A stretch of DNA of 64,000 nucleotides from Anaerolineales bacterium (GTDB taxonomy: Bacteria > Chloroflexota > Anaerolineae > Anaerolineales > UBA11579). How positions within the stretch are numbered: position 1 is the stretch's first letter; the number at the start of each line of letters is the position of its first letter. Both the position numbers and the translations under genes were made by a program. Below are positions 1-64,000 of this stretch, piece after piece. The notes under the pieces are model-generated. The model did not search any database and was not told where the DNA came from. It was given only the letters and a program-made list of their open reading frames with translations. The stretch is from positions 62,001 to 126,000 of the forward strand of contig JAHCIH010000002.1 of the NCBI GenBank assembly GCA_026129335.1. The letters are read 5' to 3'.

Positions 1-505
1 GCTGCTCCGCCACCTCGCGGATGACGGCATAGTCCGCGGGTTGCCCGAAGACGTCCACGGCCAGGATGGCCTTGGCCGGGGTGGCCTGTGCGCCGCGGCG
101 CGGCAGCCAGCGTTCAGCGGCGGCTCCGCCAGCCGCCAGGTCGGCGGCGGCCTGCGCCAGCGCCGCCGGGTCGAGGTTGCCGGTGCGCGCATCCACGTCG
201 ACGAAGACAGGCACGGCCTGCTCGAAAAGCAGCACATTGCTGGATGAGACGAACGAGAAAGGCGTGGTCAGCACCAGGTCGCCGGGGCCAATGCCCGCGG
301 CGCGCACGCAGAGGTGCAGTCCGGCTGTGCCGGAATTCACCGCCACGGCATGCTGCGCTCCACAAAACTGGCGCACCGCCTCTTCAAAAGCGCTAGTCTG
401 CTCGCCCATGCTGAGCACGGGCGTGGCCAGCACCTCGGCCACGGCTTGCTGTTCAGCCGAGCCGATATCAGGTCGGGACATGGGGACGCGCAGTTCTTCG
501 CTCAC
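1..505 (-). CDS. DegT/DnrJ/EryC1/StrS family PLP-dependent sugar aminotransferase, 5' part
   Basis: This frame stays open to the window edge and gives the first 168 residues of a DegT-family aminotransferase; the rest, including the Schiff-base lysine, lies outside. Family hallmarks visible are the N-terminal RPDIG, the phosphate-binding region NSGTAGLHL (residues 57-65), the TTPFSFVSSSN segment (80-90) and the VDVFGQPAD segment (150-158), whose aspartate contacts the PLP ring nitrogen. I chose GTG at 505 because GAGG lies just upstream and the protein then starts MSEELRVPMSRPDIG, as is usual for the family; an in-frame ATG at 481 is the alternative. Such enzymes transfer an amino group to a nucleotide-linked 3- or 4-keto sugar. 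No aminotransferase is seen in the glycan clusters further along, so this could serve them, but it is about 17 kb away and that link is inference. Confidence 0.85.
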   Translation of the reverse strand, partial: MSEELRVPMSRPDIGSAEQQAVAEVLATPVLSMGEQTSAFEEAVRQFCGAQHAVAVNSGTAGLHLCVRAAGIGPGDLVLTTPFSFVSSSNVLLFEQAVPVFVDVDARTGNLDPAALAQAAADLAAGGAAAERWLPRRGAQATPAKAILAVDVFGQPADYAVIREVAEQ

Positions 506-529
506 AGGCTCCTCGGCGGGGCGATTATC

Positions 530-1360
530 TCACAGCCACAACGTGGCCGCGCCGGAGGCCAGGAAGGCTCCGGCCAGCGTGCTAAGGAAGTTGACCCAAT
601 CGTTGGACAGCCACTTCCAGCCCCGCTGCAGGCGCGTGGCCGCGCCGCAGCTGTGCACCGGGTGGCGTTCGGTTTCCTTCTTGCAATCGGGGCAGTAGTA
701 CATCGCCTGCACCGTCGCGCCCAGATAGGAATCCACCAGGCTGCCCAGCAGCCCGGCAACCGCAACGACCAGCGCGGCCAGCGCCAGGTTGCCGCCCAGC
801 AGCCAGCCAGCCAGCAGGCCGATGAGGGCGGCCGCGGCCAGCCCCACCAGGGTTCCCAGGCCGCTTACCGCGCCGGAAGCGCCGTGCGGGGCGGGCGCGC
901 CGGTGGTCACCATGCGCGGCGGCGTGCGGCTGAGCACGCCCAGTTCCGTGGCCCAGGTATCCGCGTTGGCCGCCGCCAGCGCGGCGGCAAAGGCAACCCA
1001 GGCCACCGAGGTGTTCAGCCAGCCGGCCGCCCCGGCAACCAGGGCCAGCAGGGCTGCGCCGCCGTTGGCGGCCACTTGGGTCCAATCGCGCCGGCCGGTC
1101 TTGGAGAAATCCTCAGCCAGCTTGTGTTTGTGCCGGTTGAAAGTGCGCGACAGCAGGCTGGAGGAGGCAAAAAAGGCCACCAGCAAAATGGCGGCAGGCA
1201 ACCCGCCGAGCCCGTAAGTCAGCCCGCCGACCAAAGCGGCGGCGATGGCCCCACTGGAGCTCAGTGCGCCCAGCCGCCAGCCGGTGGCTGCCACCAAAGC
1301 AGCCAAGCCGAAGCCAACCAGGGTTTGGGTTGTGTCGAAGCCGAGGTGGAGGGTCAGCAT
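530..1360 (-). CDS. DUF92 family integral membrane protein
   Basis: A 276-residue, very hydrophobic protein with about six or seven membrane segments. Recognisable DUF92 features are the conserved block NADTWATELGVLS in the middle, the GASGAVSGLGTLVG segment after it, the LVDSYLGATVQ segment and a late pair of cysteines (YCPDCKKET) typical of the TIGR00297 group. Characterised relatives include plant VTE6, a phytyl-phosphate kinase, and TMEM19 is a human member. A polyprenyl-phosphate kinase role is therefore possible but not shown. The start is the ATG at 1360 (MLTLHLGFD); the frame stays open far upstream but overlaps the next gene there, so that extension is not real. It lies 24 bases from the aminotransferase start and 35 bases from the PH-domain gene, in one minus-strand run. 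Confidence 0.8.
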   Translation of the reverse strand: MLTLHLGFDTTQTLVGFGLAALVAATGWRLGALSSSGAIAAALVGGLTYGLGGLPAAILLVAFFASSSLLSRTFNRHKHKLAEDFSKTGRRDWTQVAANGGAALLALVAGAAGWLNTSVAWVAFAAALAAANADTWATELGVLSRTPPRMVTTGAPAPHGASGAVSGLGTLVGLAAAALIGLLAGWLLGGNLALAALVVAVAGLLGSLVDSYLGATVQAMYYCPDCKKETERHPVHSCGAATRLQRGWKWLSNDWVNFLSTLAGAFLASGAATLWL

Positions 1361-1395
1361 TTGTGGATAACTCTCATTTTCCTGTGGATAAGTGC

Positions 1396-2325
1396 CTAGG
1401 CAACGTGGGTAACCACGCTGGCCAACACCGCCGCCAGGAAGAGCAGGCTGGTCACCAGGCTGGCGCCCCACAACAGTGAGGCCAGCACCCCGCCCTGCTT
1501 CTCGCGGTAAAAGAGCAAGCCAAGCATAAAGTTGCCTACATAAAAGAACAGATTGAGCACGGGCAGCAGAAAAAGCTGCACCCCTGCGACCAGGGGCAGC
1601 GGCTGCCCGTCTGGGGTGAAGCCCAGCGAGACGCCCGGGGACCCGGGGGCCAGGACGCCCACCAATACCAGCAGCGCCAGCGCCAGGGCGGCTCCCGCTA
1701 TCAGCAGCCGGCGAATCCCTTGCTGAGCCCACGCCTCGGCCAACACAAAGGAGGGCATCACCGAACGGGGCGCCAGCGGGCGCAGGCTGCCGCGTTCGGA
1801 CTGGCGCTTGTACGCGGCCACGAAAGCCTGCGGATCGTCCGGCGAAATGGCATAGACGCCCTCCGCGGTACCCAGCAGCACCAACCGCCGGGGGTCGGCG
1901 GCCAGGTATTCCACTTCGCCGAGTTCGGCGTCTTCTAAGCGACCCAAGAGCACGCCGGACCAGCCCCCGGCCGGCAGGGCCAGCGGTGCGGCCAATTCGT
2001 CTGCCCGAGCCACATCCACCACCGCGGAGTAGGGCAGGTCCAACTGGCGCAGGCCCCATTGCAGGCGCAGGCCATCGCGGCCCAGCCAGTAGGCTGACTG
2101 CAGCAGGCCGTAGAGGCGGTAGAGTAGGATGGGCAGCGGCAGGGCGGCCAGCAAGCCGCCAATCACCAGGCCAATCACCGCCAAGCCGGGCGGCTGTTCC
2201 ACTGCCAGGCTGAGGCAAACGGCGAGCACTGCCGTGCACAGCAGCACGCCAAGGCCGTACAGCAGCACGCCCCGGCGTCGCGGCGGCGAGAACAGCATCC
2301 AATTTCCAAAAGAAGGAGCGTCCAT
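1396..2325 (-). CDS. Membrane protein with bacterial PH-like domain
   Basis: A 309-residue protein. Two membrane segments lie near residues 20-70, followed by a soluble stretch of about 120 residues (LGRDGLRLQWGLRQLDLPYS through VYAISPDDPQAFVAAY) that resembles bacterial PH domains. Three or four further membrane segments fill residues 200-309. The PH-like section has the usual pattern of beta strands ending in ISPDDPQAF plus a helix. The ATG at 2325 (MDAPSFGNW) fits the start of the hydrophobic part; the frame is open further upstream into the divergent promoter, which I reject. No catalytic motif is visible, and the function is unknown. It is divergent from the MutL-type operon and leads the short minus-strand run with the DUF92 and aminotransferase genes. 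Confidence 0.65.
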   Translation of the reverse strand: MDAPSFGNWMLFSPPRRRGVLLYGLGVLLCTAVLAVCLSLAVEQPPGLAVIGLVIGGLLAALPLPILLYRLYGLLQSAYWLGRDGLRLQWGLRQLDLPYSAVVDVARADELAAPLALPAGGWSGVLLGRLEDAELGEVEYLAADPRRLVLLGTAEGVYAISPDDPQAFVAAYKRQSERGSLRPLAPRSVMPSFVLAEAWAQQGIRRLLIAGAALALALLVLVGVLAPGSPGVSLGFTPDGQPLPLVAGVQLFLLPVLNLFFYVGNFMLGLLFYREKQGGVLASLLWGASLVTSLLFLAAVLASVVTHVA

Positions 2326-2359
2326 CTGGTAGGCTATATTAATCCATTCCGGCCCCAAC

Positions 2360-2388
2360 TTGACCCTGACTCCGCGCCCATATACAAT
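2360..2388 (+). promoter_or_regulatory. Sigma70-like promoter of the MutL-type membrane operon
   Basis: TTGACC at 2360-2365, a 17-base spacer and TACAAT at 2383-2388 form a near-consensus housekeeping promoter. The predicted transcript start is about 2395. This coincides with an in-frame GTG (2395), so the first gene could be translated without a leader from there, or from the ATG at 2452. Confidence 0.65.
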
Positions 2389-2451
2389 TCGCCTGTGCCT
2401 GCGCTCGTTGCCCCACAAAACCCACCCAAATACACACCCACACCGCCCGAA

Positions 2452-2685
2452 ATGCATTTGCGTTGGGCGCGCCGCCTCAAATCGCTAGGCTTGGCCGGGC
2501 TGGCGGGGACGCTGCTGGCCTCCGGCGGCGCCTTTGCCGCCCTTGCCGCCCAGGGGTTATACATCGGCCAGCCGCTGGTCAGCCCCTGGCTGGACGCTGG
2601 GGAGTTGGGCGAACTGGCCCGGCTGCTGGAGAATCCGGGGGAAGCTGCTGCTTTTATTGAGCTGCTGCAGGGCGAGCGCGCATGA
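2452..2685 (+). CDS. Small single-pass membrane protein, first gene of the MutL-type operon
   Basis: A 77-residue protein: a short basic start (MHLRWARRLKSLG), one hydrophobic helix of about 25 residues rich in Ala, Gly and Leu, then about 40 mostly polar, acidic residues ending in a short helix. No family is recognised. It overlaps the next gene by four bases (ATGA), so translation is probably coupled. No good ribosome binding site precedes the ATG at 2452. An in-frame GTG at 2395, at the predicted transcript start, would add 19 residues (MPALVAPQNPP...), so the true start is uncertain. Its place as promoter-proximal member of a tightly linked operon suggests a subunit of the same membrane assembly. 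Confidence 0.6.
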   Translation: MHLRWARRLKSLGLAGLAGTLLASGGAFAALAAQGLYIGQPLVSPWLDAGELGELARLLENPGEAAAFIELLQGERA

Positions 2686-3425
2686 ATTTTTCCGCAGAGC
2701 ACCTCATCGGGCTGGCGCTGGCCTTGCTCATCATCCTGTCTTTCGTGGGCCGCGACAACCCGCGGCGGGCGTTCCGCTCCATCAAGGCATTCAAGGAACT
2801 GCGCCGCAGTATCGAACTTTCCGTGGAAGATGGTTCGCAGCTGCAGATCAGCCTGGGCCGCGACGGGGTGCTGGGGCCACACAGCGCGGCGGCCTTCGCC
2901 GGGCTTACCCTGCTGAACCAGGTAGCCAACACTGCCGCGGACAGCGACCAGCCGCCCATCGCCACCACAGGCGACCCCGCGCTGATGCTGATGGCGCAGG
3001 ACACCCTGCGCCACGCCTACCAGCGCCTGGAAATCCCCGAGCACTATCACCCGCTGCTGGGCCAGGCCACCGGGCTGACGCCTTTCTCTTATGCCTCAGG
3101 CAGCCTGGCGCAACTATTGGATGGCTCGGTTTCCGCCAGCGCCCTGGTGGGCCACCACGCCGAGGAGGCCGCGCTGATCAGCACGGCCAGTGGAACTCGC
3201 GGGGCGTTCAGTCTGGGCGGCAGCCCGGACCTCAGCGGCCAGGCGCTGCTTTTTGCAAGCACCGACGAGCCGCTGCTCGGTGAGGAAGTGTATGCCACCG
3301 GCGCCTACCTGGACGCCGGGCCGGCCCACCAGGCCAGCCTGCGCGCCCAGGATGTGCTGCGTTGGGTGATCATCCTGGCGGTGCTGATCACCGCCGGGCT
3401 GCCGCTGTTGGAAGGCCTGCTGTGA
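2682..3425 (+). CDS. DUF6754-like membrane protein
   Basis: A 247-residue protein with one membrane helix at the N terminus (residues 6-22), a soluble domain of about 190 residues and another membrane helix at the C terminus (VLRWVIILAVLITAGLPLL). I recall such proteins in Anaerolineae being labelled DUF6754, but I cannot check this. The soluble part contains several Gly/Ser/Ala-rich turns (GSLAQLLDGSVSASALVG, ISTASGTRGAFSLGG) and no catalytic motif I know. It overlaps both neighbours by four bases (ATGA before it, GTGA after it), strong evidence of co-translation. Function unknown; probably a membrane-bound component of the apparatus built around the MutL-like protein. Confidence 0.7.
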   Translation: MNFSAEHLIGLALALLIILSFVGRDNPRRAFRSIKAFKELRRSIELSVEDGSQLQISLGRDGVLGPHSAAAFAGLTLLNQVANTAADSDQPPIATTGDPALMLMAQDTLRHAYQRLEIPEHYHPLLGQATGLTPFSYASGSLAQLLDGSVSASALVGHHAEEAALISTASGTRGAFSLGGSPDLSGQALLFASTDEPLLGEEVYATGAYLDAGPAHQASLRAQDVLRWVIILAVLITAGLPLLEGLL

Positions 3426-4042
3426 ACTGGCGCGTGCACACGCCGGTGGCCGCGGCAGTGGCCATCGTGAGCGGCGGGCTGGTGCTGGCCAGCCTGCTCA
3501 TCCCCGGCCTGGACGAAGCGCGCAACCGGGTGCTCAACTGGGCGATATTGCTGGCCGCCCTCGGTCTGCTGCTTGGGCTGGCCAACCTGTTCCGCGTACA
3601 CTGGGAAAAGTTGCGCAACCGGCAGAACCCGGCTTACAGCGGCGTACTCATCGCTGCCATGCTGGTCACCTTTGCGGTCACATTGTGGGAAGGCAGCCGC
3701 GCCGAACTGCCCAGCTGGATATTCAACAACATCCAGGTACCGATCGAGACCAGCCTGATGGCCGTGCTGGCCGCCAGCCTGACCCTGGCGGCGGCACGCA
3801 TGTTCCAAAAGCGCAGCGACCGCATCAGCCTGACCTTTGGCATCGCTCTCTTCATCATCCTGCTGGGCAGCGGCCCGCTGTTCGGCATGGAAATCCCCTT
3901 CTTCACCCGAACCCTGACGCCGATTGTCAGCGGCTTTTTGGCCGCCGGCGCGCTGCGCGGCCTACTGATCGGCGTGGCCTTGGGCACGCTGCTCACCGGG
4001 CTGCGCGTGCTGGTTGGCGCAGACCGGCCCTACGGCGGCTGA
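3422..4042 (+). CDS. Polytopic membrane protein of the MutL-type operon
   Basis: A 206-residue protein with about six hydrophobic segments: residues near 9-27, 38-58, 74-90, 106-124, 137-155 and 160-195. The start is the GTG at 3422, which overlaps the stop of the previous gene as GTGA; the first residues are then VNWRVHTPVAAA. The frame is open further upstream, but that would run deep into the preceding gene. Loops between helices are short, with basic clusters (RVHWEKLRNRQ, FQKRSDR) on what would be the cytoplasmic side. No family is recognised. The next gene starts six bases after its stop. It is likely an integral component of the same complex as its neighbours. Confidence 0.65.
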   Translation: MNWRVHTPVAAAVAIVSGGLVLASLLIPGLDEARNRVLNWAILLAALGLLLGLANLFRVHWEKLRNRQNPAYSGVLIAAMLVTFAVTLWEGSRAELPSWIFNNIQVPIETSLMAVLAASLTLAAARMFQKRSDRISLTFGIALFIILLGSGPLFGMEIPFFTRTLTPIVSGFLAAGALRGLLIGVALGTLLTGLRVLVGADRPYGG

Positions 4043-4048
4043 ACGACC

Positions 4049-5638
4049 ATGCCGCAGACCTACCGCGACCCCGAAGAGAACCTGCCGGAATGGCTGCGCG
4101 CCCTGCGCAAACGCCAGGAGGAAGAAGCCGCCGCATCCCAACCGGAGCCCCCGGCCGAGGAAGGACGCACCGAAGAACCGGGTTGGCTGAGCGAGATACG
4201 CCAACGCTATCGCACTTCCTCCCTGGAGCAGGACGCGGAAGCCGAAACCGCCGCTCTGGAGGACACCCAGCCGCGCCCGCCCGGGCGCACGGAAAGCGAG
4301 CCTATCCAGGAGCCCTTGCCGGAACCGGAGGAAATTTCTCCTTTCTCCGACAGCGAGCCAGTTCTTGAAGAGGCTGCGCCGGCTTTCCCCACAGAGGAAC
4401 CCGCTTCCCAGCCCGCATTCGCAGACGACCCTGGCGACGAAACCTCGCATCCGGTGGTGCCCGCTTTCAGCGAAGATCCTGAGGCGCTGGGCGCCGAAAT
4501 GCCGGGCTGGCTGGAGTCTTTGCGGCCCGACGAGGGCTTCCCGCTGGAAGATGAGCGCTCCGAGGCGATGCTCCCCGAGAGCGGGCCGCTGCCCACCGGG
4601 CCATTGGCCGACCTGAGCGATGCGCTGCCCGCCAGCGAGATTGGCCAGATGGGCAAGCCGCCCGAGTTTTCCACCCGGTTGGAGGCCACCGCCAGCCAGC
4701 GGCAGCACGCCGCGGTGCTTAAGGAACTATTGCAAACCGAGCAGCAATCCGCCGCGGAGGGGCAGCCGCCCCCCCTGCCGGCGCGCATGCTGGGCATGAT
4801 CATCAGTGCGCTGCTCTTCCTGGCGGTGCTCTTTCCTCTGCTGAGCGGCAGCCAAAGCGCCGACCGGCCCGAGCCGAGTTTCTTCCCCGAAGCCGGCCGC
4901 CTATTCAACAACATCGACGTGCTGCCGGCCGGCGCGCCTGTGCTGCTGGCCTTCGAACTGCAACCGGCCCGATACGGCGAGGTGGCCCCGGCGGCCGCGG
5001 CCGTGATGCGCCACCTGCTGGACAGGCAAGCCCGCTTGGTATTCATCTCCACTGAGGAAACCGGCCCGGCGCTGGCCGAACGCCTGCTGGCCGAGCAGTT
5101 CGCCAACACGCCGGCGATATCCACCGGCAGCTACACCAACCTCGGCTACCTCTCCGGCGGCGTGGCCGCCCTGCGCAGTTTCATCAGCGACCCGCGCGGC
5201 GCGGTGCTGGGCACCCCGGAACGCGAGGATCCCTGGGCAGCTGCCCCGCTGGAAGGCATCCAGCACCTGCGCGATTTCGCCCTCATCCTCGTGGTCAGCG
5301 GGGACGCCGATACGACGCGGGCCTGGGTGGAACAGGGCGCCATCGAGCTGCCCGGCGGCCTGTTCGCCGCCACCAGCGCCCAGGCAGGACCGCTGCTGCG
5401 GCCCTATTTGCACAGCGACCCGGTCACGCTGCGTGGGCTGGTCAGCGGCGTGCACGGCGCAGTGGTCTACGAGCGGCTGCGCGGGCAGGACGGGCTGGGC
5501 CGCCAATATTGGGACGCCTACAGCTATGGCCTGGGCAGCATGGCTTTGCTCATCCTGCTCGGTGGGCTGTACAGCCGCCTGCTGCAAGCACAGGCCGAAG
5601 TGAAACCGGCCCCTGGCGGAGGCTCGCATGGTCCTTGA
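4049..5638 (+). CDS. Large membrane-anchored protein with acidic N-terminal region
   Basis: A 529-residue protein in three parts. Residues 1-245 are strongly acidic and low in complexity (Glu/Pro/Asp-rich), with a recurring short unit around a tryptophan: LPEWLRALR, EPGWLSEIR and MPGWLESLR. Then comes a membrane helix at about 247-268, an extracytoplasmic domain of about 220 residues, and a final membrane helix at about 491-511. The outer domain alternates strands and helices (LLAFELQPARYGE, LVFISTEETGPALAERLL, FALILVVSGDAD), which looks Rossmann-like, but I recognise no family. The repeated W-L motifs in a disordered acidic arm look like docking peptides for a partner. The next gene overlaps by 11 bases, so it belongs to the operon. 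Confidence 0.7.
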   Translation: MPQTYRDPEENLPEWLRALRKRQEEEAAASQPEPPAEEGRTEEPGWLSEIRQRYRTSSLEQDAEAETAALEDTQPRPPGRTESEPIQEPLPEPEEISPFSDSEPVLEEAAPAFPTEEPASQPAFADDPGDETSHPVVPAFSEDPEALGAEMPGWLESLRPDEGFPLEDERSEAMLPESGPLPTGPLADLSDALPASEIGQMGKPPEFSTRLEATASQRQHAAVLKELLQTEQQSAAEGQPPPLPARMLGMIISALLFLAVLFPLLSGSQSADRPEPSFFPEAGRLFNNIDVLPAGAPVLLAFELQPARYGEVAPAAAAVMRHLLDRQARLVFISTEETGPALAERLLAEQFANTPAISTGSYTNLGYLSGGVAALRSFISDPRGAVLGTPEREDPWAAAPLEGIQHLRDFALILVVSGDADTTRAWVEQGAIELPGGLFAATSAQAGPLLRPYLHSDPVTLRGLVSGVHGAVVYERLRGQDGLGRQYWDAYSYGLGSMALLILLGGLYSRLLQAQAEVKPAPGGGSHGP

Positions 5639-6347
5639 CCTGGACTTCATCGGCCTGCTGGTCGCCGCCGTGCTGACCTTGGTGGTGCTCTCCTATGCGC
5701 TGGGCGACCACCCCATCTTCCGCTTCGTGCTGTACTTATTCATCGGCGTCTCCGCCGGGTACGCCGCGGCAGTCGCCGTGCAAGACGTCGTTTTCCCGCA
5801 GTTGGTCTACCCTATTCTCGATGAGCTCAACGCCGCCCCCAGCCTGGATTTGGCTGAGTTGGGCGTGCGCGTGCTGTTGGTTGTGATGCTGCTGGCCAAA
5901 CTCTCGCCCAGGACGGCCCGGCTGGGCAACCCAGCCACCTCGCTGCTGGCCGGCGTGGGCGCCGCCCTGGCCGTGGGCGGAGCCGCACAAGGGACGATAC
6001 TGCCGCAAATTGGCTCGGCGGCGGGCAGTTTCGACATGGCTTCATTCAACCTCGCCTGGCAGGGCGGCTACTACCTGGAAGCTATCGAGGTGATCTTCAA
6101 CGGTATCGTGCTGGTGCTGGCCACGGTGAGCACACTGGCCTATTTCCACTTCGGAGCGGTCAGCCGCGGCAAACAGGAGCCGCTGCGCAACCTGCTGGTC
6201 GATTCGCTGGCCTGGCTGGGAGGCTTTTTCATCGCCATCGCCCTGGCCGCCTTGTTCAGCGGCGTGCTGCTGGCGGCTCTCGGGGCGCTGGTGGAGCGCC
6301 TGGACTTTTTGCAGCGCACCCTGAGCCTGCTGCTGGGGGCGCCATGA
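5628..6347 (+). CDS. Polytopic membrane protein of the MutL-type operon
   Basis: A 239-residue protein with about six or seven membrane helices (residues 7-25, 32-53, 75-92, 101-120, 150-175, 190-220). Loops are short and contain few charged residues. No family motif is recognised. The ATG at 5628 lies within the end of the previous gene, and the stop overlaps the ATG of the MutL-like gene (ATGA, 6344-6347), so its product is probably made in step with the ATPase-like protein. The obvious reading is that this and the 3422-4042 product form the membrane core to which the MutL-like protein binds; that is inference from order and overlap only. Confidence 0.65.
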   Translation: MVLDLDFIGLLVAAVLTLVVLSYALGDHPIFRFVLYLFIGVSAGYAAAVAVQDVVFPQLVYPILDELNAAPSLDLAELGVRVLLVVMLLAKLSPRTARLGNPATSLLAGVGAALAVGGAAQGTILPQIGSAAGSFDMASFNLAWQGGYYLEAIEVIFNGIVLVLATVSTLAYFHFGAVSRGKQEPLRNLLVDSLAWLGGFFIAIALAALFSGVLLAALGALVERLDFLQRTLSLLLGAP

Positions 6348-8095
6348 GCGAAGCGGTGCAGCACGGCCAGTCACTGGTGGCGGTGGACGTGGGCAGCGTG
6401 AACACTCGCGCCCACTTCTTCGATGTGGTCGAGGGTCGCTATCGCTTCCTGGCCACCGGCGAGGCGCCCAGCACAGGGAGCGCGCCGGCTTTCGACATCA
6501 ACCTGGCGGTGCTGGAGGCGCTCAACCGGCTGCAGGAGTTCGTCGGCCGCACGCTGGTCTCCAACCAGGGCCTGCACATTTCACCGGAGAACGAGGGCGG
6601 TGTGGGTGCCAATGCGGTCTGCGCGGCATTTTCCGCCGGGCAGCCGGTCAAGCTGGTCACCGTGGGCCTGCTGGAACGCGTCTCGCTGGACAGCGTCAAC
6701 AAACTGGCCACCTCCAACTACTGCCAAATCGTCGGCAGTTTCAACCTGAACGACCGGCGCAAACCGGAATTGATTGTCGATTCCATTTGCCAGACCCTGC
6801 CGGACATCATCCTGATGGCTGGCGGCACCAACCGCGGCGCCTCGCGCTCGGTGGTACGCCTGGCCAATTACCTGGCCCTGGCGCTCAAGCTCATCCCCGA
6901 GGGCAACCGTCCGCAGGTACTCTTCGCCGGCAACGAAACCCTCGCCGAGGAGTTGGACCAGCTGCTCGGCGCGCTGACCCGCGTGCACCACGTGCCCAAC
7001 ATTCGCCCCAGCCTGGACCAGGAGAACCTGGCCCCGGCCCAAGCCAGGCTGCGCGAACTGGCCTTCGAGGTGCAGGCCACTCGGCTGAACGGTTTGCGTG
7101 AACTTAAAGAGCTGGCCGAGGGACAGTTGCAGCCGGCCGCAGCGGCGATGGGGCGGATGATGCGCTTCCTCAGCACAGTGGTGGACCCGCCCAAGGGCGT
7201 GCTGGGCATCGACCTGGGTGCAGGGCACACCACGGTGGCGGCGGCTTTCGGGGGCGAACAGCAGCTGCGCGTTTTCTCTGATTTGGGCATGGGCGGCGGC
7301 CTGGCTGGCATGCTCGCCGAGACGCACCTCTCGCAAATCATGCGCTGGATACCCTACGATCTGAGCGAAGATGCAGTGCTGGACTATTTGCACAACAAGC
7401 CGCTCTTCCAGCAAACACTGCCCACCACGCTGGAAGAACTGGCCATCGAGCAAGCTGCTGCCCGCCAGGTGATGCGCCTGGCAATCGGCAAGAGCCTGCG
7501 CATGCTGCCTTCCGACGCGATTTACCCCCTACCCGGCACCGTGCCCTGGTTCGACCGCGTGTTGGTCAGCGGCAGCACCGTCAGCCGGGCGCCGCGCTTA
7601 GAGCAAAGCCTGCTGATGATTCTGGATGCCCTGCAGCCCGTAGGCATCGCCACCATCATCCTGGATCAAAACAACCTCACCCCCGCCCTGGGGGCCGCCG
7701 CTGGGCTGGACCCCCTGCTGGCCGTACAGATAATCGAATCCAACGCTTTCATGAACCTGGGCACGGTCATCTCGCCCGTGGGCAGGGCGCGTGGTGGTCC
7801 CTTGCTGCGCATCCAAATGGTACGCAACGGCCAAAAAGAGCCGGTGGTGGATGTGCACGAGGGCGGCCTGCGCACCATCGCGCTACCGCAGGGCCAGGTG
7901 GCCGATCTGTACGTGCAGCCGCTGCAAAACGTGAACATTGGCCTGGGGCCGGGGCGCGGCGGCTGGGTGCGCCGCGTGGTCGGCGGCGTTTTCGGACTGA
8001 TTATTGACGCACGCGGCAGGCCCGTCCAAGTGCCCGCTGGCTTCAACCAGCGTCGTGAGGCGCTGTTGGCCTGGCAGGAAGCCTTGAGGATGTAG
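6344..8095 (+). CDS. MutL/GlmL-like ASKHA superfamily protein
   Basis: A 583-residue protein of the glutamate mutase MutL family (ASKHA/actin-like ATPase fold). Visible motifs are VAVDVGSVNTRAHFF at 12-26 (phosphate-1 loop), ILMAGGTNRGASRS at 156-169 (the MutL GGT signature), a second loop LGIDLGAGHTTVAA at 287-300, and LVSGSTVSRAP in the adenosine region. In clostridia MutL lies beside cobalamin-dependent glutamate mutase, where its role is presumed accessory. Here no mutase subunit, cobalamin gene or 2-methyleneglutarate gene is present, and about 120 residues follow the usual family length. The gene is flanked by membrane-protein genes and overlaps the upstream one. The better guess is an ATP-dependent switch or motor for a membrane complex, not a mutase partner. 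Confidence 0.8.
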   Translation: MSEAVQHGQSLVAVDVGSVNTRAHFFDVVEGRYRFLATGEAPSTGSAPAFDINLAVLEALNRLQEFVGRTLVSNQGLHISPENEGGVGANAVCAAFSAGQPVKLVTVGLLERVSLDSVNKLATSNYCQIVGSFNLNDRRKPELIVDSICQTLPDIILMAGGTNRGASRSVVRLANYLALALKLIPEGNRPQVLFAGNETLAEELDQLLGALTRVHHVPNIRPSLDQENLAPAQARLRELAFEVQATRLNGLRELKELAEGQLQPAAAAMGRMMRFLSTVVDPPKGVLGIDLGAGHTTVAAAFGGEQQLRVFSDLGMGGGLAGMLAETHLSQIMRWIPYDLSEDAVLDYLHNKPLFQQTLPTTLEELAIEQAAARQVMRLAIGKSLRMLPSDAIYPLPGTVPWFDRVLVSGSTVSRAPRLEQSLLMILDALQPVGIATIILDQNNLTPALGAAAGLDPLLAVQIIESNAFMNLGTVISPVGRARGGPLLRIQMVRNGQKEPVVDVHEGGLRTIALPQGQVADLYVQPLQNVNIGLGPGRGGWVRRVVGGVFGLIIDARGRPVQVPAGFNQRREALLAWQEALRM

Positions 8096-8097
8096 CC

Positions 8098-9165
8098 ATG
8101 CCCAACAGCCCCATCGCCCCCGTCTCCTACATTCAGCCGCTGGTCACCCTGCGGCGGCCGCGCCGCCTGGCCGCGGAGGGTGAAGTGCTGGTAGGCGTGG
8201 GCCAGGCCGTCGCCTCGGGGGATGCGCTGGCGCGCAGCAGCCTGGGCGCCGGCCACCGCATGCTGGACGCCGCCCGCGCGCTGGGCTTGTCGCCCGAAAA
8301 AGCACAGGCCGCCATCCCGCGCGAGGTGGGCGAGCAAGTGGAAGAGGGCGACATCATCGCCGGGCAGCGCCGCGCGGGCGCCCGCCAACTGCGCGCACCT
8401 GCCGGCGGGGTCATCGCCGCCATCAGCGAAGGGCAGGTGCTGCTCCAAGTGACCGACGAACGCTCGTTCCTGCCCGCCCGTGTGCCCGGCATGGTGGTAA
8501 ACGTCCACCCAGGCTACGGCGCCACCATCGAATTCGTTGGCGCCTGGGTGCAGGCGGTGTGGGGCAACCGCCAGCTGGGCGACGGTTTCCTGCATGTGGT
8601 CGGCGAAGGGCCAGAGCAGTTGCTTACTGCCGACCAGGTGGATATGAGCCTGCGCGGCGCCATTCTGGTGGCCGGGCGCTGTGAGCAGCCCCAGTCGCTG
8701 GAACTGGCCGCTGAGGTGCCGGTGCGCGGGCTGATACTCGGCAGCATGGCCACGCAGCTGGGCCCGGTGGCCGCGGCGCTGCCCTACCCCCTGGTGCTCA
8801 CCGAGGGCTTCGGCTCAGCACCGATGAACGGTGATGCCTTCCGGCTGTTTTCCAACCACAACGGCGACGCAGCCACGGTGAACGCGCAAAAAATCGATGC
8901 GGTCACTGGTGACCGCCCGGAGGTCTTCATCCCGGTGAAGGATGCCGGCAGCCCACCCCAGCCGCTGCCACCTCAAACCTTCCGCATCGGCCACGCCGTG
9001 CGCGTCCTGACCGGGCCGCAAAAGGGCGGCTTGGGCGAAATACGCAATATCTCGCTTTCCCCGCTGCCCTTGCCCAGCGGGCTGCGCGCCGCGGCGGCAG
9101 AAATAGTACTAGAGGACGGCAGTCAGATATTGGCCCCGCTGGTAAACTTGGAAATTCTCGGGTGA
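8098..9165 (+). CDS. Hypothetical protein with lipoyl-like hybrid domain and C-terminal KOW-like motif
   Basis: A 355-residue soluble protein starting two bases after the MutL-like stop. Residues 1-150 contain segments such as EGEVLVGVGQAVASGD, VGEQVEEGDIIAGQ and LRAPAGGVIAAISEGQVL. These have the beta-hairpin pattern of barrel-sandwich hybrid (lipoyl/HlyD-like) domains. The middle carries the hydrophobic stretch VRGLILGSMATQLGPVAAAL. The last 60 residues include IGHAVRVLTGPQKGGLGEIR, a good KOW-like motif. No signal peptide or membrane helix is seen, so it is probably cytoplasmic and contacts the MutL-like protein or the membrane core. I do not recognise the full family, and the domain calls are by eye. 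Confidence 0.65.
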   Translation: MPNSPIAPVSYIQPLVTLRRPRRLAAEGEVLVGVGQAVASGDALARSSLGAGHRMLDAARALGLSPEKAQAAIPREVGEQVEEGDIIAGQRRAGARQLRAPAGGVIAAISEGQVLLQVTDERSFLPARVPGMVVNVHPGYGATIEFVGAWVQAVWGNRQLGDGFLHVVGEGPEQLLTADQVDMSLRGAILVAGRCEQPQSLELAAEVPVRGLILGSMATQLGPVAAALPYPLVLTEGFGSAPMNGDAFRLFSNHNGDAATVNAQKIDAVTGDRPEVFIPVKDAGSPPQPLPPQTFRIGHAVRVLTGPQKGGLGEIRNISLSPLPLPSGLRAAAAEIVLEDGSQILAPLVNLEILG

Positions 9166-9189
9166 TGATTCCCGCTAGGAAATTGCGCC

Positions 9190-9867
9190 ATGCTCGATGA
9201 CCTCGACCTGGATATCCCAGAAGCTTCGCCCCCGCCCAAAAAGCCTTCGGGAAACCGCAGCTTTGTTTTGCTGGTCGCGCTGCTGGGCGGGTTGCTGCTG
9301 CTGGCGCTCATCGGCATGGTCTATTACGCGGTGGCAATACTTCCACAGCAGCAGGTCGCGCAACCCGGCCAGACTGAAGTGATCCAACTCACCGAAACCG
9401 AAATCGCCGAGCAAATTATGGCCACGAGTAGCGCCGCGCCCAGCGACACGCCGCAGCCGGAACCCAGCGCCACCTTCACGCTGCGGCCCACCGCCACTGA
9501 GACCCAGGCACCCACCGAAATCACCCCCATCTTCACCAGCGCCGCCCAGGCAGCCACGGCCAGTGTGGAAGCTTTGCTGACCCAAGCCGCCGTGGCGCAG
9601 ACCGAAGCGGTGGAGGCCGCAGCAGCCGAAGGCGCTGAAGCCGCTTCGGAGAGCGGGGACGAAGCGGCAGCCGAGGAAAGCGCGGAAGAGTCAGGTGAGG
9701 CTGCTGCGGCCTCAGGGGACGGCGAACCCTCGCCCACGCCGACCGTGACGCCTAGCACGCTACCGCAAAGCGGCTTCGTGGACGAAGTCGGCGCGCCCGG
9801 CTTGCTTGCCGCCGCGCTCCTGCTGCTGGTCATCATCTTCATGGCGCGCAGATTGCGCACGGCTTAG
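9190..9867 (+). CDS. Bitopic surface protein with Thr/Pro/Glu-rich stalk and LPxTG-like C terminus
   Basis: A 225-residue protein, last of the operon. A cytoplasmic start of about 22 residues leads into a membrane helix (residues 23-48, FVLLVALLGGLLLLALIGMV). A stalk follows that is rich in Ala, Thr, Pro, Glu and Ser. The C terminus reads LPQSGF, then about 25 hydrophobic residues, then RRLRTA, which is the architecture of a sortase sorting signal with Ser in place of the usual Thr. An alternative is a plain second membrane helix. The stalk would be expected outside the cell. The upstream gap of 24 bases keeps it in the operon. No catalytic motif is present. Confidence 0.65.
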   Translation: MLDDLDLDIPEASPPPKKPSGNRSFVLLVALLGGLLLLALIGMVYYAVAILPQQQVAQPGQTEVIQLTETEIAEQIMATSSAAPSDTPQPEPSATFTLRPTATETQAPTEITPIFTSAAQAATASVEALLTQAAVAQTEAVEAAAAEGAEAASESGDEAAAEESAEESGEAAAASGDGEPSPTPTVTPSTLPQSGFVDEVGAPGLLAAALLLLVIIFMARRLRTA

Positions 9868-9885
9868 CGCCCGGCATTCTCTTAC

Positions 9886-10809
9886 ATGAAGCCGTCACTA
9901 ATTTCCCCTCTCGGGCTTTTTCTGTTCCTAATGCGCAGAAACGATAACGCGTGGCGATCTTTGTCTGATGCGGAGAAGAATCTGGTGCTCAAAAACAATG
10001 CTCGCCACAATCAGGAGCGACCAGACTACGCTGACCCCACCCTTTACCAGGCCGGAAAATCATACGACGCAGTCTCTCCCGATCCCTTGGATACAAAGAC
10101 CAAGTCTTTCAAAGAATTCTTGGAGGAAAACCATCCGGAGTCGGTTCTAGAAATTGGACCGGGTAGCGGTTATCTAACCAAATACATTGTAGAAATCGAG
10201 TCTGTAAAAGACTATACAGCAGTAGACATCAACAAGGCCTTTCTAGACTATCTGGAACCCCGCCTGGCAAAAGTCAAATCGAAGAAGCATGGATTTACTT
10301 ATGCGTTATTGCCAGGGGACATCAACGATTTGGATTTGGCTGGAAAAACATATGATGCCATCGTATTCCTCAGCGCTGTACATCACATACCCGACCGGAT
10401 TAAATTTTTCACTGTTTTAGGGTCATTGCTAAATCCAGGCGGAAAAATTTACACTCAGGAACCAGCACATTACATACCTCGCAAGCTCTATTTGCTCCGC
10501 AAGTTCCAGCATACGTACAGGCGCAAAGAATATTGGTCAAATCCAGATAACTACAGTACGCACCATTTCTGCACCTTGGAAGAATTCGAACAAATTGTTG
10601 CCAAACTAAAAGACTTGCAAATTTCGAATTACTATTTTTATCGTATCAACTTTCCATTCCCTCGACTCTTCAAAAAACTAATAACAAAGGGTCTTGCTAT
10701 ATCGGGAAAACATCCTGAGCCAGATGGAACTTTTAGTACTCGCAGTCGAAAATCCATAATGCGTTTTTTCGCTGATAACCTTAACGTTCAATTCAAGCGC
10801 ATCACATAG
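9886..10809 (+). CDS. Class I SAM-dependent methyltransferase, AT-rich
   Basis: A 307-residue protein with a clear class I methyltransferase core: VLEIGPGSGYLTKYI (motif I, near residue 87) binds S-adenosylmethionine, followed by YTAVDINKAFLDYL, the acidic loop LLPGDINDLDL and AIVFLSAVHHIPD. The C-terminal third is Lys/Tyr/Phe-rich (YYFYRINFPFPRLFKK). The substrate is unknown; similar proteins occur in glycan clusters. Its base composition is strikingly lower in GC than all its neighbours, with many A- and T-ending codons, which suggests recent acquisition. It starts 18 bases after the previous stop and is convergent with coaBC, only eight bases apart, with no convincing terminator between. 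Confidence 0.8.
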   Translation: MKPSLISPLGLFLFLMRRNDNAWRSLSDAEKNLVLKNNARHNQERPDYADPTLYQAGKSYDAVSPDPLDTKTKSFKEFLEENHPESVLEIGPGSGYLTKYIVEIESVKDYTAVDINKAFLDYLEPRLAKVKSKKHGFTYALLPGDINDLDLAGKTYDAIVFLSAVHHIPDRIKFFTVLGSLLNPGGKIYTQEPAHYIPRKLYLLRKFQHTYRRKEYWSNPDNYSTHHFCTLEEFEQIVAKLKDLQISNYYFYRINFPFPRLFKKLITKGLAISGKHPEPDGTFSTRSRKSIMRFFADNLNVQFKRIT

Positions 10810-10817
10810 AGGTTGTT

Positions 10818-12020
10818 TCAAAGCAACATCGACGACAATCTCTCAATCACTGCGCGGGCGACTTCGTCTTTGCTCATCAGAGGCAATTCCTCAACCCCCT
10901 GCTTGCTGACCAACACCACCTGATTGGTGTCCACTTCGAAACCGGCATCGGCTGCGCTGATGTCGTTGGCGACTATAAGGTCGACCTTCTTGGCTTTCAG
11001 CTTCTGCTGCGCGTTCTTGAGCAAATCCTGGCTTTCGGCGGCGAAGCCGACCACGGCTTTGAGCCGCTTGCCGCGCGCCTTGCCGACCGCTGCCAAAATA
11101 TCCGGGTTGGCGACCAACTCGATTTGCGGCGCGCCGCCGGCGCGCTTGATTTTCTGCGAGGCGCTGCTCTTGGGCCGGAAATCGGCCACCGCAGCCGCCA
11201 TCAACAGCGCGTCGGAGTTCTTGGCCTGCTCCAGCACCTCAGCAAGCATCTCCTCAGCGCTGCGCACCGGCCGCAGCATGGCGCCGGCCGGTGCGGCCAG
11301 CGCGGTCGGCCCGGAAACCAGGGTCACCTCGGCGCCAGCGTCCAGCGCGGCCTGGGCCAAGGCATAACCTTGCTTGCCCGAGGAACGGTTGCTGATGGCG
11401 CGCACGGGGTCAACCGCCTCCTGCGTGCCGCCGGCGGTGACCAGCACCCGTTTCCCCCCCAGCGGCCCGTCGCGGGTGAGCAGATAGCGGGTCTGGGCGG
11501 CGATTTCCGCCGGCTCCACCATGCGGCCCACGCCACTGAGCCCGGAAGCTAGGTGCCCGCTCTGTGGGCCGAGTATGTGTGCACCGCGCTCGGCCAGCCG
11601 GGCCAGGTTGGCTTGCGTGGCCGGATTGGTGTACATGTCGCCATCCATCGCCGGGGCCAACACCAGCGGCGCGCTGCCGGTGATGGCGGCCAGGGTGAGT
11701 AGGTTGTCGGCGCGGCCCTGGGCCAGTTTAGCGAGGGTATTGGCCGTGGCTGGGGCGACCAAGACCAGGTCGGCCTCTTTGCCCAGGCGCACATGCAGTA
11801 CGTGGCCTTCGTTGCCCCACAGGTCGGCGTCCAGATAGGCGCGGCGTCCGGTGACCGACTGGAAGGTCAGCGGGGTCACAAATTGGGTCGCCGCGGCGGT
11901 CAGCACCGTGTCTACCTCGGCGCCTAGTTGGGCCAGCTTGGAGGCCAGGTCGGCCGCCTTGTAGCTGGCGATGGAGCCGGTGACGCCGAGCAGGATGCGT
12001 TTGCCTTTGAGCACAGCCAT
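10818..12020 (-). CDS. coaBC: Bifunctional phosphopantothenoylcysteine decarboxylase / phosphopantothenate-cysteine ligase
   Basis: A 400-residue fused enzyme that joins phosphopantothenate to cysteine and decarboxylates the product to 4'-phosphopantetheine. The N-terminal flavin half (CoaC) shows GVTGSIASYKAADL, the APATANTLAKLAQG loop and LAPAMDGDMYTNPATQ. The C-terminal half (CoaB) begins near residue 190 (KRVLVTAGGTQEAVDPVR) and has the SNRSSGKQG motif and KKVDLIVANDIS. Two catalytic-region positions differ from the E. coli pattern: PAMN is PAMD, and the LACG substrate loop is LASG. The same paired variant occurs, as I recall, in Bacteroidetes enzymes, so it need not mean loss of activity. 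It is the last gene of the pantothenate/CoA operon and starts six bases after its neighbour's stop. Confidence 0.93.
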   Translation of the reverse strand: MAVLKGKRILLGVTGSIASYKAADLASKLAQLGAEVDTVLTAAATQFVTPLTFQSVTGRRAYLDADLWGNEGHVLHVRLGKEADLVLVAPATANTLAKLAQGRADNLLTLAAITGSAPLVLAPAMDGDMYTNPATQANLARLAERGAHILGPQSGHLASGLSGVGRMVEPAEIAAQTRYLLTRDGPLGGKRVLVTAGGTQEAVDPVRAISNRSSGKQGYALAQAALDAGAEVTLVSGPTALAAPAGAMLRPVRSAEEMLAEVLEQAKNSDALLMAAAVADFRPKSSASQKIKRAGGAPQIELVANPDILAAVGKARGKRLKAVVGFAAESQDLLKNAQQKLKAKKVDLIVANDISAADAGFEVDTNQVVLVSKQGVEELPLMSKDEVARAVIERLSSMLL

Positions 12021-12025
12021 CCTGG

Positions 12026-12898
12026 CTACACTTTCTCCTGCAGCCGGGCAGCGATGGCCTCGGCGAAGCGGGCAGGCGCAGCCGGGTCGAGTTCCAGGAA
12101 CAGGTACGGTTCGATGAGTTCGAGCTCCATCAGCAGCAGTTGACCATCCCGCTCAATGGCATCCACGCGGGCGTAGAGCAATTCGGTTTCGATAGCCTCC
12201 AGAACGCCGGCGGCTTGCGTCACCAGCTCTGGCGGGGCTTCTATAGCGGCAAAGCCCCCACCATAGTCGAGTTGCACGCGAAAATCGCCGGCCTGCGGCC
12301 GCTTGATGGCGGCATGGCTGTATTCACCATTGAAGAACATGAACGACCACTCGCCATGCCTTTGGATTTCGGGGGCGAATTCCTGCACGATCACGCCCCC
12401 ATTTTGCAGCAATTCGGCGAATTTTGGCTGTACAACAGCAGCATCTGATCCTGCGGCGCGCAGGGTCTCGTGCGCATTGGCCGAGACCACCGGCTTGATC
12501 ACCGCCTGCGTCCAACCCTTCTCGGCCAGCAGATCAGCCAAATCCGCTCGCGCGCCCTGCGGCAGCCAGACCGAGGGCAGCACCGTCACGCCGGCATCCT
12601 GCAGGTCGCTCAAGTAGGTCTTCTCCATATTCCAACGGATCACATCCGTGGGGTTGCACACTTGCACCTGCTGTGCATCCAACGCATCCAGCCAAGCGGC
12701 GAACTCGGCGAGGCGCAAGTGGTAATCCCAGGTGGAACGCAGCACGACCAGGTCGAAGGCCGTCCAGTCGATCGCGGGGTCATGCCAAATCGCCGCCTCC
12801 ACCACGACGCCGTGCGGCCTTAGTGCATCCACCCCCAGGCGGTCACCCTCGGTCAAGTCCGGAAAGCTCGTGTCGGTGACGAAAGCGATACGCGCCAT
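12026..12898 (-). CDS. ATP-grasp family ligase, substrate unknown
   Basis: A 290-residue ATP-grasp protein. The N-terminal third carries LVVLRSTWDYHLRL and NPTDVIRWNMEKTYL. The ATP-binding middle has AVIKPVVSANAHETLRA and IVQEFAPEIQRHGEWSFMFF. The C-terminal third has YARVDAIERDGQLLLMELEL with metal-binding Glu residues, then EPYLFLELDP. This pattern matches a family related to glutathione synthetases and to DcsG of cycloserine biosynthesis, but the substrate cannot be told from sequence. It sits between coaX and coaBC, sharing one base with the coaX stop (TGATG), so it is co-expressed with CoA synthesis. CoaBC looks complete, so this is probably not a replacement for the cysteine-ligating step. 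Confidence 0.75.
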   Translation of the reverse strand: MARIAFVTDTSFPDLTEGDRLGVDALRPHGVVVEAAIWHDPAIDWTAFDLVVLRSTWDYHLRLAEFAAWLDALDAQQVQVCNPTDVIRWNMEKTYLSDLQDAGVTVLPSVWLPQGARADLADLLAEKGWTQAVIKPVVSANAHETLRAAGSDAAVVQPKFAELLQNGGVIVQEFAPEIQRHGEWSFMFFNGEYSHAAIKRPQAGDFRVQLDYGGGFAAIEAPPELVTQAAGVLEAIETELLYARVDAIERDGQLLLMELELIEPYLFLELDPAAPARFAEAIAARLQEKV

Positions 12899-13662
12899 CA
12901 GCGGTTCAGCCCCCAGACGATGCGCAGGCCGTCCAGCGTCAGCCAGGGGGCCAGGATTTCGATGACCTCGGTCTCGGCCGCGATGAGCTCGGCCAGACCG
13001 CCGGTGCCGATGACCTTCATGCCCTCGCCCAGCTCGGCGCGGAAGCGGGCCACCAGGCCTTCCACCAGGCCCACGTAGCCGAAGAGCAAGCCGGACTGCA
13101 GGGCGTGGGTGGTGTTGCGACCAATAGCGGATGGCGGGCGCTGCAGGTCCACGCGCATCAGCTTGGCCCCGGCGGAGAACAGCGCGTCGGCGGCGATGCC
13201 GATGCCTGGGGCAATCGCCCCGCCGAGGTACTCGCCCTCGGCAGTGATCGCGTCGAAAGTGGTGCCGGTACCAAAATCCACCACGCAGGCCGGGCCGCCG
13301 TAGAGCTGCTGCACGGCGGCGCAGTCCACGATGCGGTCGGCGCCCACCGCCTTGGGGTCTTCGTAGAGCACGCGCACGCCGGTCTTCACTCCAGCATCCA
13401 CCACCAGCGGGTCGCGCTGCAAATAATTGCGGCAGGCTTCCACCACCTTGCCGGTCAGCGGCGGCACTACCGAAGCGATGCAGATGCCTTCCAGCCGTTC
13501 CGGGTCGATGCCGGCGTGGTTGAACATGCCGACGAACTGCAGGCCGTATTCATCCGGCATGCTGCGGTGGTCGGTGGCGATGCGCCAGCGGGGGCCGAGC
13601 GTGTCGCCTTCGTACAAGCCCAGGGTCAGGTTGGTGTTGCCTACGTCGATAGCTAAGAGCAT
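12898..13662 (-). CDS. coaX: Type III pantothenate kinase
   Basis: A 254-residue ASKHA-fold kinase that phosphorylates pantothenate, the first committed step of CoA synthesis. Motifs are LLAIDVGNTNLTLGLY at the N terminus (phosphate-1), VGADRIVDCAAV, CVVDFGTGTTFDAI (phosphate-2), GGAIAPGIGIAADAL and PPSAIGRNTTHALQSG. All are standard for CoaX, and the length is normal. The start at 13662 (MLLAIDVG) was chosen because the family begins exactly there; a longer in-frame start 30 bases upstream would enter the end of panC. It lies eight bases after panC in the CoA operon. Type III kinases are usually not feedback-inhibited by CoA, which makes control at the operon leader more plausible. Confidence 0.95.
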   Translation of the reverse strand: MLLAIDVGNTNLTLGLYEGDTLGPRWRIATDHRSMPDEYGLQFVGMFNHAGIDPERLEGICIASVVPPLTGKVVEACRNYLQRDPLVVDAGVKTGVRVLYEDPKAVGADRIVDCAAVQQLYGGPACVVDFGTGTTFDAITAEGEYLGGAIAPGIGIAADALFSAGAKLMRVDLQRPPSAIGRNTTHALQSGLLFGYVGLVEGLVARFRAELGEGMKVIGTGGLAELIAAETEVIEILAPWLTLDGLRIVWGLNR

Positions 13663-13669
13663 GCTGTCC

Positions 13670-14503
13670 TCATTCCAAAACAATATTGTCAATCAGGCGA
13701 GTGGTGCCCACAAAGACCGCCAGCGAGAGCAGCGCCCCTTCTTCAACCCGCTCGAGTTCCGCCAGGGTTCCAGGGTGGGCGCAGGAGACGTACTGCAAAC
13801 GAGCCAGCGGCTCGGCTTCGATGGTCGCCCGCATCAGGCCGCGCAGCGCCTCAGCGTCGCGCTCGCCGGCGCGGTAGGCCGTTTGGGCAGCGCTGAGTGC
13901 GCGGTAGAGCACCGCGGCAGCCATGCGCTGGTCGGTGTTCAGGTAGGCGTTGCGGCTGGACATGGCCAGCCCGTCCGGCTCGCGCAGCGTGGGGCCGACG
14001 ACGACCTCCACCGGCAGGTTCAGGTCGCGCACCATCTGTTGGATCACGGCCACTTGCTGGGCATCCTTCTGGCCGAAGTAGGCCGCATCCGGCCCCACGG
14101 CGTTGAACAGCTTGGCCACCACCGTGGCCACGCCGCGGAAATGGCCCGGGCGCATGGCGCCCTCCAGCGGCGCGCTGACGCCCTCCACGTCCACCCAAGT
14201 GTTGAAGCCCGGCGGGTAGATCACTTCTGGCGTGGGCAGCCAGACCAGGTCCACTCCAGCCTCTTCCAACTTTTGCAGATCAGCAGGCAGGTCGCGGGGA
14301 TAGGCTTCCAGGTCTTCGTTGGGGCCGAACTGCGCCGGGTTGACGAAGATGCTGACCGCCACCGCATCGCAATCGCGCTTGGCCAGATCCACCAGCGAAA
14401 GATGGCCTTGATGCAAAAAGCCCATCGTGGGCACCAGGCCAAGTCTGCCTTTCAGCACACCACGTGCGGCGCGCAGCTCTTCAATAGTGACGACTTGCTT
14501 CAT
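13670..14503 (-). CDS. panC: Pantoate-beta-alanine ligase (pantothenate synthetase)
   Basis: A 277-residue enzyme that condenses pantoate with beta-alanine using ATP. Diagnostic motifs are VPTMGFLHQGHLSLVDLA (HIGH-like), SIFVNPAQFGPNEDLEAYPR, YFGQKDAQQVAVIQQM and LAMSSRNAYLN (KMSKS-like). The start is ATG 14503 (MKQVVTIEELR). The frame stays open far upstream, but there it overlaps the reductase gene antiphase, so this is not real. The ATG overlaps the stop of the upstream reductase gene by four bases. panD for beta-alanine is not in the window. Length and motifs are fully normal. Confidence 0.95.
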   Translation of the reverse strand: MKQVVTIEELRAARGVLKGRLGLVPTMGFLHQGHLSLVDLAKRDCDAVAVSIFVNPAQFGPNEDLEAYPRDLPADLQKLEEAGVDLVWLPTPEVIYPPGFNTWVDVEGVSAPLEGAMRPGHFRGVATVVAKLFNAVGPDAAYFGQKDAQQVAVIQQMVRDLNLPVEVVVGPTLREPDGLAMSSRNAYLNTDQRMAAAVLYRALSAAQTAYRAGERDAEALRGLMRATIEAEPLARLQYVSCAHPGTLAELERVEEGALLSLAVFVGTTRLIDNIVLE

Positions 14504-15420
14504 GCGGCTCCTTGCAGCGCGCTGACCAGCTTCCACACCGTCTCGTTGACCGGGGCGGGCTGGCCCGCGGCGCGGGCGGCGCGCACCACCGCGCCGCAAA
14601 TCGCGTCTATCTCGGTCGGCGCGCCGCGGCGCACATCCTGCAGCATGGAAGAGAGGTTGCCCGCCGTGCGGCCGGCCACCTCTTCGGCGGCCGCCGCCGG
14701 GTCGGCATGCGTCAGGGCGATGCCCTGGGCTGCCGCCACTGCGGCCACCTCCTGCGCCAGTTGGCGGCACAACTGGCGGGCGCTGGGCCGCGCCAGTAGT
14801 TCGCCATTGGGCACGCCGAGCAGCGCGCTGAGCGGGTTGATCGCCGCATTGATCGCCAGCTTGCTCCAGGCCAGCCCAGCCACGTCTTCCGCCTGCTGCA
14901 CTTCGAAGCCGGCCGCGGCCAAAATGGTTGCCAGGCGCTCCAGGCCGGGCTGGGCGGCCAGGGTAATGCGCCCCTCGCCGCCCCTGCGCACCTGCCCGGG
15001 GGCGACCAAAGTGGCTCCGGCGGTGATCACGCCGTAAGCCACGCGCGCCTCGCTCAGAGCAGCAGCCAGGGCCTCGCGGTTGCCCAGGCCGTTCTGCAGG
15101 GTCAGGGCCAAGCCATCCGGGGCGAGGCATTCGGCCAGTTGAGCCGCCGCCCTGCCCGTCTGCCAGGCCTTGACCAGCACCAGCGCCAGCCGGCTGCCGG
15201 CAAAATCAGCCGGCTGCGTGCTTGCCCGTACCGGCCAGTTTTGCGCACCGCCCGCGGCGTCCAGCAGGGTCACCCCGTCCCGGTTGAGCGCTTCTATACC
15301 CTCGGGCCAGGTGCCCAACAGGCCGACCGGATGGCCGGCCGCCGCCAGACGGGCGGCGAACAGGCAGCCTAGCGCGCCGGTGCCGACGATGAGCACGAGC
15401 TCAGGATTTGGTTTTGCCAT
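14500..15420 (-). CDS. panE: 2-dehydropantoate 2-reductase family protein
   Basis: A 306-residue NADPH-dependent reductase of the ApbA/PanE family, which reduces ketopantoate to pantoate. The dinucleotide-binding loop VGTGALGCLFAARL lies at residues 12-25. The catalytic lysine region is LAWSKLAINAAINPLSAL, and the C-terminal helical domain has NLSSMLQDVRRGAPTEID with the conserved Ser, Asp and Glu. Position between panB and panC supports a true PanE role; the family also includes other ketoacid reductases, so the symbol is a strong inference. It overlaps panB by 20 bases and panC by four. Confidence 0.88.
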   Translation of the reverse strand: MAKPNPELVLIVGTGALGCLFAARLAAAGHPVGLLGTWPEGIEALNRDGVTLLDAAGGAQNWPVRASTQPADFAGSRLALVLVKAWQTGRAAAQLAECLAPDGLALTLQNGLGNREALAAALSEARVAYGVITAGATLVAPGQVRRGGEGRITLAAQPGLERLATILAAAGFEVQQAEDVAGLAWSKLAINAAINPLSALLGVPNGELLARPSARQLCRQLAQEVAAVAAAQGIALTHADPAAAAEEVAGRTAGNLSSMLQDVRRGAPTEIDAICGAVVRAARAAGQPAPVNETVWKLVSALQGAA

Positions 15421-16300
15421 TCAGGTCCTTGAGCAAGGCCTGCCATTGCTCTTCTTTGATCGCCACGCTGTGCTCCTCGCCGGGGAAGCTGCGTTCCTCC
15501 ACCTCTGCCTTGAACGCGGCAAAGGCCTCCGCCATCACACTGTGCAAGCTGGCGTATTGTTTGACGAACTTGGGCACAAAGCGGTCGAAGAGGCCCAGCA
15601 GATCGTGAGTGACCAGCACCTGGCCGTCACAACCCACGCCGGCGCCGATGCCGATGGTGGGGATGGACAGCTTCTGCGAGATCCACTCCGCCAGGCGGGC
15701 CGGCACCGACTCGAGCACCAGACTGAAGGCGCCGGCCTTCTCCAGCGCCAGGGCATCTTCGATGAGCCGCTTGGCCGCCGAACTGGTGCGTGCCTGCGGG
15801 CGGAAGCCGCCCAGGGTATTGACGCTCTGTGGGGTGAGGCCCAGGTGGCCCATCACGGGGATGCCGGCGGCCACAATCTGGCGCACGGCCTCAGCGCGTT
15901 CGCGGCCACCCTCTAGCTTCACCGCGTCCATGCCCGCCTCCTGCAGGAAGCGCCCGGCGTTGGCCACGGCCTGTTCCACCGACACCTGGTAGGACATAAA
16001 GGGCAGGTCGCCGATGAGCAGCGGGGCGTTGGCCCCGCGGGCCACCGCCCTGCAGTGGTGGAGCATATCCTCCATCGTCACAGGCAGCGTATTCGGGTAG
16101 CCCAGCACGACCATGCCCAGCGAATCACCGACCAGGATGGCGTCGATGCCGGCCCGATCCACAGCCAGCGCGGTGGGGTAGTCGTAGGCGGTCAACATAG
16201 TGATCGGCTGGCCGTCTTTTTTCTTCTGGCGAAAGTCGCGCACAGTCACTTTGGCGCGCGCCGCCTCTTTGGATTTCGTCTTGGGGGCTTGAGTGGACAC
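15401..16300 (-). CDS. panB: 3-methyl-2-oxobutanoate hydroxymethyltransferase
   Basis: A 299-residue enzyme that transfers a hydroxymethyl group from methylenetetrahydrofolate to 2-oxoisovalerate to make ketopantoate. Clear motifs are ITMLTAYDYPTALAVDRAG, AILVGDSLGMVVLGYPNTLP with magnesium-binding acids, AVKLEGGRERAEAVR, GIPVMGHLGLTPQSV and TIGIGAGVGCDGQVLV. The start is GTG 16300 (VSTQAPKTKSKE), preceded by GAGGAGGG at good spacing; a longer frame upstream would read through the leader hairpins and is rejected. It is the first gene of the CoA operon and sits behind a structured leader and a promoter at 16434-16462. Confidence 0.94.
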   Translation of the reverse strand: MSTQAPKTKSKEAARAKVTVRDFRQKKKDGQPITMLTAYDYPTALAVDRAGIDAILVGDSLGMVVLGYPNTLPVTMEDMLHHCRAVARGANAPLLIGDLPFMSYQVSVEQAVANAGRFLQEAGMDAVKLEGGRERAEAVRQIVAAGIPVMGHLGLTPQSVNTLGGFRPQARTSSAAKRLIEDALALEKAGAFSLVLESVPARLAEWISQKLSIPTIGIGAGVGCDGQVLVTHDLLGLFDRFVPKFVKQYASLHSVMAEAFAAFKAEVEERSFPGEEHSVAIKEEQWQALLKDLNGKTKS

Positions 16301-16433
16301 GGTACCCTCCTCATTGGGTAGAGTTCGCAGAAAAACAAACGCCTCTCGCTTGGAGAGGCGGCGGCACGGCCCAAAGGGAGCCGGTTTGCAACACCGTCTC
16401 GGCTGCACTGCGGGCAGTCCAAGCAGTGTCTTT
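16301..16433 (-). promoter_or_regulatory. Structured 5' leader of the panB operon, candidate pan RNA motif
   Basis: Read on the minus strand, about 130 transcribed bases precede panB. They contain a stem of CACTGC with GCAGTG (16423-16428 with 16406-16411). A second stem pairs AGCCG with CGGCT (16400-16404 with 16379-16383); it has an unpaired AGAC on its 5' side and an inner GGT/ACC pairing. A short CCC-TTT-GGG element overlaps it, and a terminator-like hairpin follows. The pan RNA motif, known upstream of panB genes in Chloroflexi, Firmicutes and Deltaproteobacteria, consists of hairpins with bulged adenosines, often in tandem. Context fits well; match to the exact consensus is not verified. 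Confidence 0.55.
16330..16360 (-). terminator. Terminator-like hairpin inside the panB leader (possible attenuator)
   Basis: On the minus strand, CGCCTCTC (16360-16353) pairs perfectly with GAGAGGCG (16347-16340) around a five-base loop. GTTTGTTTTTCT follows directly, so this looks like an intrinsic terminator placed about 30 bases before the panB start codon. That position would let the leader control read-through. Confidence 0.6.
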
Positions 16434-16462
16434 ATTATCTCTTAGATGTGCGCTTTGGGCAA
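16434..16462 (-). promoter_or_regulatory. Sigma70-like promoter of the panB-coaBC operon
   Basis: On the minus strand, TTGCCC (16462-16457), a 17-base spacer and GATAAT (16439-16434) form a good housekeeping promoter. It lies directly after the stop of the sulfotransferase-like gene. Transcription would begin near 16427 and include the leader hairpins. Confidence 0.6.
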
Positions 16463-16464
16463 GA

Positions 16465-17187
16465 TTAGGGCGTATAGCCCATATCGGTGAGGTACGGCTC
16501 GAAAGCCAGGTTGGCGGTCTCCAGCTGGTCGGGGGTCAGCGCGGTGCGGAAGCGCTCCGCCTCGCCAAACTCAAAGTGCTGGCCCTTCAGGCCCTTCTCC
16601 GAACGGTAGAACTCGATGGCCTCTTTCACCGCGGGGTGCGCCGGGTCGGCTTTCAAGAAGCGCGCCAGCCGGTTCGCTTCGCCATCGTAATCCCGCAGCA
16701 GGTCTTCATAGCGCAACACGTGGACGCCTTCGATCTCGGTCCATTTGCGCCAAATCAGCAAGTAGCGTTTGATGAAATCGATGGCTTGCTGCAGGGTCTC
16801 CAAGCGCGAAAAAACGTTCTGCCGGCCCGCGGCGCGTACGTTCTCGCCGTACTCGTAGGCCGAGAGCAGGGCGGCACGCGGGTCGCGGTAAATGTAGGTG
16901 ACTGCCATGCGCTTGCTGTTCATCAGCCGCCGCGCCATCGCAGTCGGCTTGGAGTGCGTCTTGATGGCGAAGGTGTTGCCCAGCATGGCAGGCACCACCA
17001 CCGGGGCCAGCCGGCGGAAGTAGAGATGGCCGATGTTGCAGTTGACCTCGGTGAGGATCGGGGTGAGCAAGAAGCGACGGCGGATCTGGCGGGCATCCTG
17101 CCCGCCCGCTGCCACGACGATATCGTGCACCAGGTTGTAGTGCCAGCCGGAACCGGCGCGCGGCATGCCCGCGGCGAGGATGATCAT
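16465..17187 (-). CDS. Sulfotransferase-like protein
   Basis: A 240-residue protein resembling PAPS-dependent sulfotransferases. MIILAAGMPRAGSGWHYNLV at the N terminus is the 5'-phosphosulfate-binding loop, and AVTYIYRDPRAALLSAYEYG matches the 3'-phosphate-binding RDPR..S motif. The segment HVLRYEDLLRDYDGEANRLA is the usual late RYEDL motif. I chose ATG 17187 because the P-loop begins right there; an in-frame ATG about 63 bases upstream would add an odd basic N terminus, and no clear ribosome binding site precedes either. The protein is shorter than typical glycan sulfotransferases. It stands alone between two operons and is divergent from the YtxH-like gene. The substrate is unknown; PAPS could come from the Sat-CysC encoded at 39570-41324. 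Confidence 0.75.
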   Translation of the reverse strand: MIILAAGMPRAGSGWHYNLVHDIVVAAGGQDARQIRRRFLLTPILTEVNCNIGHLYFRRLAPVVVPAMLGNTFAIKTHSKPTAMARRLMNSKRMAVTYIYRDPRAALLSAYEYGENVRAAGRQNVFSRLETLQQAIDFIKRYLLIWRKWTEIEGVHVLRYEDLLRDYDGEANRLARFLKADPAHPAVKEAIEFYRSEKGLKGQHFEFGEAERFRTALTPDQLETANLAFEPYLTDMGYTP

Positions 17188-17275
17188 AAGGAAATGCCTG
17201 TGGATGCGGTTTTCATTTGGCCGGGGAGTAACGAAAAGCCAGAAGCGCATGTTACCATAGTTAAGGAGGCTGACT

Positions 17276-17512
17276 ATGCGCCGAATTCCTGCTTTCATCG
17301 TGGGTCTGGCCGGCGGGGCTTTGCTGGGGGCGGTGACCGCCATCCTGCTCACCCCCGCCTCGGGCGAAGACCTGCGCAGCGATTTCCAACAGCGCTTCAA
17401 CCGCTTCCGCGAAGAACTGGAAGCCGCCGCCGAAGATCGCCGCCTCGAACTGGAACGCCAGTTGGAGACGATGCGCCGGCCCGTGAGGGAAATCCCTCTG
17501 GAAGACCGCTAA
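17276..17512 (+). CDS. YtxH-like small membrane protein
   Basis: A 78-residue protein with one N-terminal membrane helix (residues 6-26, AFIVGLAGGALLGAVTAILL) followed by TPASGEDLR, the typical YtxH pattern of a Gly/Ala-rich helix and then LLTPxSGxxxR. The rest is a charged amphipathic helix, probably coiled coil (FREELEAAAEDRRLELERQLETM). YtxH proteins are often stress-related; the exact role is unknown. A strong ribosome binding site, AAGGAGG (17263-17269), precedes the ATG. It is a single-gene unit that ends directly at the two-way terminator. Confidence 0.8.
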   Translation: MRRIPAFIVGLAGGALLGAVTAILLTPASGEDLRSDFQQRFNRFREELEAAAEDRRLELERQLETMRRPVREIPLEDR

Positions 17513-17553
17513 AAAACGACAAAGCCCCGCAGTTTGCGGGACTTTGTCGTTTT
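17513..17553. terminator. Bidirectional intrinsic terminator
   Basis: AAAACGACAAAG and CTTTGTCGTTTT form a perfect 12-base stem, continued by a CCCGC/GCGGG inner stem with an AGTTT loop. A and T runs at the two ends mean it can stop transcription in both directions. It serves the YtxH-like gene (plus) and the end of the 22-gene glycan unit (minus). Confidence 0.9.
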
Positions 17554-17560
17554 AGGTTGG

Positions 17561-19528
17561 CTAGCGACTGAACGAGAAATTGTAGGCTGCCGGAGTGCGC
17601 GTGAAGCGGGTGCTGCCCAGCACTACCAAGGTTACCTGATCCACATCGGCGGAGAAATCCAGGGGGATTTCCAGGCGATTGTCGCCCTCGAGGGTGAAGT
17701 TCTGCACGCTGATCTGATCCCCAAAGGAAATCAACGCCAAGCGGAAGGTCTGCGGCAGCACGTTCTGCACGCGGGCGAAGCCGGCGGGTTCCCAGCCGCC
17801 CTCGCCCTGCTCGAAGTCCTCGAAGTAGCCGATGGCCGGGATGGTGATGTCGTCCACCAGCAGGCCTTCGCCATTCAGGGCCGCATCGGTGATGTACTCG
17901 AAACGCAGCAGGACTTCCTGGCCGGCATAACCGGAGAGGTCCACCGTCTCGGTGATCCAGCCATCCGAAACGCCGGTATAGCCAAAGCCATAATTGTTCC
18001 CTACAGGGTTATAGCTGGTGCCGCTGGGGGTTTGTAGGAACTCCCAATCCTCACCCTCGTTGGTGGAAGCCAGCAGGTACACGTAGTCCCAGTCTTCTTC
18101 AATGTCGTACCAGGTCTGATAGCTGAGCGTGATCGGCTGGTTGACCGCGCGAAAATCGAAGGCGCGGGTCAGGGTCATGTCCGAGTCGTCACCCTTGTTC
18201 GACCAGAAGGCATACTCGCCGGAGTAAGGGTCCGCGGGCAACAGGGCCACACGGTTGGCGCCCTCGAACTGCAGGGTGACCTGGCCGCGGCAAGCGATGC
18301 GGATATAGTCCACGCCGTATTGGCGCACATCACGGTGCTGCAATTCGTCGCCGCAATCCGTCAGGTATTCGGTGTCACCGGGCATGAAGTCCAACACCTG
18401 CGGGTAGGTTGGATAGTCGTAGCGGCCATCCATCACCGCGTCGTCGCCGAGATAATTGGCCACGGCCCAATCGAGGACTACATCATCGGCCACGGGGGGC
18501 TGACCGGTCAGCGGATCCACAACGCCCAACTCGGCCAGCACCAGGTCCACGCTGTCCAGCCCATTCACCGGGTGGGCCACCAATGCCTGGGTGGCTTCGG
18601 GGCCGAAGCGCTCCAGGAAATAGGTGACGAACATGAACGAAGCCCCGTAGTGCGGCGCCGAAGTGTAAGGCTCGTTCGGCCAGTCGTTCAACTGCAAGTC
18701 TGGGTTGATCGCGTACTGGCGGATGAAGCCGCCGTGGAAATAGCCGTTCAGCAGGGCGGCCAGTTCAGACATACCCTCATTGAGCCAGCTGGTCTCGTTG
18801 GCATCCCGATACCAATGGATCATATGCTGGAATTCGTGAGCCAACACGCCGTAGGTGTATTCGTCGTCCAGCGGGCTGTTGTCCGCGTTGAACACGAACA
18901 TCTCGGCGCCATTGGAATACAACTGTGCATCGGGGTGCACCGAATCCGCCGAGGAGAAGTAGCCGGCGGTGCCGAAGCCAATTCCGCGCACATACAGGAT
19001 GTAGATGTGCGGGTCGTTGTCCACCCCAGGGATCCACTCGTCGCCAAAGAAGGCGCGGGTGGTGGGCACGATCTGGTTTTCGAAGGTCTGTGCCAGGCGC
19101 AGCAGATGCGTCTCGTTGTAGCGAACGCCATCTTCGATGAAGAAATACAGCTCATCGCCCACGTAGCGCAGCACGGCTTCCACCTCGAAGGAGCTATCCG
19201 TATCCGTATTGCTCACCCAGAAGCTGCGCCGGTCGCCCAGCTCATAATAGCGTTCGGGCGGCGGCAGGGTTTCCGGAACGCCCTTGATGCCCATCAGGCG
19301 CGCGGCCAGTTCGCGGGCATCGTTCTCGGGGACGATAGTGTTCTGCAGGGTACGCAGAGTCTCGTCGGTGGGGCTCTCGGCAGGCACAAAGGGCAAGGCG
19401 GTGGGCGCCGGCCGGCCGAGGCTGGGGCTGCTGCCCGAAGACAGGTCGGCTTCCAAAATATTGGTAACGGTGTTGCAGGCCAGGCTGGCAACCAGCAAGG
19501 CAGCAATGATGTATTTAGCGCGCGGCAC
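17561..19528 (-). CDS. Secreted lipoprotein zinc metalloprotease, immune inhibitor A-like
   Basis: A 655-residue protein. Residues 1-18 form a lipoprotein signal peptide with the lipobox SLAC, so Cys18 would be lipidated. The catalytic motif HEFQH lies at residues 231-235, followed by W and NEGMSE with Glu251 as likely third zinc ligand. This HExxH-plus-Glu arrangement is that of M6/M30-type metallopeptidases. The C-terminal half includes a jelly-roll-like region (SYQTWYDIEEDWDYVYLLAS, then LLRFEYITDAALNGEGLLVD), as seen in immune inhibitor A proteins. It would act on the outer cell surface. The start at 19528 lies 14 bases inside the ligase-like gene. It is the final gene of the 22-gene unit. 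Confidence 0.82.
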   Translation of the reverse strand: MPRAKYIIAALLVASLACNTVTNILEADLSSGSSPSLGRPAPTALPFVPAESPTDETLRTLQNTIVPENDARELAARLMGIKGVPETLPPPERYYELGDRRSFWVSNTDTDSSFEVEAVLRYVGDELYFFIEDGVRYNETHLLRLAQTFENQIVPTTRAFFGDEWIPGVDNDPHIYILYVRGIGFGTAGYFSSADSVHPDAQLYSNGAEMFVFNADNSPLDDEYTYGVLAHEFQHMIHWYRDANETSWLNEGMSELAALLNGYFHGGFIRQYAINPDLQLNDWPNEPYTSAPHYGASFMFVTYFLERFGPEATQALVAHPVNGLDSVDLVLAELGVVDPLTGQPPVADDVVLDWAVANYLGDDAVMDGRYDYPTYPQVLDFMPGDTEYLTDCGDELQHRDVRQYGVDYIRIACRGQVTLQFEGANRVALLPADPYSGEYAFWSNKGDDSDMTLTRAFDFRAVNQPITLSYQTWYDIEEDWDYVYLLASTNEGEDWEFLQTPSGTSYNPVGNNYGFGYTGVSDGWITETVDLSGYAGQEVLLRFEYITDAALNGEGLLVDDITIPAIGYFEDFEQGEGGWEPAGFARVQNVLPQTFRLALISFGDQISVQNFTLEGDNRLEIPLDFSADVDQVTLVVLGSTRFTRTPAAYNFSFSR

Positions 19529-20981
19529 GGCGGTCCCTTCCCTTCCAAGTGAGGTATTGAGCAGCTTTAGGGGTTAACCCCGCCAAAATGCCCAGTGTTA
19601 TCCACATAATCGGAAAGGTCAGCGAATCCTGGGTTGTATTGCGTATGGCCACTGCAAACAAGGCAAACAGCCCTGCAGTGGCGACAAAACGCAAAAATTT
19701 ATCGCCGGAGATGGCCATACGACGCAGCGCGGCAAAAAAGGAGAGGAAAAAGACGGCAAACAGCCAAAAACCAAACAAACCGGTCTCGGCGAGAAGGCGC
19801 ACATACAGGCTCTTGATGTTGGGGATCAAGGTGGAATCGGGGCTGATGTGGCGCGCCACTTCCGGCGTGTGGATGACCCAATCGGGATATTCGGGGAACA
19901 GGTACAGACCGGCGGCGCCGAAGCCCACCCCGGTGAAAGGGTGCTCCGAGAAAACCTGGAAGCCGGCAATGCCGTAACCCAGGCGCGGCCCGGCGCTGAT
20001 GTTGATCACGTAGTCCAGCGCGTGGTCACGGTCAAAGTCCCACAGGCTGGCAAAGTATTCATAGTCGGACAGGAAGTTGAAGGCAAAAAATACGCTGAAG
20101 ATCAGGATGAAGACGAGCCCGGCGCGCAACCCGATTGAGGCCAGGCTGCTCTGGCGCAGCGGCCTGCTGAACCAGCGCCAGGCGGTGGTCAGCCAGGCGC
20201 GGCCCATCAACAGCGCCACCACTGCGGTGCAGGACAGCCCGATGATCATGCCGCCGCGCGAATAGGAGAAGAGCAGCACGGCCCAGGTGAGCACGAACAA
20301 GACCAGTTCCACCCACCTGCGCTTGAATATCGAATACCCGTTCAACAGGGAGGCCAGCAGCCAAGGGAAATAGAAGATACTGATCTGGTCGCCCAGCCAG
20401 GAAGGCTCATAGGCAAAGCCGCTCACCCGCCGCGGCACCAAAGGCCGGATGGAGAACAGCTCCTGGATGTCGCTGACCAGGCTGCGCGAAATCAGGCTGG
20501 TGTTTTGCGCCACCGCCTGTATCAGCCCCCAGACCACCAGCAGGCTGAGGCCGGCATACAGCCAGCGCAGGCTGGCGCGGAAATCGGTCTGGCTGCGCGT
20601 CATCCAGAACGCGCTGAAGAAGAAAGCCAGCCCAATGAGCAGTGAGAGCCAGGCGCGCAGCGTGCGGTCTCCGTAGAGTGCATCGCGCAGCGGGAAAGGC
20701 GCCAGCAGGGCGCCGAGCAACGTGGTGAGCATTGCAAAGAGCAGGAAAGCCAACAGCAGGTTGAAGTTGGGCGGCAAGGCGATGCGCCGTTGGCGCAGGA
20801 ACAACAAAAGCAGCACCGGAACCAGCAGCACCAGGGGATAAAAGGCCAGCGGGCGCACAAGAGTGGCGCCCAACACATCCGGCATGTAGCGGAAGCTGGT
20901 CACCGGGATGGTGAAAAGCAGCAGCCCCCAAAACAGGCGAGCGGCGCGCTGCAGCCGGGGAGTGGAAAGCAACTCGGCCAT
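19515..20981 (-). CDS. O-antigen ligase/polymerase (Wzy/WaaL-like) membrane protein
   Basis: A 488-residue protein with about eleven membrane helices and a long loop near residues 330-400 that contains GYGIAGFQVFSEHPFTGVGFGAAG. This is the typical O-antigen ligase domain pattern (HPxxGvGfG), with a catalytic histidine expected in the loop (HTPEVARHISPDSTLI). Such proteins polymerise or ligate polysaccharide repeat units on the outer face of the membrane. Polymerase versus ligase cannot be told apart by sequence. The start shares a base with the stop of the Wzz-like gene (TAATG), and its own end overlaps the metalloprotease gene. The Wzz-like neighbour favours a polymerase role. Confidence 0.82.
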   Translation of the reverse strand: MAELLSTPRLQRAARLFWGLLLFTIPVTSFRYMPDVLGATLVRPLAFYPLVLLVPVLLLLFLRQRRIALPPNFNLLLAFLLFAMLTTLLGALLAPFPLRDALYGDRTLRAWLSLLIGLAFFFSAFWMTRSQTDFRASLRWLYAGLSLLVVWGLIQAVAQNTSLISRSLVSDIQELFSIRPLVPRRVSGFAYEPSWLGDQISIFYFPWLLASLLNGYSIFKRRWVELVLFVLTWAVLLFSYSRGGMIIGLSCTAVVALLMGRAWLTTAWRWFSRPLRQSSLASIGLRAGLVFILIFSVFFAFNFLSDYEYFASLWDFDRDHALDYVINISAGPRLGYGIAGFQVFSEHPFTGVGFGAAGLYLFPEYPDWVIHTPEVARHISPDSTLIPNIKSLYVRLLAETGLFGFWLFAVFFLSFFAALRRMAISGDKFLRFVATAGLFALFAVAIRNTTQDSLTFPIMWITLGILAGLTPKAAQYLTWKGRDRRAAR

Positions 20982-21718
20982 TAATCAGGGCGATACTTCA
21001 AAGTGAGCCATAGCGGCACCAGCAGCGCGCCGACCAGCGAGCCGATGAACAAATACGCGCCGGGGCCGAGGGCGCGCATCTCCGGGGAGCCTTGCAACTG
21101 CGAAGCATGCAATTCAACATAGGGCGAAATGCCGCGGGTGTGCTCCGAGAGATAGGCCAACTCCCCCTTCAGCTCTCGCAGCCGAGCCGCATCGGGTTCG
21201 TCCTTTTGCGTCTCAGCCTGCAGTTCCATGCGCAAGATCTCCATTTGCGGCGTGACCATCACGGCCTCCCGAGCGGCCTCGACAAAGGCCAGCGCCCATA
21301 CGCTGGCCAGGGTCTGCGCCTGCTGGGGATCGTGCGTGTCAGCGTAGAAATGCCAGCCGCCGTCGGAGGGATGGCTGAGATGCAGCACTCCGGAACGCAG
21401 CTGTGCCAGGCTCAGCCCGCCCGGCTGGAGGCTGACGGCCAGCAGCACATCATCCGACCAGGCCAGTTCCTCCAGCCGCTCGGTCTCACGGGCCAGGAAC
21501 TGGAACAGTTCCCTGTCCTCTGAGGCGGGCCAGGCGATCTCCAGGTTATGGTCCACCACCACAGTGGCCTGGGCGCGGTAGGGCGGCGGGAACAGCTGGT
21601 AGATGGCCAGGCCAAGTAGGGCACCGAGCAGGGCGCCGAGCAACCATAAGCGCCAGGCCTCCAGCCAGCTGGTGAGCAGGTCCGGCGCGGGTTTGGCGGG
21701 ACGGGGGGATTTGGGCAT
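20981..21718 (-). CDS. Wzz-like polysaccharide chain-length regulator
   Basis: A 245-residue protein with a membrane helix near residues 23-45 (LWLLGALLGALLGLAIYQLF), then PPPYRAQATVVVDHN, the classic start of the Wzz domain. A helical outer region of about 150 residues follows (QMEILRMELQAETQKDEPDA, likely coiled coil). A second helix is at the C terminus (GAYLFIGSLVGALLVPLWLTL). It has no cytoplasmic tyrosine-kinase domain. Wzz proteins set chain length with Wzy polymerases, and the next gene is Wzy-like. I chose ATG 21718 (MPKSPRPAKP); a longer frame upstream has no ribosome binding site and overlaps the glycosyltransferase gene. Confidence 0.75.
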   Translation of the reverse strand: MPKSPRPAKPAPDLLTSWLEAWRLWLLGALLGALLGLAIYQLFPPPYRAQATVVVDHNLEIAWPASEDRELFQFLARETERLEELAWSDDVLLAVSLQPGGLSLAQLRSGVLHLSHPSDGGWHFYADTHDPQQAQTLASVWALAFVEAAREAVMVTPQMEILRMELQAETQKDEPDAARLRELKGELAYLSEHTRGISPYVELHASQLQGSPEMRALGPGAYLFIGSLVGALLVPLWLTLKYRPD

Positions 21719-21732
21719 GAATGCAGTTCCTT

Positions 21733-22506
21733 CTAAGCGGCCAGCAAACGCCGGCGGCGGGCATGAATCAGTGGAGCCACCAGGCGGCGCAGCCAATACT
21801 TGGCCACGATCGGCGCCAGGTGGCCGCCGCCTTCGCGCCAGTGTACCCGCAACATTTCGTCCCAGGCGCGCTGGTCGTTCTGGATGGTCTTAGAATCAGC
21901 GTGCAAACGGAACTGGGCCCAGAGGCGCGGCAGGTATTGTATCCGGCTGATCCTGGCCAGCCGCACCCAGAGATCATAATCCATCGCAAACACGAACGTA
22001 GGGTCCAGCGGGCCGACCTGTTGCCACAAGTCGGCGCGCCAAAAAGCGGCCTGCTGGGGGATGTGCACGTAACCGCGGCGCAAACGGGCGTAGTCGGTTT
22101 GCGCCGCGGGGAAGCGCCCCAGCACGCGGCCGCCGGCGTCGATGTAGTCGGCATCGCCGTAGACCAGGCCGGTTTGCGGATGCGCCTCCAGGTAGGCCAC
22201 GGCTTCGGCCACCGCTTCCGGGTAGAGCACGTCGTCGGCGTTCAGCCAGGCCAGGTATTTTCCAGTGCTGCGAGCAAAGCCCTTATTAATCGCGTCGGTC
22301 TGCCCTTGGTCAGGTTCGCTAACCCACCAAGCCAGGCGCCTGGCGTGTTTTTGGATGATGCGCCGGCTGTCGTCCGTTGAAGCGCCATCCACCACGATGT
22401 ACTCGATGTTGGCGTAGTTCTGAGCGAATACGGACTGCATGGCCTGTTCGAGGTAAGCAGCCTGGTTATAGGAGGGCGTGACGATGGAAACCAGCGGCGC
22501 GGACAT
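21733..22506 (-). CDS. Family 2 glycosyltransferase
   Basis: A 257-residue GT-A enzyme. [20 protein letters not shown] starts the nucleotide-binding fold, IVVDGASTDDS follows, and the metal-binding motif is LAWLNADDVLYP. The late segment WRADLWQQVGPLDPTFVFAM with DYDLWVRL marks acceptor binding. It is closely similar to the N-terminal half of the next gene ([10 protein letters not shown], IEYxVVDGxS, GQxDAINKG), so the two are probably duplicates. The ATG at 22506 overlaps the upstream stop (TGATG); a GTG one codon earlier is possible. Transfers a sugar to a lipid-linked glycan at the inner membrane face; donor unknown. Confidence 0.88.
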   Translation of the reverse strand: MSAPLVSIVTPSYNQAAYLEQAMQSVFAQNYANIEYIVVDGASTDDSRRIIQKHARRLAWWVSEPDQGQTDAINKGFARSTGKYLAWLNADDVLYPEAVAEAVAYLEAHPQTGLVYGDADYIDAGGRVLGRFPAAQTDYARLRRGYVHIPQQAAFWRADLWQQVGPLDPTFVFAMDYDLWVRLARISRIQYLPRLWAQFRLHADSKTIQNDQRAWDEMLRVHWREGGGHLAPIVAKYWLRRLVAPLIHARRRRLLAA

Positions 22507-24344
22507 CACTCCCAGTCCTCGGGGCTGTAATATTCACTGGCCGCTTCGGCGCTCAGGCTGTGGATGCGGGCGATCTCCTCCGGCTCCAGGCGCTGCTTCC
22601 AGTTCTCCAGGTTGGCGGCGCTGTCCAACCGGGTGGCGTAAATCGACTGTAGAGAGATCTCCTGTGGGTTGCCTGGTGCGGTCGCCCGGTGAATGCCGGC
22701 TTGCGCCTTTTCTGTGAAAGGCAGGTCCAACTCCGCATAAAGATCCTCGAACAACTTAAGCGGTTGCCGCGAGAGGTCTTCGTGGCGCACCACATGGATC
22801 TCCGGATGCCTCTTTTGCAACTCACGGGCTACAGTGCAGATCATCCGCCACAGCAGGCTGCCTTGGCCCACCACGTCATCGGGGTGCTCCAGGGCGGCTT
22901 CCATCTCGGCGCGGAAAGGCTCCAGCCAGTCGCGCATCAGCAGCGGTTGGGCCAGCAGATCGCTAAAGTCGAACGGCCAGCCCAGGCGCTTGAGGCTGCT
23001 GACGAAAGCGGCAGGATGGCGCAGGATGATGACCACCTGGCAGTCCAGGCGCTCGGCAAACCAGGCGGCCGAGAACACGGCGAAGGGGTCTTTGAGCAGC
23101 ACGCGCTGGCGACGCAGGCGGCCAATCAGGAAGATGCCCAGGTCGCGCACCATGCGCAGGGCATCCCTCACCGAGCGCAGCGATTTGATCTCCTGCCAAA
23201 CGTTGTAATCCAGTCGCAAAGTCTGGTGGAATGTTTGCAGGTAGATGTCTTCGTTGTCTTTGCAGATGTAGGTGTACCAGTGCGCCACCGGCAGGCCGAA
23301 AACGCCGGGACGGTGCAGTACGTTAAACGGCTCGCTGAGGTAGGCCAGCCGCCCGCTGAGGCTGAGCATGCGCCCCAGCCAGGTGGTTCCGGAGCGGTGC
23401 AGACCGGTAACCAGGATGGGTCGCTTGGCCGAGGGGGTCAGGGGCACCGGGCGCAGCCAGCCCAGCCCCAGGCTGCTGATCAGTGCATAGAGCATGCGGC
23501 CCCATTCCTCCAGGGCGGTGTCGGGGCGCGACAGGAAGCTGCGCAGGTAGGCCGCAAAGGCTGGGCGGGCCTGGCCGGCATCCAACAGGTAGCGGGCGTC
23601 CAGGCGATGGGCGCCAGCGCGCACCGTGCGCGTATGCGCCTTAACTGTTTCAGCCAGCACGGGCTCGCGAGTGGCCCAGTCCAAAATGCGGAAAGCCTCC
23701 TGGCCGAAGTGCGAAGCCTTGGCCACGTTCTTGGCCTCGGGGTGGTGGCGGGCCGCCGCCCAGATATCAGGCACGTAGTGCATCGGCGCCAGGCGGGCCA
23801 TGCGCAGCCAAAGGTGATGGTCGAGCAGGTAGTTGTAGCTCAGGTCCAGCTGCCCGGCGCTGAGCTGGATGGGCCGGCGCATGAACACCGTGGGCTGGCC
23901 GATGATTCGAAAGGAGAGCAGATCAAGCAAGTCGTATTGGCGATAGCGGATGGTGTTGAAAACCCGCCCGCCCCAATCGATGGAGTCCAGTTTGCTGTAG
24001 ACCATGCCGGCCTGCGGGTTCTGCTGCAGGGCGGCCACCGCGTGCGAGATTGCCCCCGGGCGGTAGATGTCGTCGGAATTCAGCCAGGCGACAATCTCGC
24101 CGCGGGCGCGGGCCAAGCCCTTGTTGATCGCATCGGCCTGGCCGCGGTCGCGCTCGCTGATCCACCAGTCGAGGCGGTCGGCGTATTTGCGGATGATCTC
24201 CGGGCTGCCATCGTCCGAACCGCCATCCACCACCATGTATTCGATGTTGGGGTAGTCCTGCCCCAGCACGGAAAGGATGGTCTCCTCCAGGTAAGCGGCC
24301 TGGTTGTAGGAGGGCGTGATGATGGAAACCAAGGGGGTCTTCAT
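22506..24344 (-). CDS. Fusion of family 2 glycosyltransferase and sulfotransferase
   Basis: A 612-residue two-domain enzyme. Residues 1-250 are a GT-A glycosyltransferase ([18 protein letters not shown] at 4-21; metal motif LNSDD at 88-92; DHHLWLRM). Residues 308-600 are a sulfotransferase: the PAPS loop [15 protein letters not shown] at 312-326, [14 protein letters not shown], and [12 protein letters not shown] matching the 3'-phosphate motif, with the late [15 protein letters not shown]. The linker (250-307) is helical. The fusion would add a sugar and sulfate the same or an adjacent residue in one protein. PAPS would come from the Sat-CysC at the head of the same unit. Frame and composition are continuous throughout, so this is not a sequencing artefact joining two genes. 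Confidence 0.88.
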
Positions 24345-24354
24345 GGCAAGCCTG

Positions 24355-25875
24355 CTATCGAGGGGAGCGCAAATCGTAAATGATGTACCCGGCTCCCCGC
24401 GAGTGGAGCGGATAGTTCGCTTCGAGATGCTGAGCCAGGGCGGGCTGTTCCGCCAACTGGTTGAAGGAGGTCACCAGGAAGTAGTCCATGCCCTCCGTGC
24501 GGTTGTTGAAGAACTCCTCGAAATCGCCGTTGGAACTGCCGCGCAGGCCGGCGAGTTCCAACTCGCCGGTGATCGGCCACAACTGCACCGTACGCCAGCC
24601 GTAGTAGGAAAGCAGGCTTCCGTAGGACTGCACCAGGCCAATGGTCCTCCCATCCGTGGGTACCGCCGCCCCGATCCCCTGCCAAAAAACGGGTTCTTCC
24701 CTGTAGTCCACGCCGAGCATGTCCGAGCGCGCCACCCAGGCGTTGTAGAACAGCGAGGCCAGCAATACGCCGATGAAGGCAAGCCGCCAGGTGCGCCCCT
24801 GCAGGGCGATGCGCCTGACCAGCAGCTGCAGCAGCGGGGCGACGGAAAGTGCGGTGAGAGGCACCGCGAACAAGTGGTAGTAGTTGTGCGTCAGGGTTTG
24901 GTGCGGCAGAGTGATGCCATAGACCAGGTAACCCAGCCAGGCGCCCAAAAGCAACCAGCGCGCCCGGGGCGGCGCGACCAGCACGCCGCTGGCCGCCACC
25001 ACCAGGTGGACGACGCCCAGCAGGTCGTTGAGCACCCGTGCCCAGCGGATGTAAAAGCCAGGCTCAAAAGCCATGGGCAGCAGAGCCACGATCCAATTCT
25101 GTACATAATCCCCGGCTACCGAATCACCGCTGAAGTAGTAGAGCAGGGCCGGCGACACGCAAAGAGCGAACATGGCCCAAACTTGCCGGCTGCGCAATGC
25201 TTCCCGCCCGGGCAGCGTGTAGAGCACCATGGAAGCAAAAACGCCCAGGACGAAATAGGCGGCAAAGGCTTTGACCAGGATGGAGAAACCGCCGAAAGCC
25301 GCCGCCCACAGTGCCCACTTCCACGCCCTTGTTTCCGACCAGCGATGGATGGCGTACATGCCGGCAACCAGACTCGCCACCATCAGCGGGTCCGGCTGGA
25401 ATGAGCGGCTGGCCATAACGCCAAACAGCAGGAACAGATAGTAGGCCGTGCTGAGCAAGGCAGCGCCGGACGAGGAAAAGCGGCGCGCCAGCGCATACAA
25501 GGGGATGCCCCCCAGCACCCAGACCAGCGAAGTGAGGATGCGCGCCACCCACAGTGCCTCGCCGCCGGCCAGCACGTAGCCCATCGCCACCATGCTTTCC
25601 AAAATGGGCGGCTCGAAATCGCCGACCGTATCCCGCATGCCCACGGCTTGCTGCTGGATGAAGGGATCGGCAGAGGGGAACCGCTGGTAATACAGGCTGC
25701 GGGCGATAATCGCCCCGCGAAACTGCCGCGTGGGATGGAAATCCAAAGGCGGGTCGCTGAGGTCGATCATGCGCAAACCAAAACCCGCCAAAAGCAGCAA
25801 GAGCAACACAACATCAGGCCAGCGGGCGGCCAAACGCGCCCGCCAAGCAGGGTTTACAGTCTTCTTTTTAAGCAT
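24355..25875 (-). CDS. GT-C fold membrane glycosyltransferase (GT39/ArnT-like)
   Basis: A 506-residue protein with about eleven membrane helices. The first outer loop has [16 protein letters not shown], where the acid after the first helix is the usual GT-C catalytic position, and [18 protein letters not shown] follows. The final 90 residues are a soluble outer domain ([20 protein letters not shown]). Such proteins use polyprenyl-phosphate sugars and transfer them outside the membrane. The donor and acceptor are unknown. It starts eight bases before the stop of the MptE-like gene's frame ends, in the same unit, and precedes the fusion enzyme by ten bases. No polyprenyl-phosphate glycosyltransferase is clearly identified nearby. 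Confidence 0.75.
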
Positions 25876-25883
25876 GTCAGAGG

Positions 25884-26699
25884 TCAGAACAAGGAATTAT
25901 AGTCAACCTTGGGGAAGACTGTGAGTTGGCCCCCCAGCGTGGCATCCAGCACGCGGCGGCCGGCCGCTTCGTAGGCGGCGCGGGCCATGGCGTAGGAACG
26001 TTCCGACATCTCTAGGTCGGGCAACTGCCAGCGGAAGCCGCGGCCAAAATAATCCTTGTTGAAATGATCGGCATCGTCGCCCTGCGATACCACTGTGGTA
26101 TTGGGTGTCCCCGTGGCGCTGAAGCTATGGTCCACCCCGATGAGGATGATTTCTTCAAAGCCCATATGGAAGGCCAATTGCAAGGCCACATAAGTGACCG
26201 TGGCGCCTTCCCACACGCGGCGGCGCACATCTTCGGCGAAGACGGGGCGTTCGTAGGTGGTGTGCAGAAAAGTGGTGTGCTCATCGGGGGCGATGAAGCG
26301 CCGTGAGCGCCAGGAGAGGAACTTGGGGATTTGCAGAGCGCGGATGTCGCCGGCGGACTGCTCGATGACCAGGTCGTTGACACAGACGAAGAAGCTGGTG
26401 GTGAAGCCCCAGTCCGGGAAGGCGAGATACACCCGGTTCATGCCGAAGGTGTACTCGTTTTTCAGCTTGCCTACGTCGGTGTGCGCCAAGCTGGGCCCAT
26501 TGCCCAGGATGAAGGCGCGCTGGCCGGCATAGGCGTCTTTGTAAGCCGCCAACCGGCGCAGGCTGGCCCGCCGCCAGGGGTGCCAGGTGGCCGCCGGCCA
26601 CTGCGCCGCATGGCGCAGGGCCAGCCAAGATTGGCGGCCAGCGCCCCACAGCGGCGCGGGTACCAGGCGTTTGGCTTGCCGTCGTAACGGGGAGCTCAT
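25884..26699 (-). CDS. DUF115/MptE-like protein with GT42-like loop, candidate nonulosonic acid transferase
   Basis: A 271-residue protein. The signature RAFILGNGPSLAHTDVGKLK (residues 61-80) and EIILIGVDHSFSATG later are those of the DUF115/MptE-like fold. This fold includes Maf flagellin glycosyltransferases and resembles family GT42 sialyltransferases, which have the same GNGPSL loop for the CMP-sugar. Neighbours include an SDR and NeuA/NeuB genes, which makes a CMP-nonulosonic acid transferase a good hypothesis. A pterin kinase role, as in archaeal MptE, is unlikely here. The ATG at 26699 overlaps the SDR stop (ATGA). Confidence 0.65.
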   Translation of the reverse strand: MSSPLRRQAKRLVPAPLWGAGRQSWLALRHAAQWPAATWHPWRRASLRRLAAYKDAYAGQRAFILGNGPSLAHTDVGKLKNEYTFGMNRVYLAFPDWGFTTSFFVCVNDLVIEQSAGDIRALQIPKFLSWRSRRFIAPDEHTTFLHTTYERPVFAEDVRRRVWEGATVTYVALQLAFHMGFEEIILIGVDHSFSATGTPNTTVVSQGDDADHFNKDYFGRGFRWQLPDLEMSERSYAMARAAYEAAGRRVLDATLGGQLTVFPKVDYNSLF

Positions 26700-27454
26700 T
26701 CGCTGCTCAGCCGGACCAGCGCGCCGCCATCGGCGACGATGGACTGCCCGGTGATGTAGCTGGAGCGTTCGGAATCGGCCAAAAAGTAAATCACCTGGGC
26801 GATTTCGGCCGGGGCGGCCAGACGCTTGAGCAATATCTTGTCCGCCAGGTCGGCCTTGCGCTCGTCCAGGCTGCCGCCGGCCACGTGGTCGCGACCCAGG
26901 CCGGCGTCCAGCATTGGCGTGTCTGTGGCGCCGGGCAGCACCGCGTTGGCGCGCACGCCGTGCGGGGCGAACTCGATGGCCATGGCGCGGGTCAGCGCCA
27001 GCAAACCGCCCTTGGTACTGGCGTAGGTGCCAATCTCGGCCGAGGTAGCCTCTGCATGCACGGAAGACACGTTGACTACCGCGCCGCGGGCTGCCTGCAA
27101 GGCGGAATAAAGGGCTTTGGTGAACAGAAAAGGCGCACGCAGGTTGACCGCGTGCACGCGGTCCCATTCCTCGGGGTTGGTTTCAGTAAGCGGCTTGGTC
27201 AGCTGCACGGCGGCGTTGTTCACCAAGGCATGCAGCCCGCCGGAAAGCTGCGGGGCCAGCGCGGCGGCCAGTGCCTCGATTTGTGCCGGGTCAGCGGCAT
27301 CCACGTGCGAAAATTCCACGCCAGCCGGCAGCGCCGGTTTTGGATCCTGAATATCCACGCCGAACACGGCCCAGCCCTGCCCGGCGAACAGTTCGCAGGC
27401 GGCGCGGCCCACCCCACCCGCCGCCCCGGTAATCAGCACTGTGCGCTTGTCCAT
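26696..27454 (-). CDS. Short-chain dehydrogenase/reductase
   Basis: A 252-residue SDR. TGAAGGVG at residues 9-16 binds NAD(P), NNAA lies near 79-82, and the catalytic set is Ser131, Tyr144 and Lys148 (YASTK). The C terminus ITGQSIVADGGALV is typical. In bacterial nonulosonic acid clusters, such SDRs (PtmA-like) lie beside neuA and neuB, and this one lies between a hydroxyacid dehydrogenase and a candidate transferase. The substrate is unknown. I chose ATG 27454 (MDKRTVLITG), since the Rossmann strand begins at once; an in-frame start 18 bases upstream is possible. Confidence 0.85.
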   Translation of the reverse strand: MDKRTVLITGAAGGVGRAACELFAGQGWAVFGVDIQDPKPALPAGVEFSHVDAADPAQIEALAAALAPQLSGGLHALVNNAAVQLTKPLTETNPEEWDRVHAVNLRAPFLFTKALYSALQAARGAVVNVSSVHAEATSAEIGTYASTKGGLLALTRAMAIEFAPHGVRANAVLPGATDTPMLDAGLGRDHVAGGSLDERKADLADKILLKRLAAPAEIAQVIYFLADSERSSYITGQSIVADGGALVRLSSE

Positions 27455-27487
27455 CCTGGGTATTGTATCCACGCCGGGCCGCGCCGC

Positions 27488-28468
27488 TCAGGGCAGCGGC
27501 GGGTAATCCTCGGGGCGCAGGTCGCCGGCGTCCAAGCCCAGGCCGTCGAGTAGGTTGCGGATGGTGTTCCAGTGCACCCGCTCCCAGGCCCGTGGGCTGG
27601 CGTTGGAGTTGTGCGCCGCCAGCAGCACGTTGTCCATCTGCAGCAGCGGGCTGCCCGCCGGCAACGGCTCGTGCTCGAAGACGTCCAGCGCCGCGCCGGC
27701 CAGCTGCCTGGCGCTCAGGGCGGCGACCAAGGCCGGCTCGTCCACCAGCGGGCCGCGGGCGGTGTTGACCAGCACCGCGCCCGGCTTCATTTTGGCCAGC
27801 GCGGCGGCATCAATGATGTGATGGCTGCTGGGGTTGAGGTCGCAGTTCAGGCTGACGAAATCGGCTTCAGCCAGCAAGCGGTCCAGGCTGACCATCTCCA
27901 CCGCGGTCTGTTGCAGGAACTCAGCGGGCATTTCGACGATGTCGTTGCCCAACAAACGCATGCCGAAGCCTTGCGCCCGCTGCAGCACCGCCTTGCCGAT
28001 GCGGCCCACGCCAACCACGCCCAGCGTGCATTCGGAAAGCGAGCGCCCGGGCAGCTTCTCCCAGCGGCCAGCCTTCAACGCCCGGTCCAGCCAAGGCGAC
28101 TGGCGGGCAAAGGCCAGGATGTAGCTGAGGGCCGAGTCGGCCACCGGCTCGGTGAACGCGCCCGGCGTGTTGCGCACGGCGATGCCCAACTGCGCCGCGG
28201 CGGCTTGGTCAATCGAGTCGATGCCGGTGCCCCACTTGGAGATGACCTTAAGGCGCGGGGCGCAGGCCGCCAGCACCTCGGCGGTGAAACGGTCGTCGCC
28301 GCAGATCGCCCCGTCGAACTGGCCGGCGTGGCGCATCAGCTCGTCGGCTTCGAGGCGCTCGTCCACTTCGGGGATGAGCAGCTCGATGCCATAGCGGGCC
28401 AAAGCCGGGCTGAAACGCTCGGCGGTGGGCAGCATGTAGGGGGCGGAGAGCAGCACGACTTTGGGCAT
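27488..28468 (-). CDS. D-isomer-specific 2-hydroxyacid dehydrogenase, SerA-like
   Basis: A 326-residue enzyme. The NAD-binding loop is LGVVGVGRIGKAVLQRA. The catalytic arginine and glutamate regions are VLVNTARGPLVDEPALVAAL and ALDVFEHEPLP, and a final histidine is in LLAAHNSNAS (HNSN in place of the more usual HxxG pattern). The segment SKWGTGIDSIDQAAA is typical of phosphoglycerate dehydrogenase-like members. There is no ACT domain. In a glycan cluster it probably oxidises or reduces a hydroxyacid or sugar-acid intermediate. It starts one base before the stop of the upstream cytidylyltransferase. Confidence 0.85.
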   Translation of the reverse strand: MPKVVLLSAPYMLPTAERFSPALARYGIELLIPEVDERLEADELMRHAGQFDGAICGDDRFTAEVLAACAPRLKVISKWGTGIDSIDQAAAAQLGIAVRNTPGAFTEPVADSALSYILAFARQSPWLDRALKAGRWEKLPGRSLSECTLGVVGVGRIGKAVLQRAQGFGMRLLGNDIVEMPAEFLQQTAVEMVSLDRLLAEADFVSLNCDLNPSSHHIIDAAALAKMKPGAVLVNTARGPLVDEPALVAALSARQLAGAALDVFEHEPLPAGSPLLQMDNVLLAAHNSNASPRAWERVHWNTIRNLLDGLGLDAGDLRPEDYPPLP

Positions 28469-28469
28469 G

Positions 28470-29144
28470 TCAACCGGCCTGGCGCAGGCCCATCAGAAAA
28501 TCCGCCACTTGGAAATCGAGTTCCTCATCGATATCCCAGGCCTCTTCGCGGGGGATGGGGAACATCAGCGGCGAGGGGCCGATGCGGTGATTGTATTTTT
28601 GCAAATTCTCTCGGGTGAACAAATACAGGCAGGAGTTCTCTTCGTAGATTGGGGGCAAGTCCTGGGTGCGCAGCAATTCGCCGGGATTGTGATTGATCGC
28701 CGCGCCTTTCCCGTCGTAGAGGCGAGTTTGCAGCGGAGTGACCGTGAAAAGCGAATCCCTGGACGGATCAGCCAAAAGTGCCTCGATGGCGGCCTGGATG
28801 GTGGCCGATCGCAGCAGCGGATTGGTGCTGTGCGTCTGCAGGTACAGGTCAGCCGGCGCCTGGGCCGTGTCGTGCAACAGGATGGTGTTCATGGGGATCT
28901 CGCCGGCGCGCAATGCCTCCGGCCGCTCCAGGACGCGCACCTGCGGAAAGTCCTTGGCCAGGCCAGCCCGGATCGTGTCGCTGTCGGTATCCACCACGAT
29001 TTCGGCGATCTGCGGGCAGGCCTGCAAAGCCAGCAGAATATGGTGGAAGAGCGGCCGCCCGGCCAGGGGGCGATAGTTCTTGCCCGGCACGCGCTCGGAG
29101 TGGTGGCGCATGGGCACCAGTGCGACGATTCGCGGGGTCGCCAT
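28470..29144 (-). CDS. Acylneuraminate cytidylyltransferase family protein
   Basis: A 224-residue NeuA-like nucleotidyltransferase that would activate a nonulosonic or similar acid sugar with CTP. The N terminus VALVPMRHHSERVPGKNYRP is the CTP-binding P-loop, here with MRHHSERVPGKN in place of the usual ARGGSKGIPxKN, a variant I have seen in family members of uncertain substrate. Later motifs are LQTHSTNPLLRSATIQAA (the TxPLR type motif), ENSCLYLF and WDIDEELDFQVA. It shares one base with the upstream glycosyltransferase stop. It is one of three cytidylyltransferase-type proteins in the window. Confidence 0.8.
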   Translation of the reverse strand: MATPRIVALVPMRHHSERVPGKNYRPLAGRPLFHHILLALQACPQIAEIVVDTDSDTIRAGLAKDFPQVRVLERPEALRAGEIPMNTILLHDTAQAPADLYLQTHSTNPLLRSATIQAAIEALLADPSRDSLFTVTPLQTRLYDGKGAAINHNPGELLRTQDLPPIYEENSCLYLFTRENLQKYNHRIGPSPLMFPIPREEAWDIDEELDFQVADFLMGLRQAG

Positions 29145-30124
29145 CAGCCCACCTTGGCCGGGTTCTCCCCCGGCCGCTGGGCTGTGCCGTCCCCGGATGC
29201 GACGGGCTTATGCTCCAACGCGTCCGGCGGGTAATAGAAGACCTGCTTCAGTTCCGCGCCGGGCTGCAGCGGATCGCGATAGCCGCGATAGGTGCCCCAA
29301 TATTGCAAAAAGCGAAACGAGAGGATGCCGCCCAGTTCGCGCAGCAGGCGACCCTGGCGGCGAGCGGCGGCCATGTCGCTGAGGGCACTGCGGGCGAACA
29401 GGCTGGCAAAATTGGCCAGGCTGAAGCGGCTGGCCGGCAGGATCTGGCGCAGCGCCAACGCCTCGCGGCGGTGGCGGTTGACGATCTGCGCCGAGGTTTC
29501 ATCGTGCAGGTGAGCCACGCCGGCCACGGCCACGTAGGCGATCTTGTAACCCTGCTCGCGCCGCGCCGAGGCCCAGGCGATGTCTTCCAGACCGGTCAGC
29601 TCTTCATCGTAAGGATCTTCCTTCCATAAAGAGAGGCGCAGTGCCAGGTTGGCGTTGTTGCAAAAGGCGCGCTGCTGATCGGGGTCGGACTGGTCCGGGA
29701 ACCACTTGCGGAAATGCTGGTCTTCGGAGAACTTGCTGCCCTCGCCGCCGCGCTGCCTGCCGTAAGCGATCGCCACTTGCGGGTCGGCGAACGGCGCGAC
29801 CAGCTGCGCCAGCCAATCGCCGCTCAACGGCAGCACATGGGCGCTGGCTAGCACGGCCAGCTCGCCGCGCGCCGCGGCCAGGCCCACGTTCAGCGAACGG
29901 CCAAAAGTGAAATCGGCGGGCTTGATGTGCACCACGCGCACCGGGTAGCGGGTGGCGATGTCCAGCGTGGCGTCGGTGGAGCCGGAATCGACCAGGATAG
30001 TTTCGTGATCGCTGAAGGTCTGTTGTTGGATGGCCTCCAGCAGGTTGCCCAGATGTTTTTGTTCATTGAAAGCGCGAATAACGATGGATACGCGCGGTGA
30101 TTTTGCGCTTGCAGGGGGCTGCAT
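29144..30124 (-). CDS. Family 2 glycosyltransferase
   Basis: A 326-residue GT-A enzyme. Motifs: VSIVIRAFNEQKHLGNLLEA, TILVDSGSTDATLDIA, and an SAHVLPLSGDWL segment where DxD is usual. WFPDQSDPDQQRAFCNNANL and LTGLEDIAWASA (ED motif of the catalytic base region) follow. The 60 C-terminal residues are Arg- and Gln-rich and may contact the membrane. Such IRAFNE-type members often transfer rhamnose or related sugars, but the donor cannot be fixed here. Located between a sulfotransferase gene and the NeuA-like gene, spaced nine bases and overlapping one base respectively. Confidence 0.85.
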   Translation of the reverse strand: MQPPASAKSPRVSIVIRAFNEQKHLGNLLEAIQQQTFSDHETILVDSGSTDATLDIATRYPVRVVHIKPADFTFGRSLNVGLAAARGELAVLASAHVLPLSGDWLAQLVAPFADPQVAIAYGRQRGGEGSKFSEDQHFRKWFPDQSDPDQQRAFCNNANLALRLSLWKEDPYDEELTGLEDIAWASARREQGYKIAYVAVAGVAHLHDETSAQIVNRHRREALALRQILPASRFSLANFASLFARSALSDMAAARRQGRLLRELGGILSFRFLQYWGTYRGYRDPLQPGAELKQVFYYPPDALEHKPVASGDGTAQRPGENPAKVG

Positions 30125-30133
30125 GAGCGAATC

Positions 30134-30997
30134 TTACCAGTTCCGGTCTTTTTCGTATCCCAGGCGCTGCAGCAGGTCGCCGGTGGCGGCCTTGAAGTTT
30201 TGCTTGTTGGCGAGAGTGAAGTGCTCACGCCACTCGCCGGGCTGGCCGCGGCGGAAGGTGCCCGAGGCGTGGGGCTGCACCGCGGCAGCCAGGGTCTCAA
30301 TGGCCTGCTGGCGGTTGGCGCCCGGCGTGAAGCCGCGAGCCGCCAAATGGTCGAGGATGCGACCCAGCGCCACAGAGCGATCCAGCACCAAATCTTCGAA
30401 ACGCAGGCTGAGCACCGCAGGCTGGTCCAGCCAATCCAGGTAGTGCTCGTACTTCACGCCGATCGGGGAGAGGCGGGCACTGTCGGTTTGCACGCCTTCG
30501 ATGGCGGCGTTGATGCGCTCTTCGGTGCTGGACAATGCCTGGTTGTAGTACTCGTGCATGCCGTGGCCGCGGTGCATCTCGGTGGCGTAAAAGACCTGTG
30601 AGACGATGACATCTCGAGGGTCACGGTAGATGAAGAACGCAGCCATCCCCGGGCGGGTCAGTTCCTCCAAGTATGGCGAACGAGCATGCAGGTACGCGTA
30701 GGCGATATCGCCGGGGCCGAGACAGCGCAGGCTGGCCAGCATCTCGGCTTCGGGCAGGTTGCGGTTGGCCGCCGAGCGATTGATCGGCGGCATGCCGGGG
30801 TTGACGAAGGGTCCCAACTCGGTGAGGCCGTTGAGGATCTGGATCAGCAGGTGTGAGCCGGACTTGGGCATGGCGTTGCCCACTACGGCCGGCGCAGCGG
30901 CCAGTACAGCCGCGCCCCAGCGGCGGGCGGCGGCAGCGCGGCGCAGGCGCCAGCGAGCCAGCTTGAGCGGCTGCTTGAGGGCGGCCAGCGCGCTCAC
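30134..30997 (-). CDS. Sulfotransferase
   Basis: A 287-residue sulfotransferase. The PAPS loop is VVGNAMPKSGSHLLIQIL near residue 40, and FFIYRDPRDVIVSQVFYA is the 3'-phosphate motif with RDPRD. AVLSLRFEDLVLDRSVALGR is the late RFEDL motif, and the sequence ends with HFTLANKQNFKAATGDLLQR and RLGYEKDRNW, a typical tail that also ends the 45681-46703 protein (GYEQDQDW). The start is GTG 30997, overlapping the upstream stop as GTGA. It would sulfate a glycan built by this unit, using PAPS from Sat-CysC. Confidence 0.88.
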   Translation of the reverse strand: MSALAALKQPLKLARWRLRRAAAARRWGAAVLAAAPAVVGNAMPKSGSHLLIQILNGLTELGPFVNPGMPPINRSAANRNLPEAEMLASLRCLGPGDIAYAYLHARSPYLEELTRPGMAAFFIYRDPRDVIVSQVFYATEMHRGHGMHEYYNQALSSTEERINAAIEGVQTDSARLSPIGVKYEHYLDWLDQPAVLSLRFEDLVLDRSVALGRILDHLAARGFTPGANRQQAIETLAAAVQPHASGTFRRGQPGEWREHFTLANKQNFKAATGDLLQRLGYEKDRNW

Positions 30998-32316
30998 GCA
31001 GCCCCCAGATGCGGGTCGCTGGGCTGCGGGGTATCGCTCAGCGAGACCAGGCCTTTCTCGATCAGCGGGTCGACCACAGCGATGACCTGCTCCAGGCTGC
31101 AATCCAACTCCAGCGCAATATCGGCCGCGCTGCGTGTGCCGTCTATGCGGTCCATGATGCGGAAATGGCGGCGGTGGCCTTCAGGGTCCTGGCGATAATC
31201 CACCCACAGGCCGAAACCGGAGGCGAAAATCTCACCCTTGTAGTGATTGACCAGGTAGCGCGTCTGGTCAAAGGCGGCCAGCAGAGCCAGCACCAGATCA
31301 CGGGAAGCTTCCAGCCTGTCTTGCGAAACGATCGCGGGGGTATCCAGATCAGAATGATACTCCGGATAGGGATAGAAGCGCGATTCAGGCAGGTGCGGGT
31401 TCGCCATCCGGCAGAGCGAGAGCATAGGCACGCGCACGCCGGGGGCGTTGAATTGGCGCTCGTCGTTGTCGATCACAGTGCGGAAACCGCCCACATGGGC
31501 TTCGGGCTCTCGTTCGCGCAGCACCAGCGCCAGGGCGCCGTCCGCCGGGCTGTGCGCCTGATGGGAGAGCTGCAAGGCGTGCGGTGCGGCGGTGCCCAGC
31601 ATCTCCAGGAACAAGCCGCCGCGCATCTGCGGGATCAAATGCTCATGCTGGCTCAGGTAGGCGATGGAACCCTGCGTCTCCGGGAAAATTAAAAAGCGCA
31701 CACTGTAGCGCGGCTTGGGCCCGGCCAGCAGGGCGCGCATCACATCCAGGCCGACCACCACGCCGCTCAGGTCGTCGTTGACCTGGGCGGGGTGATCGAG
31801 GTGGGCGGCGAGCACGAAGCAATCATCCAGCTCGCCCTGAACGAAGACCTCGCCAATCTTCAGCGCGCCGGGTTCAAAGCGGCTGGCAATCTTGACCCGG
31901 TAACGTTCCTCATCCAGGCCATTGATCAAGGTGCGCGGCGCGCAGAGGCCCCAATCGCGCTGGTAATACTTGAAGACGAAGGGGATAGCGTCCGGCAAAT
32001 GAGGATGGCTGTGCAGATGCGGCAGCAACTCCTCGCGGCTCACTTCGCCCTCAAAGGGCAGCGAGTACGAGACGACATGCAATGGACTGTCGGCTAGGTC
32101 GATCAGGCGGCGGCCGTCCAATGTTTCCAGATAGGCTTCATCGCAGGTCCACTTCTCCGGCACAGTCCAGGTCCATATCTTCGTGCCGCTGGGCACTTCG
32201 TGGATGGTCATGGGTACTTCGCCAGCCAGGCGGGCCAGCGCCTGGTCGTAGCCGTCGGAGACCAGGTGGCGGGGCAGCCGCCAAAGCTCCTCGATGAGCT
32301 GCATCATGCTGGTCAT
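30994..32316 (-). CDS. DUF4910 protein with M28 aminopeptidase-like domain and winged-helix C terminus
   Basis: A 440-residue protein. The central domain has the metal-site pattern of M28 aminopeptidases: CFVLAAHLDHPAQVNDDLSG (His and Asp ligands), RFLIFPETQGSIAYL (catalytic Glu) and PEYHSDLDTPAI (late His). The N-terminal domain (GTKIWTWTVPEKWTCDEAYL) is typical of DUF4910. The last 70 residues resemble a winged helix (IDGTRSAADIALELDCSLEQ). The family is common in glycan clusters, and its reaction is not established. It overlaps the AAC(3)-like gene by four bases and the sulfotransferase gene by four. With an aminoacyl-carrier ligase nearby, hydrolysis or transfer of an aminoacyl group is an attractive but unproven role. 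Confidence 0.8.
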   Translation of the reverse strand: MTSMMQLIEELWRLPRHLVSDGYDQALARLAGEVPMTIHEVPSGTKIWTWTVPEKWTCDEAYLETLDGRRLIDLADSPLHVVSYSLPFEGEVSREELLPHLHSHPHLPDAIPFVFKYYQRDWGLCAPRTLINGLDEERYRVKIASRFEPGALKIGEVFVQGELDDCFVLAAHLDHPAQVNDDLSGVVVGLDVMRALLAGPKPRYSVRFLIFPETQGSIAYLSQHEHLIPQMRGGLFLEMLGTAAPHALQLSHQAHSPADGALALVLREREPEAHVGGFRTVIDNDERQFNAPGVRVPMLSLCRMANPHLPESRFYPYPEYHSDLDTPAIVSQDRLEASRDLVLALLAAFDQTRYLVNHYKGEIFASGFGLWVDYRQDPEGHRRHFRIMDRIDGTRSAADIALELDCSLEQVIAVVDPLIEKGLVSLSDTPQPSDPHLGAA

Positions 32317-33089
32317 GCCGCCTCCGGGGCTGGGCGATTGGTGACGAAAGCCCAGGGGTCGGCGGCCAGCAAAGCATCTGCGGCGGCGATGAAGTCAACC
32401 AGGCGGCAGGCGGTCACCTGCCCGAAGTTAAGCGCTGTGCTGTGCCACTGCCCGGCGGCCTCCAGGGCCCGCTGCAGGGGCGCCAAGTGCAACTGCGCGT
32501 CGATCTGCCGGTCGCGCACGAACATCTTGTACTGCTTAGGCTGCCACTGGCCGCCCAAATGCACTTTGCCGTGGAAGTCTTTCCAGTGGCGATAGGGTAC
32601 CGCGACACGCTGCTCGCTGTAATGCACGATGGACGCCGCCTGAATGTCGGTCCCCAAAAGGAGCAGCTTGAAGTCCAACTGCAGCATGCGCTCGAAGGCC
32701 GAGCCCTGGTCGAAGGCCGAGCAGGTATCCGGGGCGGCCAACTCCCTGGCATGCCTCCCCAACAGGGCCACCGACTGCATGGGGTGCGCACTGCGCAGCG
32801 CGCCGTGCTGCTGGCGAACGAATTCGGAGAAAGCGCCCATGCCCTGCGAGGGTGTGGCGTAGGGGTCATAGGCCTCGCCGTTGGCGAAACCGAAATTGAA
32901 GGCTGGCACGGCCAAGGTGCCTTCGAGACCAATGAGCGCGAGCAGCGTGTCCAGCACCATCTGCAGGCCGCCCTGCGAGCGGCCGAGCAGGTGAAGCGCT
33001 GAGTGGGCCAGCAAGCCATCGCCTGGCCCCACGCCCACCTCGTTGAGCGCCTTGCGCAGCGCCTCCGGGGTCAGCTCGGGCAGCGGCAT
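32313..33089 (-). CDS. AAC(3)-family N-acyltransferase
   Basis: A 258-residue member of the aminoglycoside 3-N-acetyltransferase family (antibiotic_NAT fold). Hallmarks are DGLLAHSALHLLGRSQGG, GTLAVPAFNFGFANGEAYDP, ALRSAHPMQSVALLGRHA and LLLLGTDIQAASIVHYSEQR. In glycan clusters such proteins acylate amino sugars, so resistance is not the likely role. Next to an ACP and an amino acid:[carrier protein] ligase, the acyl donor might be an aminoacyl-ACP instead of acetyl-CoA; this is inference. It starts two bases before the stop of the GNAT gene and overlaps the DUF4910 gene. Confidence 0.85.
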   Translation of the reverse strand: MPLPELTPEALRKALNEVGVGPGDGLLAHSALHLLGRSQGGLQMVLDTLLALIGLEGTLAVPAFNFGFANGEAYDPYATPSQGMGAFSEFVRQQHGALRSAHPMQSVALLGRHARELAAPDTCSAFDQGSAFERMLQLDFKLLLLGTDIQAASIVHYSEQRVAVPYRHWKDFHGKVHLGGQWQPKQYKMFVRDRQIDAQLHLAPLQRALEAAGQWHSTALNFGQVTACRLVDFIAAADALLAADPWAFVTNRPAPEAA

Positions 33090-33091
33090 AG

Positions 33092-33568
33092 CTAAGGCTT
33101 CATCACCTTGCGGATGATGCTGGTGTCCACAGTGAAGCCGTATTTGGCCCAGAAGTTCAGGCTGACCTCGTTGCCCAATTGCACTTCGCCCTCAATGGAG
33201 TGCACGCCCAACTCGGCGAACTTCTTCATCGCCTCGTCGCCCAGCATGCGGCCCACGCCGGTACCGCGCAGACTGTCATCCACGTACATGTCGCTGAGCT
33301 GGCCCACTTGCATGCCGCCAAAATAGGCCGGGCTTTGCTTGACGCGGCAGAGCAGGAAGGCCACCGGAGCGCCCTCCGGCCCAGCCACCCACAGAAAGCT
33401 GAAGCGGCCCAAGGTGCGCTTGAACGAATCGACCCACTTGTCCGCGGCATCATCCGGCAGCGAATAGATCAAGCCCAAGCCCAGGTGGTACTCCTGCAGC
33501 TTCTTCCAATAGACGGCTACGCCGGGCAGGTCGGCGGGTGTGGCCTCGCGAACGGTCCATTCGGTCAT
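33092..33568 (-). CDS. GNAT-family N-acetyltransferase
   Basis: A 158-residue GNAT protein. The acetyl-CoA-binding motif A is SDMYVDDSLRGTGVGRMLGD (R-G-T-G-V-G), preceded by the usual strand and followed by a helix and VHSIEGEVQLGNEVSLNFWA, then KYGFTV. Length is normal. The ATG at 33568 overlaps the stop of the aaRS-like gene (ATGA), so the two are almost surely co-translated. It may acetylate the aminoacyl group loaded on the carrier protein, or an amino sugar; sequence does not decide. Acetyl-CoA use is established for the family. Confidence 0.85.
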   Translation of the reverse strand: MTEWTVREATPADLPGVAVYWKKLQEYHLGLGLIYSLPDDAADKWVDSFKRTLGRFSFLWVAGPEGAPVAFLLCRVKQSPAYFGGMQVGQLSDMYVDDSLRGTGVGRMLGDEAMKKFAELGVHSIEGEVQLGNEVSLNFWAKYGFTVDTSIIRKVMKP

Positions 33569-34761
33569 GCCAGCACCTCGCGGATCTCCGCCGGCCAGGC
33601 CGCCGGGTCCAGGCCGAACTGGCAGAGGAAAGCGTAAGCCAGGCGCTCCAAGCCAAAGGCCACGCAGCCGGTGTGCGCCGGCTTGCCGTCCGGCAGGCTG
33701 ATGTTCAGGTGGCGGCCGAAAAAGTCCTGGTGGTAGTTGTACGAACCCACCGCCAGCGAACCATCCTTGAACGGCAGGCGGGCACGGATTTCGTATTTCA
33801 GTTGGAAGGCGTTTTGGAAGGCGGCCTGCTTGCGGAACTCGCCCACGAAGAAGGGGTCGTTGGCGCTCTCCACCAGGTAGGCCAAGCCAATACGCTCGAG
33901 GAAGGCGGCCACCTTCTGGCGGCCGCCCTCGCGGTTCTCCAACACGAAGTCCGCCGGGCCGACGAAGATGACCTCGCGCATGGTGAAGTCCCACAAGCGC
34001 TCCAGCGTGTTCAGGTTGCTGGACTCGTAGCGGAAGCAGTGGCCCACGGCAGTAGCGATCAGCTGGCCGCCGGGCAGCGGCTTGTCGGCCAAGGCGAAAT
34101 AGTAATGATAGCAGACCGCCGGCGAGAGCAGCGCCTGGATCCTGGAGAAGGACTCTGGCGGTGCATTGAGGCCGGCTTCTTCATAATGGGTATGCTCGGC
34201 GAAATCGTTGATCACATGCAGGTCTTCGCGCAAGTGGGTGGCGAAGGTCAGCGAATGAGGGAAGGCGCGGAAGTAATTCACCCGGTCGAGCTTCTCCGCC
34301 GAGATCAGCGTCGGAAAACGCTGTGGCGCGGCCCCAAATTCGGCGGCCAGTTCCACAAAATAGCGCTCAAAGGCTTCGATGAGCCGCGTGACCAGCGGGC
34401 CGAGGGAGTAGATGCCGGTGTGCTCGCGGCTCACCTCGCCGCGGGCCAGCAGCTCAGGCATGGGATCCTCGGCATAGGGCACCGGCCGCGCCATGTGGTC
34501 TTCCAACACTTCGACCTTGGGCGGCAGCGCGCCCTTGGCCATCTCCTCGACGACTTGCAGCACCTTGGCCTCCAGCGCGGCCAGGGCAGCGGCGTCCAAA
34601 CCGCCTGCCAGTTCGAGGCGAACGGTGCCGCCATCTTCCGAGATGGCCGCGGTCTGGATGGCTTCGTCTACGTAAGCCAGGCGGGACTGCACCTGGCCGA
34701 TAAGATGTGCAGGGATGGGAAATGCGGAAGCGAAACTGTGCTCCGCGGCGCGCTCAGCCAT
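33565..34761 (-). CDS. Class-II aaRS-like amino acid:[carrier protein] ligase
   Basis: A 398-residue homologue of the catalytic core of atypical seryl-tRNA synthetase, lacking a tRNA-binding arm. The known family activates glycine or alanine and loads it on a phosphopantetheine carrier protein. Class-II motif 2 is TAVGHCFRYESSNLNTLERL (237-256) and motif 3 is CVAFGLERLAYAF (366-378). Cys217, Glu263 and Cys366 are spaced 46 and 103, close to the Cys-Glu-Cys zinc site I recall for the Bradyrhizobium enzyme (131/176/279). An additional N-terminal domain of about 85 residues is present. The carrier-protein gene lies immediately upstream and overlaps by eight bases, which supports the assignment strongly. 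The amino acid is unknown. Confidence 0.88.
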   Translation of the reverse strand: MAERAAEHSFASAFPIPAHLIGQVQSRLAYVDEAIQTAAISEDGGTVRLELAGGLDAAALAALEAKVLQVVEEMAKGALPPKVEVLEDHMARPVPYAEDPMPELLARGEVSREHTGIYSLGPLVTRLIEAFERYFVELAAEFGAAPQRFPTLISAEKLDRVNYFRAFPHSLTFATHLREDLHVINDFAEHTHYEEAGLNAPPESFSRIQALLSPAVCYHYYFALADKPLPGGQLIATAVGHCFRYESSNLNTLERLWDFTMREVIFVGPADFVLENREGGRQKVAAFLERIGLAYLVESANDPFFVGEFRKQAAFQNAFQLKYEIRARLPFKDGSLAVGSYNYHQDFFGRHLNISLPDGKPAHTGCVAFGLERLAYAFLCQFGLDPAAWPAEIREVLA

Positions 34762-35008
34762 GCTGTTTGGCCTGGATGTGGGCCAGGATGGCAGGCAAGC
34801 TGATGAGCTCGGCGATCGTCTCCGCGCTGATTTCCACGCCGAACTGGCTCTCCAGGCCGAGCATCAGGTCCATGTGGGCCATCGAATCCCACTGGGGCAA
34901 TTCGCCCAGTTGGGCCTCGGCGTCGATATCGGCCGGGTCCATTTGGAAGGTCTGCGCCAGCAAGCCACGCAGTTCATCCAGCAAAGGGGTTTGCGTCTCC
35001 GAACTCAT
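34754..35008 (-). CDS. Acyl/aminoacyl carrier protein
   Basis: An 84-residue carrier protein. LPQWDSMAHMDLMLGLESQF carries the phosphopantetheine attachment site DSM with Ser42. Helix 2 (AHMDLMLGLESQFGVEISAE) and the acidic surface are typical. A separate fatty-acid ACP is expected elsewhere in the genome; this one overlaps the aaRS-like ligase gene by eight bases and is therefore its likely partner. CoA, needed for the prosthetic group, is made by the operon at 10818-16300. No phosphopantetheinyl transferase is visible in the window. Confidence 0.92.
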   Translation of the reverse strand: MSSETQTPLLDELRGLLAQTFQMDPADIDAEAQLGELPQWDSMAHMDLMLGLESQFGVEISAETIAELISLPAILAHIQAKQHG

Positions 35009-35017
35009 GTCGAGGTC

Positions 35018-36595
35018 TTATACCAGAAAAGGCCCGCCGTTTACAACTCCATCGTGCACCGCTCGTACCGCTGGGGAATTCTCCGGCCGCAGCGCGTCCA
35101 CGGGGAAATCTTTGAAGTGCACCAGCCCCTTGGTGGTGTGCGGGGAGAGGAAATCGCCGAAAGGCAGCGCGGTGCGGAAGAGCTGGAAATAGAGCACGCG
35201 CCGCGCTTCGGCGACCATCGCCGCCGGCTGGGCGACCTGCTCCGCCGCCAACCACTCGGCGGCCTGGCGTAGATACTTCGCCGACGACTTTGGATAGAAG
35301 ACAGTTGGGTAGCGCGTGTAGCGCGCCGCGCCGCCGCACAGCACGGGCTTGCCCATGATCGAAGCCTCCAGGCCGATGGAGGAGTTGTAGACCATCACGA
35401 AGTGCGAACGCTGAATGAGCGCGTACGAGCTGAGGTATTCAGTGGCGTCCACGAAGACCACATTGGGCAGTTCAGCGACGCGGTTGGCCTGCGCCCATTG
35501 AGCCACGCTCTGGCGGCTTTGCTTGTTGTCGCGCATCTCGTCGGGATGGGCGCGGATGATGAACAGCGTGTCGGGATGGACGCGGATCAGCGGCAGGAGC
35601 TGGTCCAACCAGTCGAACATATCCGCAAACAGCGTATTGGCGTGCACCTGGCTGGTGTCAAAGATGACGTTGGTGAAGATGGGCACGATTTGCTTGAACC
35701 GGGCCGCCCTGGTCAAAAAGGCCTCGTCCAATTCCTGCATCTGCGGCCAGAATTGCACGCCGGCCATGCTGAAGCGGCCCTGGAAGCGCTCGCCCAGATA
35801 CTCGTCCAACTGCTGGTCCTGCGCCGCGTCGAGCTGGAAATCGTCGGAGATGTCCATCGGGTAGGCGGTGGCCTCGCTGTGGCTGAAGAAAGCAGTCAGT
35901 GGGCGCAGCGCCACTTCGTGGGTGATGGTGCGCAGCCCGCGGCGGCGGGCCAGCCAGGCGGCGGTGGCTTCGGGGAACATCACACCGTTGAACAGCACCA
36001 CCGCTTGGGGCTGCACCTCGTCCAACAGCTGCTCGAACTCTCGGGCCACGTTGTAGGCCGAGAGAATGTATTCGCGAAAGAGGAAGCGGGTTGGCTCGTC
36101 GTCGGCCAGGTGATGGCGGCGCAGCGCCCAACGCAGGCCGGGCAGCACCAGCCGGCCCAACGGCCAGCCCCCGTGGCTGTACCCCTCCAGTTGGGCGATG
36201 TCCATGCCCTGGATGGCAGCGGCCACCTCGGCCTGCTCGGCGAAGCCGAACCAGTATGCCTCAGCCCCGGCGTGCAGCCGCTGCGAACGAGCGATGCACG
36301 CCGGGCAGTCCGGCGCCAGCTGGGGCGCGTCGGGGTTGGTGCCCAGCACGCAGCGGCTCATCCCGCTGCGGCAGACGAAGTGCACGATGCGCAAGCCGGC
36401 CAGCCGCAGCCCCCAGGCAGCCAGGATGGAAAAGGCGGCATTCTGGCTGACGTGACCGAGGCGCGCCGAGGCGTTGAAGAAGACCACCGCAGGCCCATCG
36501 GGTTGGGCACGCGCGGCCACAGCACGGGCAGCGCGGGCCAGCCGCCAATCGCTGAGCAGACTATGCAGTTTGGAGGCGATACGTGTGAACAACAA
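35018..36595 (-). CDS. Capsule-synthesis-type glycosyltransferase, GT-B like
   Basis: A 525-residue protein. AVVFFNASARLGHVSQNAAF near the N terminus, a middle with LDEVQPQAVVLFNGVMFPEA, and a C-terminal half with IRVHPDTLFIIRAHPDEMR, VVFVDATEYLSSYALI and VMVYNSSIGLEASIMGKPVL. The HPDE and SSIGLEA segments match the donor-binding half of capsule-synthesis (KpsC/KpsS-like) transferases. No ATG is available at the 5' end; I chose TTG 36595, eight bases after a GGAGGG, and the next gene's stop lies just upstream. The start is uncertain. Similar proteins are encoded at 46700-48136 and 55674-57266. The sugar is unknown. Confidence 0.72.
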   Translation of the reverse strand: MLFTRIASKLHSLLSDWRLARAARAVAARAQPDGPAVVFFNASARLGHVSQNAAFSILAAWGLRLAGLRIVHFVCRSGMSRCVLGTNPDAPQLAPDCPACIARSQRLHAGAEAYWFGFAEQAEVAAAIQGMDIAQLEGYSHGGWPLGRLVLPGLRWALRRHHLADDEPTRFLFREYILSAYNVAREFEQLLDEVQPQAVVLFNGVMFPEATAAWLARRRGLRTITHEVALRPLTAFFSHSEATAYPMDISDDFQLDAAQDQQLDEYLGERFQGRFSMAGVQFWPQMQELDEAFLTRAARFKQIVPIFTNVIFDTSQVHANTLFADMFDWLDQLLPLIRVHPDTLFIIRAHPDEMRDNKQSRQSVAQWAQANRVAELPNVVFVDATEYLSSYALIQRSHFVMVYNSSIGLEASIMGKPVLCGGAARYTRYPTVFYPKSSAKYLRQAAEWLAAEQVAQPAAMVAEARRVLYFQLFRTALPFGDFLSPHTTKGLVHFKDFPVDALRPENSPAVRAVHDGVVNGGPFLV

Positions 36596-36624
36596 CAGCC
36601 CTCCCCCTCCCGGGGCACGCGGGC

Positions 36625-37497
36625 TTATTGCACGCGGCGCAGTTTCTGCAGGGAGGGTAATTCGCTCGCGTAGACCTGCTTGACGCCGTTGCCCAGGGCC
36701 TGTTCGGTGACGCGGATGTACTTGACCAGCCGCTGCAGGCCGCTGGGCTCCACCGAGGCAGCCTGGTCGCTGCCCCACATCGCCCGGTCCAGGGTGATGT
36801 GGCGCTCGATCAAACAGGCGCCCATGGCTACCGCCACGGCGGAGACGACCAGGCCGACTTCGTGGCCAGAGTAGCCTACCGGGCAAGGATAGGCTTCGCG
36901 CAAGGTCTGGATCATGCGCAGGTTGAGCTCTTCCGGCTCGCAGGGATAGGTGCTGGTGGTATGGGTCAGCACCAGATTGTCGGTGCCGACCACTTCCACC
37001 GCGGCCTTGATCTGCTCGTCGGTGGACATGCCGGTAGAAAGCACGATCGGCTTGCCGGTCTTGCGCAGGTGGCGCAGCAAGCCGTGGTCAGTCAACGAGG
37101 CTGAAGGTACCTTGTAGCACGGCGTGTCAAAGGCTTCCATGAAATCCACCGAGCCTTCATCCCAGACCGAGACGAACCAGTCCATGCCTTTGGCCTTGCA
37201 GTGCGCTTCGATTTCGCGGTAGGCGGCTTCGTCGAACTCGACTTTGTAGCGATAGTCCAGGTAGCTGATGTAGCCCCAAGGCGTCTCGCGCATCTTGTCC
37301 TTCTGGTCGTCGGGCACGGCCAGTTCGGGTGTGCGTTTCTGGAACTTGACCGCGTCGGCCCCCGCCCACTTGGCCAGGTCGATGAGTTGCTTGGCAATCT
37401 CAATGTCGCCGTTGTGGTTGATGCCGATTTCACCGATGATGTACGCCGGGTGGCCATCTCCCACCATGCGCGCGCCGATTTGCACTTCTCGCTTCAT
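36625..37497 (-). CDS. neuB: NeuB-family nonulosonic acid synthase lacking the SAF domain
   Basis: A 290-residue TIM-barrel enzyme that condenses phosphoenolpyruvate with a six-carbon amino sugar to a nine-carbon acid. Motifs are IIGEIGINHNGDIEIAKQLI, AGADAVKFQKR, YKVPSASLTDHGLL, IVLSTGMSTDEQIKAA, TSTYPCEPEELNLRMI and VGYSGHEVGLVVS, then CLIERHITLDRAMWGSDQA. The usual C-terminal SAF (antifreeze-like) domain, which caps the active site of the partner subunit, is absent, and the protein ends after the barrel. It could be naturally short or paired with a separate SAF protein. Sialic, legionaminic and pseudaminic synthases cannot be told apart by eye. It overlaps the NeuA-HAD gene by four bases. 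Confidence 0.85.
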   Translation of the reverse strand: MKREVQIGARMVGDGHPAYIIGEIGINHNGDIEIAKQLIDLAKWAGADAVKFQKRTPELAVPDDQKDKMRETPWGYISYLDYRYKVEFDEAAYREIEAHCKAKGMDWFVSVWDEGSVDFMEAFDTPCYKVPSASLTDHGLLRHLRKTGKPIVLSTGMSTDEQIKAAVEVVGTDNLVLTHTTSTYPCEPEELNLRMIQTLREAYPCPVGYSGHEVGLVVSAVAVAMGACLIERHITLDRAMWGSDQAASVEPSGLQRLVKYIRVTEQALGNGVKQVYASELPSLQKLRRVQ

Positions 37498-38732
37498 TTG
37501 CTCTCCTTGGGGAGTCTCTGCATGATTAAATCACAAAGCTCGCGCACCGCCCCGCGGCCACCGGGGTAAATGAGCACGATGTCCGCCTCGCGCAGCACGG
37601 CGGAGTGAGCATCGCCAACCGCCACCGCACAGCCCACCAGCGGGAAGCAGGGCAGGTCGTTGGTGTCGTTGCCCACGTAGACCGTCTCGGCAGCGGGGAT
37701 GTTCTTTTCGGCCAATATTTGCTTGAGCAGCGTGGCTTTGTCGTCGATGCCCTGGTGGTAGGCGATGCCCAGCTTTTCGCAGCGGCGGGCGACCACCGGG
37801 TTGGTCTCCATGGAAATCACCAACAGCTCCACGCCGGCCTTGCGCAACTGCATCAGGCCCAGGCCGTCGCTGCGGTTGGCGGCCACCTGCTCGCGGCCGT
37901 CCTGGTCGACCCAGACGCGGTTGTCGGTCATCACGCCGTCGAAGTCGAGCACCAGCAGGCGCACCGTGTCCGGCAGCGGCCGGCAGGCTGCCCCGGGCCA
38001 GACGATGTCCAACTCGCCGGAGGCAGCCAGCCACTCGGCGCGGCGCCAATCGTTGGGCGTGTCGATATCCACCGTGTAGCGCGGGTCAACATGCACCGGC
38101 CAGATGGACGCGCCGCTCATGCTGCCCTTTTTTAGGATGGTCGTTGCCCGAATGGCGTCCACATGCCCGGTCTGCCAATAGGTTGCTGGCAGTTCCTGGC
38201 GGGGGGAGTTGTAGGGTTCGGAGTTGCCTTTAACCTTGAGCAACGGCTGCATCACGCCGCCTTCGGTCAGGGACCACATTTTGTACGGGTTCTGGCCCGA
38301 AGGCACCACCCCGCGCACCGAATCAGCTTCAGGCTGGCTGAGCAGCACTTCCACGGCCTCGTCCACCAAGCCGGGCGGGCGCAGCGGCGAGGTGGGCCGC
38401 AACTGCACGACAATATCCGGCTTGTATTTCTCGTTCTCGGCCAGCCAACCCAGGGCGTGCTGGAAGAGCGACAGGTCCTGGCTGTCGTCGCGAGCGAATT
38501 CGGCCGGGCGCAGGAAGGGCGCCTCAGCGCCATACTCGCGGGCCAGTTCAGCCATCTCGGCGTCGTCGGTCGAGATAATCGTGCGGGTTACCCGCGTCGC
38601 CTGGACGCCGGCAGCCACGCTGTAGGCCAGCAGGGGGTGCCCCAGGAAAAGCAGGGCGTTCTTGCGCGGGATGCTCTTTGAACCGCCGCGGGCGGGAACA
38701 ACCGCCAGGACTTCGGGCTGTTTGGCGTTCAC
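37494..38732 (-). CDS. neuA: CMP-nonulosonate cytidylyltransferase fused to a HAD phosphatase
   Basis: A 412-residue bifunctional protein. Residues 1-235 are NeuA-like: VVPARGGSKSIPRKN (11-25) is the CTP loop, IISTDDAEMAELAREYGAE (52-70) follows, and LRPTSPLRPPGLVDEA (111-126) is the second motif. Residues 255-405 are a KdsC-type HAD phosphatase with DFDGVMTDN (263-271, nucleophile Asp263), VISMET, DDKATLL and the metal motif GNDTND (354-359). The phosphatase would dephosphorylate the nine-carbon acid 9-phosphate before CMP transfer, as in vertebrate CMAS-type fusions. That suggests a phosphorylated six-carbon substrate for the neighbouring NeuB. It overlaps both neighbours. Confidence 0.9.
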   Translation of the reverse strand: MNAKQPEVLAVVPARGGSKSIPRKNALLFLGHPLLAYSVAAGVQATRVTRTIISTDDAEMAELAREYGAEAPFLRPAEFARDDSQDLSLFQHALGWLAENEKYKPDIVVQLRPTSPLRPPGLVDEAVEVLLSQPEADSVRGVVPSGQNPYKMWSLTEGGVMQPLLKVKGNSEPYNSPRQELPATYWQTGHVDAIRATTILKKGSMSGASIWPVHVDPRYTVDIDTPNDWRRAEWLAASGELDIVWPGAACRPLPDTVRLLVLDFDGVMTDNRVWVDQDGREQVAANRSDGLGLMQLRKAGVELLVISMETNPVVARRCEKLGIAYHQGIDDKATLLKQILAEKNIPAAETVYVGNDTNDLPCFPLVGCAVAVGDAHSAVLREADIVLIYPGGRGAVRELCDLIMQRLPKESK

Positions 38733-39547
38733 CAGGCCGTCCAGCCTCCGTCCACCACCAGGTTGGCTCCGGTCATGTAGCTGGATGCATCCGAAGCCAG
38801 GAAGAGCAGCGCGCCGTTCATCTCATCCGGCTGAGCCATGCGGCCCAGCACGGCCCGCGCTGAGTAGGCCTGCACGAACTGTTCGTCGTGCCCGTTGAAG
38901 ACGCCGCCGGGGGTCAACGCGTTGGCGCGGATGCCCTTGTCGCCGTAATAAGTCGCCAGGTATTTGGTCAGGCCCAAAATACCCGCCTTGGTCACGGTGT
39001 AATCCACCGGCTTGTATTGGGTGGGCTGGCCGGGGCGTTGGTAGAGACGCTGGTCCGGGCCGCCCAGACCATAGGTCGAGCAGATGTTAATGATCACGCC
39101 GCGCTGTTGTGTCAGCATTTGTTTGGCGGCAGCCTGTGAGCAGAGGAAGGCGCCGGTCAGGTTGACCCGCAGAGAGGCCTCCCAGGCTTCCAGCGAGTAT
39201 TCCTCGAAGGCACTGCTGTGTTTGCCCTGGCCGGACTGGTCGAATTTGGGATCGAGTGCGGCGCTGTTCACCAGAATGTCCAGGCCCCCGCACTGCTCCA
39301 CCGCCGCCGCGGCCATGGCGGCCACTGAGGCCGCATCGCCCACGTCCACCTGGGCCGCTGCCGCCCGGCCGCCGGCCGCCTGGATGCCCGCGGCGGTTTC
39401 CCCGGCGGCGGCCAGATTGGCATCGGCCACCAGCACGGCGGCCCCGGCGGCGGCCAGGGTGGCGCAGAACTGGCGGCCCAGCAGGCCCGCGCCGCCGGTG
39501 ACTACCGCGGCGCGGCCGGACAGGTCGAAGGATGGCAGGGTGGACAT
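38729..39547 (-). CDS. Short-chain dehydrogenase/reductase, PtmA-like
   Basis: A 272-residue SDR. TGGAGLLG at 17-24, NSAA near 94, catalytic Ser157, Tyr183 and Lys187 (YTVTK), and the tail SYMTGANLVVDGGWTAW. The segment STYGLGGPDQRLYQ followed by PGQPTQYKPVDYTV, with its long insert before the catalytic Tyr, is typical of SDRs next to neuA/neuB (PtmA group). Its reaction is unproven; it may oxidise or reduce a sugar intermediate. ATG 39547 was chosen; a TTG nine bases upstream is less likely. It sits between the Sat-CysC gene (22 bases) and neuA (four-base overlap). Confidence 0.86.
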   Translation of the reverse strand: MSTLPSFDLSGRAAVVTGGAGLLGRQFCATLAAAGAAVLVADANLAAAGETAAGIQAAGGRAAAAQVDVGDAASVAAMAAAAVEQCGGLDILVNSAALDPKFDQSGQGKHSSAFEEYSLEAWEASLRVNLTGAFLCSQAAAKQMLTQQRGVIINICSTYGLGGPDQRLYQRPGQPTQYKPVDYTVTKAGILGLTKYLATYYGDKGIRANALTPGGVFNGHDEQFVQAYSARAVLGRMAQPDEMNGALLFLASDASSYMTGANLVVDGGWTAW

Positions 39548-39569
39548 AGCGGGCAACCGGCTGCCCTAA

Positions 39570-41324
<1,755 letters not shown>

Positions 41325-41353
41325 TCAACTCCACAATAAGTGCCCGGCACAAA

Positions 41354-41378
41354 ACAGCCTGCACGATTGGCAGGCTGT
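41354..41378 (-). repeat. Inverted repeat in the Sat-CysC leader
   Basis: ACAGCCTGC (41354-41362) and GCAGGCTGT (41370-41378) form a perfect nine-base stem with a seven-base loop. Read on the minus strand, TTTT follows, and TTGACA overlaps its 5' arm. It lies 29 bases before the Sat-CysC start and could be an operator, weak terminator or attenuator. Confidence 0.5.
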
Positions 41379-41447
41379 CAAGGCGGGCGGTCAGTATGGC
41401 AAATCATACCACCAAGGCACCCAAACGGCTACAGGGGCCTGTTTGGT

Positions 41448-41453
41448 TATAAT
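41448..41453 (+). promoter_or_regulatory. Consensus -10 box before the GT-C gene pair
   Basis: TATAAT lies ten bases before the ATG at 41464. No convincing -35 is seen at normal spacing. The transcript would start about four bases before the start codon, so the message would be nearly leaderless. Confidence 0.5.
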
Positions 41454-41463
41454 CGCTTTTCTT

Positions 41464-43092
41464 ATGTTAAAAGCCCCTGTTCTGGCCCCGCAAACCACTC
41501 GCCTGCTGGGCATGCTCGGCCTGGCCGCTATTTTGCTGGTTTTCGCCGTGTATTGCTCGCGGTTTATCGAACGCACCAGTTTTGTGATCGATGGGCAGCG
41601 CTACTATGCTTTGTTCGACGACGCAATGATTTCGATGCAGTATGCCCGCAACTTTGCCGAAGGCCACGGTCTGGCGTGGAACGCGGGCGGCGAACGCGTG
41701 GAGGGCTACAGCAACCCGGGCTGGGTACTGTACATGGCCCTGCTGCACAAGCTGGGCCTGCCCGGCAACCAAACCAGCCTGCCGGTGCAGATCAGCGGGG
41801 CCGTATTTTTGGGATTGAACATTGTGGTGGTCTGGCTGATCGCCCGGCGAGTGCTGGAAGGCGAGCTGGCCCCGCTGTTGGCCGCCGGCCTGACCGGCTT
41901 CTATTTCCACTTGAACAACTGGGCGCTGCAAGGCATGGAGGTGGGCTTGCTGACCTTGCTGCTGAGCAGCGCGGTCTGGCTGGCGCTGCGCGCCGGGGAT
42001 GCCGGGCGCTTCTCGGCCTGGCCCTACGCGCTGCTGGCCCTGGGCATTTGGGTGCGCGTGGACATGCTGGTGCCGCTGGTCGCCCTGGCGGTTGTGCTGG
42101 CCTGGCAGGATCCGCCCCACCGGACCCGCCACCTCGCCTGGGGGCTGGGGCTGCTGGCCGCCGCGCTGGCCTTGCAGACCGGCTGGCGTTACTGGTATTA
42201 CGGCGAGTGGCTGCCCAACACCTATGCCCTGAAAGTCGTCGGTATCCCGCTTGCCGAGCGCCTGCGGCGCGGCCTGGATGTGTTCGGCGACTTCGTGTGG
42301 GACTCCGGCTGGCTGCTGATGGTGCTGCCCCTGCTGCTGTTGGCCTTTTGGCCGGGGCCGCACACACTGCTGCTCTTCGCGCTGCTGGCTGGCCAGATCG
42401 CCTACAGCATTTACGTGGGCGGCGACGCCTGGGAGCACAAAGGCGGGGCCAATCGCTTCATTGCTTTGGGCATGCCCTTGTTCTTCGTGCTCTTCGTGCA
42501 CGCCCTGGATAAGCTGCGCGGCGTCCTGCTGCAGCTGCGCCCGGGGGCCTGCGCGCAGTTGGCCGGCCAGGCCGTGCTGGCTGCGCTGGTCCTCACCAGC
42601 CTGTTCAGCTTCAACGTGATCCACGAGATGGATGCCCGCGACAAGTGGATGACGATCAAGCGGCCCATCTTCGTGCCGGGCACCGAACGCTACGTGAACC
42701 TGGGCCTGCTGATCAACGAGATCACCGCACCGGAAGCGCGCATCGCCGTGGCCACCGCCGGCAACATCATCTATTTCGCAGAGCGCTATGGCATCGACAT
42801 GCTGGGCAAGAACGACAAGGTGATCGCCCACAGCCAGCCGCACAGCACTGGCGGCTCACTGAGTAACGTGGAGGAAATCTTCCGCCCGGGCCACAACAAA
42901 TGGGATTATCATCACTCCATCGTCACCCTCCAGCCTGACATCGTTGCCCAAATCTGGGGCAGCAGCCACGAAATGGCCCCCTACCTGGAAGCCGGCGGCT
43001 TTGAACATTTCGAAGTGGATGGCTTCGTGCTTTTCATCCGCTCGGATTCGCCGTATGTGCTCTGGGACGTAGTGAACAGCCGCAGCCGGTAA
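41464..43092 (+). CDS. GT-C fold membrane glycosyltransferase, first of a tandem pair
   Basis: A 542-residue protein with ten to twelve membrane helices. The first outer loop has ALFDDAMISMQYARNFAEGH, GLAWNAGGERVEGYSNPGWV: the Asp-Asp pair is the catalytic acid position of GT-C enzymes, and the DDAxISxxYAxNxxxGxGLxxN pattern is shared with, among others, mycobacterial AftB. The last 120 residues are a soluble outer domain (IAVATAGNIIYFAERYGIDM, LGKNDK). It would use a polyprenyl-phosphate sugar outside the membrane. ATG 41464 was chosen just after the -10 box; a longer frame upstream runs through the promoter. It is followed two bases later by a paralogue. Confidence 0.78.
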   Translation: MLKAPVLAPQTTRLLGMLGLAAILLVFAVYCSRFIERTSFVIDGQRYYALFDDAMISMQYARNFAEGHGLAWNAGGERVEGYSNPGWVLYMALLHKLGLPGNQTSLPVQISGAVFLGLNIVVVWLIARRVLEGELAPLLAAGLTGFYFHLNNWALQGMEVGLLTLLLSSAVWLALRAGDAGRFSAWPYALLALGIWVRVDMLVPLVALAVVLAWQDPPHRTRHLAWGLGLLAAALALQTGWRYWYYGEWLPNTYALKVVGIPLAERLRRGLDVFGDFVWDSGWLLMVLPLLLLAFWPGPHTLLLFALLAGQIAYSIYVGGDAWEHKGGANRFIALGMPLFFVLFVHALDKLRGVLLQLRPGACAQLAGQAVLAALVLTSLFSFNVIHEMDARDKWMTIKRPIFVPGTERYVNLGLLINEITAPEARIAVATAGNIIYFAERYGIDMLGKNDKVIAHSQPHSTGGSLSNVEEIFRPGHNKWDYHHSIVTLQPDIVAQIWGSSHEMAPYLEAGGFEHFEVDGFVLFIRSDSPYVLWDVVNSRSR

Positions 43093-43093
43093 T

Positions 43094-44698
43094 ATGCGCA
43101 TCTTCAAGAACCTGACCCTGTATCACGCCGCCATCGCGCTGCTGCTGGCCGCCTTCCTGCTGTATGGCTGGGCGTTCATCCAACGCACCGTCATCGTGGT
43201 GGACGGGCAGCCGATGCACGCCCTGTTCGACGACGCGATGATTTCGATGCAGTTCGCCAAGAACTTCGCCCGCGGCGACGGCCTGGTGTGGAACGCCGGC
43301 GGCGAACGCGTGGAAGGCTTCAGCAACCCGTTGTGGGTGCTGGTGATGGCTGTAGTACATCTCTTCCCCACCCCGCTCACCGAGACCAGCTTCTACATCA
43401 AGCTGATCAGCCTGGCTTGTCTGCTGGTCAACCTGTTGATGGTCAAGGGGTTGGCTGAGCACTTCTCAACCAATCGGCTGGTGGCGCTGGCGGCCGTCTT
43501 CCTGACCGCCTTCTACTTCCCGCTGAACAACTGGAGCCTGCAGGGCATGGAAGTTGGCCTGCAAGCGCTGCTGGTCAGCGCCGGGCTGCTGCTGGCCCTG
43601 CGCGCGCTGCAGGCCGGGCGCTTTCAGCCCTGGACCTACGTGCTGTTTGGCCTGGGCGTGCTGCTGCGCATGGACACCGCCGCCCCTGTGGTGGCCGCGG
43701 CGGCAATGCTGGCCTGGATAGACCCGCAGCACCGCCGCCAGCACCTGGCCGGCGGGCTGGCCGCGGTGGGCGGCGTGCTGCTGGCGCTGACCCTGTGGCG
43801 GTTGGCCTACTACGGCGACGCGCTGCCGAACACTTATTACCTCAAGCTGGGCACCGGTTCGACCATCTTGCGGGTCAGCATCGGCCTGCGCCGCTTGTGG
43901 GATTTCGTCTGGGCGTCCAACTGGGCCATTTTCGCCCTGCCGCTGCTGCTGCCCGCCCTGGACAAACGCAGGGCCCTCTGGCCGCTGTACGCCGCGGTGC
44001 TGGCCCAGGTGGGCTACAGCGTATATGTGGGTGGAGATGCCTGGGAACACGTGGGCGGTGCCAACCGCTTCATCGCCGTGGTGATGCCGCTGTTCTTCGT
44101 GCTGTACAGCCACGCGCTGGGTGAGCTAACCGCTTTGGTGGTGGCCGCGGTCAAAGACAAGAGCGGCCGGGCGGCGCTGGTTGCCCAGGGGGCCATGCTG
44201 CTCTGGGTGGGTTTAAGTTTAGTCAACCTGAATACCCTCTTCGTGCAAAATGCTTTCCGCATGTGGACCTTGCAAAACAAGCCTGTCTTCGTATCCGGCA
44301 CTGAGCGCTATGCCGGGATGGGCTTGACCATAAAAGAAGTGACCACACCGCAGGCGACTGTGGCCCTGGTCACCGCCGGGAACATCCCGTACTTCGCAGA
44401 GCGGCCCAGCATCGATCTGCTCGGCAAGGTGGACCCGGTAATCGCCCGCTTGCCTGCCCGCCTGAACGCCAGCCTGTTCGAGCCGGGCAATTACCAGCCC
44501 GGGCACAACAAGTGGGACTACGCCTATTCCATCGGGGTGCTCAGGCCGGACGTGGTCGCCCAAGTGATGGACGCCTCACAGGAAGAGGCCATGCCTTATC
44601 TAGTGGATTATGAAATGCACTTGATTGAGGGCATCCCCTATTACTTCCGCAGCGACTCCCCACACGTGCGCTGGGAACTGCTGTCCCCCGAAAGCTAA
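43094..44698 (+). CDS. GT-C fold membrane glycosyltransferase, second of a tandem pair
   Basis: A 534-residue paralogue of the preceding protein with the same layout. Matching segments are LFDDAMISMQFAKNFARGDG, VWNAGGERVEGFSNPLWVL, YSVYVGGDAWEHVGGANRFI and TAGNIPYFAERPSIDLLGK. The two genes are separated by one base and read together. The paralogues differ mostly in the transmembrane parts, so donor specificity may have diverged. The C-terminal outer domain is retained. The last four bases overlap the end of the convergent Gfo/Idh/MocA gene, and no terminator lies between. Confidence 0.78.
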   Translation: MRIFKNLTLYHAAIALLLAAFLLYGWAFIQRTVIVVDGQPMHALFDDAMISMQFAKNFARGDGLVWNAGGERVEGFSNPLWVLVMAVVHLFPTPLTETSFYIKLISLACLLVNLLMVKGLAEHFSTNRLVALAAVFLTAFYFPLNNWSLQGMEVGLQALLVSAGLLLALRALQAGRFQPWTYVLFGLGVLLRMDTAAPVVAAAAMLAWIDPQHRRQHLAGGLAAVGGVLLALTLWRLAYYGDALPNTYYLKLGTGSTILRVSIGLRRLWDFVWASNWAIFALPLLLPALDKRRALWPLYAAVLAQVGYSVYVGGDAWEHVGGANRFIAVVMPLFFVLYSHALGELTALVVAAVKDKSGRAALVAQGAMLLWVGLSLVNLNTLFVQNAFRMWTLQNKPVFVSGTERYAGMGLTIKEVTTPQATVALVTAGNIPYFAERPSIDLLGKVDPVIARLPARLNASLFEPGNYQPGHNKWDYAYSIGVLRPDVVAQVMDASQEEAMPYLVDYEMHLIEGIPYYFRSDSPHVRWELLSPES

Positions 44699-45681
44699 AC
44701 CAACTCGACCCGGCGGCCTTCGGCCGCCGAGCGGTGCACCGCCTCAACGATGCGCTGCGCCTGGATGCCGTCCTCCAGCGTGCACAGCGGAGCCGCCTCG
44801 CCGCGAGCCACAGCGGTGAAGTGGCGTATCTCGTCCAGGAACATGTCGTTGCGGTCGAAACCGGCCGGCGCGGGAAACTCGCGGCTGCCGCCGCTGGCGG
44901 GCTGCACGCGCAGCAGCCCGTTGGTCGCATCCCAATGCAGCGACCCCTCACTGCAAACCACCTCCAGCCAGTGGGCAGCAGGGCGTTGCAAATAGTTGAG
45001 CTGCACCGAGGCCAGCGCGCCGTTGGCCATCTCCAGGCCAACCTCGGCCTGATCTTCCACTTCGATGTCCAACTGGCCGCTGCGGCGTGTGATGGCCCAC
45101 AGAGAGCCCACATCGCCCAGCAACCAGCGCAAGTAATCGAACGGGTGGCATAAGGTGAGCACCACGCCGCCGCCCAGGTCGCTGCGGGCGCTGTAGCCCT
45201 GGCGGTAGTCCTCCCAGGGATGCCAGCCCGGCAGGTATTCGCCCCAGTGGGCGCGGGCGGACAGGGGTTCGCCCAGTTCGCCGGAGGCGAGTACTTCGGC
45301 AGCCTGCTGCAAGCCGGGATGGAAACGGTATTGGAAGCCGACCAACGCGCCCCCGCCGCCCGCCACCAGAGCAGCTTGCAGCTCAGCGACGCGGTCAAGA
45401 GAATGCGAGATCGGCTTTTCGAGCAGCAGGTGGCAGCCGGCTTCGGCGGCCGGGATGGCTACGTCCAGGTGCAGGGCGGTGGGGTTGGCCACGACCACCG
45501 CATCCGGCTTATGCGCCAGCGCAGCCGCCAGGTCGTTCTCGACCACAAAGCCGTCCAGTTCCTCATCAGGCAGCGAGCCGCTGCGCGTGCGATAGAAGAG
45601 GATGTCTTTCTCGCCGAGGGTTTTGAGGTTGTGGAAATGGCGGCGGCCGATGGAGCCGAAGCCGGCGATTAGGAACTTCAC
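44695..45681 (-). CDS. Gfo/Idh/MocA family oxidoreductase
   Basis: A 328-residue NAD(P)-dependent sugar oxidoreductase. FLIAGFGSIGRRHFHNL is the N-terminal dinucleotide loop, HLLLEKPISHSLDR contains the EKP motif that lines the active site, and GVVLTLCHPFDYLRWLLG has the late catalytic histidine region (H-x-x-D). The substrate is probably a nucleotide-linked or free sugar of the glycan pathway. The GTG at 45681 overlaps the stop of the sulfotransferase gene (TAGTG). It is the last gene of the 17-gene unit and overlaps the convergent GT-C gene by four bases. Confidence 0.86.
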   Translation of the reverse strand: MKFLIAGFGSIGRRHFHNLKTLGEKDILFYRTRSGSLPDEELDGFVVENDLAAALAHKPDAVVVANPTALHLDVAIPAAEAGCHLLLEKPISHSLDRVAELQAALVAGGGGALVGFQYRFHPGLQQAAEVLASGELGEPLSARAHWGEYLPGWHPWEDYRQGYSARSDLGGGVVLTLCHPFDYLRWLLGDVGSLWAITRRSGQLDIEVEDQAEVGLEMANGALASVQLNYLQRPAAHWLEVVCSEGSLHWDATNGLLRVQPASGGSREFPAPAGFDRNDMFLDEIRHFTAVARGEAAPLCTLEDGIQAQRIVEAVHRSAAEGRRVELV

Positions 45682-46703
45682 TACCAGTCCTGGTCTTGCT
45701 CGTAGCCCCAAGTGACGAGCATGGAGCCGGCGGTCTCTTTGAAAAGCTGCTTGTCCCTTGCGGTGAACAGCTGCTTCCAGGAGCCGCGCTTGCCCTTCTC
45801 CAGCGCCGAGGCCAGTTCGGGCGCTTTCTGGCTCTGCCAGTCGGCATCCGGGTTTTGGCCCATCTCAGCTTGCACACGGGGTTCGAGGGTTTCAGGGTTT
45901 ACGCCTAAAAAAGTCCACAGTTTGGAGAGCATTTCGTAGGGCCGCGCCAATAAATCCTCATAGCGCAGTGAAAAATAGCGCGCGCCATACAACTGGTGGC
46001 CCAGCCGGTCGGTCTCGGTGACATTATCTACCCAGCTCTGCGCCATGCTTTTGAGCGCCTGAGGGGTGAACACAGAGCGCTCCCCGGCCAGGAAAGGCTC
46101 AGGATCACTGGCGAAATCATCGCGCAGTTTCAAGTCCGTCTTGTTGAGGAACTGCGCGCCGTCGATGAAATTCTGGAAACGGTGTGAGACCAGCGTGTCG
46201 CGGCCGTCACGCACAATGTTGACCAGGCTGGCATCGGGGTACAGGCGATGCATCTCGCTGACCGCCTTGCCGCCCAGCAGCACGTTGGGGCTCTTGTCGC
46301 CGACCACCTGTTTGCCCTCGCGCAAAGCATCGCGCTCCAGGATGTAGTCGCTCATCGCCCGCAGGGCCACCGGGGACATGTCCCGGCCGCGGTTCCAGCG
46401 GTTGCTGCGCCGGGCCAGCCAGTCTTCGTATTTCCTGTCAGCGAGGATGCCGCTGAGCAGCGGGGGGCGGGTGAAGAAGTGCGCCTGCCAGTTGCAGTGC
46501 ACATCGGGGTGCACGCGCACCAGGCGGGCCAGCAGCGTGGTTCCGGAGCGAGCATGCCCGAAGATGAAGAACTTGGGCATGGGGAAGAACTGCTGGATTT
46601 CGGCCAGATCTTCCGGGTGGATGGGCGGCACCTCGCGCAGGTCGCCGGCATCGGCCTGGCCGGTGAGTAGCAAGCGCAGGGCGCGCTGGATGCGGTTGCT
46701 CAT
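45681..46703 (-). CDS. Sulfotransferase
   Basis: A 340-residue sulfotransferase. The PAPS loop is FIFGHARSGTTLLARLV near residue 47, the 3'-phosphate motif is VNIVRDGRDTLVSHRFQNF, and the late motif is YFSLRYEDLLARPYEMLSKL. The C-terminal KQLFKETAGSMLVTWGYEQD ends like the 30134-30997 protein. ATG 46703 overlaps the glycosyltransferase stop (ATGA). It is the only sulfotransferase in the 17-gene unit. Its PAPS must come from the Sat-CysC product encoded in the other unit, so the two units are functionally linked. Confidence 0.88.
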   Translation of the reverse strand: MSNRIQRALRLLLTGQADAGDLREVPPIHPEDLAEIQQFFPMPKFFIFGHARSGTTLLARLVRVHPDVHCNWQAHFFTRPPLLSGILADRKYEDWLARRSNRWNRGRDMSPVALRAMSDYILERDALREGKQVVGDKSPNVLLGGKAVSEMHRLYPDASLVNIVRDGRDTLVSHRFQNFIDGAQFLNKTDLKLRDDFASDPEPFLAGERSVFTPQALKSMAQSWVDNVTETDRLGHQLYGARYFSLRYEDLLARPYEMLSKLWTFLGVNPETLEPRVQAEMGQNPDADWQSQKAPELASALEKGKRGSWKQLFTARDKQLFKETAGSMLVTWGYEQDQDW

Positions 46704-48136
46704 GGCCGCTGTCCCAATCGCGAGAGCAGGTATTCTGCGGTGCGCCGGCCCGCGCCGCCATCGGTGAAGGTGCACTCGCGCTCCACGAAGGCATCGCGCT
46801 CGGCCTGGTCGGCCTGCGGGTCTTGCAGATAATGGTTGATGGCCGCGGCCAACTCGGCGGGCGTGTAGGCCACGCGCCCCGCGCCGGACTGGCGGAAGCG
46901 CGAGTGGGTGGGCCAATCACCGATGCGCGACAGCGGCAGGGTGAACTTGCCCGGCCAGCCGACCGGCGAATCAATGCAGGCGCTGACCACCGGGCGGCCC
47001 TGCACCGAGGCTTCCACCACCATCGTTGAATACACGGTCAGAAACACGTCGGAATAGGCCATCATGGATGCTTTTTCGGGCATATCTTCCCCCGAATAAT
47101 AGCCCAAAGAGCCGCCGAGGGGCACCGGTTCGACTACGTGAACATGGGGCATGCGCGCCGCCAGAGCGCGGATTTGTTCGCGCTCGGCGGCGAAGCGTTC
47201 CACATCCATGAAGTGGTTGGGGTGCAGGCGGATGAGCAACTGACTGGGGGCGGCCAGCCGATCATTGGCGACCAGTTCCGCCAGGGCTTCGATATTTTGG
47301 ATGTTGGGCGAAAAGGTGATGAAGCTGCTGGCGTAGGCGATCAGCTTGCGCTTCGGGTCCAGCCCGTGTTGGGCGAAGTATTGCTCGCGGGGCAATAACC
47401 ACTCGTCGCGGAAATAGCCATCGTAGGAGGGGATGCCGCCGATGTGTACGCGCTCCGGGTCCCAGTCGGAGCCCTGTACAAGTTCGTCTTTCTGCAGCTC
47501 GGACCAGCAGGTGATCCAGTCCACCGGCGCGCCGGGCAGGCTATAGCTGCTGCTGTTGTCCCAGCCCACGATGACCGCGGCGGTGGGCACGCGACGAGCA
47601 GCCGCCTCACGCAGCAGGTAGCGGTCGTGGCGCCAGCCGGGCGTGCTGGCCACGACCAGCTCAGGCTGGTACCTGGCAAACAGGTCGGCATAGATGTTCG
47701 GGGTGAAGCGCTGCTGGGCACGCACCAGGGCGCGCCGCGCAGGGCGCCATGACCGCAGGGCAGCAACGGCCAACTGCATGAACCGGAACAGCCGCTTACG
47801 GCGCGGCCCCGCTTCGGCGCGTACCTGCTGGATGTAGCTCTCCACCGCCTCGAGGTTGATGCGCCTCGACGCGCCGGCCCGGCGCAGAAAGTCCAGCCAC
47901 CATTGCCAGAAAGGGGACACGGTTTTGAAATACGCCTCGGCCTGCGCCAAGCGCAAACCCTCGATAATCAGGCCCGGGCGGCCAAAACGGCGGTTGATCT
48001 GCTCCACCAGGCCATCGTCGGTCAGCAGCACCACCTCGACGCCTGCTTCGAGCAAAGTGCTCAGGACGTCGCTCTGCAGGAAATAGACCACCGCCAGCCC
48101 ATGGTCGGCGCTGATGAAGATACGGGACTTGGCCAT
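46700..48136 (-). CDS. GT-B like glycosyltransferase or glycerophosphotransferase
   Basis: A 478-residue protein. FISADHGLAVVYFLQSDVLS begins the first Rossmann half. The middle has RYQPELVVASTPGWRHDRYL and VIVGWDNSSSYSLPGAPVDW. The second half has LIRLHPNHFMDVERFAAERE, the LGYYSGEDMPEKASMMAYSD stretch and VFLTVYSTMVVEASVQGRPV. The HPN and STMVVEA segments match the donor-binding half of CDP-glycerol glycerophosphotransferase-like and capsule-type transferases. The sugar or polyol is unknown. It starts two bases from the stop of the GT-A gene upstream. Confidence 0.7.
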   Translation of the reverse strand: MAKSRIFISADHGLAVVYFLQSDVLSTLLEAGVEVVLLTDDGLVEQINRRFGRPGLIIEGLRLAQAEAYFKTVSPFWQWWLDFLRRAGASRRINLEAVESYIQQVRAEAGPRRKRLFRFMQLAVAALRSWRPARRALVRAQQRFTPNIYADLFARYQPELVVASTPGWRHDRYLLREAAARRVPTAAVIVGWDNSSSYSLPGAPVDWITCWSELQKDELVQGSDWDPERVHIGGIPSYDGYFRDEWLLPREQYFAQHGLDPKRKLIAYASSFITFSPNIQNIEALAELVANDRLAAPSQLLIRLHPNHFMDVERFAAEREQIRALAARMPHVHVVEPVPLGGSLGYYSGEDMPEKASMMAYSDVFLTVYSTMVVEASVQGRPVVSACIDSPVGWPGKFTLPLSRIGDWPTHSRFRQSGAGRVAYTPAELAAAINHYLQDPQADQAERDAFVERECTFTDGGAGRRTAEYLLSRLGQRP

Positions 48137-48138
48137 TC

Positions 48139-49110
48139 TCAGTTGCGATGGAGCCGGTCAAAGCTCCAGCCGTGAATCCTTTGCAGAAGTTTGCGCAGCG
48201 GCCCCCAGCGCCAGATACCGGCGCTTTGGGCGGGTTTTTCGGCGCGAGACAGTGCCTGGTCTGGGCCACCCGGCAGATCTTCGTGACTCGGCAGCGTATT
48301 GCCCATGTGCTGCACATGCCACTCGGCGGTGCACAGGCGCAGGTAACCCGCCTTGTTCATCGACTCGTCCAGCAGGCGCACGCGGCCCATCGGCCGCTCG
48401 GCGGGGATGGGCAGCACCGCCTGCAGGGCGGCTTTGGGGGCGGTGAACTGGAAGTGCGCTGCACCGGCGTAATAGTGGCGGCCTTTGGCGCTCAAGCGTA
48501 TCGCCTGGTTCTGCGCGTAGAATTCGCGCGCCTGTTCCTGGGTATCGCCCAGGCTGCGAGCGTGCCGCCAAAAATCCTCCCAGGGCAGTAACTCGCCGCG
48601 CTCTAACTTGATACCGCGCTGGCGCTTTGCCCAGCTGAGCGTGGCGCTGGAGTATTTCTGGGGGACGAGCATGGGCATGGCGGTGACCATGCCAGCTTTG
48701 GGGAAGGCACGCAGCGCATCCAAGCTGGCTTGCAGCCAGCCTGGATGGAAGTAGACGTCGCTGTCCGCATAGGCGACCGCCTCGCCCGGCGCGGCGGCGA
48801 AAGCCGCATTCCAAGCGGCCGGCTTGCCCAAATTGCGCTCGGAAAGCCAGAGGTGCTGGATGCGCCCCGCAGCCTGTTCTGCCAGCAGATACTCGCGCAC
48901 TGCAGCGCAGCTGCCGTTGTCGAAGACCAGCAGATCGTATTCGCCCTGCGGGGTGTTGGCCTGCAGGCTGCCCAGACAAAGCTTGAGCACCTCCAGGCTT
49001 TCGGCGTAATAGCCGCTGAGGAAGGGGATGTAGACCAGCACCACCACCGTCACCGGGGCGGGGGGCGGGATGTGCTCCACAGACTTGACCGGGTTTTGGC
49101 CGATGCGCAT
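48139..49110 (-). CDS. Family 2 glycosyltransferase
   Basis: A 323-residue GT-A protein. PVTVVVLVYIPFLSGYYAES, YDLLVFDNGSCAAVREYLL, LSERNLGKPAAWNAAFAAAP and VAYADSDVYFHPGW (with the DSD metal motif) are clear. LRLCTAEWHVQHMGNTLPSH follows the acceptor-binding part. The C-terminal 50 residues are basic. It shares one base with the next gene's start. The donor and acceptor cannot be inferred. Confidence 0.84.
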   Translation of the reverse strand: MRIGQNPVKSVEHIPPPAPVTVVVLVYIPFLSGYYAESLEVLKLCLGSLQANTPQGEYDLLVFDNGSCAAVREYLLAEQAAGRIQHLWLSERNLGKPAAWNAAFAAAPGEAVAYADSDVYFHPGWLQASLDALRAFPKAGMVTAMPMLVPQKYSSATLSWAKRQRGIKLERGELLPWEDFWRHARSLGDTQEQAREFYAQNQAIRLSAKGRHYYAGAAHFQFTAPKAALQAVLPIPAERPMGRVRLLDESMNKAGYLRLCTAEWHVQHMGNTLPSHEDLPGGPDQALSRAEKPAQSAGIWRWGPLRKLLQRIHGWSFDRLHRN

Positions 49111-50018
49111 TATCCGGCTCCTGTGTGGGTCAGCCTGCGGCGCAGTTGGCGCAGCAGGATCAGCAAACGCCAGCGCAGCCCGCTGCCTTCCAACTCATCC
49201 GGCTGCAGCCAGCGCTCCAGGCCGCGAAGGAAGCGCACCAGGCTCCAGGGGGCCTGCTGCACGCGGCCGCCCACCAGGCGGTGGCGCAGTTCCATCAGTG
49301 TGTACATTTTGCGCCAGCCGCCGGCCAGATCGGCATTCTCAAAGGTCTCGGGGTGCCGCTGATGGCCTTCGCCTTTGGAGAGGTGTGCATAGTCATGGTT
49401 CTGATGCACCACGGTCAGATCAGCGCTGGCGTTGATGTCCATCCAGGGCTGCTGTACGGCATGGTAGATCATCCAATTGTCCCAGCCGGCACGACCGATG
49501 GCGAAGTCGGGAATCTCGCTGTAAAGGTGGCGAGGAAAGAGAAAGTAATCGCTGCCACCCTCAGGATGCAGGCGGCCGCGGGTAGCCACTTCGGCGCGCA
49601 GGCGTGCGGGCCAGCCGGAGACAAAGTCCAATTCGCTGCGCAGCTCCAAATCGTAGCGCTGGCCCATCAGCACGAATTCAGCGAACTGCTCGCGGACCTT
49701 GAGGGCCAACGGCAGCGTCTCGGGGAAGAAGATGATGTCGGTATTGCTGAAGAGCAGCAGCTCCCCCTGGGCGGCCTCCCGTGCCGCCTGGAAGATGGCG
49801 CTAACCAGCGGCGTGCCGTGTTGGTTGCGGGAGACTGCCCGGATGTGGGTCACGCCCAATTCATGGGCGGCCCCGGCCAGGCCGGGTTCGTCGCCAATCA
49901 GCAGCACTTCCACCTCCGAGCCCATCTGGAGCCAGGAGCGGATGGCGTTGCGCTGGATGGTGCCGATGTGCACATCACTGAACGGCTTGGGGGCGGAGAA
50001 CACGGTCAGCTTCTTCAT
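49110..50018 (-). CDS. GT-A fold glycosyltransferase-like protein
   Basis: A 302-residue protein. KLTVFSAPKPFSDVHIGTIQ at the N terminus, EVEVLLIGDEPGLAGAA, LLLFSNTDIIFFPETLPLAL (the NTD segment replaces DxD), and GSDYFLFPRHLYSEIPDFAI with IGRAGWDNWMIYHA look like a GT-A transferase, a group often seen in actinobacterial and Chloroflexota glycan clusters. Very C-terminal segments are arginine-rich. It overlaps the SpsF-like gene by four bases and the next glycosyltransferase gene by one base. The donor is unknown. Confidence 0.72.
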   Translation of the reverse strand: MKKLTVFSAPKPFSDVHIGTIQRNAIRSWLQMGSEVEVLLIGDEPGLAGAAHELGVTHIRAVSRNQHGTPLVSAIFQAAREAAQGELLLFSNTDIIFFPETLPLALKVREQFAEFVLMGQRYDLELRSELDFVSGWPARLRAEVATRGRLHPEGGSDYFLFPRHLYSEIPDFAIGRAGWDNWMIYHAVQQPWMDINASADLTVVHQNHDYAHLSKGEGHQRHPETFENADLAGGWRKMYTLMELRHRLVGGRVQQAPWSLVRFLRGLERWLQPDELEGSGLRWRLLILLRQLRRRLTHTGAG

Positions 50019-50773
50019 CGGCGCGAGTCCACATCATATTGGCTTTTGTGCTGCACGCCGGCGTTTATCTGTGCCAACTCAGGCTGTTCTTCGAACAAGC
50101 GGAGTACGTCGCCCCAGGCAAATGTGTCGTCCGGGAAGTGCGCCACCACTTTGCGCAGCAGTTCCAGATCCTCGGGCGTGTCCACCGTCCAGCGGTAGTG
50201 GCCATAGTCCGGGTTGTGTTGGATGTGCAGGATGCTGAAGCGCTCTGGGTTCTCGTAGAAGAAAGGCATCACGTGCTCGCGCTGGTGCGGTTCTTGCGCT
50301 TCACGCCAGGCGGTTTCCAGCGCGGCGCGGGTGCAATATTCGGCATCCAACCCAATCGGGATGGTGCGTTCGCCAGGCAGGCGGTTGGCGGCAAAATCCA
50401 GCGGCGGCTGGGCTGCGAGAAAGACACCCAGGTTTTCATCCAGCATCTGTGGGTCGACCAGTGGGCAGTCGCCGGTCAGGCGCACGATGACATCCGCCCC
50501 GCTCTCTTGCGCGGCCTGATGGTAGCGATCGAGCACATCGTGCAGGCTGCCGCGGCTGCAGGGCAGGCCAGCCGCCTCGCAGAATTCGGCGATGGCGTCG
50601 TCTTCTGCGCCCACAGATGTGGCCACCCACACCTGGTGGATGCGCTGCGCTCGCGCTGCCCGGCGGGCGACCCAGGCCAGCACGGGCTGGCCGCCCAGAT
50701 CGGCCAGCACTTTGCTGGGCAGCCGGCTGGAGGCCATGCGCGCCTGGATGATGGCGACCACTTTGCGGGACAT
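50015..50773 (-). CDS. SpsF-like cytidylyltransferase
   Basis: A 252-residue nucleotidyltransferase of the SpsF/PseF group. VAIIQARMASSRLPSKVLAD is the P-loop (QARMxSxRLPxKV), VWVATSVGAEDDAIAEF and RLTGDCPLVDPQMLDE follow, and YRWTVDTPEDLELLRKVVAH is the late TVDTPED motif. Such enzymes activate nonulosonic acids with CTP, and the 51819-52883 synthase gene is next but one. It could therefore provide CMP-pseudaminate or a related donor. It shares one base with the GT4 stop and overlaps the 49110-50018 gene. Confidence 0.88.
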   Translation of the reverse strand: MSRKVVAIIQARMASSRLPSKVLADLGGQPVLAWVARRAARAQRIHQVWVATSVGAEDDAIAEFCEAAGLPCSRGSLHDVLDRYHQAAQESGADVIVRLTGDCPLVDPQMLDENLGVFLAAQPPLDFAANRLPGERTIPIGLDAEYCTRAALETAWREAQEPHQREHVMPFFYENPERFSILHIQHNPDYGHYRWTVDTPEDLELLRKVVAHFPDDTFAWGDVLRLFEEQPELAQINAGVQHKSQYDVDSRR

Positions 50774-51813
50774 CAGGCACCCAGCGCCATTTCGTAGGCC
50801 CGCTGCAAGCCAAGTTTATTGCGCGACCAGTCGGCGCGTTCTTCGGCGATGCGCCGCGCAGTCTGAGCCGCCTGGGGCAGGTCTTCGCTGTTCATCGCCG
50901 AGAGGATGGCGGCGGCCAGGGCATCCTGGTTGCCGACCGGGAAGAACCAACCTTGCTGCACCCATTCACGATTCGAGGGAATATCGGATACGGCGACGGG
51001 TAGCCCGCTGGCCAGCGCTTCTATCAGGGATACCGAAGAGCCGTCACTGTGCGAGGCACTGAGGTAGAGATCCGCGGCGCGGTAATAGGCGGGCAAGTCT
51101 GCCTGGGGAACGGCGCCGGGCAGGTGCACCCGCTCGGCAAGGCCGGAGCGAGCCAGCAGGCTTTCAAAGCGGGCGGCCAGGCTGCCGCCGCCGGGCATCA
51201 GCAGGCGCAGGCGCGGCTGGCTGGGCGCGAGGGCCAGGAAGGCGCGCAGCACTACCTCGGAGCCGTATAACGCTTCCCAGGCGCGCAAGTGCAGCACTAC
51301 GAAGGCATCTTCCCAGCCCAAACGGGCGCGCAGGCCGCCGTCGCCCCCGGCCGGGTTGAAGCGCTGCAAGTCGACACCCCAGGGGAACTGGACGATGCGC
51401 TCAACGGGAAAAGCCAGCTCAGCAGCCGCATCGGCCACCGCCTGGCAGTCTGCGATGAGCACATCGGCAGCGCGCAGCGCCTTGCGCACGCGCCGGCGGG
51501 CGAACCAATTGCGCCGGGCGGTGTGCAGGATGTCCGAGCCCCAGGACATGGCCACCAGAGGATGGAAGCCGGTCTGGGCGGCCTGGTAAGCGCGGGTATG
51601 CAGCGGCCCGGCGTGGACGACATCCGGTTGGAAATCGTGGATGGTCGCGTGCAGTTCTCCCTCCGCAAAGGAGACGCTCTCAGGAAGCGCATGGCCTTTC
51701 ACCTCATCCGCCTTTGCGCCCCAAAACAAGGCTTGATGGCCGGCCTCGGAAATGGCGGCCAAGAAGCGCTGGTCGTGCGGGCCATACTGCTCACTGACAT
51801 ACAGGATCTTCAT
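50773..51813 (-). CDS. Family 4 glycosyltransferase (GT-B)
   Basis: A 346-residue GT4 enzyme. MKILYVSEQYGPHDQRFLAA starts the N-terminal Rossmann half; AMSWGSDILHTARRNWFARR is a typical helix. The C-terminal half has VVLHLRAWEALYGSEVVLRA, LYLSASHSDGSSVSLIEAL and ASGLPVAVSDIPSNREW, the E-x7-E donor-binding region. ATG 51813 was chosen (family start); the frame continues upstream into the synthase gene. It lies between the synthase and the SpsF-like gene, so it may add the first sugar linked to the nonulosonic acid unit, but this is guesswork. Confidence 0.88.
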   Translation of the reverse strand: MKILYVSEQYGPHDQRFLAAISEAGHQALFWGAKADEVKGHALPESVSFAEGELHATIHDFQPDVVHAGPLHTRAYQAAQTGFHPLVAMSWGSDILHTARRNWFARRRVRKALRAADVLIADCQAVADAAAELAFPVERIVQFPWGVDLQRFNPAGGDGGLRARLGWEDAFVVLHLRAWEALYGSEVVLRAFLALAPSQPRLRLLMPGGGSLAARFESLLARSGLAERVHLPGAVPQADLPAYYRAADLYLSASHSDGSSVSLIEALASGLPVAVSDIPSNREWVQQGWFFPVGNQDALAAAILSAMNSEDLPQAAQTARRIAEERADWSRNKLGLQRAYEMALGA

Positions 51814-51818
51814 GCGCG

Positions 51819-52883
51819 CTAGGCAAGGTCGCTCGAGCGAATGTCTTTCCCGAAGGGCAGATCGGCGGCGGCTTTTTTGCCCAATACCTGGGGGATGTCC
51901 CAGGCCATCAGCGCGCCCGGGGTGGCGGGGCGCAGCACCTCCAGCATGTCCTCGGTGAAGACTTCGCCAGCTTTGATATCGCGTGCAGCGCGCAGGCAAT
52001 GGCGCTGCACGATGTAGGTTTCTTTCTCGTTCTCGGCGACGAATTTTTCGTGGGAACCCAGCGCCCGCTCAGCAATGCGCACCTCGGCGACCATATGCGC
52101 CCAGTTCTCCGGGTTGAGGGCGAACTTGTGGTCCGGCCCCTCGCGCTCGTTGCTGTCGGTGAAGTGGCGCTCGATCACCCGGGCGCCCAACGCCACTGCG
52201 GCCACGACGGGCGCGGCGCCTTGCGTGTGGTCGGAGAGGCCCAGGATGACATTCGGCCAGCGCTCCGCATAGGTCTTGAGCACGTTGAGGTGCAGGTGGT
52301 CGTAGTTGCCTTCGTCTGCCGTGTAGTTGGTGTTGCACTGCATCAGCACCACCTGCTGGTTCACCGCCAGCAGCATCTCCATGGCGCGTTCCACGTCACT
52401 CATGTCCGAATCGCCGGTGGCGATCATCACCGGCTTGCCGAACTCAGCCATGCGCACGATGGCCTGCGGCCAGGAGATCAGGCTGGAGCCGGCCTTGTAG
52501 GCGGGCACGTAGGGGTCGAGCATGTCGATGGCGTCGTAGTCGTAGGGCGACGAAAAATAATGGATACCGAATTCGTCGCAGGCTTCCTTCAAGGTGGGTG
52601 TCCACTCGAAGGGGATGGAGGCATCTGCGTAGACCTCGACCACGCTCTTGGTCCAGGCTGCCTGATGGCCGATCTGACCTTTGAGGGAACGGAAACCATA
52701 GTCCGAGACGATCTTGGGCGCCTGGAAATTCTGGAACTTGGCCGCGTCGGCCCCGGCCTGCTTGGCCAAACGGATGAGTTCGATGGCGCGCTCGAGGCTG
52801 CCGTCGTGGTTGGCGGCGATGTCGGCGATGAAATACGTGGGGTGCTGCAAGCCAATCTTGCGACCCAGAATATCGATTTCCAT
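51819..52883 (-). CDS. NeuB-family nonulosonic acid synthase with SAF domain
   Basis: A 354-residue synthase. The TIM barrel shows YFIADIAANHDGSLERAIEL, AGADAAKFQNFQAPKIVSD, IHYFSSPYDYDAIDML, VPAYKAGSSLISWPQAIVRM, VLMQCNTNYTADEGNYDHL, ILGLSDHTQG and RVIERHFTDSNEREGPDHKF. A C-terminal SAF domain follows (VQRHCLRAARDIKAGEVFTE through GKKAAADLPFGKDI). This is the full-length architecture, unlike the synthase at 36625-37497. The PseB-like and RmlD-like genes upstream and the SpsF-like gene downstream hint at pseudaminic-type acid; a decisive substrate call is not possible by eye. Start ATG 52883. Confidence 0.87.
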   Translation of the reverse strand: MEIDILGRKIGLQHPTYFIADIAANHDGSLERAIELIRLAKQAGADAAKFQNFQAPKIVSDYGFRSLKGQIGHQAAWTKSVVEVYADASIPFEWTPTLKEACDEFGIHYFSSPYDYDAIDMLDPYVPAYKAGSSLISWPQAIVRMAEFGKPVMIATGDSDMSDVERAMEMLLAVNQQVVLMQCNTNYTADEGNYDHLHLNVLKTYAERWPNVILGLSDHTQGAAPVVAAVALGARVIERHFTDSNEREGPDHKFALNPENWAHMVAEVRIAERALGSHEKFVAENEKETYIVQRHCLRAARDIKAGEVFTEDMLEVLRPATPGALMAWDIPQVLGKKAAADLPFGKDIRSSDLA

Positions 52884-52887
52884 GCTT

Positions 52888-53826
52888 CTATCCTTCCAGA
52901 GGCTGCGGCTGTGTCGCCAGGTCGCGCAGGCGCTGCCGGTAGCCGGATGCATGCTGGGCGTGCAACCCATCAAGGCCCTGGGCGACGGTCGGCATGCGGC
53001 GGCCCAGCGCCTGGCTCAGGCGAGCTGTGTTCAAGCTGAGGTCAGGAGCACGCCGGGCGGGCGGATTTTCGGCGGCGCTCTCGGCGCTCTGGATTAGCCC
53101 GCCATCCAGGCCGAAGCGCGCAGCCAGCGCCAGACCGAATTCGTGCTTGGTCATCGAATCGGCGCTGGCCACATGGTAAATGCCGCTGAGGTCCTTCTCC
53201 AGCATTTCCAGCAATATCTCGGCCAGGTCAGTGACCAGCAGCGGGCAAAAGCGCCGGTCGGTGTGGCCGTTGACCGGCCGGCCGGCTGCCAGGTTGTTGT
53301 AGAAGAACTCGGCCAGGCTTTGCTGGCCGTTCAGGCTCCAGCCGAAGAACACCGTGCGGGCCAGGATGGCGCCGGGATGGGCCGCTTTGACGGCCAGCTC
53401 AGCCATACGCTTGCTGCGCGCATACACGCTGAGCGGATTGGGGCCATCCGTCTCTTTGTAGTTACCCTTGCTGCCGTCGAATACCGCATCGGTGGAGATG
53501 TGTGCCAAGCGCAGGCCGCGCCTGGCCGCCTCGGTGGCCAGGCGGCCGGGCACCTCGGCATTCAACCGATGGGCCAGCTGCGGCTGGCGCTCGGCTTCGT
53601 TCAGGGTAGCCAGGGCGGCGCAATGGACCACCCAGTCCGGCTGCACGGCGTCCAGCAGCGCCCCGATGCCATCCAGGTCGAGCAGGTCAGCCTGCACAGT
53701 CTCGAAGCCGGGTTCGTTCAAGCCCTGGCGGTGGAGCAGCCCGACCACGTCGTAGCGCGGCGCGGCGGCCAGGGCCAGGTTGCTGCCCAAAAGGCCACTG
53801 GCGCCGGTGACCAAAATGCGGGTCAT
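52888..53826 (-). CDS. RmlD-like NAD-dependent sugar reductase
   Basis: A 312-residue extended SDR resembling dTDP-4-dehydrorhamnose reductase. ILVTGASGLLGSNLALAAA is the NAD loop, ISTDAVFDGSKGNYKETDGP precedes the catalytic pair in YARSKRMAE (Tyr and Lys), and RTVFFGWSLNGQQSLAEFF and ADSMTKHEFGLALAARFG follow. It overlaps the pseB gene by four bases and lies five bases before the synthase gene. No other rml genes are near, so it probably works on a different 4-keto sugar, perhaps that made by PseB. ATG 53826. Confidence 0.85.
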   Translation of the reverse strand: MTRILVTGASGLLGSNLALAAAPRYDVVGLLHRQGLNEPGFETVQADLLDLDGIGALLDAVQPDWVVHCAALATLNEAERQPQLAHRLNAEVPGRLATEAARRGLRLAHISTDAVFDGSKGNYKETDGPNPLSVYARSKRMAELAVKAAHPGAILARTVFFGWSLNGQQSLAEFFYNNLAAGRPVNGHTDRRFCPLLVTDLAEILLEMLEKDLSGIYHVASADSMTKHEFGLALAARFGLDGGLIQSAESAAENPPARRAPDLSLNTARLSQALGRRMPTVAQGLDGLHAQHASGYRQRLRDLATQPQPLEG

Positions 53827-54830
53827 GCCAGTTTGCCCGCCTGCAGTTCGGCCTCGATGGGGGCGACCATTTCCTGGATTTGCTGGGTGTTGAGCATCTG
53901 CTCGTTTTCGTTGCTGGCGTAGTGGAAGCCCTCGGGCAGCGGCTTGCCCTTCTTGTCCCAGGAGTGCACGAACCACGGCCCCATCGCAGGCTGCAGCACG
54001 AACATATCGTCCAGCTCCACAGCGGTGCGGGCTTCGTCTTCAGAAATGAGCACTTCATGCAGCTTCTCGCCGGGGCGGATGCCGACCACGTCCAGTTCGG
54101 CATCCGGGGCAATCGCCTCGGCCAAATCCTTGATGGTTGTGCTGGGCAGTTTGGGCACGAAGACCTCGCCGCCCTGCATCTGCTCGATGCAGCCGAGCAC
54201 GAAGCGCACGCCCTGCTCCAGTGAGAGCCAGAAGCGGGTCATGCGCTCATCGGTGATGCTCAGCTTGCCCGCCTCGCGCTGCTGCAGGAACAGGGGCACC
54301 ACGGAGCCGCGGCTGCCGACCACGTTGCCGTAGCGCACGCAGCTGAAGCGGGTGGGCCGTTCGCCGGAATAGGCGTTGCTCTGCACGGTGAGCTTTTCGG
54401 CGGCCAGCTTGGTGGCGCCGTACAGGTTGACCGGGCTGACCGCCTTGTCGGTGCTCAGCGCCAGCACTTTGTGCACGCCGGCGGCCAGCGCCGCCTCGAC
54501 GACGTTGGCGCTGCCCAGGATGTTGGTCTTGATGGCTTCCATGGGGTTGTATTCGCAGGCGGGCACCTGCTTGAGCGCTGCGGCGTGGATCACCACGGTG
54601 ACGCCATCCATGGCGCGCTCCAGGCGGTCCTGGTCGCGCACATCGCCAATGAAATAACGCAGGTTGGGCTGGTCGAAGCCGCCGGTGCGCATTTCGTGCT
54701 GTTTCAACTCATCGCGGCTGAAGACAATCACCTTGGCGGGCTTGTATTCATCCAAAAGCATGCGGATGCAGGCCTTGCCAAAGGAGCCAGTACCGCCGGT
54801 GACCAAAACGACTTGTTTCTTCCAATCCAT
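53823..54830 (-). CDS. pseB: UDP-GlcNAc 4,6-dehydratase, inverting (PseB-like)
   Basis: A 335-residue extended SDR. VLVTGGTGSFGKACIRMLLD is the cofactor loop, VIHAAALKQVPACEYNPMEA the PseB-typical segment, and ALSTDKAVSPVNLYGATKLA carries the catalytic Asp-Lys pair and the Tyr-Lys pair. RYGNVVGSRGSVVPLFLQQ and IRPGEKLHEVLISEDEARTA are also characteristic. It converts UDP-GlcNAc to a 4-keto-6-deoxy sugar with C5 inversion, the first step toward pseudaminic acid. PseC, PseH and PseG are not visible beside it; an aminotransferase fragment lies at 1-505. Confidence 0.9.
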   Translation of the reverse strand: MDWKKQVVLVTGGTGSFGKACIRMLLDEYKPAKVIVFSRDELKQHEMRTGGFDQPNLRYFIGDVRDQDRLERAMDGVTVVIHAAALKQVPACEYNPMEAIKTNILGSANVVEAALAAGVHKVLALSTDKAVSPVNLYGATKLAAEKLTVQSNAYSGERPTRFSCVRYGNVVGSRGSVVPLFLQQREAGKLSITDERMTRFWLSLEQGVRFVLGCIEQMQGGEVFVPKLPSTTIKDLAEAIAPDAELDVVGIRPGEKLHEVLISEDEARTAVELDDMFVLQPAMGPWFVHSWDKKGKPLPEGFHYASNENEQMLNTQQIQEMVAPIEAELQAGKLA

Positions 54831-54842
54831 AGCAACTCCGCT

Positions 54843-55673
54843 CTATTTGGTAATCACAATCAAAGGATACAGCCCCTTTTCGCCGAAAAAGCGCGGGAAA
54901 AGTTCTTCCAGGCGATAGAGGAGGCGCAGCCAATAGCGCCCCAGCCACTCGTCTCGAATGAAGAAGCGCAGCACGCCGGTGCTGGCGCTGCGCCAGACCC
55001 TCAGCTTGTAATCCATTTTGCCGCGCAGGCCATCTTTGAGCCAGGCCGCGTGGCCTTTGTCCACATAGGTGCCTTTGCCGAGCTCTTTTTCCTCCGGCAG
55101 GCTGGGGTCTTGCGGCGTTTGTTTGCGGCGCTTGCGCCAGGCAATGATGTTTTCAAAGAGCCGGTTCAACGGGGAAATGCTCCAGCCGTTGACCACCACC
55201 GCCCGCCGGCCCGGGGCCAGCATGCGGTGCAGCTCGCCGTAGGCGACCAGGTGCTGGTCGAAGGGCAGGTGGTGAATGGTGTGCAGCGAGACCACCGCAT
55301 CGAAGCGTGCGGGGGAGAAAGGCAGCCGAGAGACATCGGCGACCACAAAGGCGCCATGCTCGCCGATGCGCTGCCGGGCGGCGCGCAGCGCGGTGATGGA
55401 AATGTCGGCGCAGACGCGCAAGCGGTAGCCGCGCGAATATTCGACATACTCCGGGTACTGGATGGGCCCGGAACCCGCATCCAGGAACAGGTCGCCGCTG
55501 GGCAGCAGATGACGGCCTACGCGCTGGTGGCAGCGATGGATGTATTCCTGGGTCACCGGGCGCAGGTCTTCGTAGCGGGCGTTCTGGTAGACGCCGTCGG
55601 CGACCTCCATCCAGCCCACCCGGTCGTAAAACTCGCGCACCTGGCGCTTGATATCTTGCTCGCTATTGCTCAT
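54843..55673 (-). CDS. Class I SAM-dependent methyltransferase
   Basis: A 276-residue methyltransferase. LLPSGDLFLDAGSGPIQYPE is motif I, RVCADISITALRAARQRIGE motif II, and FDAVVSLHTIHHLPFDQHLV is the motif III/post-I stretch. A hydrophobic segment near FENIIAWRKRRKQTP and a C-terminal YWLRLLYRLEELFPRFFG suggest contact with a membrane lipid or lipid-linked glycan. The substrate is unknown. It starts in frame with its ATG at 55673, directly after the glycosyltransferase stop, and lies 12 bases before pseB. Confidence 0.83.
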   Translation of the reverse strand: MSNSEQDIKRQVREFYDRVGWMEVADGVYQNARYEDLRPVTQEYIHRCHQRVGRHLLPSGDLFLDAGSGPIQYPEYVEYSRGYRLRVCADISITALRAARQRIGEHGAFVVADVSRLPFSPARFDAVVSLHTIHHLPFDQHLVAYGELHRMLAPGRRAVVVNGWSISPLNRLFENIIAWRKRRKQTPQDPSLPEEKELGKGTYVDKGHAAWLKDGLRGKMDYKLRVWRSASTGVLRFFIRDEWLGRYWLRLLYRLEELFPRFFGEKGLYPLIVITK

Positions 55674-57266
55674 TCAGTCTTGTGCATCCCAATCAAAAGG
55701 TTGGCCCAGCAAATGATCGAAGGTGGCCGCGTAGTCCGCCTGGCCTTTGGGAGACCATACCGCATCGAGCGGGTGGGCTTCGGCATCCTTCCAGAAGTGC
55801 AGCAGGTGCCAGGGGAACGGCTGGGGATAATCGAAGAAGAAGCGGTAGGCGTAATGCCAGGCCGTGTCGATTTGCTGCGGAGTCAGCCGAGCGGCGGGCA
55901 AATCGGCCAGGCAGCGTTCCACAGCAGCGAAGTAATCGTCCCAACTTTGCGGGTCTTGGGTGAAGCCTCTGCCCCGGTAGTGGGTGCGGCCAGCCACGAT
56001 GACCGGCAGCCCGCTCATGGCCATCTCCAGGCCCACCGTGGTGGTGTACACCAAACCCAGGTCGGCGATGGCAATCAGGTCGTAGGTGTTCACCGCGTCC
56101 GCGGCGGCCACCACGCGCATACTCTCGGGCAGCTGCGGCAGCTCGGCAGCCACCAGGTCGGCCACCGAGGGGCCGCTGAGGTTGCGCTCGCCGGGGTGCA
56201 CGCGCAGCACGAACTGCACATCCGGCCTGGCGGCGAAGAAGGCCAGGCTGCGGCGCAGCCAGGTGCTCATATCGCCGGTGAAGGCTGCGCGCCCCAGGGT
56301 GAGGCTGTCGCCGATGACGTTGGCTGCCAGCAAAACCACGGGGCGCTCGTCCAGGCCCAGTTTGGCGCGCACCGTATCGCCGCCCTCGGCGGGCAGGTTC
56401 TGCCAGCGGCGGTAGAAGTTGCTGAACAGGTCGGCGGCCTGGCGGCTGGCGAACAATTCCTGCACTTTGGCACGCTGGGTTTCATCGAAGGGCAAATCTT
56501 TATGCGCCATCCAGAGCGCATCGGTCTCCTGCACCATCACCGGCCGGTTGCGCGACAGCCAGATGCGCTCGCGCTGCTCGCCGAACTCGTAGCTGACCAC
56601 GGGGATATCCAGATGGCGGGCGGCGTGGAACACCGCGCCGAATTCCAAAATCAGCCCGTTGGGCAATATGACGACATCGGGCTGCTCGGCGCGCAGCCAG
56701 GTCAGCGCCGCCGCCGCCGCGGCCCGGTTGCGCTGCAGGCGCAGCTGGAAGAGTTCGCTGGCCTTGTCCACCTCCTCGACCTGCAGGGTGTACTGCACGT
56801 CCATCACGGACACTTGTTCCACCGCCGCATCCAGTTCGGCGGGCAGCTCAGCGGGCTGGGTATCCAGAAACGAGAGCAGGCCGATCAGGGCGGAGGCCGG
56901 TTTGAAGACCTCGCGCAGGTAGGCCTCGCGGCGGCGCAGGTCAAAGCGGCTCACCGGCCCCTTCCAGGTGGCGTAGGGCAGCCAGGCCAGGGTGGTCTGG
57001 TTGCCGCCCGCCGCCAGGGCCAGCGAGAGCAGCGCGGCATGGCTGATCCAATAATGCAGCGTGGCGAAAACCAGCGCTTTGCGCCCGGCGGCGGGGGTCT
57101 GCGGAATACGTCCGGCGGCACCTACCCAGGCCGGCAGGGCGGCGCGCAGCTCCTCCAGATTGAAGCCGTCGCCAGGCGCCTGGCGGCCGCGCAGCGCCCA
57201 GTCCAACTCAACAGTCAGGGGCAGCCCGCCGAGCCAGTCTTTCAAGCGCTCCCGGGTCTCAGGCAT
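55674..57266 (-). CDS. Capsule-type glycosyltransferase, GT-B like
   Basis: A 530-residue protein resembling the 35018-36595 product. LVFATLHYWISHAALLSLAL begins it; EQPDVVILPNGLILEFGAVF is the middle, and VVLLAANVIGDSLTLGRAAF, FVLRVHPGERNLSGPSVADL and LGLVYTTTVGLEMAMSGLPV mark the donor-binding half. The HPGE and TVGLEMA segments are the capsule-synthesis pattern. ATG 57266 lies inside the end of the wzt gene, overlapping by eight bases. The sugar is unknown. Confidence 0.75.
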   Translation of the reverse strand: MPETRERLKDWLGGLPLTVELDWALRGRQAPGDGFNLEELRAALPAWVGAAGRIPQTPAAGRKALVFATLHYWISHAALLSLALAAGGNQTTLAWLPYATWKGPVSRFDLRRREAYLREVFKPASALIGLLSFLDTQPAELPAELDAAVEQVSVMDVQYTLQVEEVDKASELFQLRLQRNRAAAAAALTWLRAEQPDVVILPNGLILEFGAVFHAARHLDIPVVSYEFGEQRERIWLSRNRPVMVQETDALWMAHKDLPFDETQRAKVQELFASRQAADLFSNFYRRWQNLPAEGGDTVRAKLGLDERPVVLLAANVIGDSLTLGRAAFTGDMSTWLRRSLAFFAARPDVQFVLRVHPGERNLSGPSVADLVAAELPQLPESMRVVAAADAVNTYDLIAIADLGLVYTTTVGLEMAMSGLPVIVAGRTHYRGRGFTQDPQSWDDYFAAVERCLADLPAARLTPQQIDTAWHYAYRFFFDYPQPFPWHLLHFWKDAEAHPLDAVWSPKGQADYAATFDHLLGQPFDWDAQD

Positions 57267-58542
57267 GCGGCGCTCCGTGGTGTTCGATGACCCAATCGAG
57301 CTTGGGCCGCACCAAGCCCTGGCGCGGCTCAGGCCATTGGGTGCCGGGGGCGCCCATGCCATCCACCATGAACGCCAGGGCGCGCTCATCATGAAAATAG
57401 CGGCGCACACGGAACGAGCTGGCGTTGAGGCCGAGCATGTACTGGCCTTCGTTGAGCGTGTCTGCAGGGATGGTCACCCGGCTGAAATAATGCCCCGCCG
57501 GGCGGGTGGCGTATTTCTCGTACTGCTGCGGGTCGTCCGTGTCAAAGGAGGTAAATACCACCTCGCCGCGCATGGTCTGCAAATAGATGCCCAGGCGCAA
57601 GCCTTGAACGGGCTGGCTGAGTTCGTATTCCACTTCAATTTCGACGGGCTGCGGCGACTGCACCGTGTCGACCACCTTGCCGTTGGGGTCTTTGACACGC
57701 ACTGCCAATGGGCGGAAGGGCGCCGCATCGGCCGGCATTTCCTCAGGCTCCCAGGTGCGCTCACCGCTTTGCGACAGGCCGGAGGCCATGTAGTAGTCCA
57801 CCGCCTGGCTGGTCGGCGCCCGGTAGACCATCTGGCCCTTGTCCAGGACAATCGACTCCTCGGTGAGGCGCAGGATGGCGGACATATTGTGGCTGACAAA
57901 AAGCACGGTGCGCCCCGCCTCCGCCACTTCGCCCATCTTGCCCAGGCACTTGCGCTGGAATTCCGCATCGCCCACCGCCAGCACTTCGTCCACCACCAAA
58001 ATTTCGGGCTCCAGGTGAGCAGCCACAGAGAAAGCCAGGCGCAGGTACATACCGCTGGAATAATGTTTGACCGCGGTATCAATGAACCTGGCCACATCGG
58101 AGAACTCGACAATCTCATCGAACTTGGCGGCAATCTCACGGCGCTTCATGCCCAAAATGGCGCCGTTGAGGTAGATGTTCTCGCGCCCGGTCAGCTCGGG
58201 GTGGAAGCCGGTGCCGACCTCCAACAGCGAGCCGACCCGGCCGTTGATGTGGGCATAGCCGGCGGTGGGGTCGGTGACCCGCGAGAGAATCTTGAGCAGC
58301 GTGCTCTTCCCCGCCCCGTTGCGCCCGATGACTCCGAGCACCTGGCCCTGGCGCACGTCGAAAGAAACGTCCTTCAGCGCCCAAATGCGCTCGGCGTGGC
58401 GGCGCAAATCGCCCTTGAGCATACGCACCGGCCAAGTGACGGCATCCGCGATTGTGTCGCGCAGGGTGCGATAGCGCTCCACCTTGCCCCCCAGCGGATA
58501 CTGCTTGCCCAGCCCCTCGACGCGGATGGCGTAGTCAGTCAT
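57259..58542 (-). CDS. wzt: Polysaccharide ABC exporter ATPase with C-terminal glycan-binding domain
   Basis: A 427-residue ATPase. Walker A GRNGAGKST at 73-81, signature HYSSGMYLRLAFS, Walker B ILVVDEVLAVGD, and the H-loop FVSHN. The C-terminal part, residues about 250-427, is a Wzt_C beta-sandwich (PVEIEVEYELSQPVQGLRLG, FSRVTIPADTLNEGQYML), which in E. coli O8/O9 systems reads the terminal modification of the glycan chain. Partner of the Wzm-like permease directly upstream, three bases apart. Its presence implies that full chains are made inside and then exported. Confidence 0.92.
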   Translation of the reverse strand: MTDYAIRVEGLGKQYPLGGKVERYRTLRDTIADAVTWPVRMLKGDLRRHAERIWALKDVSFDVRQGQVLGVIGRNGAGKSTLLKILSRVTDPTAGYAHINGRVGSLLEVGTGFHPELTGRENIYLNGAILGMKRREIAAKFDEIVEFSDVARFIDTAVKHYSSGMYLRLAFSVAAHLEPEILVVDEVLAVGDAEFQRKCLGKMGEVAEAGRTVLFVSHNMSAILRLTEESIVLDKGQMVYRAPTSQAVDYYMASGLSQSGERTWEPEEMPADAAPFRPLAVRVKDPNGKVVDTVQSPQPVEIEVEYELSQPVQGLRLGIYLQTMRGEVVFTSFDTDDPQQYEKYATRPAGHYFSRVTIPADTLNEGQYMLGLNASSFRVRRYFHDERALAFMVDGMGAPGTQWPEPRQGLVRPKLDWVIEHHGAPHA

Positions 58543-58545
58543 GGC

Positions 58546-61392
<2,847 letters not shown>

Positions 61393-61403
<11 letters not shown>

Positions 61404-61890
61404 GCTCACCCTCCCACTCCAAATGCACTTTGTGGCCGCGCACGCGCAGCACCGGGCCGGGTTGGCCGGGCTCAGCCAGCTGCATGCCCTGTTCCAGGCA
61501 GGTCAGCCGGCAGACATCGGCGATGTCTTCGGGGTCTTCGCTGGCTTTTTCCACATATACGGCGGTGTAGCCCTGCTGGCGGGCCTCTTCGAGAAGCTGC
61601 TGCACGCGCTTGCGCGTCTTGCGGTAGAGCTGCATGGAATGGTCGATGTAATTGACCGTTAGGCGCGCTCGCCGGCTGATACCTTGCGGGGTGATGATGT
61701 AGCGCAGCTTGCGGCGCTGGGCGCGCTTTACCTTCACGTAGCCCTTGGCCACCAGGCGCTTCAAGTGCCAATTCACCGTGCCCACGGCCACGCCCAGCTG
61801 GGAAGCCAGGGTGGCTTGGGTGATGTCGGGGTCGTTTTCTATCTGCTCCAAGAGGAGCATGTCGCGGGCGGTATCGGGTCCGGAATCCAT
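61393..61890 (-). CDS. EPS-associated MarR-like winged-helix regulator
   Basis: A 165-residue transcription factor. Residues 10-60 form a winged helix (ITQATLASQLGVAVGTVNWH is the turn-helix; VKRAQRRKLRYIITPQG the wing). A long helix follows (LTVNYIDHSMQLYRKTRKRV), and the final 50 residues have VEKASEDPEDIADVCRLTCL. This is the layout of MarR-type regulators at the head of exopolysaccharide clusters (MarR_EPS group). I chose ATG 61890; a TTG at 61905 is possible. It is the first gene of the 17-gene unit, with a -10 box and a palindrome at 61899-61918. Confidence 0.83.
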
Positions 61891-61898
61891 GACTCTAA

Positions 61899-61915
61899 AA
61901 TTCAACCGCTGAATT
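61899..61915. promoter_or_regulatory. Palindrome over the regulator's promoter, candidate operator
   Basis: AATTCA (61899-61904) and TGAATT (61910-61915) form a perfect six-base inverted repeat with a five-base centre. It overlaps the -10 box and the predicted transcript start, so it is well placed for autoregulation by the winged-helix protein. Confidence 0.55.
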
Positions 61916-61918
61916 ATA
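61913..61918 (-). promoter_or_regulatory. -10 box of the 17-gene glycan unit
   Basis: On the minus strand this is TATAAT (61918-61913), 22 bases before the ATG at 61890. No good -35 is seen at normal spacing. The region is the only AT-rich stretch nearby. Confidence 0.5.
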
Positions 61919-61950
61919 ACAAAGAATGGATGAGAAGACTATAAGGAGCG

Positions 61951-63489
61951 CTACCCGTGCAGCCAGTCCCAGATGATGTATAAGGCAGCGCTGACCAGGC
62001 CCAAACCGACCACCTGATGCAGGTCGACGATGGGCCATTCAAAGGCCGTATAGCGGCGCAAGTACCAGGGGATGAACCAGGCAATTACCCACAAGGCGGA
62101 TACGAAGGCGCGGCGCAGCCAGGGGTCGCCGCGTTCACGAGAGCGCACCCAGGCCCAGGCCGCCAGGCTGATTTGCAGGGCGGCGAAAGCGCTGCGGTAG
62201 CGCGGGTTATCCCACATATCACCGCCGCCGCGGTAAGAGGTGACAATGTTGGCGCCCCAGACGACCAGCAGCAGCGCTCCCGGCAGCCGGGTCCACTGTC
62301 GGTCGCGCAGCACCATATAGATGGCATAGAGCAGCAGGGCGAGCAGCGCCGTCCAGCCCAGGGCGCGCCAGACACCGATGGCCACCCAAACCGGCGGGCC
62401 GCCAGCCACGATGGCCGCCGGCAGCAGCGGGCGCAGCACGCCGTAGCCCACCAGGAAGGGGATTTGCGCGGCCAGCGGCAGGCGGGCGAACTCACGGGCC
62501 ACCCAGCCCGAGGCATTGGCGCTGATGTAAACCTGCCACTCGGCGGCCTGTACCAGCCACAGCTCGCCCTCATCCACCAGCAGGAAGAAGGCTGCCACGG
62601 CCAAAAGCGCGGCAGTCAGCACGGCGAGCCAGAATTTGCGGCTGCGCAGCCAGGGCCAGGGCTCCATGGTCAGGAAGACCAGCAGCAATGCGACCAGCAG
62701 CGAGGGGACGAACGCGCTGGTTAGCGCGAAGGCCAGGGTGATGGGCGCCAGCAGTAGCGCCAGATTGGCGGCATTCAACTGCTGGCGGCTGCGCAGCAGG
62801 CCAAACAGCGCAACGGGTAGCAGGCACACGGTGAACGCCTCGCGCATCTGCGAGGAACCCAGCAGCACTGCCTCCGGGTACAGCGCCAGACCCCAAGCAG
62901 CCAGCTGGGCGACCCGCGGGCCAAAGGCGCTCGCGAAAGCCCAAGCGTAGGCTACAGCCAGCCCGGAGACGGCGGCGGCCAATACCAGCACCATCAGCGG
63001 TTGGTGCTGTGCGCCGCCCAAATAACGATACACCGCCGCGCTAAGGAAGAGCAGGCCGCCATACTGGTCAGTATGGCTGTAATCCTGGAAAGCGACGACC
63101 AGCGGCTCAGCGGAGCGGGCCAGCCGCCAGGCGGCCTGGTCGCGGTTGAAGGCATCTTCCATCACATAGCCGGCCTGCTGCACATCGGTGTCGTAGCCGC
63201 CGGCGGGCAGGGCAAACAGCCAGAGCACACCGAGCGCCAGGCGCAGCAAGGCAGCCCCCAAAGTGAGCGGCAACAGCCAGCCCGGCGGCGACTCTGGACG
63301 CAGGGCGCGCCAAGTCAGCCAGAACAACCCGGCCGCCAAGCCCAGCAGAATCAGGAACGCGGGTGTGCTGGCAACATTGGTGAAAGCGGAGGAAGCCCAG
63401 GAAAGCGCCAGCGCCAAGGCAAGCAAACCGCCGGCATGAGGCAGCCAAGCGGGGAACCTGGGGGATTGGGTTGAGGAGCGCTTCGCCAT
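61951..63489 (-). CDS. Polytopic membrane protein, GT-C/PMT-like
   Basis: A 512-residue protein with about twelve membrane helices. The first outer loop has GGYDTDVQQAGYVMEDAFNR DQAAW with acidic residues in the GT-C catalytic position, and SHTDQYGGLLFLSAAVYRYL is typical of dolichyl-phosphate-mannose-type transferases. No extended soluble C-terminal domain is present. It could use a polyprenyl-phosphate sugar to modify a surface glycan or protein. The gene upstream encodes a membrane-anchored protein whose stop overlaps this start (TGATG). Start ATG 63489 was chosen, matching that overlap. Confidence 0.65.
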   Translation of the reverse strand: MAKRSSTQSPRFPAWLPHAGGLLALALALSWASSAFTNVASTPAFLILLGLAAGLFWLTWRALRPESPPGWLLPLTLGAALLRLALGVLWLFALPAGGYDTDVQQAGYVMEDAFNRDQAAWRLARSAEPLVVAFQDYSHTDQYGGLLFLSAAVYRYLGGAQHQPLMVLVLAAAVSGLAVAYAWAFASAFGPRVAQLAAWGLALYPEAVLLGSSQMREAFTVCLLPVALFGLLRSRQQLNAANLALLLAPITLAFALTSAFVPSLLVALLLVFLTMEPWPWLRSRKFWLAVLTAALLAVAAFFLLVDEGELWLVQAAEWQVYISANASGWVAREFARLPLAAQIPFLVGYGVLRPLLPAAIVAGGPPVWVAIGVWRALGWTALLALLLYAIYMVLRDRQWTRLPGALLLVVWGANIVTSYRGGGDMWDNPRYRSAFAALQISLAAWAWVRSRERGDPWLRRAFVSALWVIAWFIPWYLRRYTAFEWPIVDLHQVVGLGLVSAALYIIWDWLHG

Positions 63490-64000
63490 CAGGAATCCGG
63501 GCAACTTAGCGAAAGATTGTTGGAGGGCAGGATGTAGCCCGGCTCTCCCGCTGGCAGCACCAGCACGGCGGCGGCGTATTCGACTCCCCGGCAGCGCAGC
63601 ACGACCACATCGCTGCTGGCGGGCAGCGGCGCATCCGGCCCGCCCACCGGGAGGGCAAGTGAGGCAGGGTCAGGCCCAATCAGGTAAAAAGTCAGGCGTT
63701 CAAAATGCATCTGCCGGGTCAGGTAGAACGGCCCATCGGGGGTGCCTTCGCCTGCCCCATAATAACGAGGATGCAGCGCACGGCCATAGGCGGCGGCCAA
63801 TTCGCCGGCTTGCACGCCGCTCAACAACCACTGTTTGGCGGCGGGGTCGGAACTGCTGGCAGACTGCAACAGGGCGGCTGCTTCAGCACTGGACAGCCTA
63901 TGGTAGCGCGGGCGGGAAAGCCCTTCGATAATCAAGAATGAGCTCCCCAGCAACAAGAGCAAAAAAATGGCCACGGTGACACGCTTTGGCGAAACGGGCC
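63489..64000 (-). CDS. Membrane-anchored hypothetical protein, cut by the window edge
   Basis: At least 161 residues are visible, and the frame stays open to the window edge, so the true start is probably outside; GTG 63974 is the first usable start seen. A hydrophobic helix (VAIFLLLLLGSSFLIIEGL) is followed by an outer domain with SSAEAAALLQSASSSDP, HPRYYGAGEGTPDGPFYL and a C-terminal LNxxSLSCPDS-like end with two cysteines. No family is recognised. It overlaps the membrane protein gene (TGATG) and is probably expressed with it. Confidence 0.6.
   Translation of the reverse strand, partial: PVSPKRVTVAIFLLLLLGSSFLIIEGLSRPRYHRLSSAEAAALLQSASSSDPAAKQWLLSGVQAGELAAAYGRALHPRYYGAGEGTPDGPFYLTRQMHFERLTFYLIGPDPASLALPVGGPDAPLPASSDVVVLRCRGVEYAAAVLVLPAGEPGYILPSNNLSLSCPDS

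Follow-up and report, generated by a model that had tools for sequence, protein, structure and literature searches.

Layout of the operon

The window, a 64,000-nucleotide stretch of an Anaerolineales genome, contains an operon of eight open reading frames, all on the plus strand. An ORF check found them where the preliminary description had placed them, with the following features:

g1: 2395-2685, plus strand, small protein with one marginal hydrophobic stretch
g2: 2682-3425, plus strand, DUF6754 protein (PF20539) with a transmembrane (TM) segment, a cytosolic domain and a second TM segment
g3: 3422-4042, plus strand, membrane protein with six TM segments, family unnamed
g4: 4049-5638, plus strand, membrane protein with a cytosolic acidic N-terminal part, a TM segment, an ectodomain and a C-terminal TM segment
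g5: 5628-6347, plus strand, membrane protein with several TM segments, family unnamed
g6: 6344-8095, plus strand, MutL-like ASKHA protein of 583 aa, assigned by PF13941, motifs and model
g7: 8098-9165, plus strand, soluble partner with a barrel-sandwich hybrid (RnfC type), a swivelling beta/beta/alpha domain and a C-terminal KOW/SH3-like domain
g8: 9190-9867, plus strand, lineage-specific surface protein with a TM segment, an Ala/Thr/Glu-rich spacer and LPQSG, TM segment and basic tail

The genes are as closely packed as had been claimed: neighbours overlap by at most 11 bases (4, 4, 11 and 4) or are separated by at most 24 (gaps of 6, 2 and 24). Our scripted gene calls take the longest ORF, and some starts are too early; judging by sequence, g1 probably begins at the ATG at 2452 rather than the GTG at 2395. 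Hydrophobic peaks over 19 residues number one in g1 (marginal), two in g2, six in g3, one in g4, five in g5 and two in g8. Based on these peaks, we take g2, g3, g4, g5 and g8 to be membrane proteins and g1 to be a possible one, consistent with the earlier count of at least five. A second C-terminal hydrophobic stretch is weaker in the window's g4 protein, while its relatives as a rule have two.

In a Pfam scan, g2 matched DUF6754 (PF20539; E 7.8e-23), a family that belongs to no described system, and g1, g3, g4 and g5 matched no family. Comparing profiles of g2 to g5 with PDB sequences returned nothing usable (best E 0.28-0.99), and the g3 and g5 profiles had no match. Homology between the soluble domains of g2 and g4 was unsupported (hhalign probability 4%), as was homology between g3 and g5 (0.9%). 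In other phyla, g2 relatives are extended at the N terminus by an FN3-like ectodomain. Relatives of g4 have a zinc ribbon that is missing from the window protein, whose N-terminal part contains three P-x-W-L motifs. This tandem tail recurs in Chloroflexota g4 proteins, with 267 motifs compared to 6.1 in shuffles.

The last gene encodes the LPxTG-like surface protein that had been predicted. The g8 signal reads LPQSG in the window, and the consensus over 8 aligned rows, the window row included, is LP-x-TG. Sortases are encoded in the window's genome. Because g8 is found in just 8/41 Chloroflexota loci, we regard it as a local addition to a conserved unit of seven genes; the eight-gene unit proposed earlier therefore stands for g1-g7 and not for g8. 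Relatives of g1 are present in 20/41 Chloroflexota loci and also adjoin MutL-g7 pairs in other phyla.

The MutL-like protein g6 and the mutase question

The g6 product matches Pfam MutL (PF13941) with an E of 2.1e-59 (201.9 bits; cut-off 27). Its phosphate-1 (D15-G17-T21), phosphate-2 (D290-G292) and adenosine (G410) motifs, which mark the ASKHA ATPase superfamily, are all intact. An extra C-terminal domain carries a near-invariant D-x-R...W signature (D555-x-R557, W577) and brings the protein to 583 residues, compared to 461 in a true GlmL (L053); GlmL proteins are ~460 residues long and stop after the ASKHA core.

The GlmL/MutL proteins that serve glutamate mutase and its ornithine counterpart (PF13941, NF040745, NF040744) share this Pfam family and the ASKHA core with g6. 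It is therefore conceivable that g6 assists, as any GlmL/MutL chaperone would, a cobalamin-dependent mutase whose gene lies elsewhere, and that the membrane genes are functionally unrelated neighbours. The window's genome does have a methylmalonyl-CoA (MM-CoA)-type mutase and B12-binding domains, and mutases of this type occur in 43/44 Chloroflexota genomes with DUF6754 compared to 111/157 without (p 4e-5; all Fisher tests here ignore kinship). However, MM-CoA mutase is not associated with the MutL-like protein itself (91/115 genomes with it, 63/86 without; p 0.40). One genome that is 99% complete (G070) has the whole operon without an MM-CoA-type mutase, and another from the same order (G174) has the operon plus a separate true GlmL within a mutase operon. 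Against the GlmL equivalog model NF040745, g6 scores 83.1 bits, far below the cut-off of 475. Glutamate mutase E (GlmE) exceeds its cut-off in 4/201 Chloroflexota genomes, and in 2/115 of those with a MutL-like protein. The coupling of MutL to the membrane genes across phyla, described below, also argues against a chaperone that lies here by chance. Given the scarcity of GlmE and the extra C-terminal domain, together with the equivalog score and genomes G070 and G174, we reject a plain GlmL role, which we consider very improbable. What sets g6 apart from GlmL/MutL is the D-x-R...W domain, the partner g7 and a neighbourhood of membrane-core genes instead of mutase genes.

These counts support the earlier view that the annotated MutL role does not fit here, in that g6 is not serving glutamate mutase, and show that a cobalamin mutase is no constant companion of the genes. 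The accompanying statement that no mutase is present is true of the neighbourhood, where neither the ORF list nor the Pfam scan revealed a cobalamin mutase in the operon. It does not extend to the genome (G000): GlmE is below cut-off, but the MM-CoA-type mutase lies on contig C23 and the operon on C12. Searches of the open-licence literature for GlmL, MutL, ASKHA or mutase in Chloroflexi, for glutamate mutase with MutL and for actin-like ATPases in Planctomycetes did not retrieve this system, and those for DUF6754, PF20539 and PF13941 found no naming paper. A Dictyoglomus genome paper also surfaced, but what it says on MutL and on glutamate mutase refers to the DNA-repair protein and to an ordinary enzyme.

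The g6 model (pLDDT 92) and the PF13941 match agree with the description of an actin-like ASKHA protein. The best fold match is FtsA, which superposes with Z 14.8 (rmsd 9.2, 270 aligned) or Z 14.5 (rmsd 4.1, 256 aligned), followed by PilM (Z 12.6, rmsd 5.6, 272 aligned) and, among others, a diol dehydratase reactivase (2d0o; Z 12.0). The range of matching ASKHA proteins is wide, kinases and reactivases trailing the best by no more than about 3 Z units, and the list is filled by the core, so that the C-terminal domain (about 465-583) is hardly sampled. On this model, g6 groups with the reactivases of B12 enzymes as well as with FtsA and PilM.

The nucleotide motifs are kept in 35/39 quartet-linked Chloroflexota MutL-like proteins. 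Among those without linkage to the core, the phosphate motifs are broken in 9/18, and in archaeal MutL-like proteins the phosphate-2 Asp is Gly in all six rows displayed. Hydrolysis therefore cannot be a requirement everywhere.

Such degenerate ATP sites would suit a structural protein. FtsA with FtsN and PilM with PilN are among the closest known systems, FtsA and PilM being the closest solved folds to g6. According to PMC7613929, FtsA and PilM bind cytosolic tails of membrane proteins. By analogy, g6 could be a scaffold of this type, possibly filament-forming, and the membrane core a pilus- or divisome-like platform that assembles a surface fibre or g8-like proteins. The best PDB sequence matches of the A1 profile are also PilM, weakly (E 0.015), g8 adjoins the core in a genome that has sortases, and the P-x-W-L tail of Chloroflexota g4 could be what the scaffold binds. 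Yet this tail is missing from the other-phyla g4 proteins inspected, which led us to reject it as a universal g6 docking site, and g8 is restricted to the few loci mentioned above. Among the genes of the operon and its flanks, Pfam scans named none for a pilin, PilN/O/P/Q, a secretin or a tubulin-like protein, and Pfam and NCBIfam scans found no divisome or type IV pilus partner among the eight proteins. Unlike FtsA and PilM, g6 is accompanied by g7 and extended by a C-terminal domain, and its resemblance to Hsp70, kinases and activators scores only slightly lower. We therefore consider the platform unlikely.

The soluble partner g7 and conservation across phyla

The preliminary description had called g7 a hybrid/KOW protein, and its model (pLDDT 92) confirms both folds, an RnfC barrel-sandwich (Z 8.4, rmsd 2.7, 65 residues) and a KOW domain (Z 8.4), besides a swivelling domain (Z 11.4). 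RnfC_N is detected above the Pfam cut-off in the g7 relative L186 (34.2 bits, cut-off 25.6; E 2.7e-8) and below it in the window protein (E 0.012).

This domain is common to g7, RnfC and NqrA, raising the possibility that the operon encodes an ion- or electron-moving complex on the Rnf/Nqr plan, with g7 as the peripheral subunit and g6 as an ATP-dependent activator. Rnf/Nqr likewise has six-TM subunits (PMC4014512), and dehydratase activators are among the folds close to g6. Against this, g7 continues with swivelling and KOW domains, and no flavin, NADH/FMN or iron-sulphur (4Fe-4S) domain scored above cut-off in the eight proteins (Pfam, NCBIfam). Alignments of g6 and g7 contain no nearly invariant Cys, and the empty PDB searches with g3 and g5 count against this reading too. 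It appears somewhat less plausible to us than the platform.

Another parallel is the diol/glycerol dehydratase reactivase (DdrA type). In reactivases of B12 dehydratases, the alpha subunit contains ATPase and swivelling domain in one chain (PMC7674605). Both folds are present here, split over g6 and g7, a likeness that in the swivelling domains is not necessarily one of descent, and g7 has the barrel-sandwich and KOW domains as well. Neither a dehydratase nor a small-subunit gene was found near the operon (ORF list; Pfam scans of the operon and its flanks). In three Planctomycetota loci (L211, L212, L221), MutL and g7 are naturally fused in single ORFs, uniting ASKHA and swivelling domains in one chain as in the reactivase. 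Elsewhere, g7 lies immediately 3' of MutL in 9/11, 10/14 and 39/44 places; in Chloroflexales-type genomes it is present in 9/9 tested but unlinked. Gene order, co-occurrence and the fusions make it likely that g6 and g7 act jointly. We conclude that g7 is to be grouped with the ATPase rather than with the membrane proteins.

The membrane genes keep their order far beyond this lineage, in other phyla and in archaea. The g3 gene follows DUF6754 in 27/27 cases in Chloroflexota and, outside it, in 45/47 copies with room; also outside Chloroflexota, g3, the C-terminal part of g4 and g5 follow DUF6754 in that order in 33/37. Both a MutL-like protein and g7 are present in 31/33 DUF6754 genomes outside Chloroflexota, a count covering 34 of the 50 non-Chloroflexota loci, themselves drawn from 80 of 384 relatives. 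Among 196 Planctomycetota genomes, 47 have DUF6754, 44 a long MutL-like protein and 43 both (Fisher p 2e-37, kinship ignored); five weak or short matches (G242, G270, G307, G323 and G411; E 2e-29 to 3e-4) were left out of the 44. The full operon g1-MutL-g7-g2-g3-g4-g5 occurs in 7/14 of the Planctomycetota loci fetched. In Chloroflexota, MutL-like proteins are found in 42/44 genomes with DUF6754 compared to 73/157 without. Homologues elsewhere are thus linked, so that neither of the two refuting conditions named in the preliminary description holds, and order and co-occurrence sustain the idea of a functional unit built round the MutL-like protein. We conclude that g1-g7 form a conserved system with a small protein (g1), a membrane core (g2-g5) and a soluble pair (g6/g7).

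The soluble pair must also serve something else, since 73/115 Chloroflexota genomes with a MutL-like protein lack DUF6754 and Bacillota contain many MutL-g7 pairs away from any core, some of them next to FtsX-type ABC permeases. Other neighbours, such as biotin carboxylase parts in archaea and hut and two-component genes in Bacillota, look incidental and suggest no function.

A candidate envelope machine

From sequence, the operon appears to encode a membrane complex that has not been described before and is equipped with an Hsp70/actin-type ATPase, a set shared with other bacteria and archaea. This distribution suggests a fundamental and so far unstudied machine of the envelope. A role in defence was set aside, as none of the eight proteins was matched by a PADLOC model. 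On balance we favour, by a modest margin over doubt, a cell-envelope complex in which a four-protein core (g2-g5) is served by a cytosolic ATP-dependent clamp (g6/g7), with g1 as an accessory. Counting against this reading are the higher frequency of MM-CoA-type mutases in Chloroflexota genomes with DUF6754, the MutL-g7 pairs that lack a core, the unlinked g7 of Chloroflexales-type genomes and the degenerate ATP motifs of some lineages.

Given the g6 and g7 models, we propose a clamp that would cycle with ATP and act on the membrane complex; the ATPase may thus power or gate the machine, as the preliminary description had suggested. In such a cycle, g6 would bind ATP in the manner of FtsA, PilM and the B12-enzyme reactivases, and its opening and closing would be relayed by g7. 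The swivelling and barrel-sandwich domains of g7 may engage g2 at its cytosolic DUF6754 domain, and the core would then change state. As a result, the ectodomains (the g4 loop and, in other phyla, the FN3-like part of g2) could assemble, export or activate an item at the surface. Additions in this lineage are the cytosolic P-x-W-L tail on g4 and the surface protein g8.

More tentatively, the operon may represent a new class of envelope machine, present in several bacterial phyla and in archaea. Its core of four uncharacterised families would be driven by a split reactivase-like clamp, made of the FtsA/PilM-like g6 and the barrel-sandwich/swivelling/KOW protein g7. This clamp would also have been combined with different membrane partners, the FtsX-type ABC permeases for one. 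If so, one envelope system, and not amino-acid fermentation, would account for the genes annotated as "MutL" and "DUF6754" in Chloroflexota, Bacillota, Planctomycetota, Elusimicrobiota and several archaeal groups. Proteins without a family or a function would gain a set of partners, a core-versus-clamp division and residues to test (D15, D290, D555 and R557). The set also occurs in complete genomes, and deletion is therefore feasible.

A conserved seven-gene unit

The preliminary description reported an eight-gene membrane operon around a MutL-like protein, and eight plus-strand ORFs are indeed present, in a part of the window with approximately 66% G+C:

2395-9867, plus strand: g1-g8, eight closely packed ORFs, as called in the window
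530-2457, minus strand: a DUF92 membrane protein and a bacterial PH-domain membrane protein, divergent from the operon

The two minus-strand ORFs overlap as called, which puts their real starts inside the called spans. Pfam and NCBIfam scans of the eight operon proteins identified g2 as DUF6754 and g6 as the Pfam MutL protein; its family, PF13941, has this one gene in the organism's own genome (a Chloroflexota assembly of 2.0 Mb, 72% complete). In the same scans the small protein g1 and the membrane proteins g3, g4 and g5 had neither a Pfam match nor an NCBIfam match above cut-off. For g7 they returned only sub-threshold matches to RnfC_N, KOW and the RNA polymerase hybrid domain.

The surface protein g8 carries an LPxTG-like signal at its C-terminal end. 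Its genome has nine sortase matches at E ≤1e-3, eight above the Pfam cut-off, and sortases exceed that cut-off in 21/21 genomes of the relatives set, this one counted in; LPxTG-like proteins such as g8 may therefore be anchored. A methyltransferase gene (9886-10809) follows 18 bases past g8. Its third-position G+C of 0.46, compared with 0.73-0.87 in the operon, makes it look recently acquired and outside the unit.

Across 201 Chloroflexota genomes, 115 have a MutL-like match and 44 have DUF6754; the MutL-like protein occurs in 42 of the 44 with DUF6754, compared with 73 of the 157 without. We fetched 40 stretches around MutL-like genes (two from genome G174) and, with the window, ran profile searches on 41 loci. 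MutL-like genes were found in all 41, g7 in 31, g4 in 31, g5 in 23, g3 in 22, g2 in 21, g1 in 20 and g8 in eight. Two locus types emerge. Type 1 keeps g1-g2-g3-g4-g5-g6 in the order of the window. In type 2, g2, g3 and g5 are gone, as is the membrane end of g4; MutL and g7 remain, often preceded by a zinc-ribbon protein with P-x-W-L motifs.

Tandem P-x-W-[LM] motifs also occupy the cytosolic tails of g4 (4049-4700 in the window, and at Chloroflexota loci), as they do those of the type 2 upstream proteins. There are 267 in 33 proteins, up to 43 per protein, against 6.1 in shuffles. The tails usually follow a zinc ribbon, although g4 of the window has none.

We scanned a DUF6754 alignment against 84,980 species genomes and kept the best 80 of 384 relatives. 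Among these 80, the bacterial copies come from Chloroflexota, Bacillota, Planctomycetota, Elusimicrobia, Latescibacterota, Eisenbacteria, Oligoflexia and Bacteriovoracaceae, and the archaeal records from Bathyarchaeota, Methanomethylicota and Culexarchaeum. Where there is room, g3 follows DUF6754 in 27/27 Chloroflexota copies and in 45/47 elsewhere; outside Chloroflexota, g3, the membrane end of g4 and g5 follow in order in 33/37. DUF6754 copies are often doubled. At least five, some head to tail, occur in the Bacillota genome JANQLZ01, whose g2-g3-g4-g5 quartet recurs (L111, L116, L123), sometimes in tandem.

A long MutL-like protein is present in 31 of 33 non-Chloroflexota DUF6754 genomes tested, with g7 in the same 31. 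Among 196 Planctomycetota genomes, 47 have DUF6754, 44 the long MutL-like protein and 43 both, and g1-MutL-g7-g2-g3-g4-g5 form one run in 7 of 14 loci fetched. The core (g2-g3-g4-g5), g6, g7 and g1 thus form a single conserved genetic unit. The central part of the early reading, an operon built on a MutL-like ASKHA protein that does not serve glutamate mutase, survives, and an actin-like ATPase may power or gate the membrane machine; the mutase claim is narrowed, and the unit now comprises seven genes, g8 being found at 8/41 loci.

DUF6754 proteins in Planctomycetota and elsewhere have an additional N-terminal part, either FN3-like after a signal sequence (by reading) or HEAT repeats (by Pfam). 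In two related Planctomycetota genomes (L231, L232), genes we read as ExbB/ExbD-like precede the seven-gene operon at a distance of a few genes.

Relation to mutase accessory proteins

Genome G174, from the same taxonomic order as the window, holds both a DUF6754 operon (L050) and a true GlmL, the accessory protein of glutamate mutase (L053, 461 residues), in a glutamate mutase-methylaspartate pathway operon. This GlmL is flanked by genes for the B12-binding glutamate mutase small subunit and the E subunit, and a methylaspartate ammonia-lyase-like gene comes next (names by reading; GlmE confirmed by profile search). Against the GlmL equivalog model, which has a cut-off of 475 bits, the window g6 reaches 83. 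Glutamate mutase E exceeds its cut-off in 4/201 Chloroflexota genomes, two of which also have a MutL-like match.

Methylmalonyl-CoA-type mutase is common (154/201). Over these 201 genomes the MutL-like protein showed no association with it (p 0.40); DUF6754 did (43/44 genomes with, 111/157 without). G070, 99% complete, has the complete operon and no match to this mutase type. Given the GlmL score, the rarity of GlmE and the cases of G174 and G070, we reject a mutase-helper role for g6.

In a tree of 110 proteins, the window g6 falls among the core-linked proteins of Chloroflexota (support 96); the two GlmL proteins cluster with each other, apart from them. The core label requires 16 changes on this tree, compared with 35.7 in shuffles. 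Only G410, D555, R557 and W577 are invariant in 39 aligned Chloroflexota proteins; three of the four fall in a C-terminal domain absent from GlmL. Phosphate motifs are retained in 35/39 proteins at core-bearing Chloroflexota loci, 9/18 at loci without the core and 43/53 outside the phylum. In this last group, three of the proteins without the motifs are truncated by a contig end.

In all six archaeal rows printed (L127, L197, L198, L204, L213, L218), the phosphate-2 Asp is Gly and the remainder of that motif is kept; judging by sequence, these proteins perhaps bind ATP but do not split it. Another archaeal-record row, L207, is not among the proteins without motifs.

The g6-g7 pair and a possible mechanism

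The g6 model (pLDDT 92, pTM 0.92) matched FtsA best (Z 14.8), followed by acetone carboxylase (14.3), PilM (12.6) and diol dehydratase reactivase (12.0); these matches concern the ASKHA core, the C-terminal domain being hardly covered. The g7 model (pLDDT 92, pTM 0.76) has three domains:

residues 48-122: RnfC-type barrel-sandwich domain, Z 8.4
residues 149-280: swivelling domain, Z 11.4 to UPF0107 and 10.4 to aconitase X
residues 291-355: KOW domain, Z 8.4

In a relative, RnfC_N exceeds the Pfam cut-off.

In three sets, g7 directly follows MutL in 9/11, 10/14 and 39/44 places; in nine Chloroflexales-type genomes tested it is present but unlinked. Planctomycetota encode MutL-g7 single ORFs of 824, 835 and 702 residues, and from such fusions a physical g6-g7 partnership is likely. 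These fusions (L211, L212, L221) lack the MutL C-terminal domain, and two of the three have a doubled g7 barrel-sandwich part.

Hydrophobicity and basic residues would place the g2 domain inside and the g4 loop outside. We suggest that g7 may dock on g2 and that the core could undergo an ATP-driven change. The four-domain plan of glycerol dehydratase reactivase, as set out in PMC7674605, offers a parallel for g6/g7; the scaffold pairs FtsA-FtsN and PilM-PilN (PMC7613929) offer one for g6. Our searches of open-licence literature returned no account of such a system. Of its seven families, four are unnamed in Pfam/NCBIfam and DUF6754 has no assigned function; for this reason we regard the system as new in kind, with an ATPase from a known superfamily.

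Bacillota have additional MutL-g7 pairs without the core, whose g7 has a doubled barrel-sandwich part. Two (L191, L196) adjoin ABC ATPase and FtsX-type permease genes, and one of the paralogue pairs L191, L196 and L187 lies downstream of what reads as a histidine utilisation operon.

Follow-up and report, generated by a model that had tools for sequence, protein, structure and literature searches.

The genes for a carrier protein (ACP), a long-form enzyme resembling amino acid:[carrier protein] (aa:CP) ligases, in most cases a GNAT acetyltransferase, an AAC(3)-like acyltransferase and a DUF4910 protein form a constant unit in Anaerolineales. In the window, by which we mean the whole stretch of 64,000 nt that was analysed (Anaerolineales bacterium, assembly GCA_026129335.1, contig JAHCIH010000002.1, positions 62,001-126,000 of the forward strand), this unit runs from 35008 to 30994, and we put at about even the chance that the five genes constitute one aminoacylation module of a surface nonulosonic-acid or amino-sugar glycan, acting by the four-step transfer set out below. 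The broader proposal, for which our confidence falls a little short of even, is of a tRNA-independent route in which a descendant of the class-II aminoacyl-tRNA synthetases (aaRS), a carrier protein and a transferase of the AAC(3) fold would attach amino acids, in many cases N-acetylated, to nonulosonic acids or to their amino-sugar precursors; such a route would give both the long-form aa:CP ligases and the DUF4910/AAC(3) pair their first physiological role. If right, it would point to the way in which some cells produce N-aminoacyl surface sugars of the kind found on legionaminic acid and Qui4N, and would add to the instances in which surface chemistry has taken over enzymes of translation. 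The set of five genes is compact enough to be expressed and tested, and would link its parts to a defined pathway.

Table 1. Genes of the proposed aminoacylation gene set and of the surrounding glycan region, in window coordinates.
Feature	Coordinates	Strand	Profile match
Carrier protein (ACP), 84 aa, predicted phosphopantetheine site Ser42 in WDSM	34754..35008	-	PF00550 E 9.2e-7
Long-form aa:CP ligase-like enzyme, 398 aa, class-II aaRS core, C217/E263/C366	33565..34761	-	NF005479 E 2.5e-52, under cut-off
GNAT acetyltransferase, 158 aa	33092..33568 (ATG 33568, stop 33092)	-	PF00583 E 6.6e-12
AAC(3)/FrbF-like acyltransferase, 258 aa	32313..33089	-	PF02522 E 1.6e-37
DUF4910/DUF2172 protein, M28-peptidase-like fold, 440 aa	30994..32316	-	PF16254 E 1.1e-59
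Capsule-synthesis-type glycosyltransferase	35018..36628 (approximate start)	-	PF05159 E 9e-9
NeuB, nonulosonic acid synthase without SAF domain, 290 aa	36625..37497	-	PF03102 E 1e-79
CMP-nonulosonate synthase fused to KdsC-like HAD phosphatase	37494..38732	-	TIGR03584, KdsC family matches
SDR oxidoreductase, same operon	38729..39556 (start about 39547-39556)	-	PF13561
ATP sulfurylase-APS kinase fusion, PAPS supply	39570..41324	-	PF01747, PF01583
Sulfotransferase	30134..31000 (approximate start)	-	PF00685 E 5e-10
Family 2 glycosyltransferase	29144..30124	-	PF00535
Second CMP-sugar synthase-like protein	28470..29144	-	PF02348
2-Hydroxyacid dehydrogenase-like protein	27488..28468	-	PF02826
PseB, UDP-GlcNAc 4,6-dehydratase (inverting)	53823..54842	-	TIGR03589 479 bits (cut-off 407.75)
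Second NeuB, with SAF domain	51819..52880 (approximate start)	-	PF03102, PF08666

The gene set and its neighbourhood

The ACP and ligase genes overlap by eight bases and the ligase and GNAT genes by four, and throughout the operon, from the SDR gene to the sulfotransferase gene, neighbouring genes overlap or are separated by at most 9 bases (the glycosyltransferase and sulfotransferase starts being estimated). The AAC(3)-like and DUF4910 genes follow directly downstream of the GNAT gene with the operon unbroken. Upstream of the ACP gene the same operon contains both genes taken to mark a nonulosonic acid cluster, NeuB and a CMP-nonulosonate synthase (here fused to a HAD phosphatase), as identified by Pfam and NCBIfam profiles. 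The initial annotation, which had described a GNAT, overlaps of four to eight bases and a nonulosonic acid setting, is borne out in each of these respects.

Scanning the genomes of species representatives yielded 62 loci, of which 44 (L013-L056) are from Chloroflexota, mostly labelled Anaerolineales; the denominators given here are the Anaerolineales loci where the neighbour in question was testable. Some 40 Anaerolineales species representatives share the gene order, which is therefore not due to chance and supplies the conservation in other Chloroflexota that the initial annotation had proposed to look for. The ACP gene lies upstream of the ligase gene in 40/41 loci, DUF4910 is present in 36/37 and the GNAT in 39/43 (absent from L022, L024, L029 and L031), while the AAC(3)-like gene, found in 39/39, is the sole partner never absent. 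The three-gene module first proposed (ACP, ligase and GNAT) is thus real but incomplete, the AAC(3)-like and DUF4910 genes being at least as constant as the GNAT. Further from this core, the PF05159 glycosyltransferase is found in 35/37 loci, NeuB, lying upstream in the same orientation, in 30/35, the CMP-nonulosonate synthase-HAD fusion in 29/33, the family 2 glycosyltransferase in 26/30, the second CMP-sugar synthase-like gene in 24/28, the 2-hydroxyacid dehydrogenase-like gene in 21/26, the SDR in 24/30, the sulfotransferase in 24/32 and the PAPS synthase (ATP sulfurylase-APS kinase) in 18/29. In one locus, L034, ACP, ligase, GNAT, AAC(3) and DUF4910 form an isolated cassette between unrelated genes, with NeuB elsewhere in that genome. 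Together, these counts and this cassette indicate that the five genes act as a unit, mostly but not always within a nonulosonate cluster; regular occurrence outside glycan clusters, which would have spoken against the original reading, was not found, L034 being the one clear exception. Across 400 whole genomes of the order the ligase has a match in 53, three of these matches being weak (about 30% identity) and one more being a fragment close to the end of a contig, and it is present in 10/11 genomes within the same genus. A strong DUF4910 match lies within 8 kb of the ligase gene in 40/49 long-form genomes.

Some loci depart from the arrangement in the window. Two tandem GNAT genes, not one, follow the ligase gene in L019, L021 and L054, and a pair encoding an AAA ATPase and an RloB-like protein is inserted between the GNAT and AAC(3) genes in L039 (4693-6628) and similarly in L045 (3649-5581). 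In L036 (5113-7032) and the equivalent position of many Anaerolineales loci, the 290-aa NeuB of the window is replaced by a protein of about 640 aa, in which NeuB-SAF is fused to a xylose-isomerase-like TIM barrel (PF01261); a nonulosonate synthase that also isomerises its precursor is possible. At the far end of the cluster in the window (25884-26700) is a gene for an MptE-like/DUF115 protein, kept in 18/18 testable loci, of a family that includes the Maf-type flagellin nonulosonate transferases. The glycan region of the window also encodes at least two sulfotransferases (30134-31000 and 45681-46916) in addition to the ATP sulfurylase-APS kinase fusion, and these PAPS synthase and sulfotransferase genes suggest a sulfated surface glycan in these Chloroflexota.

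The window encodes two NeuB proteins, the operon copy and the SAF-domain copy at 51819. There is no aminotransferase gene in the operon, the nearest, of the DegT family and LegC/PseC-like, being 16.7 kb beyond the window. With PseB as a candidate start of the amino-sugar supply and the LegC/PseC-like aminotransferase, a 4-amino-6-deoxy sugar could be produced, and the amine of that sugar (N7 of the nonulosonate) would be a natural acceptor; the HAD-fused CMP synthase (NeuA) could point to a non-amino nonulosonate. PseB was also considered as a specific partner of the ligase, being present in 46/49 ligase genomes against 260/351 others (hand count from the listing; Fisher p 0.001, the genomes not being independent). 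This was rejected: PseB is near-ubiquitous in the order (306/400 genomes) and, the genomes not being independent, it does not identify the acceptor.

The carrier protein and the ligase

The initial annotation had recognized an 84-residue carrier protein with Ser42 and a class-II ligase with Cys217, Glu263 and Cys366 in the spacing of a zinc site, and the alignments agree on both counts. The ACP matches the PP-binding profile and its Ser42 is invariant in 42/42 orthologous sequences; the zinc triad of the ligase is invariant in 44/44 and aligns with the equivalent residues of Bll0957 from B. japonicum. The genome encodes one AcpS-family phosphopantetheinyl transferase.

The ligase has a weak Pfam match to the class-II aaRS core. 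The solved protein closest to it by sequence is the glycine:[carrier protein] ligase of B. japonicum (3mey, E 9e-44), with archaeal SerRS2 also near. An AlphaFold2 model (pLDDT 87.6, pTM 0.84) matches the glycine:[carrier protein] ligase in its structure with the carrier (4h2s) with a TM-score of 0.88 on the target (Z 30.6, rmsd 2.6 over 292 residues) and the archaeal SerRS2 structures (2cim, 3w3s) with Z of 31-32.5; these matches span residues from about 73-98 to 398. An N-terminal part of about 95 residues precedes the core.

The Bll0957-like core, the Cys-Glu-Cys zinc site and the adjoining carrier protein gene place the enzyme in the aa:CP ligase superfamily, as the initial annotation had it. 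However, the ligase scores 177.8 bits against the curated cut-off of 357 of NF005479, the equivalog of the short forms, and 84 against 489.55 and 125 against 611 bits for the SerRS2 families, which are defined on the full-length protein with its tRNA-binding N-terminal domain. In a tree of 41 sequences comprising long forms, short forms and two SerRS2, the short forms (Bll0957, Azospirillum, Priestia and other Chloroflexota) form one clade with support of 100/100 and the Anaerolineales ligases a clade of their own (98/95), the two SerRS2 lying far outside; the branches that connect the short forms with the long-form lineages have low support, and the tree programme issued a long-branch warning. 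At the positions of H219 and W257 in the long forms, the short forms have P and Q. Both kinds of aa:CP ligase possess K322 and Q316, apart from one long form (L071) with R at 316, and SerRS2 has neither residue. With a score at half the NF005479 cut-off and a separate clade, the ligase is not filed in the characterized short-form subfamily, and we class it as an aa:CP ligase in the wide sense, of a separate long-form lineage. The assignment of 'Gly or Ala' cannot be carried over to this sister lineage; the predicted substrate is probably a small amino acid, Gly, Ala or Ser. It is highly probable that the ligase loads the ACP, and this ligase and carrier chemistry is the only well-grounded part of the model.

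A proposed transfer pathway and its alternatives

In the first step of the proposed pathway, the long-form ligase would use ATP to activate an amino acid, with zinc holding the amino group, and would attach it to the ACP through the phosphopantetheine thiol, a step well supported by the enzyme's family and fold, its intact triad and the adjacency of the two genes. In the second, the AAC(3)-like enzyme would move the aminoacyl group from the ACP to the amine of a sugar nucleotide or nonulosonate, as suggested by the constancy of its gene and by a gene fusion in other bacteria. The usual acyl donor of the AAC(3) family is the pantetheine thioester of CoA. The GNAT, where present, would in a third step acetylate the alpha-amine to give an N-acetylaminoacyl group, of a kind known on surface sugars. 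In the fourth and weakest step the DUF4910 protein would strip an existing acyl group, freeing the amine for the second step.

The AAC(3)-like protein scores 129.7 bits with PF02522 against a cut-off of 25, has FrbF (3sma) as its nearest solved structure and keeps the His and Glu of the HY.EQR region in an alignment with FrbF and its relatives. The Maritalea plasmid pHL2708Y3 (L150:4943-7402) encodes a protein of 819 aa that combines an AAC(3) domain with an FkbH domain (290 bits, the cut-off being 147); its gene lies in a cluster with pseB, a NeuB-family gene and DUF4910. Since FkbH proteins charge ACPs with glyceryl groups, the fusion suggests ACPs as the source of the acyl groups used by AAC(3)-like enzymes in clusters of this type; it would make a good model protein for ACP-dependent N-acylation by the AAC(3) fold. 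The first alternative to be weighed, which we consider unlikely, is that the GNAT is itself the aminoacyl transferase, following the precedent of GNAT-fold Fem/VlmA-like enzymes, and that the AAC(3)-like enzyme only acetylates from acetyl-CoA. The position of the GNAT after the ligase in 39/43 loci is compatible with this, as are the GNATs that follow long-form ligases in Acidobacteriota (L062, L069) and the AAC(3)-DUF4910 pairs without ligase or ACP found outside glycan clusters in other Anaerolineales (L133-L137); such pairs mean that an ACP donor is not obligatory for the AAC(3) family, acetyl-CoA or another donor being possible. Conversely, the absence of the GNAT from L022, L024, L029 and L031 makes a tailoring role likelier for it, whereas AAC(3) is present in all testable loci and also in a Pseudomonadota MAG (L057) with the order AAC(3)-ACP-ligase-formyltransferase, and the Maritalea fusion joins AAC(3) to FkbH. 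We therefore regard the GNAT as more likely a tailoring enzyme than a transferase. The transfer of an aminoacyl group to a sugar amine, as originally suggested, is plausible but with the AAC(3)-like enzyme as the proposed transferase, and N-acetylation as an extra is plausible too.

Three of the stand-alone pairs of L133-L137 are followed by a short gene that appears MaoC/hotdog-like by eye.

The DUF4910 protein scores 201.7 bits with PF16254 against a cut-off of 26.6, and its nearest solved structure is 3k9t. Residues H175, D181, E213 and H321 are conserved, but the pattern is unlike that of known M28 enzymes, and DUF4910 active-site residues are reported not to match those of known peptidases (PMC4000134). 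A function as deacylase or amide hydrolase is a guess. DUF4910 follows AAC(3) rather than the GNAT, which points to a joint job, for example one acyl group off and another on, although this pairing of removal and addition is likewise a guess. An IS element interrupts the AAC(3)-DUF4910 pair on an Agrobacterium plasmid, where the pair adjoins a complete pse set (pseBCFGIH). Near the gene for a 54%-identical DUF4910 protein on a Solidesulfovibrio plasmid no ligase or ACP is annotated. A butirosin-like scheme, in which the GNAT protects and DUF4910 deprotects, was set aside as the lead model: DUF4910 is kept in the four testable loci that have no GNAT and pairs with AAC(3) where the ligase is absent.

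The wider distribution of the ligases bears on a second alternative, which we hold improbable, namely that the aminoacyl-ACP is a precursor to be oxidized or extended, as an extender of the aminomalonyl-ACP type, for a diffusible small molecule and not for a glycan. A Streptomyces long form is encoded with an ACP, acyl-CoA and 3-hydroxyacyl-CoA dehydrogenases and ketosynthase/NRPS genes, a setting that recalls the formation of aminomalonyl-ACP from serine, and plasmid-borne short forms are found with an ACP and an acyl-CoA dehydrogenase, in Azospirillum also with DUF1839 and a glycosidase; AAC(3) and DUF4910 are not annotated in these short-form plasmid regions of Azospirillum and Priestia. 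The window operon, however, showed no sign of an acyl-CoA dehydrogenase, a ketosynthase or an NRPS domain, and in most loci the neighbours are glycan genes. Among the long forms of Acidobacteriota and Planctomycetota, an ACP-like frame lies just upstream in several (confirmed by Pfam for L065 and L073), with genes for polysaccharide flippases or GNATs close by.

It is less probable still that the ligase has lost loading activity or charges another target, for example a free sugar amine directly, with the ACP serving another enzyme. H219, W257 and the N-terminal part do distinguish the long form from characterized ligases, but the ACP adjoins it in 40/41 loci and in several other phyla, and the zinc triad and aa:CP-type residues are invariant. 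It is very improbable that the AAC(3)-like gene confers aminoglycoside resistance and is present by chance, since its best NCBIfam matches, although to AAC(3) families, are far below the resistance equivalog cut-off (95.6 against 270 bits), its position is kept in dozens of genomes and AAC(3)-DUF4910 pairs lie beside pse genes elsewhere.

Comparison with known systems

Aminoacyl-carrier proteins acylate a sugar or aminoglycoside in the AlmEFG system of V. cholerae, which transfers glycine to lipid A, and in butirosin biosynthesis (BtrIJH). These systems use enzyme families other than those of the window module at every step save the carrier protein. The short-form aa:CP ligases (Bll0957, 3mey/4h2s, NF005479) share with the window ligase the class-II core, the zinc triad, K322/Q316 and an adjoining carrier protein; the window ligase differs in its 32-34% identity, its extra N-terminal part, H219/W257 in place of P/Q and its separate clade, and the short-form operons of the Azospirillum and Priestia plasmids have the acyl-CoA dehydrogenase in place of AAC(3)/DUF4910. 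The archaeal SerRS2 of M. barkeri (2cim) and M. kandleri (3w3s) share the core fold and zinc triad, but at about 520 aa have a larger N-terminal part and lack K322/Q316, whereas the window ligase has 398 aa and is encoded beside an ACP.

The products expected of such a pathway have precedents. The initial annotation's statement that N-aminoacyl nonulosonic acids are known chemically is supported by D-Ala on N7 of legionaminic acid in E. coli O161 (PMC10609480) and by Leg5Ac7AcAla in V. vulnificus (PMC7371886), and the N-acetylglycyl group on Qui4N in S. dysenteriae D7 (PMC10609480) exemplifies an N-acetylaminoacyl sugar. It also knew of no described route of this kind, but a pathway in which an aa:CP ligase serves to join an amino acid to the amino group of a surface sugar was predicted in a note in proof by Iyer et al. 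2010 (PMC2922099). Their prediction of the same transfer was based on a short-form cluster, with Atu2574 as the transferase, and the note in proof does not mention AAC(3), DUF4910 or a nonulosonic-acid operon (PMC2922099). Within the literature collection covered, a search found no aa:CP ligase in nonulosonate synthesis and no report of this gene set, which is weak evidence of absence. With the general idea published in 2010 for the short forms and the products known, the gene set described here amounts to a variation on a partly predicted theme; it is conserved and coherent and can be tested directly.

DUF4910 proteins were placed by Das et al. 2014 in modified-carbohydrate clusters with ACPs and N-acetyltransferases, and transacylation or deacylation was considered (PMC4000134). 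The neighbourhood of CA_C2195 resembles the window in combining DUF4910 with ACP, N-acetyltransferase, HAD and NeuB-type genes, but differs in that its candidate loading enzymes are of ATP-grasp or HAD type, with no aaRS-like ligase (PMC4000134).
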